55,999 bases of DNA. It comes from Croceivirga sp. (GTDB lineage: Bacteria > Bacteroidota > Bacteroidia > Flavobacteriales > Flavobacteriaceae). The stretch is taken from positions 1 through 55,999 of the forward strand of contig JANQQQ010000032.1 in assembly GCA_028284935.1 (NCBI GenBank), given 5' to 3'. The notes under the pieces were generated by a model. It was not told the origin of the DNA. It saw only the letters and a program-made list of their open reading frames with translations, and did no database searches. This document shows positions 1 through 55,999 of this stretch, piece by piece. Each line of letters opens with the position of its first letter. Position 1 is the stretch's first letter. The position numbers were made by a program, and so were the translations under genes.

Positions 1-1
1 C

Positions 2-787
2 AACTGTAATTTTGTACGGTTGGCCCATTACCCTCACAATGAACACATGCCCCGCCTGGCGGATCAGCTGGGTATTTTACTTTGGGAAGAAATACCGGTG
101 TACTGGGGAATCGACTATGAGAATCCCGAAGCGTTTGCACAGGCGAAATGCCAATTGGAAACCCTGGTGCATCGCGATAAAAACCGGGCAAGCGTAATTG
201 TGTGGTCCGTGGCAAACGAAACACCGGAAGTACCTTCACGACTCAGGTTTCTAAGGGATTTAAAGAAGATTGCCCTTGCCATTGACGACACCCGATTCAT
301 CAGTGCTGCTCTGGAAAGGGATGAAAAAAGCACCGCCGATACCGTTAAGATCCCTGACCCATTTGCCGAAGATGTGGATATGATCGCTTGTAATGAATAC
401 ATCGGTTGGTACTCGGGCTTACCAGAACGATGTGCTGAAGTAACATGGGAACTACCTGATAACAAACCGTTTTTTGTCAGCGAGTTTGGGGGTGGGGCGC
501 TGTACAATTATCATGGCGACAAGCTTACACGATGGACAGAAGAATACCAGGAGTATCTCTATGAGGAGCAGCTAAAAATGCTGCGAAAGATTTCCACTTT
601 ACGGGGGATGACCCCATGGATTTTGGCCGATTTTAGATCCCCAAGAAGAAACCTGCCCTTAATTCAAGACGGTTGGAACCGAAAAGGGCTGATTTCTAAT
701 GGAGGTTTTAAAAAGAAGGCCTTTTACATTCTAAAGGCGTATTATGATGAGATGGAGAAAAAATACGATTACACCGTAAGGGATTAA
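2..787 (+). CDS. Glycoside hydrolase family 2 beta-glucuronidase-like enzyme, 3' part only
   Basis: The frame is open from base 2, so the gene begins before the window and only the C-terminal ~261 residues are seen. They cover most of the GH2 TIM-barrel. Visible are a [10 protein letters not shown] segment, the acid/base Glu in VWSVANE and the nucleophile Glu in FVSEFGGG. These are hallmarks of GH2 beta-glucuronidase/galactosidase enzymes, which cleave a terminal glycoside with retention. Its last 4 bases overlap the convergent uxuA stop. Next to a full uronate breakdown cluster, a glucuronide substrate such as an algal polysaccharide fragment is the likely job; that is inference. The N-terminal jelly-roll domain and any signal peptide lie outside. 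Beta-galactosidase activity cannot be excluded. Confidence 0.88.
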
Positions 788-1959
788 TCCAATCCATTCC
801 TTTGTACAATAGCATGTTCCAATCCCCGCAATTCTGCTAAGCCTTTTAATCGGCCAATAGCTGTATAGCCCGGATTAGCGGTTTTATTCAAATCATCAAG
901 GATTTGATGGCCATGATCGGGGCGCATTGGGAGCGACAGATTTCTTCGCTGTTGAAGGGTAAAAAGGGCCTTCATTACTTCGAACATAGGCACATCTCCC
1001 TCCAAATGGTTGGCTTCATGAAAATTACCTTCTTCATCCCGTTGTGTACTTCTTAAATGCACAAAATGGATACGATCTTCAAAGGTTTGGATCATGTCCA
1101 CCAAATCATTGTCCGGGCGAACACCAAAGGAGCCAGTGCAAAAAGTCAAACCATTGTGTAAACTAGGGGTCCCCTTTATAATTCGCAATATGTCATTGGC
1201 AGTACTCACTACTCTTGGCAATCCAAAAATGTCAAATGGCGGGTCGTCCGGGTGGATAGCCATGTTGACCCCTACTTCTTCACAAACCGGAATGATTTCG
1301 TCCAGAAAAAGTTTCAGGTGCCATCCCAATTTTTTGTGGTCAATGTCATTATACTTATCAAGTTGCTGCTGAAATTGCGCTACCGAGTAGCCCTCCTCTG
1401 CACCCGGTAATCCTGCAATAATGGTTTGGGTAAGTTTCGCTCTATCCGAGGCATTCATTTGCTCAAACCGGGCTTTTCCTCTGGCAAGCTGCTCTGTTGT
1501 GTAGCTTCTTTCCGCATAAGGACGTTTTAGAATGAACACGTCAAAGGCTATCAAGGAAGCAGTTTCAAACCGTAAGGCCTTTGCGCCGTTAGGGAGCTCA
1601 TAGGCAAGGGCCGTACGCGTCCAATCCAGAATGGGCATAAAATTATAACAAACGGTTTGGATTCCCGCTTCGGCCAAGTTGCGAATGCATTGCTTGTACA
1701 CTTCAATATAGCGTGCATATTGGCCACTTCGTGTTTTGATATCCTCATGAACAGGAATACTTTCCACTACACTCCACCGAAGTCCTGCTGATGCGATCAA
1801 AGCTTTTCTCCTCTCAATTTCTGCAAGGGTCCATACCTCTCCATTGGGAATGTGATGCAAGGCAGTCACGACACCTGTGGCGCCGGCCTGATCAATATCG
1901 GAAAGGCTCACGGGGTCACCAGGTCCGTACCAGCGCATGGTTTGCTCTAACAATTTCAT
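784..1959 (-). CDS. uxuA: Mannonate dehydratase
   Basis: 391 residues, the normal length of UxuA, which dehydrates D-mannonate to 2-keto-3-deoxygluconate in cytosolic glucuronate catabolism. Family marks are present in order: IHPDDPP (His236), FCTGS (Cys274), FVHLRS (His301) and MRPDHGHQ (His349, His351), the metal-site residues of this TIM-barrel enzyme. The ATG at 1959 follows the SDR stop by 21 bases. It is therefore probably the last gene of the minus-strand uxaA-SDR-uxuA operon. The product feeds the KDG kinase encoded across the divergent gap. Confidence 0.95.
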
Positions 1960-1980
1960 TTTTTAGGTTCCTTTTTTGCT

Positions 1981-2796
1981 TTATACTCCAGAATAAGCGC
2001 TAAAACCACCATCAATCTCCATAATAGTTCCCGTTACAAATTGGGATGCCTCACTGCATAGATAATGCATGGCACCGAGTAACTCATTGGGTTGGCCAAA
2101 ACGATGCATGGGGGTATTGGAAATAATCTTAGTAGCACGTTCGGTATAGCTACCATCTGTATTCGTCAATAGTTCTTTGTTCTGCTTGGTCAGAAAGAAA
2201 CCCGGCGCTACCCCATTAACACGCATCTCAGGACCGTACTTCTGGGCAAACTCCACTGCAAGCCATTTGGTCAGGTTATCAATAGCGGCTTTCGAAGAAG
2301 AATACCCCATTACCCGGGTCAATGGACGCTCCGCGGACATGCTGGAAATGTTAATGATACTTCCCTTCTTGGTATCGAGAAAAAGCGGAAGAAATGACTT
2401 AATGGACAGATAGGTTCCTACATAATTGAGATCGATAATTCTTCTCAAGGCTTCTACGTCGCTATCCAATAATGTCTGCTCCGGTGCGATAGTGGCACCT
2501 TCCATATTACCTCCGGCTGCATTAATGAGCACGTCCAATGATCCAATTCTAGACTTGACCAAAGCTGCAACCCGTTTTAGGTCCTCCTCGTCGGTTACAT
2601 CACAACCAAAACCAATGGCCTGACCGCCATTGGATTGTATCTGTTCAACGATTTGTTGAGCATCCGCCAATGCTCTTCCCAATACCATGAGATGTGCGCC
2701 TTGAGAAGAAAGGTATTTGGACCATTCCGAACCTAAAACCCCAGTTCCACCAGTAATAAGAATGTTTTTTCCCTTAATATCAAATAAGCTATTCAT
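1981..2796 (-). CDS. SDR-family oxidoreductase, probable D-mannonate (fructuronate) oxidoreductase
   Basis: 271-residue classical short-chain dehydrogenase. The N-terminal TGGTGVLGSEW is the Rossmann glycine motif (cofactor NAD or NADP not decided), NAAGG is the structural motif, and a catalytic Ser (NISSMSAE) precedes YSSSK. It sits between uxaA and uxuA with 10-21 base gaps, where a fructuronate reductase is needed to make mannonate. No classical long-chain UxuB is visible in the window, so this SDR probably replaces it, an arrangement common in Bacteroidota. A role as gluconate or tagaturonate oxidoreductase is possible and sequence alone cannot decide. Confidence 0.85.
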   Translation of the reverse strand: MNSLFDIKGKNILITGGTGVLGSEWSKYLSSQGAHLMVLGRALADAQQIVEQIQSNGGQAIGFGCDVTDEEDLKRVAALVKSRIGSLDVLINAAGGNMEGATIAPEQTLLDSDVEALRRIIDLNYVGTYLSIKSFLPLFLDTKKGSIINISSMSAERPLTRVMGYSSSKAAIDNLTKWLAVEFAQKYGPEMRVNGVAPGFFLTKQNKELLTNTDGSYTERATKIISNTPMHRFGQPNELLGAMHYLCSEASQFVTGTIMEIDGGFSAYSGV

Positions 2797-2806
2797 CTAT
2801 AATCGT

Positions 2807-4447
2807 TTAAAGAGAGATTCCTCGCTTCCAAGGTATAAAATCATCCTGACCTAATTGTTGGGCCTTGGTTTTCCTTTTTCCACTGGCTATATCGATAATG
2901 AATTCCATGAGTTCCTCACCCATTTGTGGTATGGATTTCTCGCCTGTAATCACAGCTCCTGCATCCACATCGATAATATCAGGCATTCGTTTGGCCAACT
3001 TGCTATTGGATGCGATTTTGATGACCGGGGCAATAGGATTTCCCGTAGGGGTGCCCAGGCCGGTAGTGAACAAAATAATATTGGCCCCAGAACCTGCCAA
3101 CGCTGTGGTACTTTCCACATCATTTCCAGGGGTGCATAGTAATTGTAACCCAGGTTTTTGGGCGTACTCTGCATAATCAAGGACGTCGGTTATGGGAGAC
3201 AAACCCCCTTTCTTGGCCGCCCCGGCACTCTTCATGGCATCCGTTATTAAACCATCTTTAATGTTGCCAGGACTGGGATTCATGTCAAATCCGGAACCTA
3301 TGGCCACTGCAGCCGCAGAATATGTATTCATCAAGTGCACAAACTTGTTCGCAATGGTGTCGTTGACGCATCGGTTGAGGAGTTGTTGTTCCACTCCACA
3401 GAGTTCGGGAAATTCTGCCAACATCGTTTTTCCACCCAAAGCCACTAAGATATCTGAAACATGACCCACGGCCGGATTTGCCGAAATTCCCGAAAATCCA
3501 TCAGAACCCCCACATTCCAGCCCAATGGTCAATTTTTCCAAAGGGGCAGGTTGGCGTATCGTCTTGTTTGCTTCCGTCAGTCCTTCAAAGGTGTGATGGA
3601 TAGCTTTTACCAAAAGGGCTTCTTCCGTTCCCTCTTTTTGTTGTTCCAGAATGTATAAGGGCTTATCAAAATTGGGATTGAGAACATTCAACTTATCCCT
3701 CAGAATGGCGATTTGGGCATTCTGGCATCCTAAACTTAGAATGGTACCGCCTGCTACATTCGGATTATTTAAATACCCTGCAATCAAGGCACAAAGTGCT
3801 TCGGAATCTTGTCGTATTCCACCGCAGCCCCCCTGATGGGTCAGGAACTTGATACCATCCATCCGCCCAAAAATCGGAGATACATTGATGTGTTCCTCTT
3901 CCAATACTACGGAATCATTGTGGGTACCTTCACGTTGATAACTGTTCACTAACTTTCTTACGTAACTTTTGTATTTATTGGGAGGTACAAAACCCAATTC
4001 CTCCAAAAAGGCGTCCTTCAAAACGTTAACGTTGCGGTTTTCGCAAAATACCAGAGGAATCACAATCCAGTAATTGGCAGTACCCACTTGACCGTCGGAA
4101 CGATGATAGCCCTTGAAAGTACGTCCTTTAAATTGGGAGACATCAGGCATTTCCCACAATAGGTTTTGGTCTCGATTTCCGAAATCCTCAGTTTCATGGG
4201 ATACGTTATCCACCGTGAGCGCTTCACCCTGGGTAATGTATTTATTGGCCTTTCCCACCACACCACCGTACATGAAAATCCTATCACCCTTCATCAAATC
4301 CATTTGAGCAAACTTGTGTTTGGCCCTTACAGCCTCCTGTAAAAGAAAAGTAGTGCCATTCCATTGTATTTCGGTTCCAGTTTCCAATGCTTCCAAGGCC
4401 ACCAGGACATTATCCGAAGGATGAATTTTGATGAATTTCTGTTTCAT
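2807..4447 (-). CDS. uxaA: Altronate dehydratase
   Basis: 546 residues. Residues ~1-80 form the small SAF-like N-terminal domain, which includes MYGGVVGKA. The rest is the UxaA/GarD catalytic domain with QGGCGGIRQD, NPSPGNIKDG, SGANIILFTTG and GNPIAPVIKIASN. The family is an iron-dependent dehydratase that converts altronate to 2-keto-3-deoxygluconate, the galacturonate branch that joins glucuronate breakdown at KDG. It is the first gene of the minus-strand operon, with a 127-base divergent gap to kdgK containing the large palindrome. The isomerase UxaC and a tagaturonate reductase UxaB are not in the window. Confidence 0.93.
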   Translation of the reverse strand: MKQKFIKIHPSDNVLVALEALETGTEIQWNGTTFLLQEAVRAKHKFAQMDLMKGDRIFMYGGVVGKANKYITQGEALTVDNVSHETEDFGNRDQNLLWEMPDVSQFKGRTFKGYHRSDGQVGTANYWIVIPLVFCENRNVNVLKDAFLEELGFVPPNKYKSYVRKLVNSYQREGTHNDSVVLEEEHINVSPIFGRMDGIKFLTHQGGCGGIRQDSEALCALIAGYLNNPNVAGGTILSLGCQNAQIAILRDKLNVLNPNFDKPLYILEQQKEGTEEALLVKAIHHTFEGLTEANKTIRQPAPLEKLTIGLECGGSDGFSGISANPAVGHVSDILVALGGKTMLAEFPELCGVEQQLLNRCVNDTIANKFVHLMNTYSAAAVAIGSGFDMNPSPGNIKDGLITDAMKSAGAAKKGGLSPITDVLDYAEYAQKPGLQLLCTPGNDVESTTALAGSGANIILFTTGLGTPTGNPIAPVIKIASNSKLAKRMPDIIDVDAGAVITGEKSIPQMGEELMEFIIDIASGKRKTKAQQLGQDDFIPWKRGISL

Positions 4448-4464
4448 TTCAAATTAAATTGCTA

Positions 4465-4490
4465 ATATTGTGCAATCGATTGCACAATAT
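4465..4490. promoter_or_regulatory. Perfect 26-bp palindrome, probable LacI-family operator
   Basis: A 26-base perfect inverted repeat with core TGCAATCGATTGCA lies between uxaA (start 4447) and kdgK (start 4576). A fully symmetric site with a central CG is typical of LacI-family operators. One site here could repress both uronate operons until an inducer is present. No LacI- or GntR-type gene for it is in the window, so the regulator is unidentified. Confidence 0.75.
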
Positions 4491-4575
4491 AACTAAAAAT
4501 CCTTGACTTTTTCTCAGGCAATTCAAAAATTGTAGATTTTAATTCGTAGTATCACTACTTAAATTTAGTACTATA

Positions 4576-5613
4576 ATGAACAAAGTAATCACCTTTGGTG
4601 AAATTATGTTGCGCTTGGCTCCACCAGGATTCCTTCGTTTTTCCCAAACCAACTCATTTGACGTAGTGTATGGGGGCGGGGAATCCAACGTAGCCGTATC
4701 ATTGGCTAATTATGGGGTTCCTGTTGATTTTGTAACAAGGCTACCGGAAAACGATTTGGGCAAATGCGCTATGATGGAACTGCGCAAGCGGGGCGTTAAC
4801 GTGGATAATATTATATGGGGAGGTGAGCGTTTGGGCATCTATTTTTTAGAAACCGGTGCCGTGGCTCGTGGGAGCAAAGTGGTTTATGATAGGGCCTATT
4901 CGGCCATGTCCCAAATTGAGAAAGGTATGATAGATTGGGAAGGTGTTTTTAAAGATGCAAGTTGGTTTCACTGGACAGGCATCACCCCAGCAATTTCCCA
5001 GGGCGCTGCCGATGCTTGTTTGGAGGCATGCGAGATGGCGAGTAATATGGGGGTGACCATATCAACCGATTTAAACTATCGAAAAAAGCTTTGGAAATAC
5101 GGCATAGTACCCGAAAAAATCATGACTCCCCTAGTGGAACACTGTGACATTATTTTAGGCAACGAAGAAGATGCCGAAAAACACTTCGGAATTCATCCGG
5201 AGGATGTGGACGTTACCCAAGGGCATTCAGTGAGCACAAAAGCTTTTGAGTCGGTCTGCAAACAAATGATGGATAAATTCCCTAAAGCCAAAAAAGTAAT
5301 CACTACTTTGAGGGGCTCAATCAGTGCCTCTCACAACACTTGGGCCGGAGTGCTATATGATGGCAAAACCTTATATGAGTCCAACACCTATCAAATAACG
5401 CATATTGTTGATCGCGTTGGTGGGGGTGACTCTTTCATGGGGGGATTGATTTACGGACTTTTAACCTATGGAGGAGATGACCAGAAAGCCCTGGATTTTG
5501 CCGTAGCGGCCTCCTGTCTAAAACATACAATCAAGGGAGATGCCAATCAAGTCACCATTGAAGAGGTTGAAAAGCTCATGGGCGGGGACGCTTCGGGAAG
5601 GGTGTCGAGATAA
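4576..5613 (+). CDS. kdgK: 2-keto-3-deoxygluconate kinase (PfkB family)
   Basis: 345-residue ribokinase/PfkB sugar kinase. GGGESNVAVSLANYG is the substrate-binding N-terminal signature and DRVGGGDSFMGGLIYG holds the anion hole and catalytic Asp. It phosphorylates KDG from the UxuA and UxaA reactions to KDPG, the substrate of the aldolase that starts 15 bases downstream. It opens the plus-strand operon kdgK-eda-TRAP. PfkB specificity cannot be read from motifs, so the KDG assignment rests on length, similarity of the N-terminus to KdgK and this context. Confidence 0.9.
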   Translation: MNKVITFGEIMLRLAPPGFLRFSQTNSFDVVYGGGESNVAVSLANYGVPVDFVTRLPENDLGKCAMMELRKRGVNVDNIIWGGERLGIYFLETGAVARGSKVVYDRAYSAMSQIEKGMIDWEGVFKDASWFHWTGITPAISQGAADACLEACEMASNMGVTISTDLNYRKKLWKYGIVPEKIMTPLVEHCDIILGNEEDAEKHFGIHPEDVDVTQGHSVSTKAFESVCKQMMDKFPKAKKVITTLRGSISASHNTWAGVLYDGKTLYESNTYQITHIVDRVGGGDSFMGGLIYGLLTYGGDDQKALDFAVAASCLKHTIKGDANQVTIEEVEKLMGGDASGRVSR

Positions 5614-5628
5614 CTAGTAACATTGCAC

Positions 5629-6294
5629 ATGGATAAAACCAATCATCAAGCGCTATTGAATGGAATGCAGGAAACAGGATTGATTCCTGTGTTTAACCAT
5701 GCTCAAATTGAGGTCGCTAAAAAAGTGATCGATGCATGCTATAATGGCGGAGTCCGCATTTTTGAGTTTACCAACCGTGGTGAAAATGCATTGGATGTTT
5801 TTGGGAAACTTGCGGCCTACGCCCGGCAATACGATGATCTTTATTTGGGAGTTGGGACGATTTTTTCCAAAGCTGATGCCAAGCGATCTTTGGACAATGG
5901 TGCCCAATTTATAGTCTCACCGGCCTTGATCCCTGAAATTGCCCATTTTGCCAATCAAAACGATGTACTTTGGGTTCCTGGCTGCGGCACAGTTACCGAG
6001 ATCTATAAAGCCCTTCAACTTCAAGCAAAGTTGATCAAAATATTTCCCGGGAGCGTGCTGGGTCCGGGATTCGTGAAATCGGTAAAAGCGGTATATCCTA
6101 AGGTCCCTATTATGCCCACAGGTGGGGTAAAACCTACTGAAGAGAACCTATTTGCTTGGTTTAGCTCGGGGGTGCATTGTGTGGGCATGGGCAGCCAGCT
6201 GTTCAATGCGAATTTGATTGCTGCCGGAAATTTTGAAAGCATAACCCAATCGGTAGCTGAGGCTTTGGCAATCATCAAAATAATCAGGGAATAG
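5629..6294 (+). CDS. eda: KDPG/KHG aldolase
   Basis: About 221 residues of the class I Entner-Doudoroff aldolase that splits KDPG into pyruvate and glyceraldehyde 3-phosphate. The Schiff-base Lys is in LIKIFPGSVLGPGF, a phosphate-binding PTGGVKPT follows, and FEFTNRG carries the catalytic Glu. The ATG at 5629 is preferred over a TTG two codons upstream. It follows kdgK closely and is followed after 1 base by the transporter gene, so it is mid-operon. Confidence 0.94.
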   Translation: MDKTNHQALLNGMQETGLIPVFNHAQIEVAKKVIDACYNGGVRIFEFTNRGENALDVFGKLAAYARQYDDLYLGVGTIFSKADAKRSLDNGAQFIVSPALIPEIAHFANQNDVLWVPGCGTVTEIYKALQLQAKLIKIFPGSVLGPGFVKSVKAVYPKVPIMPTGGVKPTEENLFAWFSSGVHCVGMGSQLFNANLIAAGNFESITQSVAEALAIIKIIRE

Positions 6295-6295
6295 T

Positions 6296-7270
6296 TTGAA
6301 ATTCAAGTGGCTCTTTTTCGTTTTCGTTGGAATGCTTTTCTTGGGTTGCCACCCCGGAGAAAATTCTAAAATACTTCGATTGGCCCATGGCTTGGATACC
6401 AATCACCCAGTGCACAGAGCCATGGTCAACCTGGGGGAACGTCTGAAGACCAATTCCAAAGGAAAGTTAACGGTAAAAATATATCCCAGTGGTCAATTGG
6501 GTGCAGAGCGGGAATGTCTGGAACTGCTTCAAATAGGGAGTCTGGACATCACCAAAGTGTCGGCTGCGGTCCTCGAAAACTTCGTGCCGGAATATAAGGT
6601 ATTGAGTGTTCCCTATCTCTTTCGTGATAAAGCACATTCCCATCAAATCTATGACAGTCCCGTTGGGCGTCAATTTTTGATTAAAGGCGAGGACTATCGT
6701 TTACGGGGACTTTGCTTTTACGATGCAGGTAGCCGAAGTTTTTACACCAAGGACAAGGCCATTAAAACTCCCGAGGATTTGAAAGGTATGAAGATACGGG
6801 TACAGAAAAGCAACATGGCCGTGAGTATGGTACAGCAATTGGGAGGTTCTCCGACGCCGATTTCTTGGGGAGAATTGTATACAGCCCTACAACAGGGAGT
6901 AGTTGACGGAGCAGAAAACAATCTCCCTAGTTTTCATACTTCAAAACACTATGAAGTCTGTAACTACTACAGTTTTGACGAACATACCGCAGTACCTGAC
7001 GTGCTGCTTGTTGGCACTGAAACCTGGCAACGATTGAACAACGAAGAAAAAAAATGGCTACAGGAGGCTGCAGATGCCTCGGCCCTCTATCAACGTGAAT
7101 TATGGGCCAAAGCGGAAGAAAGGGCACTTACCGAGATCAAGGAAGCCGGAGTGAAAGTAAACTATCCGGACAAGTCGTTATTTGCCGAAAAAACAAGCGC
7201 TTTTGATGCCCTTTTTGAAAAAGGCTCTGAATCACTATTCCTCTTGGAATCGATACGAGAAATACGATAA
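6296..7270 (+). CDS. TRAP transporter substrate-binding lipoprotein (DctP family)
   Basis: 324 residues starting at a TTG one base after the aldolase stop. Residues 1-18 are a signal peptide ending in a lipobox (LFLGC), so the receptor is probably membrane-anchored. The DctP fold is clear: NHPVHRAM, YPSGQLGAERECLEL, LKGMKIRVQKS (with the conserved carboxylate-binding Arg) and GVVDGAENN. TRAP receptors deliver organic acids to a sodium-driven DctQM permease. In this operon a uronate or aldonate ligand is most likely; that is inference from context. Confidence 0.92.
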   Translation: MKFKWLFFVFVGMLFLGCHPGENSKILRLAHGLDTNHPVHRAMVNLGERLKTNSKGKLTVKIYPSGQLGAERECLELLQIGSLDITKVSAAVLENFVPEYKVLSVPYLFRDKAHSHQIYDSPVGRQFLIKGEDYRLRGLCFYDAGSRSFYTKDKAIKTPEDLKGMKIRVQKSNMAVSMVQQLGGSPTPISWGELYTALQQGVVDGAENNLPSFHTSKHYEVCNYYSFDEHTAVPDVLLVGTETWQRLNNEEKKWLQEAADASALYQRELWAKAEERALTEIKEAGVKVNYPDKSLFAEKTSAFDALFEKGSESLFLLESIREIR

Positions 7271-7780
7271 ATGAGAAAGCGGGTGAACCTACTTCTGGAA
7301 AAGCTTCTGTTGGTCATCATGACCGTAATGTTGCTTTCAGTGATTTGGCAGGTAGTGTCCCGATACGTGTTGGGGAGCCCCAGTACGTTAACCGATGAAA
7401 TAGCAAGTTTTTCCCTCATTTGGTTGGGTTTATACGGGGCAGCCTATGCTACCGGCAAAGAATTGCATCTCGCTATTGATTTGATTCCAGAGTCCGTAAT
7501 CAACAAAGCTCCTGTCTTTTATTCGGGTATCGTGGCTTTTGCCATCGTTTTGTTTGCCGTTTGCGTAATGGTGATAGGCGGTTTCAATTTATGCTATCTA
7601 ACGTTTCAGTTGCAACAGAAATCCGCCGCCCTGGAAATCCCTTTAGGATGGATTTATAGTGCGGTTCCCCTTTCCGGTCTGTTGATTACCTATTTCAGCG
7701 CAGATACCTTTTTCAAACGTAGGCGTGCCTATTTAAAAAACAAAAATGGAGTATACGGAAGCACTGATATTGGTAATTAG
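7271..7780 (+). CDS. TRAP transporter small permease subunit (DctQ family)
   Basis: 169 residues with four hydrophobic segments, the DctQ pattern, and the conserved WQVVSRYVLGSP motif after the first helix. The ATG directly follows the receptor gene's stop. Its 3' end overlaps the large permease gene by 35 bases, which suggests translational coupling. DctQ and DctM form the membrane part of the TRAP uptake system. Confidence 0.92.
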   Translation: MRKRVNLLLEKLLLVIMTVMLLSVIWQVVSRYVLGSPSTLTDEIASFSLIWLGLYGAAYATGKELHLAIDLIPESVINKAPVFYSGIVAFAIVLFAVCVMVIGGFNLCYLTFQLQQKSAALEIPLGWIYSAVPLSGLLITYFSADTFFKRRRAYLKNKNGVYGSTDIGN

Positions 7781-9041
7781 TTTTGTCATTTTATTGGCAG
7801 TCCGTGTACCCATTGCGTATAGTATTGGGCTTTCCGCATTCTTAACCTTGGTCGTTTCCATGCCTTCCTTGCCCGCAGTGACCACGTTGGCGCAGCGGAT
7901 GGCCACTTCATTGGACAGTTTTGCGTTGTTGGCCATCCCCTTTTTCATTTTAGCAGGACAAGTAATGAACCAGGGCGGGATTGCCCGTAGATTGATTGAT
8001 TTCGCTAAAGCTATTGTGGGTCCTTTACCCGGTGGATTGGCCTTTGTAAACATCATTGCCTGTATGCTTTTTGGGGCCATTTCGGGCTCTGCAGTTGCTG
8101 CAGCTTCTGCTATTGGCGGGTTCATGAATCCTATGATGGAAAAGGAAGGATACGATAAATCATTCAGCGCTGCGGTGAACATCACCAGTGCAACCACAGG
8201 GCTGATTATTCCCCCGAGCAATATTTTGATTATTTATTCTTTGGCCAGTGGAGGGGTTAGCATCGCCGCTCTGTTTTTAGCGGGCTATGTTCCCGGTATA
8301 CTCATTGGCCTGGCATTAATGTTGGTCGCAGGGGTATACGCCTGGATAAAAAAGTATCCCACCGCAAAGTCTGTTGGAATCAGTGTTTTTTTTAAACGCT
8401 TTCTGGATGCCTTCCCCAGTTTACTCTTATTGGTTGTAGTTATTGGGGGAATAGTAGCCGGGATTTTTACCGCTACCGAAGCTTCGGCAGTGGCGGTCAT
8501 TTATACGTTTGTGCTTGCCTTTGTTTACAAGGAAATCGAGTGGAAAGACGTTTCCACTATTCTTTTGGAAACCACAAAGACCACGGCCATTGTAATGTTA
8601 TTGATTGCTACCTCAGTCGCCATGAGCTGGGTGATGAGTTACGAAAGTATCCCCCAGGAAATCAGTGCCGGACTATTAAGCATTAGCAATAACCCCATAG
8701 TCATTTTGATCATTATCAACTTGATTTTACTCTTTGTGGGCATTTTTATGGACATGACCCCGGCGGTGTTGATTTTCACACCTATTTTTCTTCCCATTGT
8801 CACCGAAATGGGGATTGATCCCATTCACTTTGGAATCATCATGATCTTGAACCTTTGTATTGGGTTGTGTACTCCCCCGGTGGGATCGGTACTCTTTGTA
8901 GGTTGTGGGGTAGCCAATCTGAAAATTCAGCAAGTGGTACGTCCTTTATTACCCATGTTCATTGTAATGTTGGCTATTTTGATGATAATAACCTATGTGC
9001 CGGAATTGAGTCTATGGATTCCGGAGTTGTTTGGATTTTGA
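7746..9041 (+). CDS. TRAP transporter large permease subunit (DctM family)
   Basis: 431 residues of almost continuous membrane helices with family landmarks: RVPIAYSIGLSA, LAIPFFILAGQVMNQGGIARRLI, FGAISGSAVAAASAIG, TTGLIIPPSNILIIYS and LCTPPVGSVLFVGC. DctM is the ion-coupled translocator. It is the last gene of the kdgK operon. A 144-base gap precedes folE. Confidence 0.94.
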   Translation: MEYTEALILVISFVILLAVRVPIAYSIGLSAFLTLVVSMPSLPAVTTLAQRMATSLDSFALLAIPFFILAGQVMNQGGIARRLIDFAKAIVGPLPGGLAFVNIIACMLFGAISGSAVAAASAIGGFMNPMMEKEGYDKSFSAAVNITSATTGLIIPPSNILIIYSLASGGVSIAALFLAGYVPGILIGLALMLVAGVYAWIKKYPTAKSVGISVFFKRFLDAFPSLLLLVVVIGGIVAGIFTATEASAVAVIYTFVLAFVYKEIEWKDVSTILLETTKTTAIVMLLIATSVAMSWVMSYESIPQEISAGLLSISNNPIVILIIINLILLFVGIFMDMTPAVLIFTPIFLPIVTEMGIDPIHFGIIMILNLCIGLCTPPVGSVLFVGCGVANLKIQQVVRPLLPMFIVMLAILMIITYVPELSLWIPELFGF

Positions 9042-9185
9042 AACCATCGATTTTGAATTTGCAAAAACGGCAAGTCTAATTTTGTTTAAACTTTAACAAA
9101 TTATATTGAACAAAATGGATAGATTTACGCTTTAATCTAGAAATTAGATTTTTCAAAAATTTACGAGTTTTTTAAAACAAAATAC

Positions 9186-9890
9186 ATGAAAAACCACGAA
9201 GACGTGCTGGAAGAAGTATTACAAGCCAACGAAATACTGGAACAATTGACCCATGAGGAAATTGGGGATGATCATCTATACACCGGAGTTCATACTCCAC
9301 TTAAGAAGGGAGCCTTTGATATTCCTGACGAAAAGAAAAAAGAGATGATTGCCATCTTATTTGGCGAAATCATGGATGTGATGGGATTGGATTTAACGGA
9401 TGATTCACTGAAAGGTACTCCTAAACGTGTGGCCAAGATGTTTATTGATGAAATCTATTCCGGACTTAACCCCGCCAATAAACCCGAAGTTGCGCTGTTT
9501 GAAAATAAATATCACTACAACCAGATGTTGGTTGAAAAGGACATCACCTTCTATTCCAACTGCGAGCATCATTTTGTTCCCATCATAGGTAAGGCCCATG
9601 TAGCTTACATCTCCTCTGGAAAAGTTATTGGATTATCAAAACTAAATAGGATTGTACAGTATTTCGCCAAAAGGCCTCAGGTACAAGAACGATTGACCAA
9701 TCAAATCGCCATGGAATTACAATCCATTTTGAATACCCAAGACGTTGCGGTCATTATCGATGCCAAGCACCTTTGTGTATCATCCAGGGGAATTAAAGAT
9801 GATACCTCAGCCACGGTGACTTCTTTTTACGGTGGACAATTCAACAAAGCCGAAAAGATTCAAGAACTTCATAACTATATCAATAATTGA
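9186..9890 (+). CDS. folE: GTP cyclohydrolase I
   Basis: 234 residues. FolE converts GTP to dihydroneopterin triphosphate for folate and pterin synthesis. GTPKRVAKMF, YSNCEHHFVPIIGKAHVAYI (zinc Cys and His), KLNRIVQYFAKRPQVQERL and HLCVSSRGIKD (second zinc Cys) are all present, so it is the zinc-dependent type IA enzyme and looks intact. The first ~40 residues are an acidic extension common in flavobacterial FolE. The next gene starts 6 bases after its stop. Confidence 0.96.
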   Translation: MKNHEDVLEEVLQANEILEQLTHEEIGDDHLYTGVHTPLKKGAFDIPDEKKKEMIAILFGEIMDVMGLDLTDDSLKGTPKRVAKMFIDEIYSGLNPANKPEVALFENKYHYNQMLVEKDITFYSNCEHHFVPIIGKAHVAYISSGKVIGLSKLNRIVQYFAKRPQVQERLTNQIAMELQSILNTQDVAVIIDAKHLCVSSRGIKDDTSATVTSFYGGQFNKAEKIQELHNYINN

Positions 9891-9896
9891 TTTGTT

Positions 9897-10433
9897 TTGA
9901 AACTACTGGAAGCATTTAGCACTAAAGCCTTCCGTCCGAAAGCAGGGCACGATGGTACTTTAAAGCCCATCCATACCATAGAAATTAACAAATTGGATGG
10001 GCAACCCTTGCACCTTTCTTATTTTGAAGGGAAATATATTTTGATTGTAAATGTGGCTAGTAACTGCGGCTTTACTCCGCAGTATAAAGAACTGGAGCAA
10101 CTATACCAAGAGCACCAAGAACGTTTAATGGTCATTGGTGTACCCTGCAATCAATTCGGTTCGCAAGAACCAGGTTCAGCATCGGAAATCAAAAGTTTTT
10201 GTGAACGTAACTATGGGGTGAGTTTTATAATTACCGAAAAAATAGATGTAAAAGGCCCCACTCAACACCCCCTTTACCAATGGTTGACCCAGAAAGATTT
10301 AAATGGAAGAAAGAATAGTACCGTACGTTGGAACTTTCAAAAATACCTTATTGACCCTACAGGGCATCTGATTGATTTCTACTATTCCATTACTTCGCCA
10401 TCAAGTACTAAAATTACGAAAAAAATCATCTAA
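9897..10433 (+). CDS. Glutathione-peroxidase-family thiol peroxidase
   Basis: 178 residues from a TTG start. The peroxidatic Cys lies in NVASNCGFTPQYKEL, PCNQFGSQEPGS carries the conserved Gln, and VRWNFQKYLID carries the conserved Trp and Asn. These are the catalytic residues of the GPx family. Like most bacterial members it has Cys rather than Sec and probably uses thioredoxin. No ATG is available near the N-terminus, so TTG is the likely start. It is probably co-transcribed with folE. Whether it is cytosolic is not certain, but no signal peptide is seen. Confidence 0.9.
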   Translation: MKLLEAFSTKAFRPKAGHDGTLKPIHTIEINKLDGQPLHLSYFEGKYILIVNVASNCGFTPQYKELEQLYQEHQERLMVIGVPCNQFGSQEPGSASEIKSFCERNYGVSFIITEKIDVKGPTQHPLYQWLTQKDLNGRKNSTVRWNFQKYLIDPTGHLIDFYYSITSPSSTKITKKII

Positions 10434-10772
10434 AGCCTTCACCTAATGGTGTTTAAAAATGGATAGAACACCAAAAGCATCCAATCTCATAATACCATAC
10501 TTTAGGCGGAATTTTAAGAGCTCAAGGAAAAGTACATGGATTATAGGAACGATTCGGTATGACCAAGCAGTTTACCTATCTGACTACAGCTTTACGCCTT
10601 TGGTAGGAAGGACATACCACCTCCATGACAAAAAGGAGAACATAGACTTTTTATCCCTTCTTGGATGGCATGAACTCCATTTTGATTTCTTTGTCAGTTT
10701 TAGGTTACACTAGAACTTGATTTGGGAAAGGAGGGATAAGGCTATTTAATATCTAAGGATGAAATGAAAAAA
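10434..10772. other. Stretch without a convincing gene
   Basis: This gap between the peroxidase and the structured element holds only an 84-codon open frame (10459-10713, plus) with no recognisable motif and unusual composition. No terminator with a clear T-run was seen for the peroxidase gene. Nothing further can be supported. Confidence 0.5.
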
Positions 10773-10868
10773 GGGTGTCGAATGGTGGGTTAACCAACAA
10801 AAATACCCTCCAATTGATAACGTTTTCATAGCAATTTAGTTCCCTAAATGCACTCGCTTTCGACACCC
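10767..10868 (-). ncRNA. Possible structured RNA or long terminator on the minus strand
   Basis: A perfect 10-bp inverted repeat (GGGTGTCGAA at 10773-10782, TTCGACACCC at 10859-10868) encloses 76 bases. Inside is a 6-bp hairpin (ATTTAG/CTAAAT, 10834-10849) and a GGTTAACC palindrome. Read on the minus strand, the closing arm is followed by six T (10767-10772), as in an intrinsic terminator. It lies 6 bases after the stop of the small Lys-rich gene. It could be that gene's multi-branched 3' UTR terminator or a ~100-nt small RNA. It does not fit a tRNA or tmRNA. Confidence 0.4.
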
Positions 10869-10874
10869 TAATTT

Positions 10875-11096
10875 TTATATGGTCAATCGACCTTTAAGCC
10901 TTTTATCGATTTTCCTTTTTTTCTCTGTGATGCGCTTCATGGCATCCATCAAGGTTGAATCTTTGGTCTTTTTATAAATTTCATTAATGGCCAGCACTAA
11001 CTCCTTTGCACGTCTTGATGCTTTGACCCGGTCACTAGTGGACATATGACTCATTTTCATTTTCTCGAACTCTTGGGCTTGCACTAACAAATCCAT
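10875..11096 (-). CDS. Small Lys-rich protein of unknown function
   Basis: 73 residues from the ATG at 11096, all predicted helix, with a basic C-terminal half (ITEKKRKIDKRLKGRLTI). No family was recognised. Longer starts at 11135 or 11150 are rejected because a promoter-like TAAATTTA (11120-11127) with TTG 20 bases upstream would lie inside them. The gene diverges from the membrane protein at 11277 and ends just before the structured RNA element. The charge pattern would suit nucleic-acid binding, but that is speculation. Confidence 0.6.
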   Translation of the reverse strand: MDLLVQAQEFEKMKMSHMSTSDRVKASRRAKELVLAINEIYKKTKDSTLMDAMKRITEKKRKIDKRLKGRLTI

Positions 11097-11103
11097 TATA
11101 ATA

Positions 11104-11150
11104 ATGTTTAATGTTTTTGTAAATTTATTAAACATTTTTGCTTTTTGCAA
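11104..11150 (-). promoter_or_regulatory. Putative promoter with inverted repeat for the small Lys-rich gene
   Basis: Reading leftward, TTG at 11150-11148 is followed after 20 bases by TAAATTTA (11127-11120), close to the Bacteroidota -33 TTG and -7 TAnnTTTG pattern. The -7 box lies between the arms of a 9-bp inverted repeat, ATGTTTAAT (11104-11112) and ATTAAACAT (11127-11135), which could be an operator. Predicted start of RNA is ~15 bases before the ATG at 11096. Confidence 0.45.
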
Positions 11151-11276
11151 TGTAAACCTACCCTGGAATCGTTATTTGACAGGACTTTAACATCAGTGTT
11201 TAATAAACCGTAAAATTTTAGTTGCCCGGACCCAAAACACTTGAACAGAATAAAAAAGGGGAGTACTTCCCAAAAA

Positions 11277-12203
11277 ATGACATTTATGAAAAAAAATGCC
11301 ACTTTAATGAACAAGATCTTCGAAAGCCTACTTTCCAACGAATCGAAAAAAATTAGTGAAAAAGTCACCTTATCCGTTGCCATTGCAAGTTATCTAATTC
11401 ACCTTGCATTGATTTTCTTGGTCCAACAAGAGCTAATTGACCTGGATTCCAAATTTTTCAAAAATCCAATTGCAGCCATTTATACCCCATTTTCTTTTGT
11501 ACTGATTTATGAGGTGTATTTGTTAATTTTCTTTCTACCCAAATCCATTTCCTCCTATATTGGCAAACAATATGAAATCATTACATTAATTGTAATTAGA
11601 CGAATATTCAAGGATCTCTCCCAACTTGAACTTTCTTCTGATTGGTTTACTATTAAAAACGATCTGCAGTTTACCTATGATGTATTTTCCTCCTTACTAT
11701 TATTCTTTTTCATCTATTTGTTTTACTCGATGATGAATAGAAAGGAAACTGAAAGTGAATTACATAAAAAGTCTCCTGAAAAAGCCAGTGTTAAACGGTT
11801 TATTGAACTTAAAAAGGGGATAGCCTCTTTTTTGGTTCCCATATTAATAGGTTTAGGGATATATACCTTTTACAATTGGACCTACGCTATCATTACGAAT
11901 TATGAAAATGGTGGCACTTCATTTTCTGATATCAATGATATCTTCTTTGATGAATTCTTTACTGTACTGATTATCGTTGATGTCTTGTTGCTCTTGGCTT
12001 CTTTTTACTATTCAGATAAGTTTCATAAAATCATAAGAAACTCGGGGTTTGCCATTTCCACGATTTTAATCAAAATCTCCTTTACGGTTGATGGAATTGT
12101 GAACAATGCACTTATTCTAAGTGCCGTCCTTTTTGGGATACTTGTGCTATTTATCCACAACAGGTTTGAAATTGATTTGCAAAAGGTAGTTGTCAACAAC
12201 TAA
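11277..12203 (+). CDS. Multi-pass membrane protein of unknown function
   Basis: 308 residues from the ATG at 11277 (in-frame TTG at 11241 and ATG at 11286 are alternatives). About seven hydrophobic segments alternate with charged loops, including a Glu/Lys-rich loop near the middle (RKETESELHKKSPEKAS). No motif was recognised. Its 3' end touches the convergent response-regulator gene by 4 bases. It stands alone, and the neighbours give no clue to its role. Confidence 0.75.
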   Translation: MTFMKKNATLMNKIFESLLSNESKKISEKVTLSVAIASYLIHLALIFLVQQELIDLDSKFFKNPIAAIYTPFSFVLIYEVYLLIFFLPKSISSYIGKQYEIITLIVIRRIFKDLSQLELSSDWFTIKNDLQFTYDVFSSLLLFFFIYLFYSMMNRKETESELHKKSPEKASVKRFIELKKGIASFLVPILIGLGIYTFYNWTYAIITNYENGGTSFSDINDIFFDEFFTVLIIVDVLLLLASFYYSDKFHKIIRNSGFAISTILIKISFTVDGIVNNALILSAVLFGILVLFIHNRFEIDLQKVVVNN

Positions 12204-12604
12204 GCTTCTCTCGTTTCAAAAATTTTTTCCAATCGATTTCGTGTCAACGGCTTGTCAATATATCCCAGGACCAGGGGATGATTTTGTGCCAACTCCCTGT
12301 CCTCAGCCTTACCGAAAGCGGAAAGAATATAGATTTCTGGAATGGAGTGGTGTCTTAAGAGTTTTTGCAATGCCTCCAAAAACCCCCACCCGTCCATTTC
12401 ATCCAACCCAAGATCTAGAAAAATAAGCTCCGGTAAAGCCTCATTCTCCATAATTCGTTTTTGAAAAGCTTCAAGGGCCACTTCTGCTGAATCAAAGGTG
12501 GAGATGGTAAAGGTCTCTTTGGCAAATTGTTCCAAACAATAGCGGGAAGCAAACTGGGAGACCATATCATCTTCTATGATACAAATGGAGTACGTTTTCT
12601 TAAT
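12200..12604 (-). CDS. Single-domain response regulator (CheY-like receiver), non-AUG start
   Basis: Receiver domain with phospho-acceptor Asp in LIFLDLGLDEMDGW, the switch Ser in LSAFGK and the invariant Lys in YIDKPLT. No output domain. The first ATG (12565) would delete beta-strand 1 and the acidic pair. The frame upstream reads KKTYSICIIEDD, the classic receiver start, up to an in-frame stop. The only possible starts there are ATT (12604 or 12607) or CTG (12613); ATT at 12604 is used here. It lies 39 bases after the YeeE/YedE gene and may be the operon's last gene. No partner kinase is adjacent. Confidence 0.85.
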   Translation of the reverse strand: MKKTYSICIIEDDMVSQFASRYCLEQFAKETFTISTFDSAEVALEAFQKRIMENEALPELIFLDLGLDEMDGWGFLEALQKLLRHHSIPEIYILSAFGKAEDRELAQNHPLVLGYIDKPLTRNRLEKIFETREA

Positions 12605-12643
12605 AATCGGCAGTTTTACGGGACAAAACTACAACAGAATTGT

Positions 12644-13057
12644 TCAATGCGGCAATTTTGACCTCAGCAGACCGTAGCAGAAGGTTCCCAAAACAGCACT
12701 CAGCAATACCACAAGAATGGGCCAATACCCTGCTCCTACCAAGACGTAAATAGGCCCTGGACAAGCCCCGGCCAAGGCCCAACCCAAACCAAAAAGGCTT
12801 CCCCCGATGATATAACGGACATATCCTTTTGCCTTTGGTTGAATAGTAATCTTTTCTCCAAAAAACGATTTGGTATTGGTTTTTTTAATCCATTGAATAA
12901 ACACCACCCCTACCACCAAGGCCGAGCCTATGATGCCATACATGTGAAAACTATCAAACTGGAACATCTCATAAATGCGGAACCAAGATGCGGCTTCCGA
13001 TTTGAACATTACAATTCCAAAAAAAATACCCACCAAAAGATATAGTATACTTCGCAT
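12644..13057 (-). CDS. YeeE/YedE-family half transporter (DUF6691 type)
   Basis: 137 residues with four hydrophobic segments and the signature GWALAGACPGPIYVLVGAG, whose Cys matches the sulfur-relay Cys of YeeE/YedE thiosulfate channels. In Bacteroidota the family is often split into two short proteins encoded side by side, and the partner gene ends 3 bases upstream. The pair probably moves thiosulfate or another sulfur species across the inner membrane. It belongs to the RND pump operon whose promoter carries the GTAAC-N4-GTTAC site. Confidence 0.88.
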   Translation of the reverse strand: MRSILYLLVGIFFGIVMFKSEAASWFRIYEMFQFDSFHMYGIIGSALVVGVVFIQWIKKTNTKSFFGEKITIQPKAKGYVRYIIGGSLFGLGWALAGACPGPIYVLVGAGYWPILVVLLSAVLGTFCYGLLRSKLPH

Positions 13058-13060
13058 GGC

Positions 13061-13618
13061 CTAAAAGATTAAGGGAAATAGCAGATGCACCATAATCAAT
13101 CCTCCTGCAAAAAAGCCAATGACTGCTATCAACGAGGGAAGTTGCAGGTCACTCAATCCGGAAATGGCATGACCAGATGTGCAGCCCCCAGCATAACGGG
13201 CGCCAAAGCCAACCAAAAAACCACCAACAATTAAAATGAGTAAGGTTTTGGGTTCTGAAAGGGATTCAACGGAGAATAGTTCCGTGGGCAAATAGGCTTC
13301 ATTATTGCTTTTAACGCCCAGTAGTTCCAGTTTTTCAACAGTCGTATCACTTATAGCTACCTGACTATCGTAGGATAGGTAGTTAGCGGCGATAAAGCCC
13401 CCAAGTATTGCCCCGACTACCACGATCAAGTTCCATCTACGGGGCTGTGTGTCCACCTTAAAATAATCCGCAAATCTCCCCGCTCCTCCCATGGAACAAA
13501 GGGTTTCAAGATTTGAGGACATTCCAAAACGCTTGCCCAACAGTATCAAAACGGTCATGGTCATGGCGATTAAAGGTCCAGAGACATACCAAGGCCAAGG
13601 TTCATATAGTATTTCCAT
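13061..13618 (-). CDS. YeeE/YedE-family half transporter
   Basis: 185 residues from the ATG at 13618 (MEILYEPWPWYVSGP); an upstream TTG at 13663 adds an atypical tail. Contains GKRFGMSSNLETLCSMGG and GFGARYAGGCTSGHAISGL, the conserved Cys motifs of the N-terminal YeeE/YedE half, and about five membrane segments. With the following gene it reconstitutes a full YeeE/YedE-like sulfur transporter. A large polar loop between helices 2 and 3 (KLELLGVKSNNEAYLP) is probably on the outer face. Confidence 0.9.
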   Translation of the reverse strand: MEILYEPWPWYVSGPLIAMTMTVLILLGKRFGMSSNLETLCSMGGAGRFADYFKVDTQPRRWNLIVVVGAILGGFIAANYLSYDSQVAISDTTVEKLELLGVKSNNEAYLPTELFSVESLSEPKTLLILIVGGFLVGFGARYAGGCTSGHAISGLSDLQLPSLIAVIGFFAGGLIMVHLLFPLIF

Positions 13619-13706
13619 AGTTTTTTGTTTTTTACAAAAATGCACAAATAACCGCAGAAACATCCCTTGGCCTTGGTCGTAAGCCTACACCTGACAAATG
13701 GGAAAA

Positions 13707-13892
13707 CTAATCCTTTACCCCAAATTTCTTTAAAATGTCCTCCATTAAGCACCATTTGGTCATGGATGATTGGAGCAAATTAGCCCCTACAAATGCAGTA
13801 AACCATAGCCAATTTTGGTTCACATAAATGGCCAATACCAGACTGATCAAAATAAAACTTCCAGCGATGGCCCGTATTACCCTATTTCTCAT
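13707..13892 (-). CDS. DUF2892 small membrane protein
   Basis: 61 residues. MRNRVIRAIAGSFILISL is the start of the DUF2892 (YgaP membrane) domain, with two closely spaced helices. In other bacteria this domain is fused or adjacent to rhodanese, so it marks sulfur-handling membrane complexes. Its start overlaps the PII-like gene's stop by 4 bases (ATGA), so the two are translationally coupled. A second DUF2892 protein is encoded at 20645. Confidence 0.85.
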   Translation of the reverse strand: MRNRVIRAIAGSFILISLVLAIYVNQNWLWFTAFVGANLLQSSMTKWCLMEDILKKFGVKD

Positions 13893-14215
13893 ATTCCAAT
13901 TATTTCAAGGTTAAACAAACGTTCAATGGGCAACTCCACTGCCCTGATGAAGTTTTTGGTCTTTATTTTTTGATTGATTTCGTTAATGAGTTCAAAAAGG
14001 TGGTCAACCTTTTTCGTTTCAGTAAATGAAAAGAAAAGGCTTGAGGATGCTCCCGAACGTTCACTTGGGAACCAACTACGGTCCCTTAGTGCAGTTGGGA
14101 TGTTTTTGTATCCTTCAATTTGCGAACTACTAAAATTGTCTATTCCAACTAATTTGAGCATTTCCAACACCTTCTTTTCATATTCTTCGGCAGTGGTGAT
14201 AATAACCATCTTCAT
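13889..14215 (-). CDS. PII-like small signalling protein linked to an RND pump
   Basis: 108 residues with the beta-alpha-beta repeat of the PII/GlnB-like fold: MKMVIITTAEEYEKKVLEML, then a glycine and serine-rich T-loop-like stretch (WFPSERSGASSSLFF), then a second half. It lacks the classical uridylylated Tyr loop of GlnB. It lies 3 bases after the RND permease stop. Comparable PII-like proteins (for example DUF3240 next to CzcA pumps) are known beside RND exporters. A role in sensing a ligand and gating or regulating the pump is inferred. Confidence 0.7.
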   Translation of the reverse strand: MKMVIITTAEEYEKKVLEMLKLVGIDNFSSSQIEGYKNIPTALRDRSWFPSERSGASSSLFFSFTETKKVDHLFELINEINQKIKTKNFIRAVELPIERLFNLEIIGI

Positions 14216-14218
14216 CTC

Positions 14219-17200
14219 TTACGCCTTATAGTTTTTTCGTTCCATCATATAATACACCAAGGGTACGACGAGCAAGGTCAAAAATGTGGAGGCTATAGTG
14301 CCTCCCATCAATGAAATGGCCAATCCTTGGAAAATAGGATCAAACAAAATGACGAAAGCACCAATGACCACGGTCCCCGCTGTCAGTAAAATAGGGGTTG
14401 TCCTAACCGCACCCGCTTCAATCACAGCTTGTTTAAGCGGTATCCCTTCATTCAAACGAAGGTTGACAAAATCAATAAGCAGCACCGAATTACGCACCAT
14501 AATCCCTGCTAGGGCAATCATCCCAATAAATGAAGTTGCCGTGAAGAAGGCTCCAAGCAACCAATGTCCCAAAACAATCCCCACCAAGGAAAGAGGTATG
14601 GCCACCATCATGACCATAGGTGCCTTAAAGTTTTGGAACCAACCTACAATCAACATATAGATGATTATGATGACCCCTAAAAAGGCAATCCCCAAATCGC
14701 GAAAAACCTCAAGTGTTATTTGCCATTCGCCGTCCCATTTCACGGTAAAATCATCTTGGTATTGAGGCTGTTCCATGTACAGTTCGTTTATGGCGTAACC
14801 ATCTGGAAGTTCAATAGTGTTCAGCCTATCGGTCATTCCCAAAATGGCGTACACGGGGCTTTCCAAGGCTCCCGCCATATCTGACATTACGTAGACCACC
14901 CTCTTTTGATTCTTGCGATAGATACTTTTAGGCTTGATGTTCTCTTCTATCGCCACCAAATCTCCGATGGGGTACATTTGGCCGTTTTTGGAAGCCACTT
15001 TCACCTGCATAAGTTCATTAAGGCTTGAACGATTTTTTTCTTCAGTGGTCAAGATTACCCCTATTTGGTCATAGGCATTGGTCTGGTAGACATGGGTTAC
15101 GGGATTTTCCGAAAGTACCATATTCATGGTCTGCACAATCTGCATGGTATTGATCCCATACAGCATGGCCTTTTCCTTGTCCACAACGAAATCAAACTGT
15201 TTTTGGTCGCTTTCCACCATCCAGTCCACATCGACCACATCAGGAGTCTGGTTCAAAATGGTCCGTACTTTACCAGCCACGTTTATTTGCCCCTCATAAT
15301 CAGGTCCGTAGATTTCAGCAACTATAGTAGATAACACGGGTGGCCCTGGCGGCACCTCTACAATCTTTACATTAGCATTGTGCCTTTTGGCAATTTCCTG
15401 AATGGGTCTTCGAAATTTTTTGGCAATGGCATGGCTCTGGATACTTCGATCGTGCTTATCGATTAAGTTGACTTGAATATCGGCCACATTGCTTCCTTTT
15501 CTCAAATCATAATGGCGTACCAATCCATTAAAGGTGATGGGAGCTGAAGTGCCCACGTATGACTGATAGTCAACAACTTCTTGCTGTGCTGCCAAATAGG
15601 TGGCAATCTCTTTGGATACCACCGCCGTGCGCTCCAAGGTAGTCCCCTCTGGCATATCAATGACCACTTGAAATTCGTTCTTATTATCGAACGGAAGCAT
15701 TTTTACGGCCACGGTTTTGGTAAAGAACAAGGCTACCGAAGCCAACAACAGCACTACAGTAACACCCAAGAACAACCACCTTTTTCTTTTATTTTCTATC
15801 AAAGGGCGCTCAAAACGCTCGTACAATCTATAAATGACCGTATCCTGAACGGTCTTGGGGTCTTGTTCCTTTTCTCCACTGGTTTTTTCTTTTTCACGTA
15901 GGAAAAGGTACCCTAGATATGGTGTAATGGTCAATGCCACAAAAAGGGAAAGGAGCATGGCTATGGAAGCCCCAATGGGCATGGGCGACATATAAGGTCC
16001 CATTAAACCCGACACGAAGGCCATGGGCAACACGGATGCAATCACCGTAAAAGTTGCCAAAATGGTAGGATTGCCCACTTCATTAATAGCATAGAGGGCA
16101 GCATCTTTGAAAGGCAGCCGTTTCATCTTAAAATGGCGGTGCATGTTTTCCGCAATGATGATGGAATCATCCACGACGATTCCCGTAACAAATACCAAGG
16201 CAAAAAGCGTGATCCTGTTCAATGTATAATCCAATAGGTAATAGCTCAACAAGGTAAGGGCAAAGGTGATGGGTACCGATAGAAAAACGACCAAACCGCC
16301 ACGCCAACCCATAGCCAGCATCACAACAAAAGTGACCGCGATTATGGCCCCGATCAAGTGCAGTAACAGTTCAGAGACCTTTTGGGAGGCGGTTTCGCCA
16401 TAGTTACGGGTCACGGCCACCTGTACATCATTGGTCAGTAAGGTCTTTCTTAGGTGTTCTACCTTATCGAGTACCACATCGGCAATCTTCATAGCATCGG
16501 CGCCTTTTCGCTTTGCTATGGAAATGGTCACCGCGGGATATTCCGAAGGAAATTCGTCTTGCAAACTGCTGCTGGCGGCTCCATAACCAAACGAAACATA
16601 GTTCTTGGACAATTCTGGTCCATCGACAATCGTTGCCACCTGTTTTAGGTACACAGGTTGATTACCATTGGTGCCCACAACCAAATGTTCCAAATCTTCC
16701 TTGGATTCCAGAAACCTTCCCGTAGTCACATGAAATTCCGTATCATTGGAAACAAATGTACCTGCATTCATCTGACTGTGATTGACCTGGATCATTTGGG
16801 CCACCATAAGAAAATCAAGACCAAGTCCCGATAGTTTGTCCTTATCCATGACCACCCTGAACTGCCGCTTCCTGCCTCCAATCTTTTTGGTAATGGAAAT
16901 ATCGTTCACTTTTTCAATCTCATTGATAAGCTCATCTGAAATCTGACCCAGTTGATGGTCATCATATATATCGCTCCAAAGCGTGAGACCCAACATGGGG
17001 ACATCATCTATGGCCCTCGTCTTTACCAAAGGCATGGTAACCCCTTCGGGCATTTGGTCCATGTGCTTGTTAATCTCATCGTACAATCTTACCAAAGAGC
17101 GCTCGATGTCTTCCCCAACATAAAATTGCACAATCACCATCCCAGCTTCATTCATGGATGTGGAGTACACATATTCCACTCCTTTAATATTCGATATGAT

Positions 17201-17422
17201 TTTTTCCAGGGGTTTGGTTATTCTGGATTCCACCTCGGTAGGATTGGCTCCGGGATAGCCCACAAAAATGTCGGCCATGGGAACATCTATCTGGGGTTCT
17301 TCTTCGCGTGGGATCAAAAAGGAGCTGTACACCCCGATGACCATAAAAACAATCATCAGAAGCACGGTCAATTTAGATGTCAAGAACCCTTTCGCAATTT
17401 TACCTGCTAAACCTTCTTTCAT
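14219..17422 (-). CDS. RND-family efflux pump inner-membrane permease
   Basis: 1067 residues, the full AcrB/CzcA architecture of two repeats, each with six membrane helices and a large periplasmic loop. LIPREEEPQIDVP near residue 35 and VTGIVVDDSIIIAEN in helix 4, with the two Asp of the proton relay, are seen; GMIALAGIMVRNSVLLIDF is the second-half counterpart. The pump works with the adaptor and TolC encoded just upstream. Substrate is unknown. The sulfur-related operon partners make a thiol, polysulfide or metal-thiolate cargo plausible, but drugs or bile-like compounds are also possible. Confidence 0.95.
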   Translation of the reverse strand: MKEGLAGKIAKGFLTSKLTVLLMIVFMVIGVYSSFLIPREEEPQIDVPMADIFVGYPGANPTEVESRITKPLEKIISNIKGVEYVYSTSMNEAGMVIVQFYVGEDIERSLVRLYDEINKHMDQMPEGVTMPLVKTRAIDDVPMLGLTLWSDIYDDHQLGQISDELINEIEKVNDISITKKIGGRKRQFRVVMDKDKLSGLGLDFLMVAQMIQVNHSQMNAGTFVSNDTEFHVTTGRFLESKEDLEHLVVGTNGNQPVYLKQVATIVDGPELSKNYVSFGYGAASSSLQDEFPSEYPAVTISIAKRKGADAMKIADVVLDKVEHLRKTLLTNDVQVAVTRNYGETASQKVSELLLHLIGAIIAVTFVVMLAMGWRGGLVVFLSVPITFALTLLSYYLLDYTLNRITLFALVFVTGIVVDDSIIIAENMHRHFKMKRLPFKDAALYAINEVGNPTILATFTVIASVLPMAFVSGLMGPYMSPMPIGASIAMLLSLFVALTITPYLGYLFLREKEKTSGEKEQDPKTVQDTVIYRLYERFERPLIENKRKRWLFLGVTVVLLLASVALFFTKTVAVKMLPFDNKNEFQVVIDMPEGTTLERTAVVSKEIATYLAAQQEVVDYQSYVGTSAPITFNGLVRHYDLRKGSNVADIQVNLIDKHDRSIQSHAIAKKFRRPIQEIAKRHNANVKIVEVPPGPPVLSTIVAEIYGPDYEGQINVAGKVRTILNQTPDVVDVDWMVESDQKQFDFVVDKEKAMLYGINTMQIVQTMNMVLSENPVTHVYQTNAYDQIGVILTTEEKNRSSLNELMQVKVASKNGQMYPIGDLVAIEENIKPKSIYRKNQKRVVYVMSDMAGALESPVYAILGMTDRLNTIELPDGYAINELYMEQPQYQDDFTVKWDGEWQITLEVFRDLGIAFLGVIIIIYMLIVGWFQNFKAPMVMMVAIPLSLVGIVLGHWLLGAFFTATSFIGMIALAGIMVRNSVLLIDFVNLRLNEGIPLKQAVIEAGAVRTTPILLTAGTVVIGAFVILFDPIFQGLAISLMGGTIASTFLTLLVVPLVYYMMERKNYKA

Positions 17423-17431
17423 GCTCCAAGA

Positions 17432-18529
17432 TTATTGAATGGCCACTTTGGCCCCGTTGAACAATTTTCCCTCTGAGGAAACAATATAGGTCTCCCCTAT
17501 TGCCAATCCCGAAAGAACCTCTACCTCATCCCCAATGACATTGCCTAAACGCAACCATCGTAAAATGGCCGTATTGTTGGGCCCAATGGTGTAAATACCG
17601 TTCAACTGTCCCTTTTCCACCAAGACTGTTTTGGGGATACTGATTGTAGCACTTTCTTGTCCAGCACTACTCGCTGCAAAAGAAACGGTGGCGAACATAC
17701 CAGAACGCACTTCTTCAGGAGGATTGTCTAAAAGTACTTTCGCAAAGTATTGTCCTCCCGAGAATTGGGCCGATGAACTCAACTCCGTTAATTTTCCCTT
17801 TATCGATGCATCCAAAGCCTTGACAAGAACATTGGCTTCTGTGCCAACCTTCAATTGATTGATCTGGTTCTCTGCCACTCTTGCCTCAACTTCAAAAGCA
17901 CCAGGAGCTTCAATACTGACCAGTGGCTTTCCAGGATTTGCCATGGTGCCCTCATCCACGTGCGTATTGATGATCATGCCACTGAACGGTGCGCGAATGT
18001 TGGCGTATGCAAATTGGGCATCTACCTCGTTCATCATCTGCTGTGCCGCTTCGTATCGAGCTTTTGCCATTTCAAAACGGGAGGTCATATCGTCCAACTC
18101 TTTTTGAGAGGCACTATTTTGATTAAACAGATTTACGAACCTTTGATAGTCTTTCTCAGCATTCTGAAAACCAGCCTTAGCTTCCAATATTGACGCTTCA
18201 GCCTGTGCCTTTTTAGCTTGCAAATCCACATTTTTAATTGCCACCAAAAGTTGTCCTTTAGTCACTTTTTGACCGACCTTAACTGGAATGCGTTGCACAA
18301 AACCCATCATTCGGGTACTGAGTGTCGCACTCTTTGTTGCAGTAATCTGTCCGCTTCCCGCATTAAAATAACCGCTGTCCAAGGTTTCGACTTTTGCCAC
18401 TTTAACGGCAATGATTTCTTGTTCTGCTTGGTCGGGAGATGTATCACTGCCACACCCCACTAACATAGCTGTTGCAAGTCCAAAAGGCAGCGTAGTTTTT
18501 ATAATCTCTAATACCTTATTCATGGTCAT
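17432..18529 (-). CDS. RND efflux periplasmic adaptor lipoprotein (HlyD/MFP family)
   Basis: 365 residues. The N-terminal lipobox (AMLVGCGS) anchors it to the inner membrane. Then come the split lipoyl half-motifs (GFVQRIPVKVGQKVTKGQLL and FAYANIRAPFSGMIINTHVD), a coiled-coil hairpin between them, a beta-barrel and a membrane-proximal domain. It bridges pump and TolC. Its ATG overlaps the TolC stop by 1 base, and the RND gene follows 9 bases later. An ATG at 18523 is an alternative start. Confidence 0.93.
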   Translation of the reverse strand: MTMNKVLEIIKTTLPFGLATAMLVGCGSDTSPDQAEQEIIAVKVAKVETLDSGYFNAGSGQITATKSATLSTRMMGFVQRIPVKVGQKVTKGQLLVAIKNVDLQAKKAQAEASILEAKAGFQNAEKDYQRFVNLFNQNSASQKELDDMTSRFEMAKARYEAAQQMMNEVDAQFAYANIRAPFSGMIINTHVDEGTMANPGKPLVSIEAPGAFEVEARVAENQINQLKVGTEANVLVKALDASIKGKLTELSSSAQFSGGQYFAKVLLDNPPEEVRSGMFATVSFAASSAGQESATISIPKTVLVEKGQLNGIYTIGPNNTAILRWLRLGNVIGDEVEVLSGLAIGETYIVSSEGKLFNGAKVAIQ

Positions 18530-19842
18530 TAATTGTCTTTGGTTAAAAAAATATGGTACGCCATTGCGTAATTGAATTCATAAACAGTTTGATAATAGGC
18601 CAATTCTTGTTTTGCGTATTGCACCTCAGCCATTAAGAGATCCGTTGTTTTCTCCAACCCTTCCTTAAACCTGTTGGTGCGGATTTGAAACGATTCCTTG
18701 GATTGCTGCAAGGCCAATTCAGAAGAGGCCAACCTATTTTCAGCATCGGTGAGCATCCGTTTGGTGCGTTCCAATTCCATTTTACTTTTTGAGAGGTATT
18801 CTTCAAGTTGAAGCTTGGCTTTGTCCGCATTGGCCTTCCCTTTTTTGGTTTGTGCAAAACGTTGCCCTCCCTTAAAAACATCCCAGCTTAAACTGGCACC
18901 AATGGTATAACCGCTAGCACCCGTTTGAAACACCTCTTGATCGTACAATTCATAAGAACCAAAAGCATTCAGCCGTGGTAAAAAGGTCATTCTTTCTGCC
19001 CTATAATTGGCCTTATAGGCTTCTGCGGCCTTTTGCATGGCCCTAACGTCTGCACGGTTTTTCAAATCATTGTTTTGTGATACGTCCCTTTTTGGGAGGG
19101 GCAAAAGCTCTTTTTCTGGTTCAAAAACCACCGTTTGGTCTTCGCTGATTAAAAATGCCAAGTAGGCAGAAGCATTTTTAATATTGCTCTTTGCGTCCAA
19201 TAATTGATCGTTGGTCTCCGATGCCCTCACCTGCGCCTGCAACCAATCGGCTTTTTGGACAAGCCCTTCCGTATAATAGTCCTTGGTCAACTTTTCATTG
19301 GCCATGGCCGACTTATTTGCCTTTTCAAGAACTTCCACGACCTTGTGTGCCAATTGCAATTGCATGTAGGCATTTTGTGCTTCAAAGCCAATATGTTCCT
19401 TTGTACGTTGAAACTGAAACTCCTTGGCCTTAAAAGTAGATTTGGCCGCCTTTCGCTTATAAAACCCATCCATATTGACCAATGGCTGTTGCACGGATAC
19501 GATGGTGGCGAAGTTTTCAATATTATCGGGATCATTCAATAAGGGCGGATTAAAATCCGTTTGCGTCAAAATCTCCTGGTTCAATTTTGAGCCAAAGGAC
19601 ATCAACGGATTTGTGGTGGTAAAACCTGTATGTGAAACCGATATATTGGGCAAAAACACCGAACGGCTCATCCCGTAATCAGCTTCGGCCGCAGTCGTCT
19701 CCAACTTTGAGATTTTAATGTTTGTATTTGCCTCCTGTACCTTGGCCAATACCTCATCCAGCGAAATGGATTGCTGCTCTTGGGCAACCAAAACCTGAAC
19801 TAAATGAAGGCCAAAAAAGGCAATCGTCATCACTCTCTTCAT
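18529..19842 (-). CDS. TolC-family outer-membrane efflux protein
   Basis: 437 residues from the ATG at 19842. A signal peptide (MKRVMTIAFFGLHLVQVLVA) is followed by two OEP repeats rich in long coiled-coil helices and a conserved GASLSWDVFKGGQR strand segment. It forms the outer-membrane duct of the pump. First gene of the long operon tolC-adaptor-RND-PII-DUF2892-YeeE-YeeE and possibly the receiver. The start lies 22 bases after a TAGCTTTG promoter box with the regulatory palindrome upstream. Confidence 0.94.
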   Translation of the reverse strand: MKRVMTIAFFGLHLVQVLVAQEQQSISLDEVLAKVQEANTNIKISKLETTAAEADYGMSRSVFLPNISVSHTGFTTTNPLMSFGSKLNQEILTQTDFNPPLLNDPDNIENFATIVSVQQPLVNMDGFYKRKAAKSTFKAKEFQFQRTKEHIGFEAQNAYMQLQLAHKVVEVLEKANKSAMANEKLTKDYYTEGLVQKADWLQAQVRASETNDQLLDAKSNIKNASAYLAFLISEDQTVVFEPEKELLPLPKRDVSQNNDLKNRADVRAMQKAAEAYKANYRAERMTFLPRLNAFGSYELYDQEVFQTGASGYTIGASLSWDVFKGGQRFAQTKKGKANADKAKLQLEEYLSKSKMELERTKRMLTDAENRLASSELALQQSKESFQIRTNRFKEGLEKTTDLLMAEVQYAKQELAYYQTVYEFNYAMAYHIFLTKDN

Positions 19843-19863
19843 GATCAAATGAATATTTTAAGG

Positions 19864-19907
19864 CAAAGCTAACGGGACGGTAATAGCTGTGCAGTAACTT
19901 GGGTTAC
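19864..19907 (-). promoter_or_regulatory. Crp/Fnr-type promoter of the TolC-RND-YeeE operon
   Basis: Palindrome GTAAC-TTGG-GTTAC (19894-19907), then 22 bases, then the -7 box TAGCTTTG (19871-19864, minus strand), then the tolC ATG at 19842. No -33 TTG is needed if the bound regulator contacts RNA polymerase. The same spacing occurs at four other promoters in the window. Confidence 0.75.
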
Positions 19908-20062
19908 ATTGCCCAAAAGGCCTTGTTCATCTCAATAAGGGCAACCTTATTTGGTGTCATAGGTGAAACAAGGGATGTCATATGACGAAGTCCGCAGGGG
20001 CAATTAAAAAGGCAGGAAAAATACCGCTAGAAGGTATTCCTGTAATCAGGTTTATTTAAAAC

Positions 20063-20179
20063 CGTCATTTCGAGTTTTTTCGCCACGAAAGAGTATCGAG
20101 AAAAGGGTTTTGCCCATAAAATTCTTGTTCTCGATACAATTTTTATTTGCCATCGCACAAAAAATCACTCGAACTGACG
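20063..20179. repeat. Palindromic intergenic repeat (REP-like) element
   Basis: Nested inverted repeats: outer arms CGTCATTTCGAGT (20063-20075) and ACTCGAACTGACG (20167-20179), matching at 12 of 13 pairs; inner arms GTATCGAGAA (20093-20102) and TTCTCGATAC (20128-20137), perfect. Sequences of this CGTCA-TTCGAG...CTCGA-CTGACG kind are scattered between genes in many Flavobacteriaceae. It lies between the small-protein genes and tolC. Only one copy is in the window. Confidence 0.65.
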
Positions 20180-20319
20180 AATCGCATTCAAAATGCACAA
20201 CGGGTTATTCAAAGGAGAATAGTATGGGGATACTTTAGGAGCGGTAACTTCAAAACATAGAAAATGCAGTTCAACTGCAAAGACAATTGAACCACATCAA
20301 AACTGGTAAAACCTGGTAA

Positions 20320-20451
20320 TTAGGATTTCTTACCGCTATTCATTAAGGCCATTACTGCCGCAATCAAGATTATGACCACAAGCGCGAAAACCCCAATCAT
20401 CAAAATACCGTTGTCCCAAGCAACAAGAACTATATTTTGCAACGTATTCAT
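20320..20451 (-). CDS. 43-residue single-helix membrane protein
   Basis: ATG at 20451, stop at 20320. MNTLQNIVLVAWDNGILMIG is followed by a strongly hydrophobic Val/Ile/Ala helix and a short polar tail ending GKKS. It is the last of a run of small genes, 17 bases after the 39-residue one. No family recognised. The clean membrane-helix profile and tight spacing argue that it is real. It may be a small subunit or regulator of a membrane complex of the sulfur regulon. Confidence 0.6.
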   Translation of the reverse strand: MNTLQNIVLVAWDNGILMIGVFALVVIILIAAVMALMNSGKKS

Positions 20452-20468
20452 CTACGATTTTTTGAATA

Positions 20469-20588
20469 TTACTTCTCTGGAAGGGCAAACTCCGCTAGAA
20501 CCACCAAAGCCACGATCATGATTCCCGAACCAATAGCAGCCAACGAATAATCCAACGTCATTAACGGTATTTGTACTAGCGCATCCAT
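20469..20588 (-). CDS. 39-residue single-helix membrane protein
   Basis: ATG at 20588, stop at 20469. A polar start (MDALVQIPLMTLDYS) leads into one hydrophobic helix (IGSGIMIVALVVLAEFAL) and ends in PEK. It lies 56 bases after the DUF2892 gene and 17 before the 43-residue gene. Not recognised. Size resembles the small accessory subunits of respiratory complexes, but no such complex is encoded next to it, so no function is claimed. Confidence 0.6.
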   Translation of the reverse strand: MDALVQIPLMTLDYSLAAIGSGIMIVALVVLAEFALPEK

Positions 20589-20644
20589 TTGCTCAAACTT
20601 TCCCCTAAACTAAAGCATTCGTTATCCAAAAAGCATGATATTTC

Positions 20645-20851
20645 TCAGCTTTTTGCCTTACAGGTATTTAAACCCACCAGGGCGTACAATGGACAAAAAC
20701 TTATAAAGGATGTCAGGACAAAAATACCTGACAGGCCCAGTAATACGTAGGCCAAAGTACCTTGTACCATACCGGCAAAATACAACACCGCTACCACTAC
20801 GGCAACCATTAAACGGATAATGCGGTCCATACCGCCCATATTTTTTTTCAT
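20645..20851 (-). CDS. DUF2892 small membrane protein
   Basis: 68 residues. MKKNMGGMDRIIRLMVAVVV is the typical DUF2892 start. Two hydrophobic helices follow, then SFCPLYALVGLNTCKAKS, the Cys-containing tail usual for this family (YgaP-like membrane domain). It is the best-conserved member of the small-gene operon read leftwards from the shared divergent promoter. The two Cys could carry persulfide sulfur; that is a guess. Confidence 0.88.
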   Translation of the reverse strand: MKKNMGGMDRIIRLMVAVVVAVLYFAGMVQGTLAYVLLGLSGIFVLTSFISFCPLYALVGLNTCKAKS

Positions 20852-20862
20852 TTTTGTAAAAT

Positions 20863-20958
20863 TTAGTTCATCTTTTCAATAACCAAAACCAGCACTATTA
20901 CCAAGCCTTTACAGATAAAACAGACCAATAGCAGTTTTTGCCATTTCCTCAATTTCAT
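20863..20958 (-). CDS. Possible 31-residue membrane peptide
   Basis: MKLRKWQKLLLVCFICKGL leads a positively charged end into one hydrophobic segment ending EKMN. It sits 11 bases before the DUF2892 gene. The ATG at 20958 is only 3 bases from the -7 box TACATTTG (20969-20962), so the mRNA would be leaderless or nearly so, or a TTG at 20952 is used. Treat as tentative. Confidence 0.35.
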   Translation of the reverse strand: MKLRKWQKLLLVCFICKGLVIVLVLVIEKMN

Positions 20959-20961
20959 GAT

Positions 20962-21035
20962 CAAATGTATATAATGCCCTTGATGACTTTGGTAACCCTG
21001 GTTACACAACCATCCCATTTATTATCTTAGATTTA
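20962..21035. promoter_or_regulatory. Bidirectional Crp/Fnr-type promoter: small-protein operon and sulfite dehydrogenase
   Basis: One palindrome GTAAC-CCTG-GTTAC (20992-21005) has a -7 box on each side at the same 22-base distance: TACATTTG on the minus strand (20969-20962) and TAGATTTA on the plus strand (21028-21035). A single dimer could thus activate both directions. The sulfite dehydrogenase ATG is at 21052. Confidence 0.75.
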
Positions 21036-21051
21036 GAAAGACGACCAAAAC

Positions 21052-22272
21052 ATGAACCGAAGGGACTTTTCAAAGCAGCTTTCATTGGCCGGGATGACCG
21101 GACTATTGGGGACTTCCATTGTTTTTTCCAAAAACATGCCCAAGGGCTATTGGCCCATTGCACTTCAAGACCCAGACCCTTTTTCCCTATTTGATAAGGA
21201 CAAGGAAATGACCGTTTTGAATGATCGGCCCTGGAACATTGAGGCCAAGGCCCATCTCTTAAACGATAAAGTCACTCCCAACAAGTACATGTTTGTTCGC
21301 AACAATGGCAGAATTCCTGACACTATTGATGTGAATTCATGGACATTGACCATAGATGGTGAAGCTATACGTAAATCCAAAACATATTCCCTACAGGAAC
21401 TCAAGACAAAATTTAAGCCATATACCTATCAACTTACCTTGGAATGCGGAGGAAATGGTAGAAGTGAATTTGACCCCCCTGCCAAGGGCAATCAATGGAC
21501 GGTTGGGGCCATTTCCTGTGCTCAATGGACAGGAGTGCGCCTTCGTGATGTGCTTGAAGATGTGGGTATTACTGACGGAGCAGTCTATATTGGGTACCAT
21601 GCCGCCGATACCCATTTGAGCGGCGACCCAACCAAAGAACCTATTTCCAGAGGAGTTCCCATAAAGAAGGCCCTATTGGACGAAACACTATTGGCCTATA
21701 AAATGAACGGGCAAGCTATTCCCTTGGCCCATGGTTTCCCATTACGTTTGGTTTGTGGAGGTTGGCCCGCATCGGCCTCAGGAAAATGGATAAATGGAAT
21801 TAGTGTCCGCAATAGAGTTCATGATGGTGCCAAAATGGGTGGTAGCTCGTACCGGGTGCCCTGTGAAACGGTCGCCCCCGGTAGCCAAATAAAAGAAACA
21901 GCCATGTGCATTATTGAATCCATGCCGGTGAAGTCTTTAATCACCTATCCAAGGAGTGGTGCATTGATTAAGGAAGGCCAGTCCCTTTCCATAAATGGCC
22001 ATGCATGGGCGGGAGAACTGGAGGTGACCAAAATGGAGTACTCAATCGATTTTGGAAGCACATGGAAGGACTGCACGTTGGAAAAACCTGTAAACCGGTT
22101 GGCATGGCAACACTTTATGGCCAACGTTCAGTTTCCTAAAAAGGGCTATTATGAGGTTTGGGCAAGGGCCACGGATAAAGAAGGAAAAAGCCAACCCATG
22201 GTTTTACCAGGATGGAATCCAAAGGGATATTTAAACAATGCGTGCCACCGCATTGCTGTAAAAGTTGTGTGA
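21052..22272 (+). CDS. Molybdenum-dependent sulfite dehydrogenase catalytic subunit (SorA/SoxC-like)
   Basis: 406 residues of the sulfite-oxidase fold. The N-terminus (NRRDFSKQLSLAGM) is a twin-arginine signal, so the folded Mo-cofactor enzyme is exported. The molybdenum-ligand Cys is Cys132 in LTLECGGNGRSEF. GWPASASGKW and the C-terminal dimerisation domain are also seen. The family oxidises sulfite to sulfate in the periplasm and passes electrons to a cytochrome c. The following gene encodes one, as in SorAB. Regulated by the shared palindrome at 20992. Confidence 0.92.
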   Translation: MNRRDFSKQLSLAGMTGLLGTSIVFSKNMPKGYWPIALQDPDPFSLFDKDKEMTVLNDRPWNIEAKAHLLNDKVTPNKYMFVRNNGRIPDTIDVNSWTLTIDGEAIRKSKTYSLQELKTKFKPYTYQLTLECGGNGRSEFDPPAKGNQWTVGAISCAQWTGVRLRDVLEDVGITDGAVYIGYHAADTHLSGDPTKEPISRGVPIKKALLDETLLAYKMNGQAIPLAHGFPLRLVCGGWPASASGKWINGISVRNRVHDGAKMGGSSYRVPCETVAPGSQIKETAMCIIESMPVKSLITYPRSGALIKEGQSLSINGHAWAGELEVTKMEYSIDFGSTWKDCTLEKPVNRLAWQHFMANVQFPKKGYYEVWARATDKEGKSQPMVLPGWNPKGYLNNACHRIAVKVV

Positions 22273-22273
22273 G

Positions 22274-22732
22274 GTGAAAGAAAATTTCGAAGGGCAAATC
22301 AAATCATTGGGCAGGTTACTGGTTACTTTCGCCTTCTTGTTAATACTCTTTATAGGGGGAATGCTCTATATAAAAAACAATCCCAGCATCCTGATTCCTT
22401 CTGAGGAGTATGAAGTCCTACCCGCTAATGAAACCACGCTGGTGGAATTGGATGAAGCAACTATTGCACAATCCGGTTTTGTCAATGCGCAAGGGGTCTC
22501 CCAGGTTATTCAAAACTGTACCCAATGCCATTCCGCCAAATTGGTAACCCAGAACCGGATGAGTAAGGAAGGTTGGGAATCGACGATTACTTGGATGCAG
22601 GAAACACAAAATCTTTGGGATTTAGGGGATAAAGAGGAAATGATCGTGGCCTATTTGGCCAAAAACTATGGCCCAGTCAGTAAAGGAAGAAGGGAAAACC
22701 TGACCAATGTTGAGTGGTATGAATTAGAGTAG
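22274..22732 (+). CDS. Monohaem cytochrome c subunit of sulfite dehydrogenase (SorB-like)
   Basis: About 152 residues from a GTG at 22274 (a TTG at 22265 is the alternative). One N-terminal membrane helix (LLVTFAFLLILFIGGMLYI) anchors a periplasmic domain with a single haem site CTQCH. The haem-containing C-terminal part resembles the SorB electron acceptor, in which a Met downstream (here within RMSKEGW) could be the second ligand. It directly follows the catalytic subunit gene and precedes the hydroxylase by 2 bases. Confidence 0.88.
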   Translation: MKENFEGQIKSLGRLLVTFAFLLILFIGGMLYIKNNPSILIPSEEYEVLPANETTLVELDEATIAQSGFVNAQGVSQVIQNCTQCHSAKLVTQNRMSKEGWESTITWMQETQNLWDLGDKEEMIVAYLAKNYGPVSKGRRENLTNVEWYELE

Positions 22733-22734
22733 CA

Positions 22735-23607
22735 ATGGAAATCTATTGGCATGCATTTTTAAACGGATTCAACGGAACTATCAATTACACCTGGAAATCC
22801 ATACTTTTTGAAGTACCCTGGTACAAAAACTATTTTTGGGGGTTAATCGTCATTTCATTACTGGTTTGGCTTTTAGAAATTTTGTTTCCATGGCGAAAAA
22901 ACCAATCCATTTTTAGAAAGGACTTTTGGTTGGACGGATTTTATATGTTCTTCAATTTTTTTGTATTTGCCATAGTTATCCAAGGCATATACAATATGCT
23001 TGAAATCGGTTTTGGTCAAATAGGGATTTCCGCCCAAAGCCTGGCATTACTACCCATATCCCGTTGGTCCACGTGGTCGCAGCTCTTGATCTTTTTTGTT
23101 TTGCTCGATTTTGTACAGTGGCTCACCCATATCGCCCTACATAAATTTTCGCTCCTATGGCGCTTTCACCAGGTGCACCACAGCGTAAAGGAGATGGGGT
23201 TTGCAGCCCACTTGCGCTATCATTGGATGGAAAACATTCTCTATAAACCGTTAAAGACCTTTGGGGTAATGCTATTGGGTGGTTTTGAGCCCGAACAGGC
23301 CTACATTGTCCACTTTGTTGCTATTGCCATTGGTCATTTAAATCACGCCAATATCAAACTGACTTATGGCCCTTTCAAGTATATTTTTAATAATCCAGTA
23401 ATGCATTTGTACCATCATTCCTATGTACTTCCAAAAGGAAGATATGGGGTCAATTTTGGAATAAGCCTTAGCCTTTGGGATTATCTTTTCGGTACAAACT
23501 ATATTCCGGAAGCTGGTGGGAAAATTCCACTGGGCTATCCGGGTGATCAAAAAATGCCCAAAGGGTTTTGGGGACAGTTGGTTCATGGTTTTTTAAGGAA
23601 GAAATAG
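22735..23607 (+). CDS. Sterol desaturase/fatty acid hydroxylase superfamily membrane enzyme
   Basis: 290 residues with four to five membrane segments and the di-iron histidine clusters HIALH, HQVHH and HLYHH, plus HLNHAN. These coordinate two irons in oxygen-dependent hydroxylases and desaturases of lipids. Its substrate is unknown. Close packing after the cytochrome gene puts it in the sulfite-dehydrogenase operon, although a biochemical link is not evident. Confidence 0.9.
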   Translation: MEIYWHAFLNGFNGTINYTWKSILFEVPWYKNYFWGLIVISLLVWLLEILFPWRKNQSIFRKDFWLDGFYMFFNFFVFAIVIQGIYNMLEIGFGQIGISAQSLALLPISRWSTWSQLLIFFVLLDFVQWLTHIALHKFSLLWRFHQVHHSVKEMGFAAHLRYHWMENILYKPLKTFGVMLLGGFEPEQAYIVHFVAIAIGHLNHANIKLTYGPFKYIFNNPVMHLYHHSYVLPKGRYGVNFGISLSLWDYLFGTNYIPEAGGKIPLGYPGDQKMPKGFWGQLVHGFLRKK

Positions 23608-23628
23608 CTGAACTTTTGCGCATTGTCC

Positions 23629-24717
23629 ATGACCAATACCAAAAATGAAAAAATGACCCTAGAAGATTTAGGATATACCAAAGCATTAGTGCGTTACCGA
23701 ACTAAACATGACTTAGATGCGTTAGGAGTAGGACGGGTAATATCGGAGCATAAGGAAAGGTATGTTATAAAAAATGCCAATGGGGAATATGATGGGGAAA
23801 TCATTGGAAATTTACGCTATTCCGCTAGTAGTAGGTCGGACTTTCCTGCTGTTGGCGATTGGGTCGCCATTTCTGAATATGATGACAACAAAGTGCTTAT
23901 CCACGCCATACTTCCAAGAAAAACCAGTATTGAACGCCAAGCCGTCGGAAAACAAGGAGAGAAGCAAATCATTGCCACAAATATTGACTATGGTTTGATT
24001 TTACAAGCGGTCAATCGGGATTTTAACATCAATCGATTGGAGCGGTACTTGACCCTTTGCCTCTCGGCCAAGGTAAAACCGATTATCGTTCTTATTAAAA
24101 TCGATTTGATAGATGATGCTCAGATAAGAGAGCTGGTCGATTCACTTCAAGAAAGAATAAAGAACGTCCCTATAGTTCCTCTAAGCAATGCCTCCCAAAA
24201 AGGCATTGAAACCTTAAATGCACATCTGCGAAAAGGAAAAACCTATTGTTTGTTGGGATCTTCGGGGGTGGGAAAATCTACGCTCATCAATAATTTGATG
24301 GGTATGGAAGTCATGGCGACCAAGGAAATCAGTGAACGCATTGATCGAGGAAAACATACCACCACACATCGGGAGCTGATCATAACCGAGAATGGAATTT
24401 TAATCGATAACCCTAGAATGCGGGAAGTTGGGATTACCGACGCCCCAGATGGATTGGATATGACTTTTGAGGCTATAACCGAATTAGCTGTACAATGCAA
24501 ATTCTCGGATTGTACGCATACCAATGAAATGGATTGTGCGGTTTTGGAAGCACTTGACAAGGGTGAAATTAATACCTCTTCGTACGATAATTATTTAAGA
24601 ATGGAGCGGGAAAAGCAGCACTTTGAATTGACCATAGCCGAAAAACGAAAAAAAGACAAGGATTTTGGGAAAATGGTCAAGGAGTTCAAAAACCGAAAAA
24701 ACCGAAACAGGTATTAA
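23629..24717 (+). CDS. rsgA: RsgA-family circularly permuted GTPase
   Basis: 362 residues: N-terminal OB-fold, then a permuted GTPase domain with G1 (GSSGVGKST) after the G4-like element (IVLIKIDLID), then a C-terminal zinc knuckle (CKFSDCTHTNEMDC). RsgA helps mature the 30S ribosomal subunit. Two departures from the usual form are seen: G4 reads IKID instead of NKxD, and G3 reads DNPRMRE instead of DTPGMRE. It may therefore be a second paralogue rather than the housekeeping copy. ATG at 23629 chosen over a TTG at 23623. Confidence 0.85.
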   Translation: MTNTKNEKMTLEDLGYTKALVRYRTKHDLDALGVGRVISEHKERYVIKNANGEYDGEIIGNLRYSASSRSDFPAVGDWVAISEYDDNKVLIHAILPRKTSIERQAVGKQGEKQIIATNIDYGLILQAVNRDFNINRLERYLTLCLSAKVKPIIVLIKIDLIDDAQIRELVDSLQERIKNVPIVPLSNASQKGIETLNAHLRKGKTYCLLGSSGVGKSTLINNLMGMEVMATKEISERIDRGKHTTTHRELIITENGILIDNPRMREVGITDAPDGLDMTFEAITELAVQCKFSDCTHTNEMDCAVLEALDKGEINTSSYDNYLRMEREKQHFELTIAEKRKKDKDFGKMVKEFKNRKNRNRY

Positions 24718-24798
24718 GTGCCGTATTTAATTAAGGGCAATCCTTGTTAACAAGCAAAAAAGCTTTCTTTTAAAGGTGTCCCCAAATCGGCTTCCGCA

Positions 24799-25089
24799 CT
24801 ATTGGGTAAGCAAGCCTATCAAGTCGTTTGCCTGCACCACCCCTGATTGCCGCCATACCAATTCCCCATTTTTAAAAACCATTAAAGTAGGAACCCCGCG
24901 CACTTGATACTGTTGTGCCAAAATCTGGTTTTTGTCTACATCTATCTTAATGATTTTAGCGGCATCACCCACTTGCGACTTTACCTGTTCCAAAATGGGC
25001 ATCATGATTTTACACGGGCCGCACCACGTGGCATAAAAATCGACAAGAACGGGTTTATCCCCCGCTATAATTTCCTTAAAACTTGACAT
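24799..25089 (-). CDS. Thioredoxin-family protein
   Basis: 96 residues from the ATG at 25089, with active site [10 protein letters not shown] and the cis-Pro in [10 protein letters not shown]: a complete, apparently cytosolic thioredoxin. It overlaps the dihaem lipoprotein gene by 14 bases and is the last gene of the rhodanese operon. In that setting it could reduce rhodanese-bound persulfides and release sulfide; that is inference. Confidence 0.93.
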
Positions 25090-26086
25090 TTTCCTGTTTA
25101 TCAAAAGTTATGCTCCAAATACCCCTAACTTCATTGATACGGTATCCTGTAGCCTTGTCATTGGGGTATTTTTCCAATAGGAGATTTTGAACATCCAAAG
25201 ATACATCGGTTTTGGTATCGCCATGGCATTTTAAACACATGGCATTGGTGATGATGGGAGCATAAAATTGCACTTCCTCCCCCAAATCAGCTACCATGGG
25301 CAGCATCTCCGTTTTTTGTTCCAACGCCTGTTTGAAGGTTTGTATATGCGCTTCCTCAATGGAATTGGCCTTATTCTTTGGATTTCTGGGCCTGTCACTC
25401 ACCCGTTTTATTTTGGCGCTAAAGGCAACCGACATGCTATCCGTCAAGGGATAGGCCCTTTCATGACAGAACGTAAGTGCTGCCGGCACCCCCTTTTTTT
25501 GAATGGTCCCCATAAGATTGGCTCCCAATACTTGTTTGGTGCCCAAGGCATAGGACATAGCAATTTCCGCATAGGTAGGTTTTTCAGCATCGGTCAACAA
25601 TAACGGTTGTTCCGTATTCGTGTATGGCGGAAAACCGTGTGACGACCAATGTTCCTCAAACCATTGCGGTTCTTCCACCTGATAATCATACATATAGGCA
25701 GCAATCTTTTCAATTTCCTCTTTATTATAAAGTGCCATAGGCATTGGTCCAAATCGCTTGACAGCACCTTTTAACTTGGTACGGTTCTGTTTTGGATTTA
25801 AAACAAAGGCTATTATGGAGTCTATAAAGGCCTCCCTGGTTGTAAACTCTTGTTTATAGTGGGCTTTCACGGCAATCATGGGCGGTCCTACCCTTTCTGC
25901 ATTTTCAGGGGCGGTTGGGCTATGGCAGAGATAGCACTTTTGCTCCATCAATTTCTTTCCCTCAAAAGCATTGGCCACTCTAAGGCTATCGGTATTCATT
26001 TCAACTTTCTCACCTTCTGCTTTATGCTGCTTGCAAGAAGTTGAGAAGAACACCATAATAATCATGATCAGTGACCACCTTTCCAT
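25076..26086 (-). CDS. Dihaem c-type lipoprotein with DUF3365 domain
   Basis: 336 residues from the ATG at 26086. The signal ends in a lipobox (VFFSTSCKQ). Residues ~45-140 are a class I cytochrome c with CYLCH. The C-terminal half is a DUF3365 (Tll0287-like) domain with a second haem site CLKCH. A longer in-frame start exists, but its extra residues only shadow the rhodanese gene. Likely an envelope electron carrier or redox sensor. Its place between rhodanese and thioredoxin, under the palindrome promoter, suggests it takes electrons from sulfur oxidation. Confidence 0.85.
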
Positions 26087-26102
26087 AGCTATTCGTTTTG
26101 TG

Positions 26103-26447
26103 TTATCGTAACCAAGCACCATAGCCACCAGCCAAATCAACGATTTCCTCAAAACCCGCGTCAACCAATTTATTCGCCGCTTTTTGACTACGATTGCCCG
26201 ATTGACAATACAGATAGACGGTTTTGTTTTTATCGAGCGATTCCATCCCGCTTTTGAATTGGCCTGAACTAAAAAAGTCAAAGTTTTTGGCCCCTTTGAT
26301 GTGTCCTGCCTTAAATTCCTTGGCCGTTCTAACATCTACCAATTGTACTTTTCCTTTTTTGATGGCCTGGCCAAAATCGACCTTGTTCAGCACTGTAACC
26401 TTATCTGACTCTGGAGCTCTTCCGAACAGCATACTCAATATTGACAT
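26103..26447 (-). CDS. Single-domain rhodanese
   Basis: 114 residues. VDVRTAKEFKAGHIKGAKN and the active-site loop YCQSGNRSQK, with the persulfide-forming Cys, are complete. No signal peptide, so cytosolic. First gene of the rhodanese-dihaem lipoprotein-thioredoxin operon, 20 bases after a TAGTTTTG box. It moves sulfane sulfur between thiols, thiosulfate or cyanide. The basic residues of the active loop favour thiol persulfide chemistry, but the acceptor is not known. Confidence 0.93.
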   Translation of the reverse strand: MSILSMLFGRAPESDKVTVLNKVDFGQAIKKGKVQLVDVRTAKEFKAGHIKGAKNFDFFSSGQFKSGMESLDKNKTVYLYCQSGNRSQKAANKLVDAGFEEIVDLAGGYGAWLR

Positions 26448-26467
26448 ATCAATTTGTTTTAGTTATA

Positions 26468-26511
26468 CAAAACTAGTAATGGTATACTGGGCCTACAGTA
26501 ACTAGGGTTAC
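26468..26511 (-). promoter_or_regulatory. Crp/Fnr-type promoter of the rhodanese-thioredoxin operon
   Basis: Palindrome GTAAC-TAGG-GTTAC (26498-26511), 22 bases, then the -7 box TAGTTTTG (26475-26468) and the rhodanese ATG at 26447. It lies between the end of the methyltransferase gene and this operon, so the latter has its own start. Confidence 0.75.
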
Positions 26512-26546
26512 ACAATGAACGAGTTGCAAGAAAACTATTGCCTACC

Positions 26547-27128
26547 CTATTTACTAAGTCGAAAAAAGAGTTCGTTACCCTTTCGGGGAGGAATCGAGTT
26601 ATAACAGCTTTCCATCAACTCAATGGTAAAATAGTGCTCAAAATATTGTAGGTACTCTGTTTTTGAGCCGCCAAATGGTGGTCCACTGTCCAATGGAAAA
26701 TCAAACAATACCCCTACCAGTTTTCCCTTGGGTTTCAACAGCTCGTACATTTTTTGAGCGTAGGCCTTGCGCAGGGACGGGTGTAAAGCACAGAAAAACG
26801 TTTGTTCCAAAATAAGGCCAAACTGACCCTTCAGTTCAAAAAAATCCTGTACCAAAAACTGATGTTCAGGGAAAGTGGAAAATCGTTTCAAAAAATTAAC
26901 TTTGGCTGTCTGGGCCACATCAACCACATAGGTATTTGAGAATCCATTTTGGAAGAGATATTCTGCCTCGTAGGCATTGCCTCCACCTGGAATCAATATC
27001 TTGATTGATTGGTCTTCGAGCTGTTCAATATAGGACTTTAAGGGAGTAGAGGGATAACCAATGTCCCACCCCAGTCGGTTCTCCTCATAGCGGGAATTCC
27101 AATATTTGGCGTCAAGAGTATCCCCCAT
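26547..27128 (-). CDS. TPMT-family S-adenosylmethionine methyltransferase
   Basis: 193 residues. YWNSRYEENRLGWDIGYPS is the family N-terminus, ILIPGGGNAYEAEYL the SAM-binding loop, and TFFCALHPSLRKAYAQKM the conserved core of thiopurine-methyltransferase-like enzymes. Bacterial members methylate thiols, sulfide, selenium or tellurium compounds. As the last gene of the persulfide dioxygenase operon it may methylate hydrogen sulfide or a thiol as detoxification; that is inference. Overlaps the rhodanese lipoprotein gene by 1 base. Confidence 0.9.
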   Translation of the reverse strand: MGDTLDAKYWNSRYEENRLGWDIGYPSTPLKSYIEQLEDQSIKILIPGGGNAYEAEYLFQNGFSNTYVVDVAQTAKVNFLKRFSTFPEHQFLVQDFFELKGQFGLILEQTFFCALHPSLRKAYAQKMYELLKPKGKLVGVLFDFPLDSGPPFGGSKTEYLQYFEHYFTIELMESCYNSIPPRKGNELFFRLSK

Positions 27129-27499
27129 CAGTCAATCACCCAATCATTATATCCTGCTGAGTAATCATAGATTCTGGTAAACCCTTGGTCTTTGAGCAAT
27201 TGTGCGGCACGATTGCTTCGACCGCCCATTTTACAATACAGATAGACGGGTTCGTCTTTGTTCAAGGAATCAATCTGCTCCAAAAAAGTCTCATTATTGA
27301 TCACATTGAAATTTATGGCGCCCTCAATATGACCGGATTCATATTCCTCTTGGGTCCTTACATCCACCAATTGCACGTTTTTGCCAACAACCTCATCTAG
27401 CAGAAAATCCTTGTCGATAATGGTAATTTCCGATGAAGTACTCTTCTTGCAAGAGAAGGAGAAAAGCAGCAGAACAAGACAAAAGGTAGAGTGCTTCAT
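27128..27499 (-). CDS. Rhodanese-domain lipoprotein
   Basis: 123 residues from the ATG at 27499. Signal peptide with lipobox (LLFSFSCKK), then a rhodanese domain with VDVRTQEEYESGHIEGAIN and active loop YCKMGGRSNR. It is therefore the envelope counterpart of the cytosolic rhodanese at 26103. The gene starts 2 bases after the HMA gene ends. Periplasmic rhodaneses handle thiosulfate or polysulfide before uptake. Confidence 0.92.
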   Translation of the reverse strand: MKHSTFCLVLLLFSFSCKKSTSSEITIIDKDFLLDEVVGKNVQLVDVRTQEEYESGHIEGAINFNVINNETFLEQIDSLNKDEPVYLYCKMGGRSNRAAQLLKDQGFTRIYDYSAGYNDWVID

Positions 27500-27501
27500 C
27501 G

Positions 27502-27771
27502 TTATTTGGATAAACGGCCAACGGCACAACTAACAAAGGATTTTGCTTGGGTGAACAGGTCATTTTGGGTATCCATTTCGGGATAACCCAATGCTGCCAG
27601 CTTTTGTTTTACATTCAAAAGTACATTTTCTTGGCCATGGTTGATGATTACGGTGTTTTCAGATTCGTTGACCTCAACACCATCAATACCTTCCAGTTCC
27701 CCTACTTTATTCTTAATGGTAGTCGCACAGCCCCCACATTTTAAATTTTGGATATGGATTGTTGTTTGCAT
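27502..27771 (-). CDS. Heavy-metal-associated (HMA) domain protein with extra C-terminal Cys
   Basis: 89 residues. MQTTIHIQNLKCGGCATTIK carries the CxxC of the copper-chaperone HMA fold (here CGGC). After the ferredoxin-like domain a tail ends SFVSCAVGRLSK with a third Cys. It lies between the dioxygenase and rhodanese genes with 2-base gaps. It could bind copper or another soft metal, or the CGGC could hold sulfane sulfur; the neighbours make the second worth testing. Confidence 0.88.
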   Translation of the reverse strand: MQTTIHIQNLKCGGCATTIKNKVGELEGIDGVEVNESENTVIINHGQENVLLNVKQKLAALGYPEMDTQNDLFTQAKSFVSCAVGRLSK

Positions 27772-27773
27772 CT

Positions 27774-29186
27774 TTAGGATTTTTGGGTAGTTGGACAAAC
27801 AAAATCCGTCGTCGGAATTCCTGACTTTTTAATGGCAGCAAATCCACCGGCCACATCGATCAAATTATGGATTCCCCGGCTTTTTAATATGGACGCGGCT
27901 ATCATACTACGGTATCCTCCGGCGCAATGCACGTAAAAAGTATCATTGGAAGGAAACTCGGCTAAATGATCGTTCAGAAAGTCCAAAGGGGTCAAATGGG
28001 CATCTTGAAGATGTTCGGCATCATATTCTGTTTGTTTTCTCACATCAAAAACAGGTGCTTTGACTTCCACGGCCGCCTTAAAGGTATCCGCATCGATACT
28101 GGTTACGCTGTCCGTTTCCTTACCGGCCATTTTCCAGGCTTCCAGACCGCCATCCAAATATCCAATGGTACCATCAAAACCAACCCGAGACAAACGGGTA
28201 ACGGTTTCTTCTTCCTTACCTTCGGGGGCAATCAACAGAATGGGCTGCTTTACATCGGCAATCAAGGCACCTACCCATGGTGCAAAACTGCCATTTAAGC
28301 CAATAAAAATGGAACGCGGCACATGGGCTTGGGCAAAATCGTTCTGATGTCGCACATCCAAAACCACGGCTCCCGTTTCATTGGCGGCTGCTTCAAAGGC
28401 GTCAGGGGAAAGTGCTACAGTTCCCCGCTCCAATACCAAGCCAATATCGTCGTAACCTTCTTTGTTCATTTTAACGTTCAAGGGAAAATACTGTGGTGGA
28501 GGTAAAAGCCCATCCGTCACTTCCTTGATAAATTCTTCACGGGTCATGTCTGCACGCAGGGCATAGTTCATTTTCTTTTGGTTGCCCAAAACATCCACCG
28601 TTTCCTTCATCATATTCTTACCACAAGCCGAGCCTGCCCCATGGGCAGGATACACAATGACATCATCAGCCAAAGGCATAATTTTATTTCGTAAGCTATC
28701 GAAAAGGATGCCTGCCAATTGCTCTTGCGTCATATCAGCTGCCTTTTGGGCGAGGTCAGGTCGACCAACATCTCCCAGAAATAAAGTATCCCCACTGAAA
28801 ATAGCATGGTCTTTTCCGTTTTCATCCCGAAGGAGATAGGTGGTACTCTCCATGGTATGTCCAGGGGTATGGAGCACAACAAAGGTGAGCTTACCCATTT
28901 GGAATTCCTGACCATCCTTCGCAATGATGGCATCAAAAGAAGGATTCGCGTTGGGGCCGTAAATAATTGGTGCTCCCGATTCTTTTGACAAGGTAACATG
29001 ACCACTCACAAAATCGGCATGAAAGTGTGTCTCAAAAATGTATTTGATTTTGGCATGATCACGTTTGGCCCGGTCCAAGTAGGGCTGTACTTCTCGAAGT
29101 GGATCAATAATGGCCACCTCACCTTCACTTTCAATATAATATGCCCCTTGGGCCAAACATCCGGTATAAATCTGCTCTATGTTCAT
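27774..29186 (-). CDS. Persulfide dioxygenase fused to two rhodanese domains (CstB-like)
   Basis: 470 residues. Residues 1-~215 are a metallo-beta-lactamase-fold non-haem iron dioxygenase with ETHFHADFVSGH (His54, His56), HTPGH (His110) and SGDTLFLGDVGRPDL (Asp133), the ETHE1/persulfide dioxygenase signature. Two rhodanese domains follow. The first has lost its Cys (loop LLIAPEGKEEE near 320). The second is intact (HCAGGYRS, Cys421). The enzyme class oxidises persulfide to sulfite, and the rhodanese can turn that into thiosulfate. First gene of a four-gene operon, 18 bases after its -7 box. Confidence 0.93.
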   Translation of the reverse strand: MNIEQIYTGCLAQGAYYIESEGEVAIIDPLREVQPYLDRAKRDHAKIKYIFETHFHADFVSGHVTLSKESGAPIIYGPNANPSFDAIIAKDGQEFQMGKLTFVVLHTPGHTMESTTYLLRDENGKDHAIFSGDTLFLGDVGRPDLAQKAADMTQEQLAGILFDSLRNKIMPLADDVIVYPAHGAGSACGKNMMKETVDVLGNQKKMNYALRADMTREEFIKEVTDGLLPPPQYFPLNVKMNKEGYDDIGLVLERGTVALSPDAFEAAANETGAVVLDVRHQNDFAQAHVPRSIFIGLNGSFAPWVGALIADVKQPILLIAPEGKEEETVTRLSRVGFDGTIGYLDGGLEAWKMAGKETDSVTSIDADTFKAAVEVKAPVFDVRKQTEYDAEHLQDAHLTPLDFLNDHLAEFPSNDTFYVHCAGGYRSMIAASILKSRGIHNLIDVAGGFAAIKKSGIPTTDFVCPTTQKS

Positions 29187-29203
29187 TGTACTAAATTATG
29201 GCC

Positions 29204-29247
29204 CAAAATTAGGGGTAACGGAGCAAAGAAAAAGTAACATTGGTCAC
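29204..29247 (-). promoter_or_regulatory. Crp/Fnr-type promoter of the persulfide dioxygenase operon
   Basis: Near-palindrome GTAAC-ATTG-GTCAC (29234-29247, one mismatch), 22 bases, then TAATTTTG (29211-29204) and the ATG at 29186. Same layout as the other sites of the block. Confidence 0.7.
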
Positions 29248-29394
29248 AATTTCATGATTAATCGTTTCAAAATGGCAACTAAACAGTGTTCCGCAATACG
29301 GTTAACGTCCAAAAATCCAGAAATGAAATACCGCAAGAATCGGGTTTCAAAGGACGAAGCTTCAATTTACTTTTGACTTGTAAAATTCAAGGAA

Positions 29395-30228
29395 ATGAAT
29401 ACAAAACAGCAACTGAATTACAATCGTATAGCAGAAGCTATCAATTATATCACGGAAAATTTTAAGGAGCAGCCTTCCTTAAGCGATATTGCCGAAAGTG
29501 TGCATTTAAGTCCGTATCACTTTCAGCGGTTGTTCAGTGATTGGGCTGGGGTAAGCCCCAAAAAATTCATGCAGTACATCAGTGTTGAATATGCGAAAAA
29601 ATTATTGAAGGAGCAACACGCTACATTATTTGATAGTGCGCTTGAGACCGGTTTGTCCGGAACAGGAAGATTACACGACCTATTTATCAATATTGAGGGC
29701 ATGACCCCAGGGGAGTACAAAAATGCTGGGAAACGCCTTACAATCAATTACAGTTTTGCTGAAAGTCCGTTTGGAAACATCATTGTAGCCTCCACATCCA
29801 AAGGGGTCTGCCATATGGCCTTTATTGAGAAAGAAACAACAGCGCTTGAAGCTTTAAAAAATCGATTTGCCAACGCCTCCTATAAACAAGTGGTGGATAA
29901 ATTACAGCAGGATGCCTTGTTCATTTTTCAGAATGATTGGAGCAAATTGAACCAAATAAAATTGCACCTCAATGCAGCTCCCTTTCAATTAAAGGTTTGG
30001 GAAACCCTTTTGAAAATACCCCAAGGCCGGCTAACGACGTATGGGGCCATTGCCAAGCAAATAGGTGCTCCAAAAGCATCAAGGGCAGTGGGCACGGCAA
30101 TAGGAAACAATCCCGTGGCATTTTTGATACCGTGCCACCGAGTAATTCAGGCAACTGGGACTATTGGTGGGTATGCTTGGGGCAATACCCGAAAAATGGC
30201 AATGATCGGCTGGGAAGCCGCCCAGTAA
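29395..30228 (+). CDS. Ada-like AraC-type regulator fused to O6-alkylguanine-DNA alkyltransferase
   Basis: 277 residues. The N-terminal ~100 residues are an AraC/XylS helix-turn-helix pair (LSDIAESVHLSPYHFQRLF). The C-terminal part is the alkyltransferase with FQLKVWETLLKIPQGRLTTY and acceptor Cys in IPCHRVI. The N-terminal zinc/phosphotriester domain of E. coli Ada is missing. It repairs alkylated guanine by irreversible transfer to Cys and may sense that event. It diverges from the persulfide operon and does not use its palindrome: no -7 box at the required distance was found in this direction. Confidence 0.92.
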   Translation: MNTKQQLNYNRIAEAINYITENFKEQPSLSDIAESVHLSPYHFQRLFSDWAGVSPKKFMQYISVEYAKKLLKEQHATLFDSALETGLSGTGRLHDLFINIEGMTPGEYKNAGKRLTINYSFAESPFGNIIVASTSKGVCHMAFIEKETTALEALKNRFANASYKQVVDKLQQDALFIFQNDWSKLNQIKLHLNAAPFQLKVWETLLKIPQGRLTTYGAIAKQIGAPKASRAVGTAIGNNPVAFLIPCHRVIQATGTIGGYAWGNTRKMAMIGWEAAQ

Positions 30229-30348
30229 TCACCTCCACCCAATAGAATTTAAACCTTTTATCAAGAAAAATCTTGCTTAAGGACATAGCTATGCCCAGTA
30301 AGTGATACTTCTATTTTTAATAACAACATCATTTTAAATACCAAAACA

Positions 30349-31080
30349 ATGGAAAAAAAGACATTCATTCTCATTCATGGATCGTGGCACAGTGCATGGA
30401 ACTGGCATAAAGTGACTCCACTATTGGAAAGACAAGGACATACCGTCCACGCCATTGACTTACCCGGCATGGGAAGGGACAAGACCCCTATGGAGGAGGT
30501 CACCTTCGAGGGAACCATACAACACTTATGTGGGCTTATTGACAGTATAGAGGGTAAGGTAATATTGATAGGACACAGTAAGAATGGAATTATGATCTCC
30601 CAGGCAGCGGAATATCGTCCCAAAAAAATTGAAAAACTTATCTATCTGGCCGCATATCTTATTCCGAACGGAAAAACCCAGAAAGAATATTCAGTACAGG
30701 ATACCAAAGGTTGGCTTAAGGGATATGTAGATATTCACAAAACCACCAAATCACATACACTACGAACCGAAATATTCAAAGAAGGGCTTTACCATGATTG
30801 TGATGATGACATTACTGAAATGGCCAAGGTCATCTTGGGTCATGAGCCCATCGAATCGGGTATGGCACCTTTAGACTTGACCGATAAAAACTACGGAAGT
30901 GTTCCAAGATATTATATTGAATGTACCGATGACCGCGCAGTAACCCCCTTCATTCAACAAAAAATGTACGGAGAAACCCCTTGTTTAAAGGTCTACAAAA
31001 TGGATACCAGCCATTCTCCTTTCTTCAGCAAACCAAAAGAACTCGTGGACATTTTTGCAGAAATAGCGCACCTTAGCTGA
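30349..31080 (+). CDS. Alpha/beta hydrolase (esterase-like)
   Basis: 243 residues. Oxyanion loop LIHGSWHSAWNW, nucleophile elbow IGHSKNG, acidic residue in ECTDDRAVTP and catalytic His in MDTSHSPFF. The layout resembles the plant methyl-esterase/hydroxynitrile-lyase branch found in many bacteria. No signal peptide. A monocistronic gene with 120 bases upstream; no link to neighbours is evident. Substrate unknown. Confidence 0.88.
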   Translation: MEKKTFILIHGSWHSAWNWHKVTPLLERQGHTVHAIDLPGMGRDKTPMEEVTFEGTIQHLCGLIDSIEGKVILIGHSKNGIMISQAAEYRPKKIEKLIYLAAYLIPNGKTQKEYSVQDTKGWLKGYVDIHKTTKSHTLRTEIFKEGLYHDCDDDITEMAKVILGHEPIESGMAPLDLTDKNYGSVPRYYIECTDDRAVTPFIQQKMYGETPCLKVYKMDTSHSPFFSKPKELVDIFAEIAHLS

Positions 31081-31173
31081 GCCATTAAAAGTCTACTTCA
31101 GTACATTGTTGTTTGAGAATAGTACCATAGTGTGCTGGTGTGATTCCAATCTCTGACCAATAAAAATGGAGCG

Positions 31174-32895
31174 CTATTGCCTATGTTGCAACGATACCTT
31201 TTCCTGCAAGGCGGTGCGTTCTACTTTTTTGAGACTATCAGCGTATGCTTCAGCCGTTCTAACATAAATATTCCCTTGTCCGATGATGTCCACTAATCCA
31301 CTTTTCTTAAGCATATCGCGAATAGGTCCAATGGCGCCTGCCAACTTAAAGATGATGCCCCTTTCATTCAATTGTAAAACCAAAGTTTGTAGTTGTTTTG
31401 CCGCGGTATCGTCCAAATAATTTACAGGTTCAGCATTTAGGATAACGTATTTCAATAGCGGTCCCTTTTTCTCCACTTCTTTCATTAAAGTCCGTGAAAA
31501 GTAGTGTACGTTGGCAAAGAACAATTGGGCATCGAATCGAAGCATAAGAATTTCATCATGAACCTCTACGTCTTCACCGAAACGATTCACATTTTTAAAG
31601 TACTCCATCCCCTTTATCTTCCCCAAAACTGCAAAATGGGGCTTGGAGATGCGGTATACCAAAAACACCAATGAAAACAGCACCCCAAAAATAATCCCTT
31701 GGGAAATCCCTATCAAGAGTGTTGTCAGAAAGGTCACTACCAGTAGCACAAATTCATCCTTTTGCTGTTTAAAAAGCAGTTTGGGATATTTTACATCGAT
31801 AAGGCCATATACAGCCACTAAAATAATGGCCCCAAGAACCGATTTGGGTAAATAGTAAAAAAATGGAGTGAGAAACAATAAGGTCAGTCCAACCACACCA
31901 GCACTAATAATGCTGGCAAGGCCCGTTTTGGCACCCTCATCAACATTAACTGCAGTCCTGGACAACCCAGCGTTCACTGGAAACGACTGAAAAAAAGATC
32001 CTGCAATATTGGAAAATCCCAAAGCCCTTAGTTCCTGATTCGGGCGGGTATGTCTCTTATTGGATTTTTCTTCCATAGCCTTTGCTATGGTCATGGCCTC
32101 TGCAAAAGCGATAAAGGCCAAGGCGAGTGCAGTTGGGAAAACAACCACCAGTTGTGATGTATCAATTTTTGGAAGTACAAAGCCAGGCAACCCTTGGGGC
32201 ACCGTTCCTAAAATATGAACATCGGTTTCATTGACCATAAACAAATGGATACCAATAATGGATAAAATCACCACAAACATCGCCGCCGGAAGTTTACGAT
32301 GCAGCTTTTTTATTCCTAAAATCACAACTATAGCTCCAATTCCAATAGAAAGGTCATAAAAATTGGTTCGTTCCAAATTTTGCACCACCGCTGTGAATGT
32401 TTCAAGTGTGCCTTGACTATCCAATTCCAATCCGAATAGATGTTTTAATTGGCTTACCGCAATGACCAAAGCAGCTGCCGAAGTAAACCCGCTTACAACA
32501 GGCCGCGAAAGAAAATTGGCCAAGAATCCCATCCGAAAAAAGCCCATGACCAACTGTATGGTACCGACCAGCAATGCCAAAAACAGCGCCATGGAAATAT
32601 AGTTTTCAATGGTGGCCAGCTTCATGGCCGCAAGACTTGATGCTACAATCAAAGAATCCAGAGCCACGGGACCCACGGCCAGTTTACGGCTGGAACCTGT
32701 AAAGGCGTAAAGCAAATTTGGTACTAGGGCAGCGTACAGACCGTACACCGGTGGCAGTCCTGCTATAAGGGCATAGGCCATTCCCTGTGGGATGAGCATT
32801 ACCCCTACCGTTATTCCTGCAGAAATATCTCCGGATAGATAGGACTTTTTGTAGTTAGGCAACCACTGAACTATAGGAAAATAACGCTTTATCAC
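31174..32895 (-). CDS. SulP-family anion transporter with STAS domain
   Basis: About 573 residues from the GTG at 32895, which gives the typical SulP start MIKRYFPIVQWLPNYKKSYL; a TTG at 32937 adds 14 untypical residues. Includes GVMLIPQGMAYALIAGLPPVYGLYAALVP, about 11-12 helices (SLC26 fold) and a C-terminal cytosolic STAS domain (YVILNAEPVNYLDDTAAKQL). The family carries sulfate, bicarbonate or other anions. Downstream of the Crp/Fnr gene and close to a sulfite-oxidising system, sulfate is the best guess. Confidence 0.92.
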   Translation of the reverse strand: MIKRYFPIVQWLPNYKKSYLSGDISAGITVGVMLIPQGMAYALIAGLPPVYGLYAALVPNLLYAFTGSSRKLAVGPVALDSLIVASSLAAMKLATIENYISMALFLALLVGTIQLVMGFFRMGFLANFLSRPVVSGFTSAAALVIAVSQLKHLFGLELDSQGTLETFTAVVQNLERTNFYDLSIGIGAIVVILGIKKLHRKLPAAMFVVILSIIGIHLFMVNETDVHILGTVPQGLPGFVLPKIDTSQLVVVFPTALALAFIAFAEAMTIAKAMEEKSNKRHTRPNQELRALGFSNIAGSFFQSFPVNAGLSRTAVNVDEGAKTGLASIISAGVVGLTLLFLTPFFYYLPKSVLGAIILVAVYGLIDVKYPKLLFKQQKDEFVLLVVTFLTTLLIGISQGIIFGVLFSLVFLVYRISKPHFAVLGKIKGMEYFKNVNRFGEDVEVHDEILMLRFDAQLFFANVHYFSRTLMKEVEKKGPLLKYVILNAEPVNYLDDTAAKQLQTLVLQLNERGIIFKLAGAIGPIRDMLKKSGLVDIIGQGNIYVRTAEAYADSLKKVERTALQEKVSLQHRQ

Positions 32896-32948
32896 AAATG
32901 CAAAGGTAAACAGCTTTTGTTCTTTGCCCAGTAACAACCATTACATAA

Positions 32949-33581
32949 TCAAAGATTTACCAGTTCAATGGAATTCCTATGAAGTTTTATCTTACCCATG
33001 ACCTCCAATCTTTTTAGCAGGCGTGACATCACCACACGGGAGCTGTGCAAATCATAAGCAATTTCCTGATGGGTACTTTTAACCGTATTGGATTGATTGA
33101 TACGTGCCTTTTCCCTCAAATAGTCCACCAATCGTTGATCCATATTCTTAAATGCGATACTGTCTATAGTGAACAACAATTCATTAAGCCTACTATGATA
33201 GCTCTCAAACACAAAGTTCCTCCAAGACCGGTACTTGGAAATCCACTCCTCCATCTTCCGAATAGGGACCAAAACAAAGGAAACATCTGTTTCTGCGATA
33301 GCACGTATTTCACTCTTTGTGTCCCCCAAACAGCAGGCCATGGTCATGCTACACGTATCCCCATGTTCAAGATAGTACAGCAAGAGTTCATCTCCATCAT
33401 CATCTTCCCTAAGGATCTTTATCACCCCGGAAACCAAAAGTGGCATGCCTTTGATATATTCACCAATTTCCATGATCTTTTGTCCCTCCTTAAAGTCCAA
33501 AAGAACCCCGGTTTCCTCAATTTCCTTTAACAGGGGAGCTTCAAAAGTAGAACCAAAGCTCGATTTCAAATCCATTTCCAT
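32949..33581 (-). CDS. Crp/Fnr-family transcription regulator with a Cys cluster
   Basis: 210 residues from the ATG at 33581 (an upstream TTG at 33599 is possible). An N-terminal cyclic-nucleotide-binding-fold domain is followed by the long dimer helix and a C-terminal winged helix (THQEIAYDLHSSRVVMSRLL, residues ~170-190). HGDTCSMTMACCLGD places Cys77, Cys83 and Cys84 together in the sensor domain where a ligand loop would be. These could sense persulfide, redox state or hold a cluster. It is the likely activator of the five palindrome promoters; that is inference. Co-transcribed with the SulP gene. Confidence 0.9.
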   Translation of the reverse strand: MEMDLKSSFGSTFEAPLLKEIEETGVLLDFKEGQKIMEIGEYIKGMPLLVSGVIKILREDDDGDELLLYYLEHGDTCSMTMACCLGDTKSEIRAIAETDVSFVLVPIRKMEEWISKYRSWRNFVFESYHSRLNELLFTIDSIAFKNMDQRLVDYLREKARINQSNTVKSTHQEIAYDLHSSRVVMSRLLKRLEVMGKIKLHRNSIELVNL

Positions 33582-33642
33582 ACCCCTAAAATATTTCAAT
33601 TACTAGTATATTTAACGAATTAGTCCAATTAATTCCCTAAGA

Positions 33643-35022
33643 ATGGATCCCCAAATTTCATTGACATACGCCAAACAACTTGATTTCTTCAAAACGGGAA
33701 TGACCAAAAAGCTTCCCTACCGAAAACAGGTCTTAAAAAAATTGAAAAAAGTTATAGAAAAAAGGGAGGACGATATCTGTAATGCCCTGTACTCCGATTT
33801 TAAAAAGCCAAAATTTGAAAGTCTGGTTAGTGAAACCCAATTTGTACTGGCCGAACTCAACCACATCCTTGCCAATATCCATTTCTGGGCCAGGGCCAAA
33901 AAAGTATCTGGGAGCCTTGGTAGCTTTCCGTCCAAGGATTGGATTCAGTATGAACCGTTCGGCAGGGTTTTGGTCATCTCCCCCTGGAACTATCCATTTA
34001 TGTTGGCCATTTCTCCCTTAATCGGGGCCGTGGCTGCTGGCAACACCGTAACGCTTAAACCTTCTGAATTAAGTCCTGCGACTTCGAGAATCCTAAAGGA
34101 AATTATCGATGAAGCATTTGATTCCAATCATGTTTCCGTGGTTGAAGGAGGAGTTGAAGTTGCTCAGGAATTACTATCAAATGCATGGGATTATATCTTT
34201 TTTACCGGAAGTACCCGCGTAGGTAAAATAGTATATCAAAGTGCTGCAAAACACCTTACCCCAGTTACCTTGGAACTTGGCGGTAAAAACCCTTGTATTG
34301 TTGATGATAGTGCATCAATTTCGGTTGCCGCGAAACGTATCACTTGGGGAAAGCTATTAAATGCCGGGCAAACCTGTCTTGCCCCAGATTATATTCTGGT
34401 GCATAACCAAGTTAAGCATCAATTGGTGGAAGAAATCAAAAAAACGATTCAACAGTTCTATGGGGAAGATGTGGAGGCATCACCTCATTTGGCAAGGATT
34501 GCCACTGAAAATCAGTACAAGCGACTTAAATCCATGCTAAAAGACGAAAAGGTTATTTGGGGAGGACAATTTAACGACACGGACCAATACATTGCTCCGA
34601 CCCTAATTGATAGTCCTGCTTTTGATTCCAAAGTAATGGAGGACGAAATATTTGGTCCCGTACTTCCAATTTACGGGTACGATTCCCAAGAAGAAATCGA
34701 TTCGTTCGTATCCAAATTTGGAAAACCCTTGGCCCTTTACGTCTTTTCAAAGCGAAGTAAATTTCAAAAGGAGATGACGCGAAATCATTCCTTTGGTGGA
34801 GGGGCAATCAATGATTGTGTAATGCATATCGCCAATAAGCATTTGCCTTTCGGGGGAATTGGTAATTCAGGATTTGGGGGCTATCATGGAGAGCATTCAT
34901 TTTATCTTTTTTCACACAAAAAAGCAATGGTAAAAAGACCCTTTCTGTTTGATATTCCAGTTCGTTATCCTCCCTATCGTTTGGCAGAGACCATCGTCAA
35001 AAAGTTGAAAAACATACTATAG
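33643..35022 (+). CDS. Aldehyde dehydrogenase (short, class 3-like)
   Basis: 459 residues, matching the shorter ALDH3 branch rather than the ~500-residue type. NAD-binding GSTRVGKIV, general-base Glu in TLELGGKNP and catalytic Cys in NAGQTCLAPDY are all present. A C-terminal motif LPFGGIGNSGFGGYHG is typical. It oxidises an aldehyde, perhaps a fatty aldehyde, to the acid. It diverges from the Crp/Fnr gene with a ~60-base gap and precedes a TetR gene. Confidence 0.94.
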   Translation: MDPQISLTYAKQLDFFKTGMTKKLPYRKQVLKKLKKVIEKREDDICNALYSDFKKPKFESLVSETQFVLAELNHILANIHFWARAKKVSGSLGSFPSKDWIQYEPFGRVLVISPWNYPFMLAISPLIGAVAAGNTVTLKPSELSPATSRILKEIIDEAFDSNHVSVVEGGVEVAQELLSNAWDYIFFTGSTRVGKIVYQSAAKHLTPVTLELGGKNPCIVDDSASISVAAKRITWGKLLNAGQTCLAPDYILVHNQVKHQLVEEIKKTIQQFYGEDVEASPHLARIATENQYKRLKSMLKDEKVIWGGQFNDTDQYIAPTLIDSPAFDSKVMEDEIFGPVLPIYGYDSQEEIDSFVSKFGKPLALYVFSKRSKFQKEMTRNHSFGGGAINDCVMHIANKHLPFGGIGNSGFGGYHGEHSFYLFSHKKAMVKRPFLFDIPVRYPPYRLAETIVKKLKNIL

Positions 35023-35069
35023 CATTCATTCCTTAAGTTTGATGGTATTGAAAGATTGATTATTTTTGC

Positions 35070-35083
35070 AAGTGATTACTCAC
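35070..35083. promoter_or_regulatory. Putative TetR operator, site 1
   Basis: AAGTGATTACTCAC, containing the palindrome AGTGA-N4-TCACT, lies just before the tetR ATG at 35088. It matches the site before the SDR gene at 12 of 14 positions, so the repressor probably controls itself and the SDR. Confidence 0.65.
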
Positions 35084-35087
35084 TCAT

Positions 35088-35606
35088 ATGGAGAAAAGGG
35101 ATAAAATATTATATGCTGCGCTTGAGCTTTTTGCCACAGAGGGATATAATGCAGTATCCACCAACAAAATAGCGAAGTATGCCAACGTATCCGAAGGGTT
35201 GATTTTTAGGCACTATAAAAATAAACAAGGATTGTTGGATGCGATATTGGAACAGGCCTTTGAAAAGGTAACCGTTTTGTACGCCCACATCCTGATGGAA
35301 CAAGACCCAAAGGAAATTCTTAGAAAGGCCATTGTTCTCCCCTTTGAAGTTGATGAAAGTGAATATCATTTCTGGAAACTGCAATTTAAACTGAAGTGGG
35401 AATTGGAGATCTCAGGCCGAGAAAAGATGCAACCTTTTATTGATAAGTTGGAATGGGCCTTCCAGGAATTAGGGTATCAAGAAGCAAAGAACGAAGCGGA
35501 ACTCTTAAACCATGCCTTGGAAGGGATCGCCGGGGGCATCATTAAGCAAGGGTTTGAAACCCAAGAACCTCTAAAGTCATTTTTATTAAAAAAATACAAC
35601 GTCTAA
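35088..35606 (+). CDS. TetR-family transcription regulator
   Basis: 172 residues. The N-terminal helix-turn-helix is clear (STNKIAKYANVSEGLIFRHY), preceded by ILYAALELFATEGYNAV. The C-terminal ligand domain is short and not assignable. It lies 39 bases before an SDR gene in the same direction. Matching near-palindromes precede both genes, so autoregulation and control of the SDR is likely. The inducer is unknown. Confidence 0.93.
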   Translation: MEKRDKILYAALELFATEGYNAVSTNKIAKYANVSEGLIFRHYKNKQGLLDAILEQAFEKVTVLYAHILMEQDPKEILRKAIVLPFEVDESEYHFWKLQFKLKWELEISGREKMQPFIDKLEWAFQELGYQEAKNEAELLNHALEGIAGGIIKQGFETQEPLKSFLLKKYNV

Positions 35607-35626
35607 AAAAATTTAAATCAAATATT

Positions 35627-35640
35627 AAGTAAGTACTCAC
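35627..35640. promoter_or_regulatory. Putative TetR operator, site 2
   Basis: AAGTAAGTACTCAC ends 5 bases before the SDR ATG. It shares AAGT-A-TACTCAC with site 1 and is itself almost palindromic (GTAAGTACTCAC). Its position would block initiation when occupied. Confidence 0.6.
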
Positions 35641-35645
35641 ATACA

Positions 35646-36425
35646 ATGAAAAAAGTAGCATTAATTACAGGAGCATCGAGCGGAATTGGAAAGGAACTGG
35701 CACAAATCCACGCCGAGAAAGGTGGGGATTTGGTACTGGTTGCCAGAAGCAAGGATAAATTGGAATCCCTAAAATCCGAATTGGAGAAAAAACATGGCGT
35801 GAAGGCAAAACTAATTGCCAAGGACCTAACGGACCCCTATGCCGCAAAACAGGTTTATGATGAAGTCAAAGCCGATGGAATCCGAATCGATTATCTCATC
35901 AACAACGCCGGTTTTGGAGGGCATGGTAAATTTCACGAACGTCCATGGGAACAGGATTTGAGCATGATTAACTTGAACATTACCGCATTAACGGCATTGA
36001 CCCGGTTCTTCCTACCGGACATGGTGGAAAGAAATGAGGGTAAAATTTTGAATACCTCATCAACGGCCAGTTTTATGCCAGGACCGCTACAGGCCGTCTA
36101 CTTTGCTACAAAGGCTTATGTCACATTCTTTAGCAATGCCATAGCGGAAGAGCTTCATGACACCAATGTCACCGTGACCAACTTAATGCCCGGTGCCACG
36201 GAAACAGAATTTGCGGCGACCTCAGGCATGGACAAAACCAATCTTTTTGAAAAAACGGTCACCGCCCGAAGTGTGGCCAAAGATGGGTACCAAGGTATGG
36301 TGGCCGGAAAATTGGATGTGGTTTCAGGGTTGACTACCTCGCAAAAGGTCATGATGAAAATGATTCCCTTCACCCCAAAGAAAGTATTGTTAAAGCAGAT
36401 TCGGCAAATGCAGGAAGTGAAGTAA
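35646..36425 (+). CDS. SDR-family NAD(P)-dependent oxidoreductase
   Basis: 259 residues. Cofactor motif ITGASSGIGKELAQIH, structural NNAGFGGHG and catalytic Ser-Tyr-Lys (NTSSTASF, then YFATK). The fold is close to the DltE/YqjQ-like SDRs that act on hydrophobic ketones or aldehydes. Regulated, as judged by the operator, by the TetR gene just upstream. The pairing with an aldehyde dehydrogenase nearby hints at lipid or aldehyde turnover; this is only context. Confidence 0.93.
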   Translation: MKKVALITGASSGIGKELAQIHAEKGGDLVLVARSKDKLESLKSELEKKHGVKAKLIAKDLTDPYAAKQVYDEVKADGIRIDYLINNAGFGGHGKFHERPWEQDLSMINLNITALTALTRFFLPDMVERNEGKILNTSSTASFMPGPLQAVYFATKAYVTFFSNAIAEELHDTNVTVTNLMPGATETEFAATSGMDKTNLFEKTVTARSVAKDGYQGMVAGKLDVVSGLTTSQKVMMKMIPFTPKKVLLKQIRQMQEVK

Positions 36426-36429
36426 TCCA

Positions 36430-36458
36430 AAGCCACCTACAAGGTGGCTTTTCTTTTT
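36430..36458 (+). terminator. Intrinsic terminator after the SDR gene
   Basis: AAGCCACC-TACAA-GGTGGCTT hairpin followed by TTCTTTTT, 5 bases after the SDR stop: an 8-bp stem, 5-base loop and T-rich tail on the plus strand. Confidence 0.85.
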
Positions 36459-36514
36459 AAACTCAATTCTTCTGGCATTAATTCTTAATTTCCGAATTCA
36501 TTAAGGAAACACGA

Positions 36515-37642
36515 ATGAAATTTGTATTAGCACCAGATAAATTTAAAGGTTCCCTTACCGGGTTTGAATTTTGCAATGCAGTGGAAGAGGGCATCCGCAT
36601 GGTATTTCTCTCCGCAGAAATTCTCAAAAAACCACTGGCCGATGGCGGGGATGGTACTTTAGAGGTGGTTAAAGACTATTTGGGGGCCAAGGAGATTGAG
36701 GTGGAGGTGCACGACCCCCTGTTTAGAAAAATCAAGGCCACCTACCTTTTTTCAGCGAAACAAAAAACGGCCTTTATTGAAATGTCCGAGGCCTCAGGAC
36801 ACCGGCTACTCAAACACCATGAACTCAACTGTATGGAAACCTCCACCCTGGGTACGGGGGAGTTGATTCTGGATGCCCTCAAAAAAGGGGCAAAAGAGAT
36901 ACTTTTGGGCATTGGGGGAAGTGCCACCAATGATGGGGGTATGGGCGTTGCACAGGCCCTGGGGTATTCTTTTTTTGACCGCGAAGGACGGGTCCTGTCC
37001 CCCATTGGTAAAAATCTAGCCAAGGTTTTCAGCATTGAGCCACCTAAAAAATCCTTGGTTGAAGGCATAACATTTAAAATTGCCTGTGACGTAAACAATC
37101 CTTTTTATGGACCTCATGGAGCGGCGCACATTTATGCAGGGCAAAAAGGAGCGTCAAAAGAACAAATTGAACAATTGGACCAAGGACTTGAAAACTTTGC
37201 CTTGGTACTACAAGAGACTATTGGAATCAACTTACAGGAAACACAGGGGTCTGGAGCCGCCGGAGGTCTCGGTGGCGGGGCCGTAGCTTTCCTAAGCGGG
37301 AAATTGGTATCGGGCATCAACCTCATAAAGGAACTGGCCGATTTTGAAAACGCCCTTGTACATGCAGATTGGATTATTACAGGAGAGGGAAAGTTGGACC
37401 ACCAAACCCTAGCTGGAAAAACCATTAGTGGGGTTCTGGAATCGGCCAAAGACCGCAAAGTTCCCGTTGCGGCTTTTTGTGGTATTGTTGAGCTTTCCAT
37501 TGAACAACAGATGGAATTGGGAATTACCTATGCCAACTCCATTCTAAAAAATTTTCAGTCGTTGGAAGAGGCAATGGAACACAGTTATAACAACCTTGTT
37601 TTTGCCGCATTTAATTTTGCAAAAACGCTTAAAGAAAAATAA
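36515..37642 (+). CDS. Glycerate kinase (GarK/GlxK type)
   Basis: 375 residues, usual length of the type-1 glycerate kinase. APDKFKGSLTGFEFCNAVEEG opens the protein, with PLADGGDGTLEV, GIGGSATNDGGMGVAQALG and GAAGGLGGGAVAFL as the conserved glycine-rich blocks. It phosphorylates D-glycerate to a phosphoglycerate that enters glycolysis. A single gene, flanked by the terminator of the SDR gene and a ~500-base gap. Confidence 0.94.
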   Translation: MKFVLAPDKFKGSLTGFEFCNAVEEGIRMVFLSAEILKKPLADGGDGTLEVVKDYLGAKEIEVEVHDPLFRKIKATYLFSAKQKTAFIEMSEASGHRLLKHHELNCMETSTLGTGELILDALKKGAKEILLGIGGSATNDGGMGVAQALGYSFFDREGRVLSPIGKNLAKVFSIEPPKKSLVEGITFKIACDVNNPFYGPHGAAHIYAGQKGASKEQIEQLDQGLENFALVLQETIGINLQETQGSGAAGGLGGGAVAFLSGKLVSGINLIKELADFENALVHADWIITGEGKLDHQTLAGKTISGVLESAKDRKVPVAAFCGIVELSIEQQMELGITYANSILKNFQSLEEAMEHSYNNLVFAAFNFAKTLKEK

Positions 37643-38141
37643 GTGTCCTTCAACTCCACCGTATTGACCAAATGGGATTTATTTTTAAATCGTATCCCAT
37701 GTTATGATTCAATTGTGGTCATTTTTATTCTTTGTTGTTTAACGAATTAACCATTTTATTTTCCCTTTTTCGTCGTTGAAGCAGTTCTCCCATAAATTCA
37801 TCTCCCTACTTTTTAATTGATTTGTGGAACAGTACTCGACCGGTCTAAAAAAGTATAGTAAAATTGAACAATTACAGGCATTTTCAGGGGGATTTCCGCT
37901 CCTTTTAAGACGGTTTCATCGGTTATATAACTTTAATTTATATAAATTATTAATATTTTTTATAATTCTGATAATGAATTACTTACAGGTAAAAAAGAGA
38001 CGACAACCCTGAGGTTCAACAAAATACCGGTTGTTAATAACATTGTTAAGAACCAAAATTTCATCACGTAAAATAAACGTGAATAAAATGTGAATTTTAT
38101 ACCATCGTTTGAAAGCGATTCCAATTTTATTCTAACACTTT
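37643..38141. other. Long gap before nrdB
   Basis: About 500 bases with no convincing gene. A 7-bp inverted repeat (ATGGGAT 37672-37678, ATCCCAT 37694-37700) follows glycerate kinase but has no T-run. A 62-codon frame at 37824-38012 has no motif. The AT-rich part near 38020-38130 presumably holds the nrdBA promoter; no clear NrdR box was found. Confidence 0.5.
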
Positions 38142-39416
38142 ATGGAGATTACCCACATCACTAAAAGAGATTTTAGCACAAAACCTTTTGAGCTTTATAA
38201 AATCACAAATGCCATTTTGAAGGCAATGACTGCTGTTGAACATGGCCAAATGAGCGATGCACAAATTATCGCCAATCAAGTACATGAAGCCCTTTTGGAG
38301 CGTAAAAATCAAGTGAAGAATTACGTACCCACAGTGGAGGAAGTACAGGATATCGTAGAGCAAAAACTCATGCTCAGTGAGTTTAAGGATGTTGCCAAAG
38401 CCTACATCATTTACCGTAATAAACAGGCCCAGAGCAGACAATCCAACATCTTTGAAAAGCGCATTAATTTAAAACCTTATGAATATCCAGAGCTTTACGA
38501 ATATGTTCCTGCCATTCGTCACTCCTACTGGATACATACCGAATTCAATTTTACCAGTGATATCCAGGATTTCAAGTCCCGTTTGACTGAAGTGGAACAA
38601 AGTGCCATCAAAAATACCATGCTGGCCATCTCTCAAATTGAAGTGGCCGTAAAAAGTTTTTGGGGCGATATTTATCAGCGTATGCCCAAACCTGAAATTG
38701 GTTCCGTGGGGGCCACCTTTGCCGAAAGTGAAGTACGCCATCACGACGCCTATTCCCATCTTTTGGAAATTCTGGGCTTGAACAAAGAATTCGAGACCCT
38801 GAAGAAGAAGCCTGTAATCATGCGAAGGGTACAGTATTTGGAACATGCATTAAAAAATGCAAAAAGTGAGGATAACAAAGAGTATGCAGAGTCCATTCTA
38901 TTGTTCTCCCTCTTCATAGAACACGTCTCCCTATTCTCCCAGTTCCTCATCATAATGGCCTTCAACAAGCACAAAAATATGCTCAAGGGCATCTCCAATG
39001 TAGTTGAGGCTACGTCAAAAGAGGAGCAAATACATGGGGACTTTGGTATTGACATCATCAAAATTATCCAAAAAGAGCATCCAGAATGGTTTGATGAGAC
39101 CTACCACATCATGATCCAACAGTTATGCGAGGATGCCTTCGTAGCCGAAAGCAAAATTGTGGATTGGATTTTTGAAGATGGTGAAATTGATTTTTTACCA
39201 AAAAATGTGGTCAACGAGTTCATTAAAAATCGATTCAACAATTCCTTGGAGGCCATTGGTATTGAAAAAATCTTCGAAATCGATCAAAAGCTTTTGGCAC
39301 AGACCGAATGGTTCGATGATGAAATCATTGGAACAAAACACGGGGATTTTTTCGTAAAACGTTCCATCAACTATAGCAAAAGAACACAGAGTATAACAAG
39401 CGATGACCTTTTTTAA
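38142..39416 (+). CDS. nrdB: Class I ribonucleotide reductase radical subunit with N-terminal ATP-cone
   Basis: 424 residues, longer than the ~375 of E. coli NrdB. Residues ~1-95 form an ATP-cone (ITKRDFSTKPFELYKITNAI), the allosteric on/off domain normally found on NrdA. The ferritin-like radical domain follows with ESEVRHHDAYSHLLE: metal ligands Glu197 and His200 and a Tyr at the radical position (Tyr204). The same layout was characterised in the flavobacterium Leeuwenhoekiella blandensis, where dATP acts through NrdB. It lies 3 bases before nrdA. Confidence 0.95.
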   Translation: MEITHITKRDFSTKPFELYKITNAILKAMTAVEHGQMSDAQIIANQVHEALLERKNQVKNYVPTVEEVQDIVEQKLMLSEFKDVAKAYIIYRNKQAQSRQSNIFEKRINLKPYEYPELYEYVPAIRHSYWIHTEFNFTSDIQDFKSRLTEVEQSAIKNTMLAISQIEVAVKSFWGDIYQRMPKPEIGSVGATFAESEVRHHDAYSHLLEILGLNKEFETLKKKPVIMRRVQYLEHALKNAKSEDNKEYAESILLFSLFIEHVSLFSQFLIIMAFNKHKNMLKGISNVVEATSKEEQIHGDFGIDIIKIIQKEHPEWFDETYHIMIQQLCEDAFVAESKIVDWIFEDGEIDFLPKNVVNEFIKNRFNNSLEAIGIEKIFEIDQKLLAQTEWFDDEIIGTKHGDFFVKRSINYSKRTQSITSDDLF

Positions 39417-39419
39417 CAT

Positions 39420-41207
39420 ATGGAAAAAAACACCTTAGAACAGAAGCCCGAATTAAAACAGAGCAATCCAACCCAATCCCTGGTTGAGGCCAGAAAAGAA
39501 GCATTGTCCAGCCTCAACCCGGAAAAATCCGAAGGTTTTGAATGGTTAAACGAATACAGTCGCCAATTTTTGGCTTCAGGGTATTTGACAGAGGGGGCCA
39601 CTCCTGAGGGTCGTATTCGTGAAATTGCGGAAAGGGCGGAACACATACTTCAGATTCCGGGATATGCCGATAAATTCTATGGATACATGTCCGAAGGCTT
39701 TTTCTCCTTGGCTTCCCCTGTGTGGTCAAATTTTGGGAAAGAACGTGGATTGCCCATCAGCTGTTTTGGGTCACATATTGATGACGATATGGGGAACATA
39801 CTTTACACCCAATCTGAGGTAGGTATGATGTCCAAGTTAGGCGGAGGTACATCAGGGTACTTTGGAAAAATTCGTCATAGAGGGGCTCCAGTAAAAAATA
39901 ATGGCGAAGCCTCAGGGGCCGTACATATCATGCAATTGTTCGAGTCCATGGTAGATGTCGTGAGCCAAGGTTCGGTGCGTAGGGGCCGTTTCTCCCCGTA
40001 TTTGCCCATCGACCATCCAGATATTATGGAGTTCCTCGAAATTGGTACGGAAGGAAATCCCATACAACAATTGACCCACGGAGTGACCGTTGGCAACCAA
40101 TGGATGCAAGAAATGGTAGATGGTGATGTGGAAAAACGTACGGTTTGGGCGAAGGTCCTACAATGCCGTGGTGAGATGGGGTATCCCTATGTATTCTTCT
40201 CTGACAATGCCAATAATGGTGCTGCTGAAGTATTTAAGGAAAAGAACCATCGCATCCACGCAAGCAATCTGTGTACGGAGATTATGTTACCCTCTAACGA
40301 CAATTGGTCTTTTGTCTGTGTACTTTCCAGCATCAATCTTTTACATTATGACAAGTGGAAGAACACTGATGCCGTGGAAACCATGGTGTATTTCTTGGAT
40401 GCGGTAATCACCGAATTCTTGGAAAAACTGGAACGGTATCGGGACTCGTCAGATAGGGACGACCGACAGACCTTCTTGTTCATGGAACGTGCCTACAATT
40501 TCGCCAAGGAAAATCGTGCGTTGGGTCTAGGGGCATTGGGTTGGCATTCTTTGTTGCAGTCCAAAAGATTTGCTTTTAATAGCCAAGAAGCCTACGATCT
40601 GAACAGTGAAATATTTAAAGCAATCAAAGACCGTTCCTACAAAGCATCGGCTGAACTGGCCGAAAAGTTTGGAGAACCCAAAGTCTTGAAAGGCTATGGC
40701 AGGCGTAATGCTACCTTGAATGCGGTTGCCCCAACAACTTCTTCTGCATTTATTTTGGGACAGGTTTCCCAGGGGATTGAGCCCATTTGGTCCAATATTT
40801 ATGTAAAGGATATTGCCAAGATCAAAGTGACCATTAAAAACAAATATTTGATGGAGTTGTTGGAAGAAAAAGGGCAAAATACCTCAGAGGTCTGGAAAAG
40901 TATCCGTGACCGTGACGGATCCGTACAGCATTTGGAGTTTTTGACCGAAGAGGAAAAAGCGGTGTTCAAAACCTACTCGGAAATCGACCAGTTGGATGTT
41001 ATCTACCAAGCCGCCAACCGTCAAAACCATATTGATCAAGGGCAATCCGTGAACATCATTGTACATCCTGATATGCCTACCAAAGAGGTCAATAAGATTC
41101 ATGTTACGGCATGGAAATTAGGGTTAAAGTCCCTGTATTACCAGCACAGCATGAACGCGGCACAAAAATTCAAACAGAAGAAGGAATGCGCCAGTTGTGA
41201 GGCATAA
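39420..41207 (+). CDS. nrdA: Class I ribonucleotide reductase catalytic subunit without ATP-cone
   Basis: 595 residues, short because the N-terminal ATP-cone is absent. Active-site Asn283, Cys285 and Glu287 lie in NLCTEIMLP, the redox Cys pair in PISCFG and FVCVLSS, the radical-transfer Tyr pair in LKSLYYQHS, and the C-terminal shuttle cysteines in KKECASCEA. Makes deoxyribonucleotides with NrdB, which carries the regulatory cone. The gene ends with its own hairpin terminator. Its last ten codons and terminator are duplicated, in degenerate form, 3,069 bases downstream. Confidence 0.96.
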   Translation: MEKNTLEQKPELKQSNPTQSLVEARKEALSSLNPEKSEGFEWLNEYSRQFLASGYLTEGATPEGRIREIAERAEHILQIPGYADKFYGYMSEGFFSLASPVWSNFGKERGLPISCFGSHIDDDMGNILYTQSEVGMMSKLGGGTSGYFGKIRHRGAPVKNNGEASGAVHIMQLFESMVDVVSQGSVRRGRFSPYLPIDHPDIMEFLEIGTEGNPIQQLTHGVTVGNQWMQEMVDGDVEKRTVWAKVLQCRGEMGYPYVFFSDNANNGAAEVFKEKNHRIHASNLCTEIMLPSNDNWSFVCVLSSINLLHYDKWKNTDAVETMVYFLDAVITEFLEKLERYRDSSDRDDRQTFLFMERAYNFAKENRALGLGALGWHSLLQSKRFAFNSQEAYDLNSEIFKAIKDRSYKASAELAEKFGEPKVLKGYGRRNATLNAVAPTTSSAFILGQVSQGIEPIWSNIYVKDIAKIKVTIKNKYLMELLEEKGQNTSEVWKSIRDRDGSVQHLEFLTEEEKAVFKTYSEIDQLDVIYQAANRQNHIDQGQSVNIIVHPDMPTKEVNKIHVTAWKLGLKSLYYQHSMNAAQKFKQKKECASCEA

Positions 41208-41258
41208 TCCAACAACTATTTAAAAAGAAAACCACTTCAATTGAAGTGGTTTTTTGTT
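41178..41258 (+). repeat. Left copy of the nrdA-tail direct repeat
   Basis: The last ten codons of nrdA, the 23-base spacer and the terminator align without gaps to 44247-44327. By hand count 63 of 81 positions agree. Differences in the stem are paired (compensatory), and four of the codon differences are silent. The intervening block is the AT-rich island. Confidence 0.8.
41228..41258 (+). terminator. Intrinsic terminator of nrdBA
   Basis: ACCACTTCAA followed directly by TTGAAGTGGT, then TTTTTTGTT: a strong hairpin with T-run 23 bases after the nrdA stop. A homologous terminator lies at 44300-44327. Confidence 0.9.
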
Positions 41259-41745
41259 ATCTATCAATCACCGTGTCCCTAAGATTTTCTCTTGGTGTTG
41301 AATATTTTTGATTCACGAATGAAAACTAAAGATAATACCTATGTTTTATAAAAGTTTGCTATCGAAAATTGATAGGTCCATATTATGTGATTCAGTATTT
41401 TGTCTCCTCTTTTATTAAGTTCTACAAATTATTTATTGTTAGCCTTATCATGTTAAAAAATATCTGTCATTTTAGAATTAGAGTTTAAATCATTGATGTA
41501 ATACTCATATTTATACTTTACAAGTTACAGACCACTTTTTTTTAATGAATTAATCTTAACAAAAAGATTAATCGAAAGTAATTTCGACTGAACTACAGTA
41601 TTTATTTACTTGAAATCGGGCCTGATATTTTTTAGAAAGGATTTACACAATTTTCGAAAAAGTTTTTCACATTTGTGTTTATAACTTTAACAAAAATTCA
41701 TGGCCTATTAATTATTTTCTAATTTTAGGCTAAAGATTTATCATT
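41259..41745. other. AT-rich leader of the island, no gene seen
   Basis: Nearly 490 bases of very AT-rich sequence with stops in all frames. It presumably carries the island promoter; no clean -33/-7 pair with the right spacing was identified. No inverted repeats typical of an insertion sequence end were seen. Confidence 0.5.
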
Positions 41746-42216
41746 ATGAATGAAGTGAATCGTCTCGAAATTGAAATTATTTTCAACAATATCAACTATC
41801 TGATTGAAAATAAAATTGAAAATCTTTCGGAAAGCTCATTATTATATTTAGATAAATCAATTGAATTTTTCACTCACCTAATAGAATCCCTTAATTCGTT
41901 AACTTATTCTACTACCGCAGTCAATCAAAATCAATCTTATGTTGTTTTTCCCAATCTTAAAGAAGTAGTGTCCAGTGTTCCTAATACTCCCAAAAAAATA
42001 AGTGAAAAAGATTTATCGAGTTTAACAAAATACTTTTCAAGTATTATAGAAAACATAAAAGAATTAAAAAGAAATCCAAATAATTTCTATTCTTCTGATA
42101 ATTCCAGTGATTTAGCATACCTAACAGAAAGTATTGCTGAAATTCATTCAGAATCCTATCAAGGTAATAATTTTGAGACTATCGAGACCTTTAGCAATTT
42201 ACATTATTTATGCTAA
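41746..42216 (+). CDS. Island gene 1: hypothetical helical protein
   Basis: 156 residues, mostly helical and polar, with a Ser/Asn-rich middle and low-complexity Leu/Ile/Glu stretches. No motif or signal peptide. It overlaps the next gene by 7 bases, which argues for coupled translation. Composition matches the rest of the island (very AT-rich) and not the flanking nrd genes. Function unknown; it could be a small partner or inhibitor of the HEXXH protein. Confidence 0.75.
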   Translation: MNEVNRLEIEIIFNNINYLIENKIENLSESSLLYLDKSIEFFTHLIESLNSLTYSTTAVNQNQSYVVFPNLKEVVSSVPNTPKKISEKDLSSLTKYFSSIIENIKELKRNPNNFYSSDNSSDLAYLTESIAEIHSESYQGNNFETIETFSNLHYLC

Positions 42217-43523
42217 AAAATAAGTTATTCAATCAAATAGTAAATATCAAGAAATTTGTTGAATCGCTTAATTCAATTCAATTTTATAATGAGGCCTCAT
42301 ATTTAGCAATTGATGGATATAAAAGGTTTTTTACATTCATTTACGATAATTTTGATTACTTAGAAAAATCAAATTATCAAACCCTTTATTTAAGAATTAA
42401 TCAATTTATTGTCCCTAACCTGCGATTCATTGAACGCTCTACCACCAATAATGTGCCTTGGAGCTTAATTTCCAATTTAGATAAAGTTCTAAAAAAAGAA
42501 TTTGGCAATGATTATTACTTATTGTATCGACCACAATGGAGATTCAACTATTCGGTTCTTACAACAGATTTAATTGATTTCTTAAAAAATTTCTTAAAAC
42601 TCTTTTTTCCTTTGCAGGTTAAAGAAATAGATGGTCTTTTCGACGACAAGAAAATCCATATTTTTTCATTTCCTTATCTTGAAAAGTCCAACGTACTTTT
42701 AAACTCAATTATAGGTCATGAAATTGGACATTTTCATCATAATAATTGGAAAGAAACAAGTGGTGCCAAAAGAATAGTTAGAAATCATACTACTGAATTG
42801 ACCAAATACTATAATGACCTTTATCCAACTGAATTATTCAAATCTTATGAATCGACAGAAGAAGGTTTAAAAATACTGAGTGGAATGTATCGTGAGATAA
42901 TATCCGATATTTATGGCTATTACATCTTTGGACCATCAATGATTTTCTCTCTCTACTATCTGTCCTCGCTTGAAACCAAAATGAATATTCCATCTGTAAA
43001 AACTAATTATTATCCAATTACAAAGTACAGGATAAGAATTCTTATGGATTATTTTTTTTATGAGGACCCAAAACTTAATAAATTGAGATTAAAGGAAGAT
43101 GATTTCAACACCAATTTTAATCTTTATATTAAGGAAATTGAAGATTATCTTAAAGTGGAAGACGATTTAAATCTTCTTAAAACAAAAAAGAAAGAAATAG
43201 ACCTATTTGAAGATTCAATTGCTGAGTTAATAAAATACTTTGAAAATCAGGTTAATCATAACAAATTTGAAGCTAAAAATCCCTCGGAACTTTTTAGGAA
43301 GCTTGAAAATTATATACCAATCAATGAATTTGAGAATGAACCTATTGATATTGCCTCGATAATCTTTATTGGCTGGATATATCACTATAAAATTGATAAT
43401 AAATATACTAGAGATGAATATTACCATGAGAATAGGACTTTAATGAAATTATTGATGAAATCACTCTTTTCGACCTACGTTCATCAAGAATATGAAATTC
43501 ATAAAAATGAACAAAAGCTATAA
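42210..43523 (+). CDS. Island gene 2: HEXXH metallopeptidase-like protein
   Basis: 437 residues, cytosolic by lack of a signal. [15 protein letters not shown] gives the zinc motif His170-Glu171-x-x-His174, and [18 protein letters not shown], with Glu229 and Asp233, fits the downstream third ligand of gluzincin peptidases. The N- and C-terminal regions match nothing known to me. In a cassette with a dCTP deaminase-family gene it could be an activating protease or an effector; that is inference. Codon use is strongly AT-biased. Confidence 0.75.
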
Positions 43524-43528
43524 TTTTT

Positions 43529-44131
43529 ATGAGCACTCTAGCAAAAAAAGACTTGAAAGTAAGACTTAACAAAAATGTTAATAATAGTATTATAGTTACA
43601 CCTATTTTAGATTTCGATTCACAAGTCAATCAAATTGGGATTGATTGTCGTTTGGGAAATCAATTCATTACCTTCAAAACACAAAATATCGATTCTATTG
43701 ATATTAAAAGTCTTTCAAACCTTCAGGTAAATGCAAGTAATATTCAAGAAGAGGTGGTAGTGCCATTTAGGGACCATTTCATTTTACATCCTCAAAATAT
43801 GGTTTTGGGTTCTACCTTGGAATATATAGGTCTACCGGAAGATATAGAAGCTTCAATTGAAGGTAGATCCTCTTGGGCTAGATATGGCCTAATTATAGCG
43901 ACTGCGGTAAGTATTGACCCTGGATTTAAAGGTTGTATTACCTTGGAACTTGCTAATGTTTCTAATATACCTATTAAGCTTTACCCGGGTATGAGAATTG
44001 GACAACTAATTTGCAGAAAAACTTCTACCGAGGTCAAATATGTCAATAAAAAATACAATTATCCGATAGGACCAGAAGTCAGCAAATTGCATTCTGATAA
44101 TGATATTTTATTCTTTGTTAAAAATGCGTAA
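43529..44131 (+). CDS. Island gene 3: dCTP deaminase/dUTPase-family protein
   Basis: 200 residues of the trimeric dUTPase fold. [19 protein letters not shown] (Arg113, Ser114-Ser115, Arg118) and [20 protein letters not shown] with Glu140 correspond to the nucleotide-binding and catalytic residues of dCTP deaminase (Ser111, Arg115, Glu138 in E. coli numbering). The C-terminal arm lacks the usual Gly-rich dUTPase motif. Deaminates dCTP to dUTP or also hydrolyses it. Such enzymes act in pyrimidine supply and, in stand-alone cassettes, in antiphage nucleotide depletion. Starts 5 bases after gene 2. Confidence 0.88.
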
Positions 44132-44243
44132 TAAGAGTCTAATCTTTCCTTTTCTCCATTAATAAGAAATATTCAGTATCAATAAGAGCTTTATACCTAT
44201 TGATTTACAATTCGGTATTAACGTTTGCTAAAAAAACAATCAT
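44132..44243. other. Right flank of the island
   Basis: Short AT-rich stretch after the deaminase gene with no coding signal. It ends where the nrdA-tail relic begins and lacks any terminator of its own. Confidence 0.5.
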
Positions 44244-44276
44244 ATGAAAAAAGAGTGCTGGAGTTGTGAAACATAA
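44244..44276 (+). pseudogene. Relic of an nrdA 3' end
   Basis: Reads MKKECWSCET then stop, against KKECASCEA at the end of nrdA (41178-41207): the C-terminal redox Cys pair is kept. An in-frame stop lies five codons upstream, so no full gene survives. Four of the codon differences are silent, which means the piece once evolved as coding sequence, for example in a related strain's nrdA. Confidence 0.75.
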
Positions 44277-44327
44277 ACGCAGAATTCTTTAAAAAGAAAG
44301 CCACTGCAATTGCAGTGGCTTTTTGTT
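44247..44327 (+). repeat. Right copy of the nrdA-tail direct repeat
   Basis: Gap-free partner of 41178-41258, comprising relic codons, an 11-base diverged spacer, an identical 12-base TTTAAAAAGAAA and the terminator. It marks the right end of the island. Confidence 0.78.
44300..44327 (+). terminator. Intrinsic terminator at the right end of the island
   Basis: GCCACTGCAA followed by TTGCAGTGGC and TTTTTGTTT. Compared with the nrdA terminator, both changed stem positions are changed on both arms, so pairing is preserved. It would end transcription of the deaminase operon. Confidence 0.88.
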
Positions 44328-44597
44328 TGCAGTTATCAAAAACCTCCAATGCTTTTTTTGCTTGGTTTTTAACCAAGCGCTTTATTGGAATACGCATGAA
44401 GTCCCTAAAAGTTCCTATCGGCGTAATTCTTCCATGCTCTGTTTGGCTGTTCTTTCCAAATATGGATAAGGCAAATAATGGGATTCTTGATACCTTACAA
44501 GTTGATTAGGAAATCAAAATCGGGAAATCACCCAGTTTAAAGGAATTAAATATTTTATACCTTAATCGTTAAGGGGAATTCCTTATCCTAGAACGAA
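44328..44597. other. Gap between island and AraC gene
   Basis: A small hairpin GCTTGGTT-TTT-AACCAAGC (44360-44378) lacks a T-run. Nothing else is supported. Confidence 0.5.
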
Positions 44598-45593
44598 ATG
44601 AACATTTCATTCATTGTAATTGCCATACTGATGGTTACCGTAATATATCTATTGCAAAACCTATTAAAAATAGGTACTGGAAAAGGTCAAAGATATTTAT
44701 GGTATGTACAGGTGTTCATTACACTCATATTTGTTGAAAGTGTTTTTGGGGCTACAGGGGCCATTCATCAGTATCCGCATATATTCTTATTGACATTCCC
44801 GCTGCATTTTATACTTGTGCCGCTCTTGTTTAAAATAGGTTCACCATCTCAACATTATGGAATAAAGCAGGGGTTTTGGGCTGGATGGCCCATGATTGCA
44901 CCAATGCTTAGTTTTGGTTTCTTCCTTCCAATTTATGGTCTTGATACAGCCGAAAAAATAGCAATGATCAATGGCGAACCTACTATACTATTATTTCAAA
45001 TGGGGTTGCTTATTGCTTACAACTTTTTCATTATTTACAGGTTCAGAAGGGAAGCTTTGTTCATTGTAAGTCGAAAAAGTCAAGTCGGAAGATCCATCCT
45101 AATAGGGCTACTTGCCTACGTAATGGTTACAATAGCATCTGGAATTTGGATTGAATTGAGTTACCACCTCTATGTAATTTTCCTGCCAATTTTGTGGCTT
45201 GTTATGGTATTCTTGGTAAAAGGAAAATTAAAATCCTCGAAAAAAGCCGATGAAATGGAACTATTGAAAAAAATAGAATTGGTCATGGTGCAGGAAAGAA
45301 TATATACCAACACCAACTTGAGTTTAAAAATGCTTTCTGAGTATTTGAATTGCACGCCCAATGAGGTTTCCAAAACCATCAATTCACAATTATCCATAGG
45401 CTTCAATGAATACGTTAATCGATTTCGTGTTGATCAGGCCATTGCCTTGATTCGAAATAGGGATAATGAAAAGTTTACCTTGGAAAGTCTCGCTAAAACC
45501 GCCGGTTTTAATTCTTCCACCACGTTCAACAAAGCGTTTAAACAAATCACTGGAAAAACCCCAAAGGAATTCAGAAAATTGACGGAATCATAA
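44598..45593 (+). CDS. Membrane-anchored AraC-family regulator
   Basis: 331 residues. Six or seven N-terminal hydrophobic segments (residues ~1-205) precede a cytosolic AraC helix-turn-helix pair: LSLKMLSEYLNCTPNEVSKTIN and FTLESLAKTAGFNSSTTFNKAF, ending in TGKTPKEFRK. Such one-component membrane regulators sense a signal at the membrane and bind DNA. The next gene starts 78 bases downstream in the same direction and may be a target. Confidence 0.92.
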   Translation: MNISFIVIAILMVTVIYLLQNLLKIGTGKGQRYLWYVQVFITLIFVESVFGATGAIHQYPHIFLLTFPLHFILVPLLFKIGSPSQHYGIKQGFWAGWPMIAPMLSFGFFLPIYGLDTAEKIAMINGEPTILLFQMGLLIAYNFFIIYRFRREALFIVSRKSQVGRSILIGLLAYVMVTIASGIWIELSYHLYVIFLPILWLVMVFLVKGKLKSSKKADEMELLKKIELVMVQERIYTNTNLSLKMLSEYLNCTPNEVSKTINSQLSIGFNEYVNRFRVDQAIALIRNRDNEKFTLESLAKTAGFNSSTTFNKAFKQITGKTPKEFRKLTES

Positions 45594-45671
45594 TCTGGTC
45601 AAAATCTGCTACCAAAATTCAAGTTCATTACAATTCATTGTAGTCATTTTGTATGTCAAAATACACGTACA

Positions 45672-46448
45672 ATGAAGACAATACTATGGATTACGCTTAT
45701 GATGATTGGATCACTTAGCGCGCAGAAAAGAGGGATGGATGCTCAAATTCAAGTAGCTGGATATAATCTCTACTTTTCAAAATCGGAAACATCCATTAGT
45801 GAGATTAGGGAATACGTAGAATCCGGCTTAAAATTGGTAAGTGGTTTTTTTGATAAGGAGTTTAAAAGGCCCATCAATATTTATGTTTTTCCCAGTCGGG
45901 ACCAACTGGATATAGCTTGGCAAACGGCTTGGAACATGCCAAATTTCAAATCGCAATGCTGGATGGTGGGCAGCGGAGTGGAAAGCCGATTGGATTTGCT
46001 TTCCCCTGATGTTTGGGACACTGAAGCCTGTGAACATGACCCGGATGATGATGAAGAGCTACGAAAATTGATATTTCATGAATTGACGCATATACTGCAT
46101 AGTGATTACAACAGGTCCCCATCCTTTTCGGAAATCAATACTATTGATTGGTTTGTAGAAGGTCTCGCCACGTATGCTTCAGGACAATTGGATGCCGAAA
46201 GGCTAATTCCTGTAATCAAATATGTAAAAGCATCCGGTGGGCCCAAGGAGTTGTCCGCGTTTTGGAAAGGGGAGCACAAATATGGGCTTTCCGGCTCTTT
46301 GGTCTATTGTATTGACAAAAAATATGGAAGGGATGTGCTAACTTCTTTACTTGAGTTCAATGATGTAAACGATATTCTGAAAAGCCTGGGCACAAGTGAG
46401 GAAGAATTGATTTCAAATTGGAAAAGCGAACTCATTGGCCCTATGTAA
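45672..46448 (+). CDS. Secreted peptidase-like protein with HELTH motif
   Basis: 258 residues. Signal peptide (MKTILWITLMMIGSLSAQ), then a domain with KLIFHELTHILHSDY (His136-Glu137-x-x-His140) and a downstream IDWFVEGLATYASGQ whose Glu is the third zinc ligand of the peptidase MA-like clan. It looks like an active periplasmic or extracellular metallopeptidase. Substrate unknown. It follows the AraC-type regulator, which may control it. Confidence 0.87.
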   Translation: MKTILWITLMMIGSLSAQKRGMDAQIQVAGYNLYFSKSETSISEIREYVESGLKLVSGFFDKEFKRPINIYVFPSRDQLDIAWQTAWNMPNFKSQCWMVGSGVESRLDLLSPDVWDTEACEHDPDDDEELRKLIFHELTHILHSDYNRSPSFSEINTIDWFVEGLATYASGQLDAERLIPVIKYVKASGGPKELSAFWKGEHKYGLSGSLVYCIDKKYGRDVLTSLLEFNDVNDILKSLGTSEEELISNWKSELIGPM

Positions 46449-46549
46449 ATTCTATTTTCATTGGCTCTGCTACCAATTTTAAATTCCAAAAATCCTTTCG
46501 GCCGAAGTGGTTTTTGTTTTCTATTGGGGACGGTTGCTCATTGTATGAA

Positions 46550-47323
46550 CTAATAACTCAGTAACTTTTTATACCTGAAGTTATATGTTCTGGTCGATTC
46601 GCTGATGTTCTTAAATGCATTCAAAATAGATAGCAACTCTTTTTTGTCACCATGCTTTTCCATCCAGTTTAAAAGACTATTTTTTCCAAAATAATCGTTT
46701 CGATCATCATAAAACCAAACCAGGGTCATGACCCCATAGGCTCCCAATGATCCGCGGTTGCTTTCCAATGGGTAGGGATATTCCACCTTCTTCAGTAAGG
46801 CTACCAATTGTCTCATGGTACTATCATAAGCCTCAATATTTTTGGTTGGTATTTGGTATTCTACCATCGTGGCCAAGGGGAATTCAGAAACTGATATTTC
46901 ACGTACCGTACTCCAAGGTAGCAGCATTTGCTTAAGGTAGTTTCTCTCCACCAAAATATCGAGCTGAAGTATGGAATTTAAAATGGTATCGAATGGTTTG
47001 CTTGCTCCTTTTTTATGGAAGGCGTTTCGATAGCTTTCAATGGTCAATACATCGTCCAAACCGGTACTAAAATTTATAATAAGGTATTGGCCGGTGTCAG
47101 AGGTATAGGTCAGCCAATCATAGTTTTCCCCTAGCTTCACTTTTTTGGATAATTTGCTTAGTTCACCCATCCCCTTTTCAAAAGCTACCACATCTTTTTG
47201 CGGCACCCTTAAAAAAGTGAGTTGGGTATGGATTTCCACATCGCTGGATTGGATTGACTTTTGGCCCAAAATCATGAATGGGCTAAAAACCAGAAGCGAA
47301 ATCAATACGATTATTCTATTCAT
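46550..47323 (-). CDS. Secreted hypothetical protein with an internal repeat
   Basis: 257 residues from the ATG at 47323. Signal peptide MNRIIVLISLLVFSPFMILG. The N-terminal half (TFLRVPQKDVVAFEKGMGEL) and the C-terminal half (VEYQIPTKNIEAYDSTMRQL) look like two copies of one domain, possibly a ferredoxin-like alpha-beta sandwich. No catalytic motif recognised. Its start lies 18 bases after the stop of the truncated amidohydrolase in the same direction. Confidence 0.7.
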   Translation of the reverse strand: MNRIIVLISLLVFSPFMILGQKSIQSSDVEIHTQLTFLRVPQKDVVAFEKGMGELSKLSKKVKLGENYDWLTYTSDTGQYLIINFSTGLDDVLTIESYRNAFHKKGASKPFDTILNSILQLDILVERNYLKQMLLPWSTVREISVSEFPLATMVEYQIPTKNIEAYDSTMRQLVALLKKVEYPYPLESNRGSLGAYGVMTLVWFYDDRNDYFGKNSLLNWMEKHGDKKELLSILNAFKNISESTRTYNFRYKKLLSY

Positions 47324-47340
47324 GCCATAGGTTTCTTTAT

Positions 47341-47535
47341 TCAAAGGGCTGTCTTGTCTATGGTTAGAATCCGACCATTCATAATACCAATGGAAACTGA
47401 TTTTTGAAGTTCACCACCGGTACCGTCGATAAGGTTAACGTTGCGAATAACCAAATCATAAGGCTCGGATGGTTCACTGCAACTGATGAAGCTGCCAACC
47501 CACACACCTATGTATAATAAACATAATTTTCCCAT
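47341..47535 (-). pseudogene. Truncated N-terminus of an amidohydrolase lipoprotein
   Basis: 64 codons. A lipoprotein signal (GSFISCSEP) is followed by YDLVIRNVNLIDGTGGELQK and IGIMNGRILTID, the beta-sandwich start of amidohydrolases such as imidazolonepropionase-like enzymes. Then a TGA ends it before the metal-binding HxH barrel. The remaining ~400 residues are absent from this strand downstream, where an unrelated gene begins. Likely the remains of a deletion. Confidence 0.65.
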
Positions 47536-47646
47536 TATCTATCAATTTAGTCTGCAGACGTCAATTTCCACCAAAGCCACTCCAATGGACTATATCTTCG
47601 GTAGCTTAACCAAATTTTACTACCCACCTAAAATCAGTCCTCACTA

Positions 47647-49029
47647 TTAATAAAAATAACTTGCTTCGTTAATCCAATGGAAACGTCTTTTCAATAATCT
47701 GAACTCGTTTACATCCAAGTGTCTTCTTTTGGCGTGTATGTAAATAGAATCATTCTTTATCATTCCCATTAAAGTAAGTGTATTTAAATCGGACAATTCG
47801 AATTGGAACCTATCTATTTTTTGCCGGGCAATTAATATAGAATCCATGCTATAATAGATACTATCGGCGATACCCAACTCATTGTAAACTTCTTGAGTTT
47901 TTTCAGCATAATCTGGTGGATCTCCATATATGATAAGTTTCTTTTTATCTACCTGAACTTTTATGAACGTCACGCTATCACCCTTAAAGCGGATAGCTTC
48001 AAGAATCCCATCCCCAATAATAAGTTGCTGCCAGCGCATGGGGTCCTCTACTGATAAAGTATCTTTATTCACAACAAAAGCCTCTACGTCATAAAGTCCG
48101 GAATATTCGGATTTAGCTTGTAGCCTTTCTTCAGTGCGCTTTCGATATTCAATGCTCCCGTGCACCGAAAAAAATAGGAAATACCCGATTACAATGGCTT
48201 TCAATACTGCTTTTGAGATGCGCATCCATGGTTTTTGAAATACCGGGGCCTTTATAGCGGAAAGTGCGATGGCCTGACCGACCAAGAAAAATCGGATTAT
48301 ACTTTTGGCGTCCTTAAGAAATAGAAAAAGCGCCATAATAAACAAAGCCGTGGGGTATAGTTTGGCATGAACATCATAGCTGTAGTTGATAGCAATTACA
48401 TTGGCAAGCGTTCCCATGGTGATGATTGCCCCGAGTGTGGTTGTTCTACGAAACAACAGTAGCAATGATGCGCTTTCTGCTATTCCCATAAATACATTGT
48501 ATTCATAGGAATACCCAAAAAAAGCCCAGGCCAAATGCATGGGCGACATATCACCCACACGTGTTGTTAAGCTGTAATAACCAAGATCGGGAAACTGCAC
48601 CTTAAAAAACTTGTAAAGCGCAAAGAGAAACATGGTGAATGCCAAATAGTACCGCATAAGGGCGGTAAGCCAATAATAAAGCACTTGGTAGTTTTGGCGC
48701 TTTCTATCGAGCCAACTCCAAACGATGGTTCCCAAAACAGCAACAGAGAATATTGCAAAGTACAGCAGATAAACATACGTTCTATCGTTATGCTCCCCGT
48801 CATATGGGGAAATAATGGTATGGGGAATTTTGAGTAAATCTTTTCCTACCCAGGAAACAACATGATCCAATAGGGTTGAGAGTGGCCCATAATAATAAAG
48901 TTTGGACAAAATTGGATTGACCGACCAATCCATAAAAATGATAAATAGGACAAAAAATAGAGTTGCAAAACGAAATGGAATTTTTTGGTAGCGCTTCCAG
49001 AATGAAGACGGGTTTGATTTTTTTACCAT
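47647..49029 (-). CDS. Polytopic membrane protein, DoxX-like
   Basis: 460 residues. About eight hydrophobic segments fill residues 15-300; the C-terminal ~150 residues are soluble and beta-rich (YDVEAFVVNKDTLSVEDP). The membrane part has the helix pattern of DoxX/HTTM-like proteins (YLAFTMFLFALYKFFKVQFP). No catalytic motif. The last ~150 residues read like an extracellular cap domain. Function unknown. Confidence 0.75.
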   Translation of the reverse strand: MVKKSNPSSFWKRYQKIPFRFATLFFVLFIIFMDWSVNPILSKLYYYGPLSTLLDHVVSWVGKDLLKIPHTIISPYDGEHNDRTYVYLLYFAIFSVAVLGTIVWSWLDRKRQNYQVLYYWLTALMRYYLAFTMFLFALYKFFKVQFPDLGYYSLTTRVGDMSPMHLAWAFFGYSYEYNVFMGIAESASLLLLFRRTTTLGAIITMGTLANVIAINYSYDVHAKLYPTALFIMALFLFLKDAKSIIRFFLVGQAIALSAIKAPVFQKPWMRISKAVLKAIVIGYFLFFSVHGSIEYRKRTEERLQAKSEYSGLYDVEAFVVNKDTLSVEDPMRWQQLIIGDGILEAIRFKGDSVTFIKVQVDKKKLIIYGDPPDYAEKTQEVYNELGIADSIYYSMDSILIARQKIDRFQFELSDLNTLTLMGMIKNDSIYIHAKRRHLDVNEFRLLKRRFHWINEASYFY

Positions 49030-49425
49030 AAAAAGGGGTGTTAAATAATTATCCCATTCAATAGCCCGTAATTATCAAATTAAACCAAATTCCGACCAAA
49101 CTGACCATTCCGTTTTGACTAGTCGCTTTTGTTCAATTGTCAAAATCACTCCTATTCAACCTAATGGATGAGGTGTTGCTGATCGCACCATCAGTAGTCT
49201 CGATTTGGACCTCGAAATCGACCCAATCCGAGAGGTCTCAGTCAAAGGCCATATCTCCTTAATAATAGTATGCATATCGGTTAGGTTGATGACATCCCAC
49301 GTCGATATCATAATCGAAGGCATGGCCTTAGTAAACCAACTTCTCCTCTTCTCCTTAAGTTTATGGTTATATGTCAATTTTAACGATCGCTGTTTTTAGG
49401 AATACTTCCAAAAGCTTCTTTTAGG
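49030..49425. other. Gap with a possible degraded coding remnant on the minus strand
   Basis: No intact gene. On the minus strand one frame ending at 49133 reads DWVDFEVQIETTDGAIS, protein-like for 34 codons, and upstream in the same frame AFDYDIDVGCHQPNRYAYYY, with in-frame stops between. This could be the eroded end of a secreted protein gene. Weak evidence. Confidence 0.3.
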
Positions 49426-51564
49426 TTAATTAAAATTTACATTACCAGCACTATTGTTCTCATAGGAGATGTTAGTTGCATCCAAACTATTTTGTTGTGT
49501 ATCGAATGGGTCCACAAGATCAATTCCCCAGCCTCCACTATCTTTAATAGTAGAATTTTGTATTTTTAAACTACCTGAACAATGAATCACTATATTGCCT
49601 TGCCCACCTAAATTATACAATTGGCTGGACCCCCCTCCAGAAATTTCACAATAATCAAATTCATTGGCAGCCGTACTGGAATTAATGCCAATTCCAATCC
49701 AGGTTCCCTGACCCTCGGTAACTCCTCTAAATACAATAGGTTCTGTTGCTGTACCAATTGCATTTAGGGAGCCTGTCGTTACTCCACAATCCGTTCCAAG
49801 AGTACCCAATTCAATGCCTGCGCCTGCATTGAATTCAAAAGTTACCCCTGGGTTAATTGTAATTCCCTTCTCTACTAAAACAGGTTGACCTAGTCTACTC
49901 ACATTAATTCTGTAAGGTACATTTAATGCCTGTACGGTCAGGTCATTATCTTTAAGTCGTTCCCCGGACACCTGAATAAAAGCACCGCTATCGTTGGTAT
50001 CGTAATCACTATTACTATCTAGTTCTCCAATGTGTGGAAAATCAATATAAATAGGAGAAGTTTCATTATCTGTAAAACTATTATTTTCGAAATCTTGCAA
50101 AATGGCATCTTCGTCGAACATATAAATACCGTACTCCTTACTCTCAGCAATGGTTGTATTTTGGATAATTACTTTGCTTTCGCACGCCAGGGTAATATTG
50201 GCACCAAAATCTGCACCATTGAACATTTTGTCTGAACCGGCACCAGATATTTGGCAATAAATCAGTTTATTGTTTGGGCTAGAGGAATTAAATCCAATAC
50301 CCAACCAACTACCTATACCATTTATGGCCCCTCTAAATATTATTGGGTCATTGGCCGTACCTGTTGCGTTAATGGAACCCGTAGTCACGGAACATTCATT
50401 TGCCAGTGGTCTACCCAATTTCAATCCTGCATCAGTTGAAAATTCAAAGATAGTCCCAGGAGCAATGTTCAATGCTTTTTCAACATAATATTTGTCGCTT
50501 TCCGTAAAACGGAAGGGAATATCCAAAGCAGCAACATTAGTATCAACTGTAAGCTCGTCCCTAATTACTTCTACAAAAGCTTGTCCGTTCCCCGTACCGT
50601 ATGTTGAGGAAGCATCAAGTTTACCAATCTGATTAAAATTGATACCAACTGGAGAAAGACCATTGTTGTTGATAGTGTTATTACTGAAATTCTCAAGGGT
50701 ACTATCTTCTGTTATGTAGATGCCATAACCCTCGTTATTTTCTATGATAGTATTGACAATACTTGCCCTTGAGCCATTTTTTTCAGATAGTTGAACACCC
50801 GCCTTTACACCCGACTGTTGGGATGCATTTCTACCTGCATTTCTAACCTCAACATAATCCAACGTATTTAATGGGTTGGTTGAGGCAAAATAAATACCCT
50901 GCCAAACACCTTGTAAATCGCTGGTTCCCTCAAAAATGATTGGTTCACTTACTGTACCTACGGCTGATAAGCCACCACCATCACTTGTAAAAATACCAGC
51001 TTCTTCTCCTTCAAATTGGATAATTACCCCTGGCTCTATGGTCAGCAAGGCGTTATTTTTTATTGAGATGGCACATTTTACGATGTAGTCTACAGCATTG
51101 CCACTTTCAACATCAGGCCATACCGTGGAACTTGTTATTTCGTTGGCATTGCAGTCGATTTCTATAGCCGTTACGGGTTCTTCTACTGTAACTGTAAAAG
51201 TAGGGCCAGTAGCAGTTTGTTCTTCTACTGTAACACTTATAGCTCCAGTAGTTGTTCCAGCTGGCACATCAACTACTAAAGCAGTAGTACTTGCCGATTT
51301 GATGGAAGCGGATGTTCCATTAAATTCTACAAAATTCTGTGATGGGGAATCACTGAAGTTTGAACCCGTGATTATGACCTCTGTACCTACAGGACCACTA
51401 GTGGGATCAATTGAGCTAATAATTGGAGCTTGTGCAGGCATATCGATTTGAGGATCACTACCTTCATCGGAACCACAGCCGTTGAACAAAAACAGAATCA
51501 TTGAGAAAAGACTAACATGTAATAAGGTGGCACAAAACATCTTGGGTAAAGTCGTAACTTTCAT
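49426..51564 (-). CDS. Surface lipoprotein with IPT/TIG domain and three right-handed beta-helix modules
   Basis: 712 residues from the ATG at 51564. Signal with lipobox (LFLFNGCGSD); an IPT/TIG domain (SIDPTSGPVGTEVIITGSNF) at ~45-125; then three repeats of ~165 residues, each with an INPGVTFEF-type strand, a GTATEPIVFRG strand and a WIGIGINSS strand, as in parallel beta-helix adhesins or polysaccharide-binding proteins. No secretion C-terminal domain is seen. It diverges from the large sensor kinase. Probably an outer-membrane surface protein; ligand unknown. Confidence 0.85.
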   Translation of the reverse strand: MKVTTLPKMFCATLLHVSLFSMILFLFNGCGSDEGSDPQIDMPAQAPIISSIDPTSGPVGTEVIITGSNFSDSPSQNFVEFNGTSASIKSASTTALVVDVPAGTTTGAISVTVEEQTATGPTFTVTVEEPVTAIEIDCNANEITSSTVWPDVESGNAVDYIVKCAISIKNNALLTIEPGVIIQFEGEEAGIFTSDGGGLSAVGTVSEPIIFEGTSDLQGVWQGIYFASTNPLNTLDYVEVRNAGRNASQQSGVKAGVQLSEKNGSRASIVNTIIENNEGYGIYITEDSTLENFSNNTINNNGLSPVGINFNQIGKLDASSTYGTGNGQAFVEVIRDELTVDTNVAALDIPFRFTESDKYYVEKALNIAPGTIFEFSTDAGLKLGRPLANECSVTTGSINATGTANDPIIFRGAINGIGSWLGIGFNSSSPNNKLIYCQISGAGSDKMFNGADFGANITLACESKVIIQNTTIAESKEYGIYMFDEDAILQDFENNSFTDNETSPIYIDFPHIGELDSNSDYDTNDSGAFIQVSGERLKDNDLTVQALNVPYRINVSRLGQPVLVEKGITINPGVTFEFNAGAGIELGTLGTDCGVTTGSLNAIGTATEPIVFRGVTEGQGTWIGIGINSSTAANEFDYCEISGGGSSQLYNLGGQGNIVIHCSGSLKIQNSTIKDSGGWGIDLVDPFDTQQNSLDATNISYENNSAGNVNFN

Positions 51565-51706
51565 TTCATCTAAAGATTTAATGTTCACTTGTTTCCTTAA
51601 AAGTGCGATAAGAAATCACAGGCCGCAATCCCATATTTATGTGATATTCAATATTATGTACTTTATCTACTTTTGAGGAAATGACATAATTCCAGTATCT
51701 GTTGCA

Positions 51707-54700
51707 ATGGATATGTTCCGTACCTTTTGGATTGTTCCCCTATTGGCAATGCAGCTGAATACTTCCCTATTTGCTCAATTGCCCGAAGCCTCCATTAAGG
51801 AATTTGATGCCAAACAAGGGCTCCGAACACATAGTTTTAAAAAAGTGTTGGAAGACGCATCGGGATTTGTTTGGATCATGTATAGGTATGGGATTCAACG
51901 TTTTGACGGTACCCATACCGATGATTATTTTGAGGGGGAAGAAATGGTCTCCATGGTTCTAGACGGTCATCGTAGCGTTTGGGTTTCGACCGAAAATGAG
52001 GTTTACAAATATGACGAACGGCTACGAAAATTCCTCTGTATCCCCACAATCAACCCCAATGAAGGACCAAAACTACTGTTTCATAGCAACGGATTACCTA
52101 TCCATTATTTGGGCAGGTCGGGTATATTTGAATACGATGGGAATACAAACACCTTTAGGCTAGCAAAAAGCCTGAAGGGAGCCCCGGAGGAAAACATTAC
52201 CCTAAGGTCTACGCATTTTTCAAACGTTGGGCAAACACTTTACTACACCCATGAAAATAGGGTATGGCGTCACAATTTATTATCCGGCAAAAAGGATACG
52301 CTATCCGTAAGGTATGTAGGTTGGGTACATGCCATTTCTGAAGATGAAATCATCACCACCAATTGGGAAGCCAAAACATGGTATTATAATTTTTCTACCA
52401 ATGAACGTATACCATTAACGCTTTCAGTGTCCGACCCTTTTCTTTATGTACACGGTCTCGTTTCCGCGGCCGATAAAATGGTTTACCTGGCCTCCTCCAA
52501 AGGTTTGTTGACCTTTGACCGTGGCACAAAAGAGTTGCGAAAAGTGGTGCTGACCTTAGGGGGTCTTCCTTTTCCAGAAACCATATTTAGAACCGTTTAC
52601 CAGCGGAAATCAGGTCATTTATGGGCGGCGACCGAAAACAGCTTGCTCTATGTAGACCAGTCAAAAGAACATATAAGGTACGTACGCAGTAACCCTTATG
52701 ATTCCATTCAGGAATTTGATAATCGGATACGAAATTTTGCGGCTGATGATAATGGAAACCTATGGTTGGCCACTGGCGATGGTCTCACCGAATGGAGTTT
52801 AAAGAAGAACAGCTTCCGAACCCTTAAAGCGTTGGAGGGCAATACCAAGGGTCTGGACCACGCCTCCATTAGAGGTCTGGTATATGATGGCACCTATCTT
52901 ATTATAGGGCAGACCAACAAGGGCATATGGTTGTATGACCCAAAAAAGAAAACATTTAAAAGACCCCTTTTTGCGGCCAATAAAACGGGCCAAATAGTAA
53001 AGGAAAAGGTAGCTCAAGATTTTATCAATCAAATTAAAACCCTGCGAAACGGAGACCATATAATCAGTGCAAGGGACGGCGCTTATGTGATGGACGGAAC
53101 TACCTATGCCATACGTGAAATCGATTTTCCCGGAAGCACCCATAACGTTGTGTTTAGCTATGAAGATTCCAAAGGCTCCATTTTCATCGGAACCTTGGAC
53201 GGTCTTTTTTGTCTGGATTCCAACTACACCCCTACCTATGAAATAAGAAAACAGCTGGAGGATAGCGCTACACTTTGCGTTTTGGAATATAAGGGTGGCC
53301 ATTATCTGGGAACGCGTAGAGGTCTCTATTTTCTTAGTATCGCAGGGGATTCACTTTCCGTAAAAAAAGTGGTCCCCAAACTTCAGAATGCCTCAATACA
53401 GACGCTTTTTAAGGACAAATCGGAATATCTGTGGTTGGTAAGCGAGAATAAACTCCACCGATTGGAACACGAAACAAATAAATTAGTGAGTTTTGGTCTT
53501 ACCGAAAATATTCTTGGTGATTATTTTTACGCAAATAGCTACTACCGCAATAAAGAGGGACTTGTGTTCATAGGCGGCATGAGCGGCATCAACTATTTCT
53601 ATCCAGAAAAAGTAACCATTCGCCCAAAAAAGCTCTTTCCCTATTTAAGGCAAATCTCGCTCTTGGGAGATACTAAGGAAATCAATGAGTTCAGAAAATT
53701 GGAGTTGGGGTATACAGAGCGAAGTATGACACTGACTTTTGCTACCCCCTATTACGGAAATCCAATGGATGTTCAATATCGTTATCGCCTCAATAAAGAT
53801 GGGGATTGGTATCCTCTTGGAACGAATAGTAATCTGACCCTTTGGAGATTACCAGCCGGAGACTACAAGCTTCAAATGGCCGCCTCGGTCAAGGATGGTA
53901 TTTGGCACAATTCGTTGGATATTTTACACTTTACCATAGCAGCACCTTTTTGGAAAAGCTGGTGGTTCACAACTACAGTCGCTACCCTCGCCCTAGCCTT
54001 TCTGGTTTTCCTATTTGTTCTCCAACGAAGAACGTTGGAAATGGAAAAACAACTAAAAGGTTTCGCGACCTCGCTTTACGGACAAAACACGGTAGAAGGA
54101 ATCTTCTGGGAAACGGCTCGCTATTGCGTACAGGAACTGAACTTTGTTGATTGCGTCATTTACCTGTTTGACAATAAACGTAAACTACTGCTTCAAAAAG
54201 CGGCCTTTGGGGTAAAAAACCCTTATGGCAAGAGCATTATCAACAAGATTGAAATTCCTATTAATCAAGGTATTGTTGGTACCGTAGCCTATACCGGAAC
54301 CGCTGAAATCATAAAAAATACCTCAAAAGACCCAAGGTATATTATGGATGTGGAAATGGGACTATCGGAGATAACCGTTCCATTATTCGTAGAAAATGAG
54401 GTTTTCGCAGTCTTGGACTCCGAACACCCTAAACGCAATTTTTACAAGAAGCGCCATTTGGAACTCTTAAAAAAAATCACCGCCATTTGCTCAGAACGAA
54501 TTGCCAAATATTTATCCGAGGAAAAATTAAGGGGTACGATAGCTAGGGACCTGCACGATGAGATGGGGTCTACCCTCACCAGCATCCATATTATCAGCAA
54601 AATGGCCGAGCAGGACGCTTTGGAAAATAGCACTGCAAAAAAACAATTTAGTCAAATTAAAAAATATACCTCTGGAATGATGGAAAAAATGGGGGATATG

Positions 54701-55144
54701 GTCTGGGTCATTAATCCTGCAAACGATGGTCTGGATAAACTAATTTTCAAATTAAAGGAACATGCCATTGAAGTACTGGAACCACTGGATATCATCTTGC
54801 ATTTTAATAGTATTAAAGATCCTTGGGCCATAAGGTTAAACACTTCACAGCGCAAGAACATTTACCTTATTGCCAAAGAATCCATCAACAATATTGTAAA
54901 ACATAGCTTGGCCAAAAAGGTTGTGATACATTTTGAAACAAGGGACGATTTTTTGTGCCTGATGATTGATGATGATGGTAAAGGTTTCGAAATCCCATCC
55001 AAAGCTACAGGTAATGGTCTAAAAAATTTGCACAAACGTGCCGAAGAGATTGGTGCTTCCATACTGATTACGTCAAAAAAGGACATAGGAACATCCGTTG
55101 GTTTAAAAATCAAAAAAGAAAACCTAAACATCGAACGATCATGA
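51707..55144 (+). CDS. Hybrid-style sensor kinase: beta-propeller, Y_Y_Y, GAF, HisKA_3 and HATPase
   Basis: 1145 residues. Signal peptide (FWIVPLLAMQLNTSLFAQ), a periplasmic two-part propeller of Reg_prop repeats to ~residue 640, a Y_Y_Y domain with YRYRLNKDGDWYPLG, a membrane helix at ~747-772, a GAF domain at ~790-930, then the dimerisation/phosphoacceptor segment ARDLHDEMGSTLTS (His ~949) and an ATPase with GNGLKNLHKRAEE. This is the NarX/LuxR-type kinase arrangement in which the propeller senses a saccharide or other envelope ligand. It overlaps its regulator gene by 4 bases. Confidence 0.93.
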   Translation: MDMFRTFWIVPLLAMQLNTSLFAQLPEASIKEFDAKQGLRTHSFKKVLEDASGFVWIMYRYGIQRFDGTHTDDYFEGEEMVSMVLDGHRSVWVSTENEVYKYDERLRKFLCIPTINPNEGPKLLFHSNGLPIHYLGRSGIFEYDGNTNTFRLAKSLKGAPEENITLRSTHFSNVGQTLYYTHENRVWRHNLLSGKKDTLSVRYVGWVHAISEDEIITTNWEAKTWYYNFSTNERIPLTLSVSDPFLYVHGLVSAADKMVYLASSKGLLTFDRGTKELRKVVLTLGGLPFPETIFRTVYQRKSGHLWAATENSLLYVDQSKEHIRYVRSNPYDSIQEFDNRIRNFAADDNGNLWLATGDGLTEWSLKKNSFRTLKALEGNTKGLDHASIRGLVYDGTYLIIGQTNKGIWLYDPKKKTFKRPLFAANKTGQIVKEKVAQDFINQIKTLRNGDHIISARDGAYVMDGTTYAIREIDFPGSTHNVVFSYEDSKGSIFIGTLDGLFCLDSNYTPTYEIRKQLEDSATLCVLEYKGGHYLGTRRGLYFLSIAGDSLSVKKVVPKLQNASIQTLFKDKSEYLWLVSENKLHRLEHETNKLVSFGLTENILGDYFYANSYYRNKEGLVFIGGMSGINYFYPEKVTIRPKKLFPYLRQISLLGDTKEINEFRKLELGYTERSMTLTFATPYYGNPMDVQYRYRLNKDGDWYPLGTNSNLTLWRLPAGDYKLQMAASVKDGIWHNSLDILHFTIAAPFWKSWWFTTTVATLALAFLVFLFVLQRRTLEMEKQLKGFATSLYGQNTVEGIFWETARYCVQELNFVDCVIYLFDNKRKLLLQKAAFGVKNPYGKSIINKIEIPINQGIVGTVAYTGTAEIIKNTSKDPRYIMDVEMGLSEITVPLFVENEVFAVLDSEHPKRNFYKKRHLELLKKITAICSERIAKYLSEEKLRGTIARDLHDEMGSTLTSIHIISKMAEQDALENSTAKKQFSQIKKYTSGMMEKMGDMVWVINPANDGLDKLIFKLKEHAIEVLEPLDIILHFNSIKDPWAIRLNTSQRKNIYLIAKESINNIVKHSLAKKVVIHFETRDDFLCLMIDDDGKGFEIPSKATGNGLKNLHKRAEEIGASILITSKKDIGTSVGLKIKKENLNIERS

Positions 55145-55782
55145 ATGTAAACGTTTTGATATATGAAGACAATGAAAGTTTGAGAAATAGTCTTGTAACA
55201 CTACTGTCTCGGGAAAAGGGATTTCATATTGTAGGGGACTATTCAGAATGTACTGATCTGGAAAACCATCTGTATCATCTTGATCCAAGTGTCATTTTAA
55301 TGGATCTTGATCTACCTGAAACAAACGGTATCGACGGTGTAAAAAAAATACGGGCCATCAATACCACTATTCCCGTTTTAATACTTACGGTCTTTGATGA
55401 TACCTCCTCAGTGTATGATGCCCTGTATGCAGGAGCCAATGGCTATCTTCTAAAAAAGTACATTTCCACACGATTGGTTACTTCCATTAAAGATGTTTTG
55501 GAAGGTGGTTCGCCTATGAGCCCGGCCATAGCCCGTTTGATTATTGACAGCATAAAACAAAAAGGACCAAAAAAAACTGCTTTGGACTATAATTTGACAT
55601 CCCGGGAAATTGACGTCCTGGTTTCACTTGCAAAGGGTAATAGCTATAAGATGGTCGCCGACGACCTAACTATTAGTTTGGATACAGTTAGGACCCATAT
55701 TAAACACGTCTACGAAAAACTACATGTGCAATCGCAAGGGGAAGCCATTAGCAAAGCACTGCGCGAAGGATTGATAAACTAA
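55141..55782 (+). CDS. NarL/LuxR-type response regulator
   Basis: 213 residues. Receiver with phospho-acceptor Asp in ILMDLDLPETNG, switch Thr in ILTVFDD and Lys in LLKKYIS. C-terminal LuxR helix-turn-helix (LTSREIDVLVSLAKGNSYKM, ISLDTVRTHIKHVYEKL). Coupled by a 4-base overlap with the sensor kinase gene, so it is almost surely its partner. The target genes are not known; the divergent beta-helix lipoprotein is a candidate. Confidence 0.95.
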   Translation: MNVNVLIYEDNESLRNSLVTLLSREKGFHIVGDYSECTDLENHLYHLDPSVILMDLDLPETNGIDGVKKIRAINTTIPVLILTVFDDTSSVYDALYAGANGYLLKKYISTRLVTSIKDVLEGGSPMSPAIARLIIDSIKQKGPKKTALDYNLTSREIDVLVSLAKGNSYKMVADDLTISLDTVRTHIKHVYEKLHVQSQGEAISKALREGLIN

Positions 55783-55796
55783 TGGATGGGTAATCG

Positions 55797-55822
55797 CTAA
55801 TGCTTTTACTGTAGAGCATTAG
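55797..55822. terminator. Weak hairpin after the response regulator
   Basis: CTAATGCT (55797-55804) and AGCATTAG (55815-55822) form an 8-bp stem with a 10-base loop, 14 bases after the stop. No T-run follows, so this is a possible but weak terminator. Confidence 0.4.
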
Positions 55823-55898
55823 GGATAAGAATTCCAAAAAATACTTGATTGACAAAGAACATATGAAGTTTGCTGTCCCATTGGTTCTTATGCTGTCC

Positions 55899-55937
55899 AA
55901 AAAAAAGGGACGGATATTGATGAAGTATCCGTCCCTT
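55899..55937 (-). terminator. Intrinsic terminator read on the minus strand
   Basis: A perfect 12-bp stem, AAGGGACGGATA (55905-55916) and TATCCGTCCCTT (55926-55937), with a 9-base loop. Eight A on the plus strand (55899-55906) give a T-run on the minus strand. It fits a gene entering from the right and stopping at 55948. Confidence 0.8.
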
Positions 55938-55947
55938 GTATTTCCTG

Positions 55948-55998
55948 TTAAGCAGGATTGCCTCTAAAGGTACTGGACCGATTCCGTCCAGCGAATCC
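55948..55998 (-). CDS. C-terminal fragment of a gene entering from the right
   Basis: Reads GFAGRNRSSTFRGNPA then stop on the minus strand, just before a minus-strand terminator. Only 16 codons are inside the window, so the product cannot be named. Confidence 0.4.
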   Translation of the reverse strand, partial: GFAGRNRSSTFRGNPA

Positions 55999-55999
55999 G

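Follow-up and report, generated by a model that had tools for sequence, protein, structure and literature searches.

A constantly spaced palindrome ahead of sulfur genes in Croceivirga sp. and its probable Crp/Fnr-type regulator

Genes and operator sites at the locus

The window, a stretch of 55,999 nucleotides of the Croceivirga sp. genome, carries the promoter sites and genes collected in Table 1. The sites, their spacing and conservation, the gene content, the linkage and the residue–base association described below were all obtained by computation.

Table 1. Promoter sites and associated genes in the window
Feature	Coordinates	Strand	Remarks
Operator GTAACCCAAGTTAC + N22 + TAGCTTTG	19864..19907	-	promoter of TolC-MFP-RND-YeeE operon
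Operator + N22 + TACATTTG	20962..21005	-	promoter of small membrane proteins, including YgaP-like TM protein
20962 operator read oppositely + N22 + TAGATTTA	20992..21035	+	promoter of sulfite dehydrogenase operon
Operator + N22 + TAGTTTTG	26468..26511	-	promoter of rhodanese-cytochrome-thioredoxin genes
Operator GTGACCAATGTTAC (one mismatch) + N22 + TAATTTTG	29204..29247	-	promoter of persulfide dioxygenase-rhodanese genes
Sixth site, GTAATGGTTGTTAC + N22 + TACCTTTG	32901..32944	-	ahead of SulP permease, directly after regulator gene
YeeE/YedE-like sulfur transport, other part of split pair	12644..13057	-	DUF6691
YeeE/TsuA-like sulfur transport, part of split pair	13061..13663	-	PF04143
RND transporter	14219..17422	-	PF00873
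Membrane fusion protein (HlyD type)	17432..18529	-	
TolC-type outer membrane efflux protein	18529..19848	-	PF02321
43-aa hydrophobic small protein	20320..20451	-	ORF only
39-aa hydrophobic small protein	20469..20588	-	ORF only
68-aa small membrane protein	20645..20851	-	clusters with YgaP-like_TM protein
Molybdopterin sulfite dehydrogenase, SorA-like	21052..22272	+	NCBIfam SorA 233.8 bits, below cut-off 600
155-aa protein, possible cytochrome partner	22265..22732	+	weak haem-binding domain match, below cut-off
FA_hydroxylase superfamily membrane protein	22735..23607	+	
Thioredoxin	24799..25104	-	PF00085
Cytochrome c + Tll0287-like protein	25076..26335	-	
Rhodanese	26103..26447	-	PF00581; first gene past 26468 promoter
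TPMT-type methyltransferase	26547..27128	-	
Rhodanese	27128..27529	-	
Heavy-metal-associated domain protein	27502..27798	-	
Metallo-beta-lactamase + rhodanese fusion	27774..29186	-	probable persulfide dioxygenase (by family)
SulP permease with STAS	31174..32937	-	
Crp/Fnr regulator P0001, 216 aa as called	32949..33599	-	recognition helix R188-V189..S192-R193

The palindrome GTAAC-N4-GTTAC is located at 19894, 20992 and 26498 and, with one mismatch, at 29234; a further one-mismatch copy, the fifth match in the window, lies at 32931. Shuffled sequence contains 0.84 such matches (up to one mismatch) on average, and none of 100 shuffles contained at least five. In five promoters, GTRAC-N4-GTTAC stands exactly 22 bases ahead of TAnnTTT(G/A), the boxes TAGCTTTG, TACATTTG, TAGATTTA, TAGTTTTG and TAATTTTG being shared among four palindromes, with TACATTTG and TAGATTTA flanking one of them on either side. 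These five promoters and their constant spacing had been predicted from the window, and every coordinate proved correct. The accompanying claim that no such site exists outside the block of 19864 to 29247 does not hold: the sixth site, GTAATGGTTGTTAC-N22-TACCTTTG (32944-32901, reverse strand), lies 3.7 kb beyond it and had been overlooked. Given the 99 TAnnTTT(G/A) boxes on both strands, the chance of finding five of eight orientations at a single fixed spacing is about 3e-14, a value that is optimistic because the spacing of 22 was treated as preselected. A chance origin of the window sites is ruled out by the shuffles and by the spacing counts in 80 loci and a phylum sample, given below.

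Some called gene starts probably lie further in. The TTG start of the SulP gene falls within the operator, and a GTG at 32895 suits both the promoter and the orthologous N-terminus better; the called start of the cytochrome c gene overlaps the rhodanese gene, and its real start is probably further in. The SorA-like gene starts 16 nt past its box.

In the complete genome, the palindrome by itself occurs at seven places in 4.23 Mb, three of them inside the window; read backward, the word is found 36 times, so that the palindrome is not over-represented; its signal is the clustering in the window together with the spacing. None of the four palindromes outside the window has TAnnTTT(G/A) at 22 bases on either side, and among the genome matches the full combination of both half-sites, N22 and TAnnTTTR is confined to the window, as the original prediction would have it. 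Three GTTAC-N22-TAnnTTTR and five GTAAC-N31-TAnnTTTR matches elsewhere were set aside as being without the other half-site. A second metallo-beta-lactamase-rhodanese gene, on contig C35, has the palindrome and is devoid of a proper -7 box.

Conservation in relatives

Many relatives appear, from their sequences, to have the same switch arrangement. Eighty flavobacterial loci, retrieved by means of the regulator, contain 246 palindromes in 1.51 Mb, versus about 1.5 for permuted half-sites; 126 TAnnTTTG boxes lie at 22 bases, and the remaining spacings between 5 and 45 together account for 14. The expectation that the spacing would be kept in relatives was upheld in a set of 60, where 59 of 85 matches fall at exactly 22 with 31 spacings allowed. 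The phylum sample, which has four genomes in common with that set, gave spacing 22 in 64/92 matches within the class and 0/18 outside it. Thirty loci were also fetched by the motif itself; it lies at 21 to 23 in 25 of these, 22 of which precede the same gene families and three otherwise.

Among the 60 genomes, after homologues below 113 bits had been left out, a strong regulator homologue is present in all 29 that carry the 22-base motif, and none of the 13 without such a homologue has the motif, which is also absent from 18 of the 47 relatives having one. Within the class, the phylum sample gave a co-occurrence of 30/62 versus 2/11 (p 0.10, not significant). In the 60 genomes, the regulator gene is no more than 25 kb away from 41 of 59 motifs. 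Additionally, the motif is directly ahead of the regulator in 13 loci (within 150 bases in 11) and ahead of a DUF983 gene in 27 further loci, in 26 of which that gene ends at most about 40 bases from the regulator.

The proposal that the sites define a sulfur regulon is supported by the genes behind them, which are mostly sulfur genes in the window and in relatives alike. For each motif, the longest ORF with a start close to the box was taken as the downstream gene, and the clusters behind 252 motifs are mostly sulfur families; because of this choice, some labels denote the second gene. The 26468 site of the window, for instance, is labelled by the cytochrome instead of the rhodanese. In the 80 loci, the motif precedes persulfide dioxygenase, SQR-like, TauE, SulP and sulfite dehydrogenase genes and the regulator's own operon. 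Persulfide dioxygenase is the commonest cluster (76 motifs, 63 of them ahead of a full-length gene in 51 loci). The sulfite dehydrogenase gene follows the motif in eight loci and SulP in 12, the window counted in both; the cluster of the gene downstream of the 20962 site does so in 14 loci, its Pfam run having used a representative from a relative. TolC genes of relatives likewise lie behind the motif, and FA_hydroxylase relatives have their own copy of it in 13 loci.

The linked Crp/Fnr regulator

P0001 belongs to the Crp/Fnr superfamily, with PF00027 at 34.2 bits and PF13545 at 28.4 bits, both above cut-off. Its TTG start is uncertain, and Met codons lie 18 and 24 bases downstream. It is not identified as CRP, scoring 44 bits against the cut-off of 266 for the NCBIfam equivalog PRK11753. 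FNR senses oxygen through an N-terminal cysteine cluster for Fe-S; P0001 has no such cluster, its only cysteines being C83, C89 and C90. The predicted structure has a Crp-type fold by Foldseek at modest confidence (mean pLDDT 77.5, pTM 0.57), and two of the three cysteines fall in residues 85-95, where pLDDT is below 50. A PADLOC scan of P0001 yielded nothing beyond a marginal match (E 0.0066). The best match in the PDB by sequence and fold is 3dv8, a Crp/Fnr regulator of Eubacterium rectale whose entry states no function; it has cysteines at the C83 and C89 places, and it differs in its 26% identity, Glu at the 189 position and lack of C90.

Residue 189 of the recognition helix is Val in 30 near homologues (aligned in 31 rows, the window protein appearing twice) and in 80/80 of the loci fetched by the regulator. 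Alignment A2 comprised P0001 and 23 of those 80 loci, L103 and L181 being passed over for a stop in the span. In 100 distant homologues, hand-chosen from about 140 matches listed, Val189 goes with GTAA in 27 loci to one and Glu189 with GTGA in 20 loci to five, 46 of 99 loci being ties or empty. The 60 loci retrieved once the rule had been recognised give counts of 21 to 0 for Val/GTAA and 11 to 2 for Glu/GTGA; they were hand-picked, and the third batch is mostly the window's own family, where Val is expected. Independent pairs number four, of which typically two agree, none opposes and two show no difference, too few for significance. The strict word GTGAC-N4-GTCAC was rejected as the Glu-189 operator, with three occurrences in 230 kb, all of them without a box 21 to 23 bases away; the looser GTGA-N6-TCAC was found in Glu-189 loci and held in the 60 further loci. 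When half-sites were ranked without bias in Glu-189 loci, none stood out clearly. The apparent association fits the rule, as described for CRP, that ties residue 181 to an operator base (PMC1274295).

Comparison with known systems

To our knowledge, all known persulfide regulons are run by ArsR-, CsoR- or sigma-54-type regulators. The BigR regulons of Xylella, Agrobacterium and Acinetobacter, as described, are governed by an ArsR-family repressor responding to sulfide, polysulfide or persulfide, and the genes that it controls include a persulfide or sulfur dioxygenase, namely Blh or, in Acinetobacter, PDO2 together with yeeE-yedE (PMC5823870, PMC7315123). The window shares the BigR/SqrR-type content of persulfide dioxygenase plus sulfur transporters, enzyme function being assigned by family. 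However, its linked regulator is of the Crp/Fnr type instead of an ArsR-family dithiol repressor, and its sites seem to occupy class II positions ahead of many separate operons. Analogous to the proposed role of P0001, FisR of Cupriavidus and Acinetobacter is described as an activator of a sulfide-oxidation operon (PMC7315123); unlike FisR, which is sigma-54 dependent and has an AAA+ domain, the window has TAnnTTTG promoters and a Crp-type protein.

NtcA of cyanobacteria is reported as a Crp-family activator with the operator GTAN8TAC centred near -41.5, a pattern that GTAAC-N4-GTTAC matches (PMC3898017), and NtcA chains rank second by sequence to P0001 among solved structures. P0001, however, reaches only 41.9 bits in NCBIfam NtcA_cyano (cut-off 244.95), and the genes under NtcA are nitrogen rather than sulfur genes.

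Proposed mechanism and alternative readings

A palindrome centre near -41, as in class II activation, had been predicted, and this geometry is consistent with the Bacteroidota promoter, described as having TAnnTTTG at -7 (PMC7366714); the operator, at its fixed 22-base distance, lies beside the core promoter in place of an upstream element. A TTTG beginning 19 to 22 bases ahead of the box is found in just 5 of 237 distinct motifs. In the reading that we favour, a P0001 dimer would bind GTAAC-N4-GTTAC, whose centre precedes the start of the -7 box by 29 bases, roughly at -40, and would recruit RNA polymerase in class II fashion, substituting for the missing -33 element. The six sites would then be the operators of this single dedicated activator, and the regulon would clear and oxidise sulfide-derived sulfur through the persulfide dioxygenase, rhodaneses, thioredoxin, sulfite dehydrogenase, sulfur transporters and RND exporter. 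Persulfide or polysulfide, reacting with C83 and C89/C90, is the probable inducer; these cysteines form a C-x5-C-C stretch that may take the position of the loop holding the cAMP phosphate in CRP. We infer the binding, activation rather than repression, and the inducer; that P0001, the six sites and the sulfur regulon belong together appears highly probable.

P0001 is the best candidate binder of the sites because of its linkage, the sites before its own operon and the residue–base co-variation. The genome has 15 cNMP-domain matches (13 above cut-off), and some motifs stand at a long distance from every regulator gene or on contigs that lack such a gene, as would be expected if another Crp-like protein bound the sites and P0001 were a bystander. 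This seems very unlikely, since P0001 alone among the 15 combines the R-V..SR recognition helix with the cysteine motif, R-V..SR being absent from the aligned helix of the other 14, and since many loci have sites ahead of the regulator's own operon and the Val/Glu189 association points to P0001. In a further reading, the sites would be nitrosative-stress operators of the HcpR2 type, with the sulfur genes incidental. The HcpR2 consensus as given, GTAACnnnnGTTAC, is identical to the window word (PMC1274295), so that the palindrome alone does not imply sulfur; moreover, in G286 and G294, two genomes in which the regulator is absent, the motif precedes an hcp, hcp-like or small gene (the G294 hcp motif also at 22 bases from TAnnTTTG), and both have a Crp/Fnr protein with Arg-Pro. 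HcpR2, however, has Pro at the 181 position, where P0001 has Val, lacks the Cys motif and controls hcp, whereas the window genome has no PF03063 (hcp) match and sulfur genes lie downstream in dozens of loci. For the window genome, this explanation is largely refuted and extremely unlikely.

P0001 might also be a repressor released by its inducer, in the manner of BigR/SqrR and in keeping with the ArsR-type repressor of the persulfide dioxygenase regulons described (PMC5823870, PMC7315123). We consider this unlikely: a fixed operator position of about -40, TTTG being nearly absent at the -33 distance, is activator geometry, and a repressor site would have no need of exact phasing. Doubtful, yet clearly to be reckoned with, is an activator acting on these operators as proposed in which the signal is haem or redox state, oxygen, sulfite or thiosulfate. 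Haem-binding Crp/Fnr proteins are described, namely PgRsp and HcpR of P. gingivalis (PMC12040651), and sulfite dehydrogenase and cytochromes are among the regulon's members. C83 is present in 100/100 distant homologues, among them the 48 without C89 (core sulfur genes adjoin only 10 of these), and thus also in homologues mostly without sulfur genes; in the relative G050, the operator persists with a regulator without C89 and C90. Against such a signal, much of the regulon consists of persulfide dioxygenase, rhodanese, SQR-like and YgaP-like genes, and C89, found in 52/100 distant homologues, tracks core sulfur genes (34/52 with it, 10/48 without, as raw counts ignoring kinship). The three conserved cysteines of P0001 suggest persulfide sensing, and we hold a persulfide step as its signal to be about evenly poised. 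Equally balanced is the fullest form of the favoured reading: a flavobacterial Crp/Fnr persulfide sensor in which C-x5-C-C replaces the cAMP-phosphate loop of CRP, which acts directly as the activator of a regulon of several operons for sulfide oxidation and export, with its own gene among them, and in which Val or Glu at 189 sets GTAAC versus GTGA in each lineage.

Implications

Judged from its genome, one dedicated Crp/Fnr regulator appears to turn on the genes with which this flavobacterium of marine type detoxifies and oxidises sulfide and related sulfur compounds. The RND-TolC-YeeE operon, the YgaP-like small membrane proteins, the FA_hydroxylase-type protein and DUF983 become candidates for the pathway, and the system would let the residue-181 rule for Crp/Fnr operators be probed by a single point mutation. 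If the reading is true for many flavobacteria, a Crp/Fnr activator would give this group, which is important in marine organic-matter turnover, a sulfide response of its own.

Distribution and spacing of the operator element

The four GTAAC-N4-GTTAC-type palindromes and five boxes of the original prediction, which read them as a Crp/Fnr sulfur regulon, were recovered at their positions, and every pair is separated by 22 bases. Its statement that no such site lies outside the block did not hold, as a sixth site is located between the Crp/Fnr gene and the SulP permease gene. The organism's own genome (4.23 Mb in 38 contigs) contains seven exact palindromes, three of them in the window, while the same word read backwards, used as a control, was found 36 times; the palindrome as such is therefore not enriched genome-wide. 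The genome-wide scan proposed as a check required one exact half-site before TANNTTTR: GTTAC-N22-TANNTTTR gave nine matches, six of them in the window (backwards control, 20), and GTAAC-N31-TANNTTTR gave nine, four in the window (control, 16). Since the three outside matches of the former pattern have no left half-site and the five of the latter no right half-site, the complete element is confined, among these matches, to the window cluster.

Conservation of the spacing near orthologous genes, likewise predicted, is borne out in related flavobacteria. The pattern GTRACN4GTTAC-N(8 to 38)-TANNTTTG yielded 85 matches in 37 of 60 relatives: 59 at exactly 22 bases, seven at 21, six at 23, and 13 elsewhere. 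A phylum sample of 296 genomes, four of them shared with the relatives, gave 110 matches, of which 64 of the 92 in the window's class and none of the 18 outside it show the 22-base spacing. In 80 named flavobacterial loci (1.51 Mb), the best 80 of 541 fetched by regulator, GTAAC-N4-GTTAC occurs 246 times, against a mean of about 1.5 for 59 permuted half-sites (2.9 strand-counted, highest 16). There, 126 TAnnTTTG boxes stand at 22 bases, against 14 for the other spacings between 5 and 45 taken together; when the words are loosened slightly and a spacing of 21 to 23 is allowed, the motif is present in 79 of the 80. Because these loci were chosen by regulator, such counts describe linkage, not genome-wide frequency.

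Genes behind the element

Genes were named with Pfam and NCBIfam, and function names are by family only; the metallo-beta-lactamase–rhodanese protein is a probable persulfide dioxygenase.

Features of the window and of other contigs of the same genome
Feature	Place	Coordinates	Basis
Crp/Fnr regulator P0001, 216 aa	window	32949-33599 (-)	
Sixth site, GTAATGGTTGTTAC-N22-TACCTTTG	between Crp/Fnr gene and SulP permease	32944-32901	sequence search
TolC, MFP, RND, split YeeE-like proteins	window block		Pfam/NCBIfam
Sulfite dehydrogenase, SorA-like	window block		NCBIfam, score under equivalog cut-off
Rhodanese, cytochrome, thioredoxin	window block		Pfam/NCBIfam
Metallo-beta-lactamase–rhodanese, HMA-domain protein, rhodanese, methyltransferase	window block		Pfam/NCBIfam
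SulP	window		Pfam/NCBIfam
AraC-type helix-turn-helix fused to O6-methylguanine DNA methyltransferase (Ada-like)	window, adjoining the sulfur block	29395-30228	
Second metallo-beta-lactamase–rhodanese gene	contig C35 (L022)	5742-7163	
Tandem Crp/Fnr-type regulators	contig C16 (L026)	6608-8169	

Among 252 motifs, window included, 247 have an ORF behind them: persulfide dioxygenase–rhodanese (76; 63 full length, 12 single rhodaneses, and one of 304 aa), TauE/SafE (30), DUF983 (27), SQR-like (20; labeled from a match below the family cut-off, 223 vs 525 bits), YgaP-like (14), the regulator (13), FA_hydroxylase (13), SulP (12), peroxiredoxin (11), sulfite dehydrogenase (8), cytochrome/rhodanese (8), TolC (4), cytochrome bd (4), a cluster without family name (3), and singletons (4, one DsrE-like). 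The DUF983 gene ends at most about 40 bases from the regulator start in 26 of its 27 loci, and the motif thus heads the regulator's operon there. Thirty loci, one per genome, were fetched from whole genomes by the motif itself; the spacing is 21 to 23 in 25. In 22 of these 25 the gene behind the motif belongs to one of the above families, in some cases at a great distance from any regulator gene; in the other three (L076, L078, L084) it does not.

On contig C35, a palindrome with a degenerate -7 box lies upstream of the second metallo-beta-lactamase–rhodanese gene, which adjoins a run of universal stress protein look-alikes and a 349-aa protein, seemingly of a response-regulator and a Crp-like domain (both partly by eye).

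Our literature search, directed at Crp/Fnr-type regulators of sulfide or persulfide responses and at sulfur regulation in Bacteroidota, found among the papers listed no Crp/Fnr-controlled sulfide regulon in Bacteroidota, a weak negative, as subscription papers lay mostly outside it. The closest systems in that literature are BigR and FisR (PMC5823870; PMC7315123).

Candidate regulator and predicted promoter recognition

Homologues of P0001 are encoded in 49 of the 60 relatives, strongly matching in 47; these include all 29 relatives with the 22-base motif, which is found in none of the 13 others (p 5e-5, ignoring genome size and kinship). The regulator occurs with no 22-base motif in 18 relatives. 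In the phylum sample, its association with the motif inside the class does not reach significance (motif in 30/62 with and 2/11 without regulator).

At 100 loci of distant P0001 homologues, residue 189 is Val in 48, Glu in 51, and Ala in one. GTAA-N6-TTAC and GTGA-N6-TCAC sites number 42 to 5 where residue 189 is Val and 13 to 35 where it is Glu. When loci instead of sites are counted, with ties and empty loci omitted (20/48 Val, 26/51 Glu), the majorities are 27 to 1 and 5 to 20. The 60 loci retrieved once the rule had been noticed gave 21 to 0 for Val and 2 to 11 for Glu. In Glu loci, a GTGA site is followed by a TAnnTTTG box at 8 to 38 bases 13 times, and in 12 of these the distance is 21 to 23. 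Among the 22 Glu loci examined first (names by eye), GTGA sites whose box stands at 22 or 23 precede YgaP-like, OsmC-like, and DUF202-like ORFs, and those that lack such a box precede SQR-like, cytochrome bd-like, and regulator ORFs. The tree, from which these columns were kept out, shows seven changes of residue 189, and the phylogenetic test is underpowered because it offers only four independent pairs (typically two agree, none oppose, two undecided). From the spacing, we infer that residues 188, 189, and 193 are CRP 180, 181, and 185.

Only 5 of 237 distinct motifs have a TTTG that begins 19 to 22 bases upstream of the box, and in 119 the palindrome is directly followed by TG, which is consistent with an activator that would replace the -33 element, whose exact spacing is assumed.

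The three cysteines of P0001 (C83, C89, C90) are invariant in the 80 near loci, C83 being part of the search pattern; their loop is presumably equivalent to the CRP loop that binds the phosphate of cAMP. Among the 100 distant homologues, C83 is present in all and C89 in 52; core sulfur genes adjoin 34 of these 52 vs 10 of the 48 without C89, kinship being ignored. Within L191-L290, the homologues without C89, many of which read CIMSFLGG, keep C83 and the recognition-helix Arg residues. The Cys motif is absent from both tandem regulators on contig C16, which adjoin a gene resembling a copper-type P-type ATPase (by eye).

A probable second regulator with the same word

The two phylum-sample genomes with motif but no regulator, G286 and G294, contain no match to P0001. 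Behind the 22-base motif lies hcp (PF03063) in G294 and a 78-aa ORF in G286, where a 23-base motif precedes an ORF resembling hcp (by eye). Each genome has a Crp/Fnr protein whose recognition helix contains Arg-Pro, the HcpR2 signature (PMC1274295). These loci (L291-L293) apparently represent an HcpR2 system with the same operator at 22- or 23-base spacing; one DNA word therefore seems to be shared by two regulators, and a spacing of 22 bases is probably a general class II geometry in the window's class.
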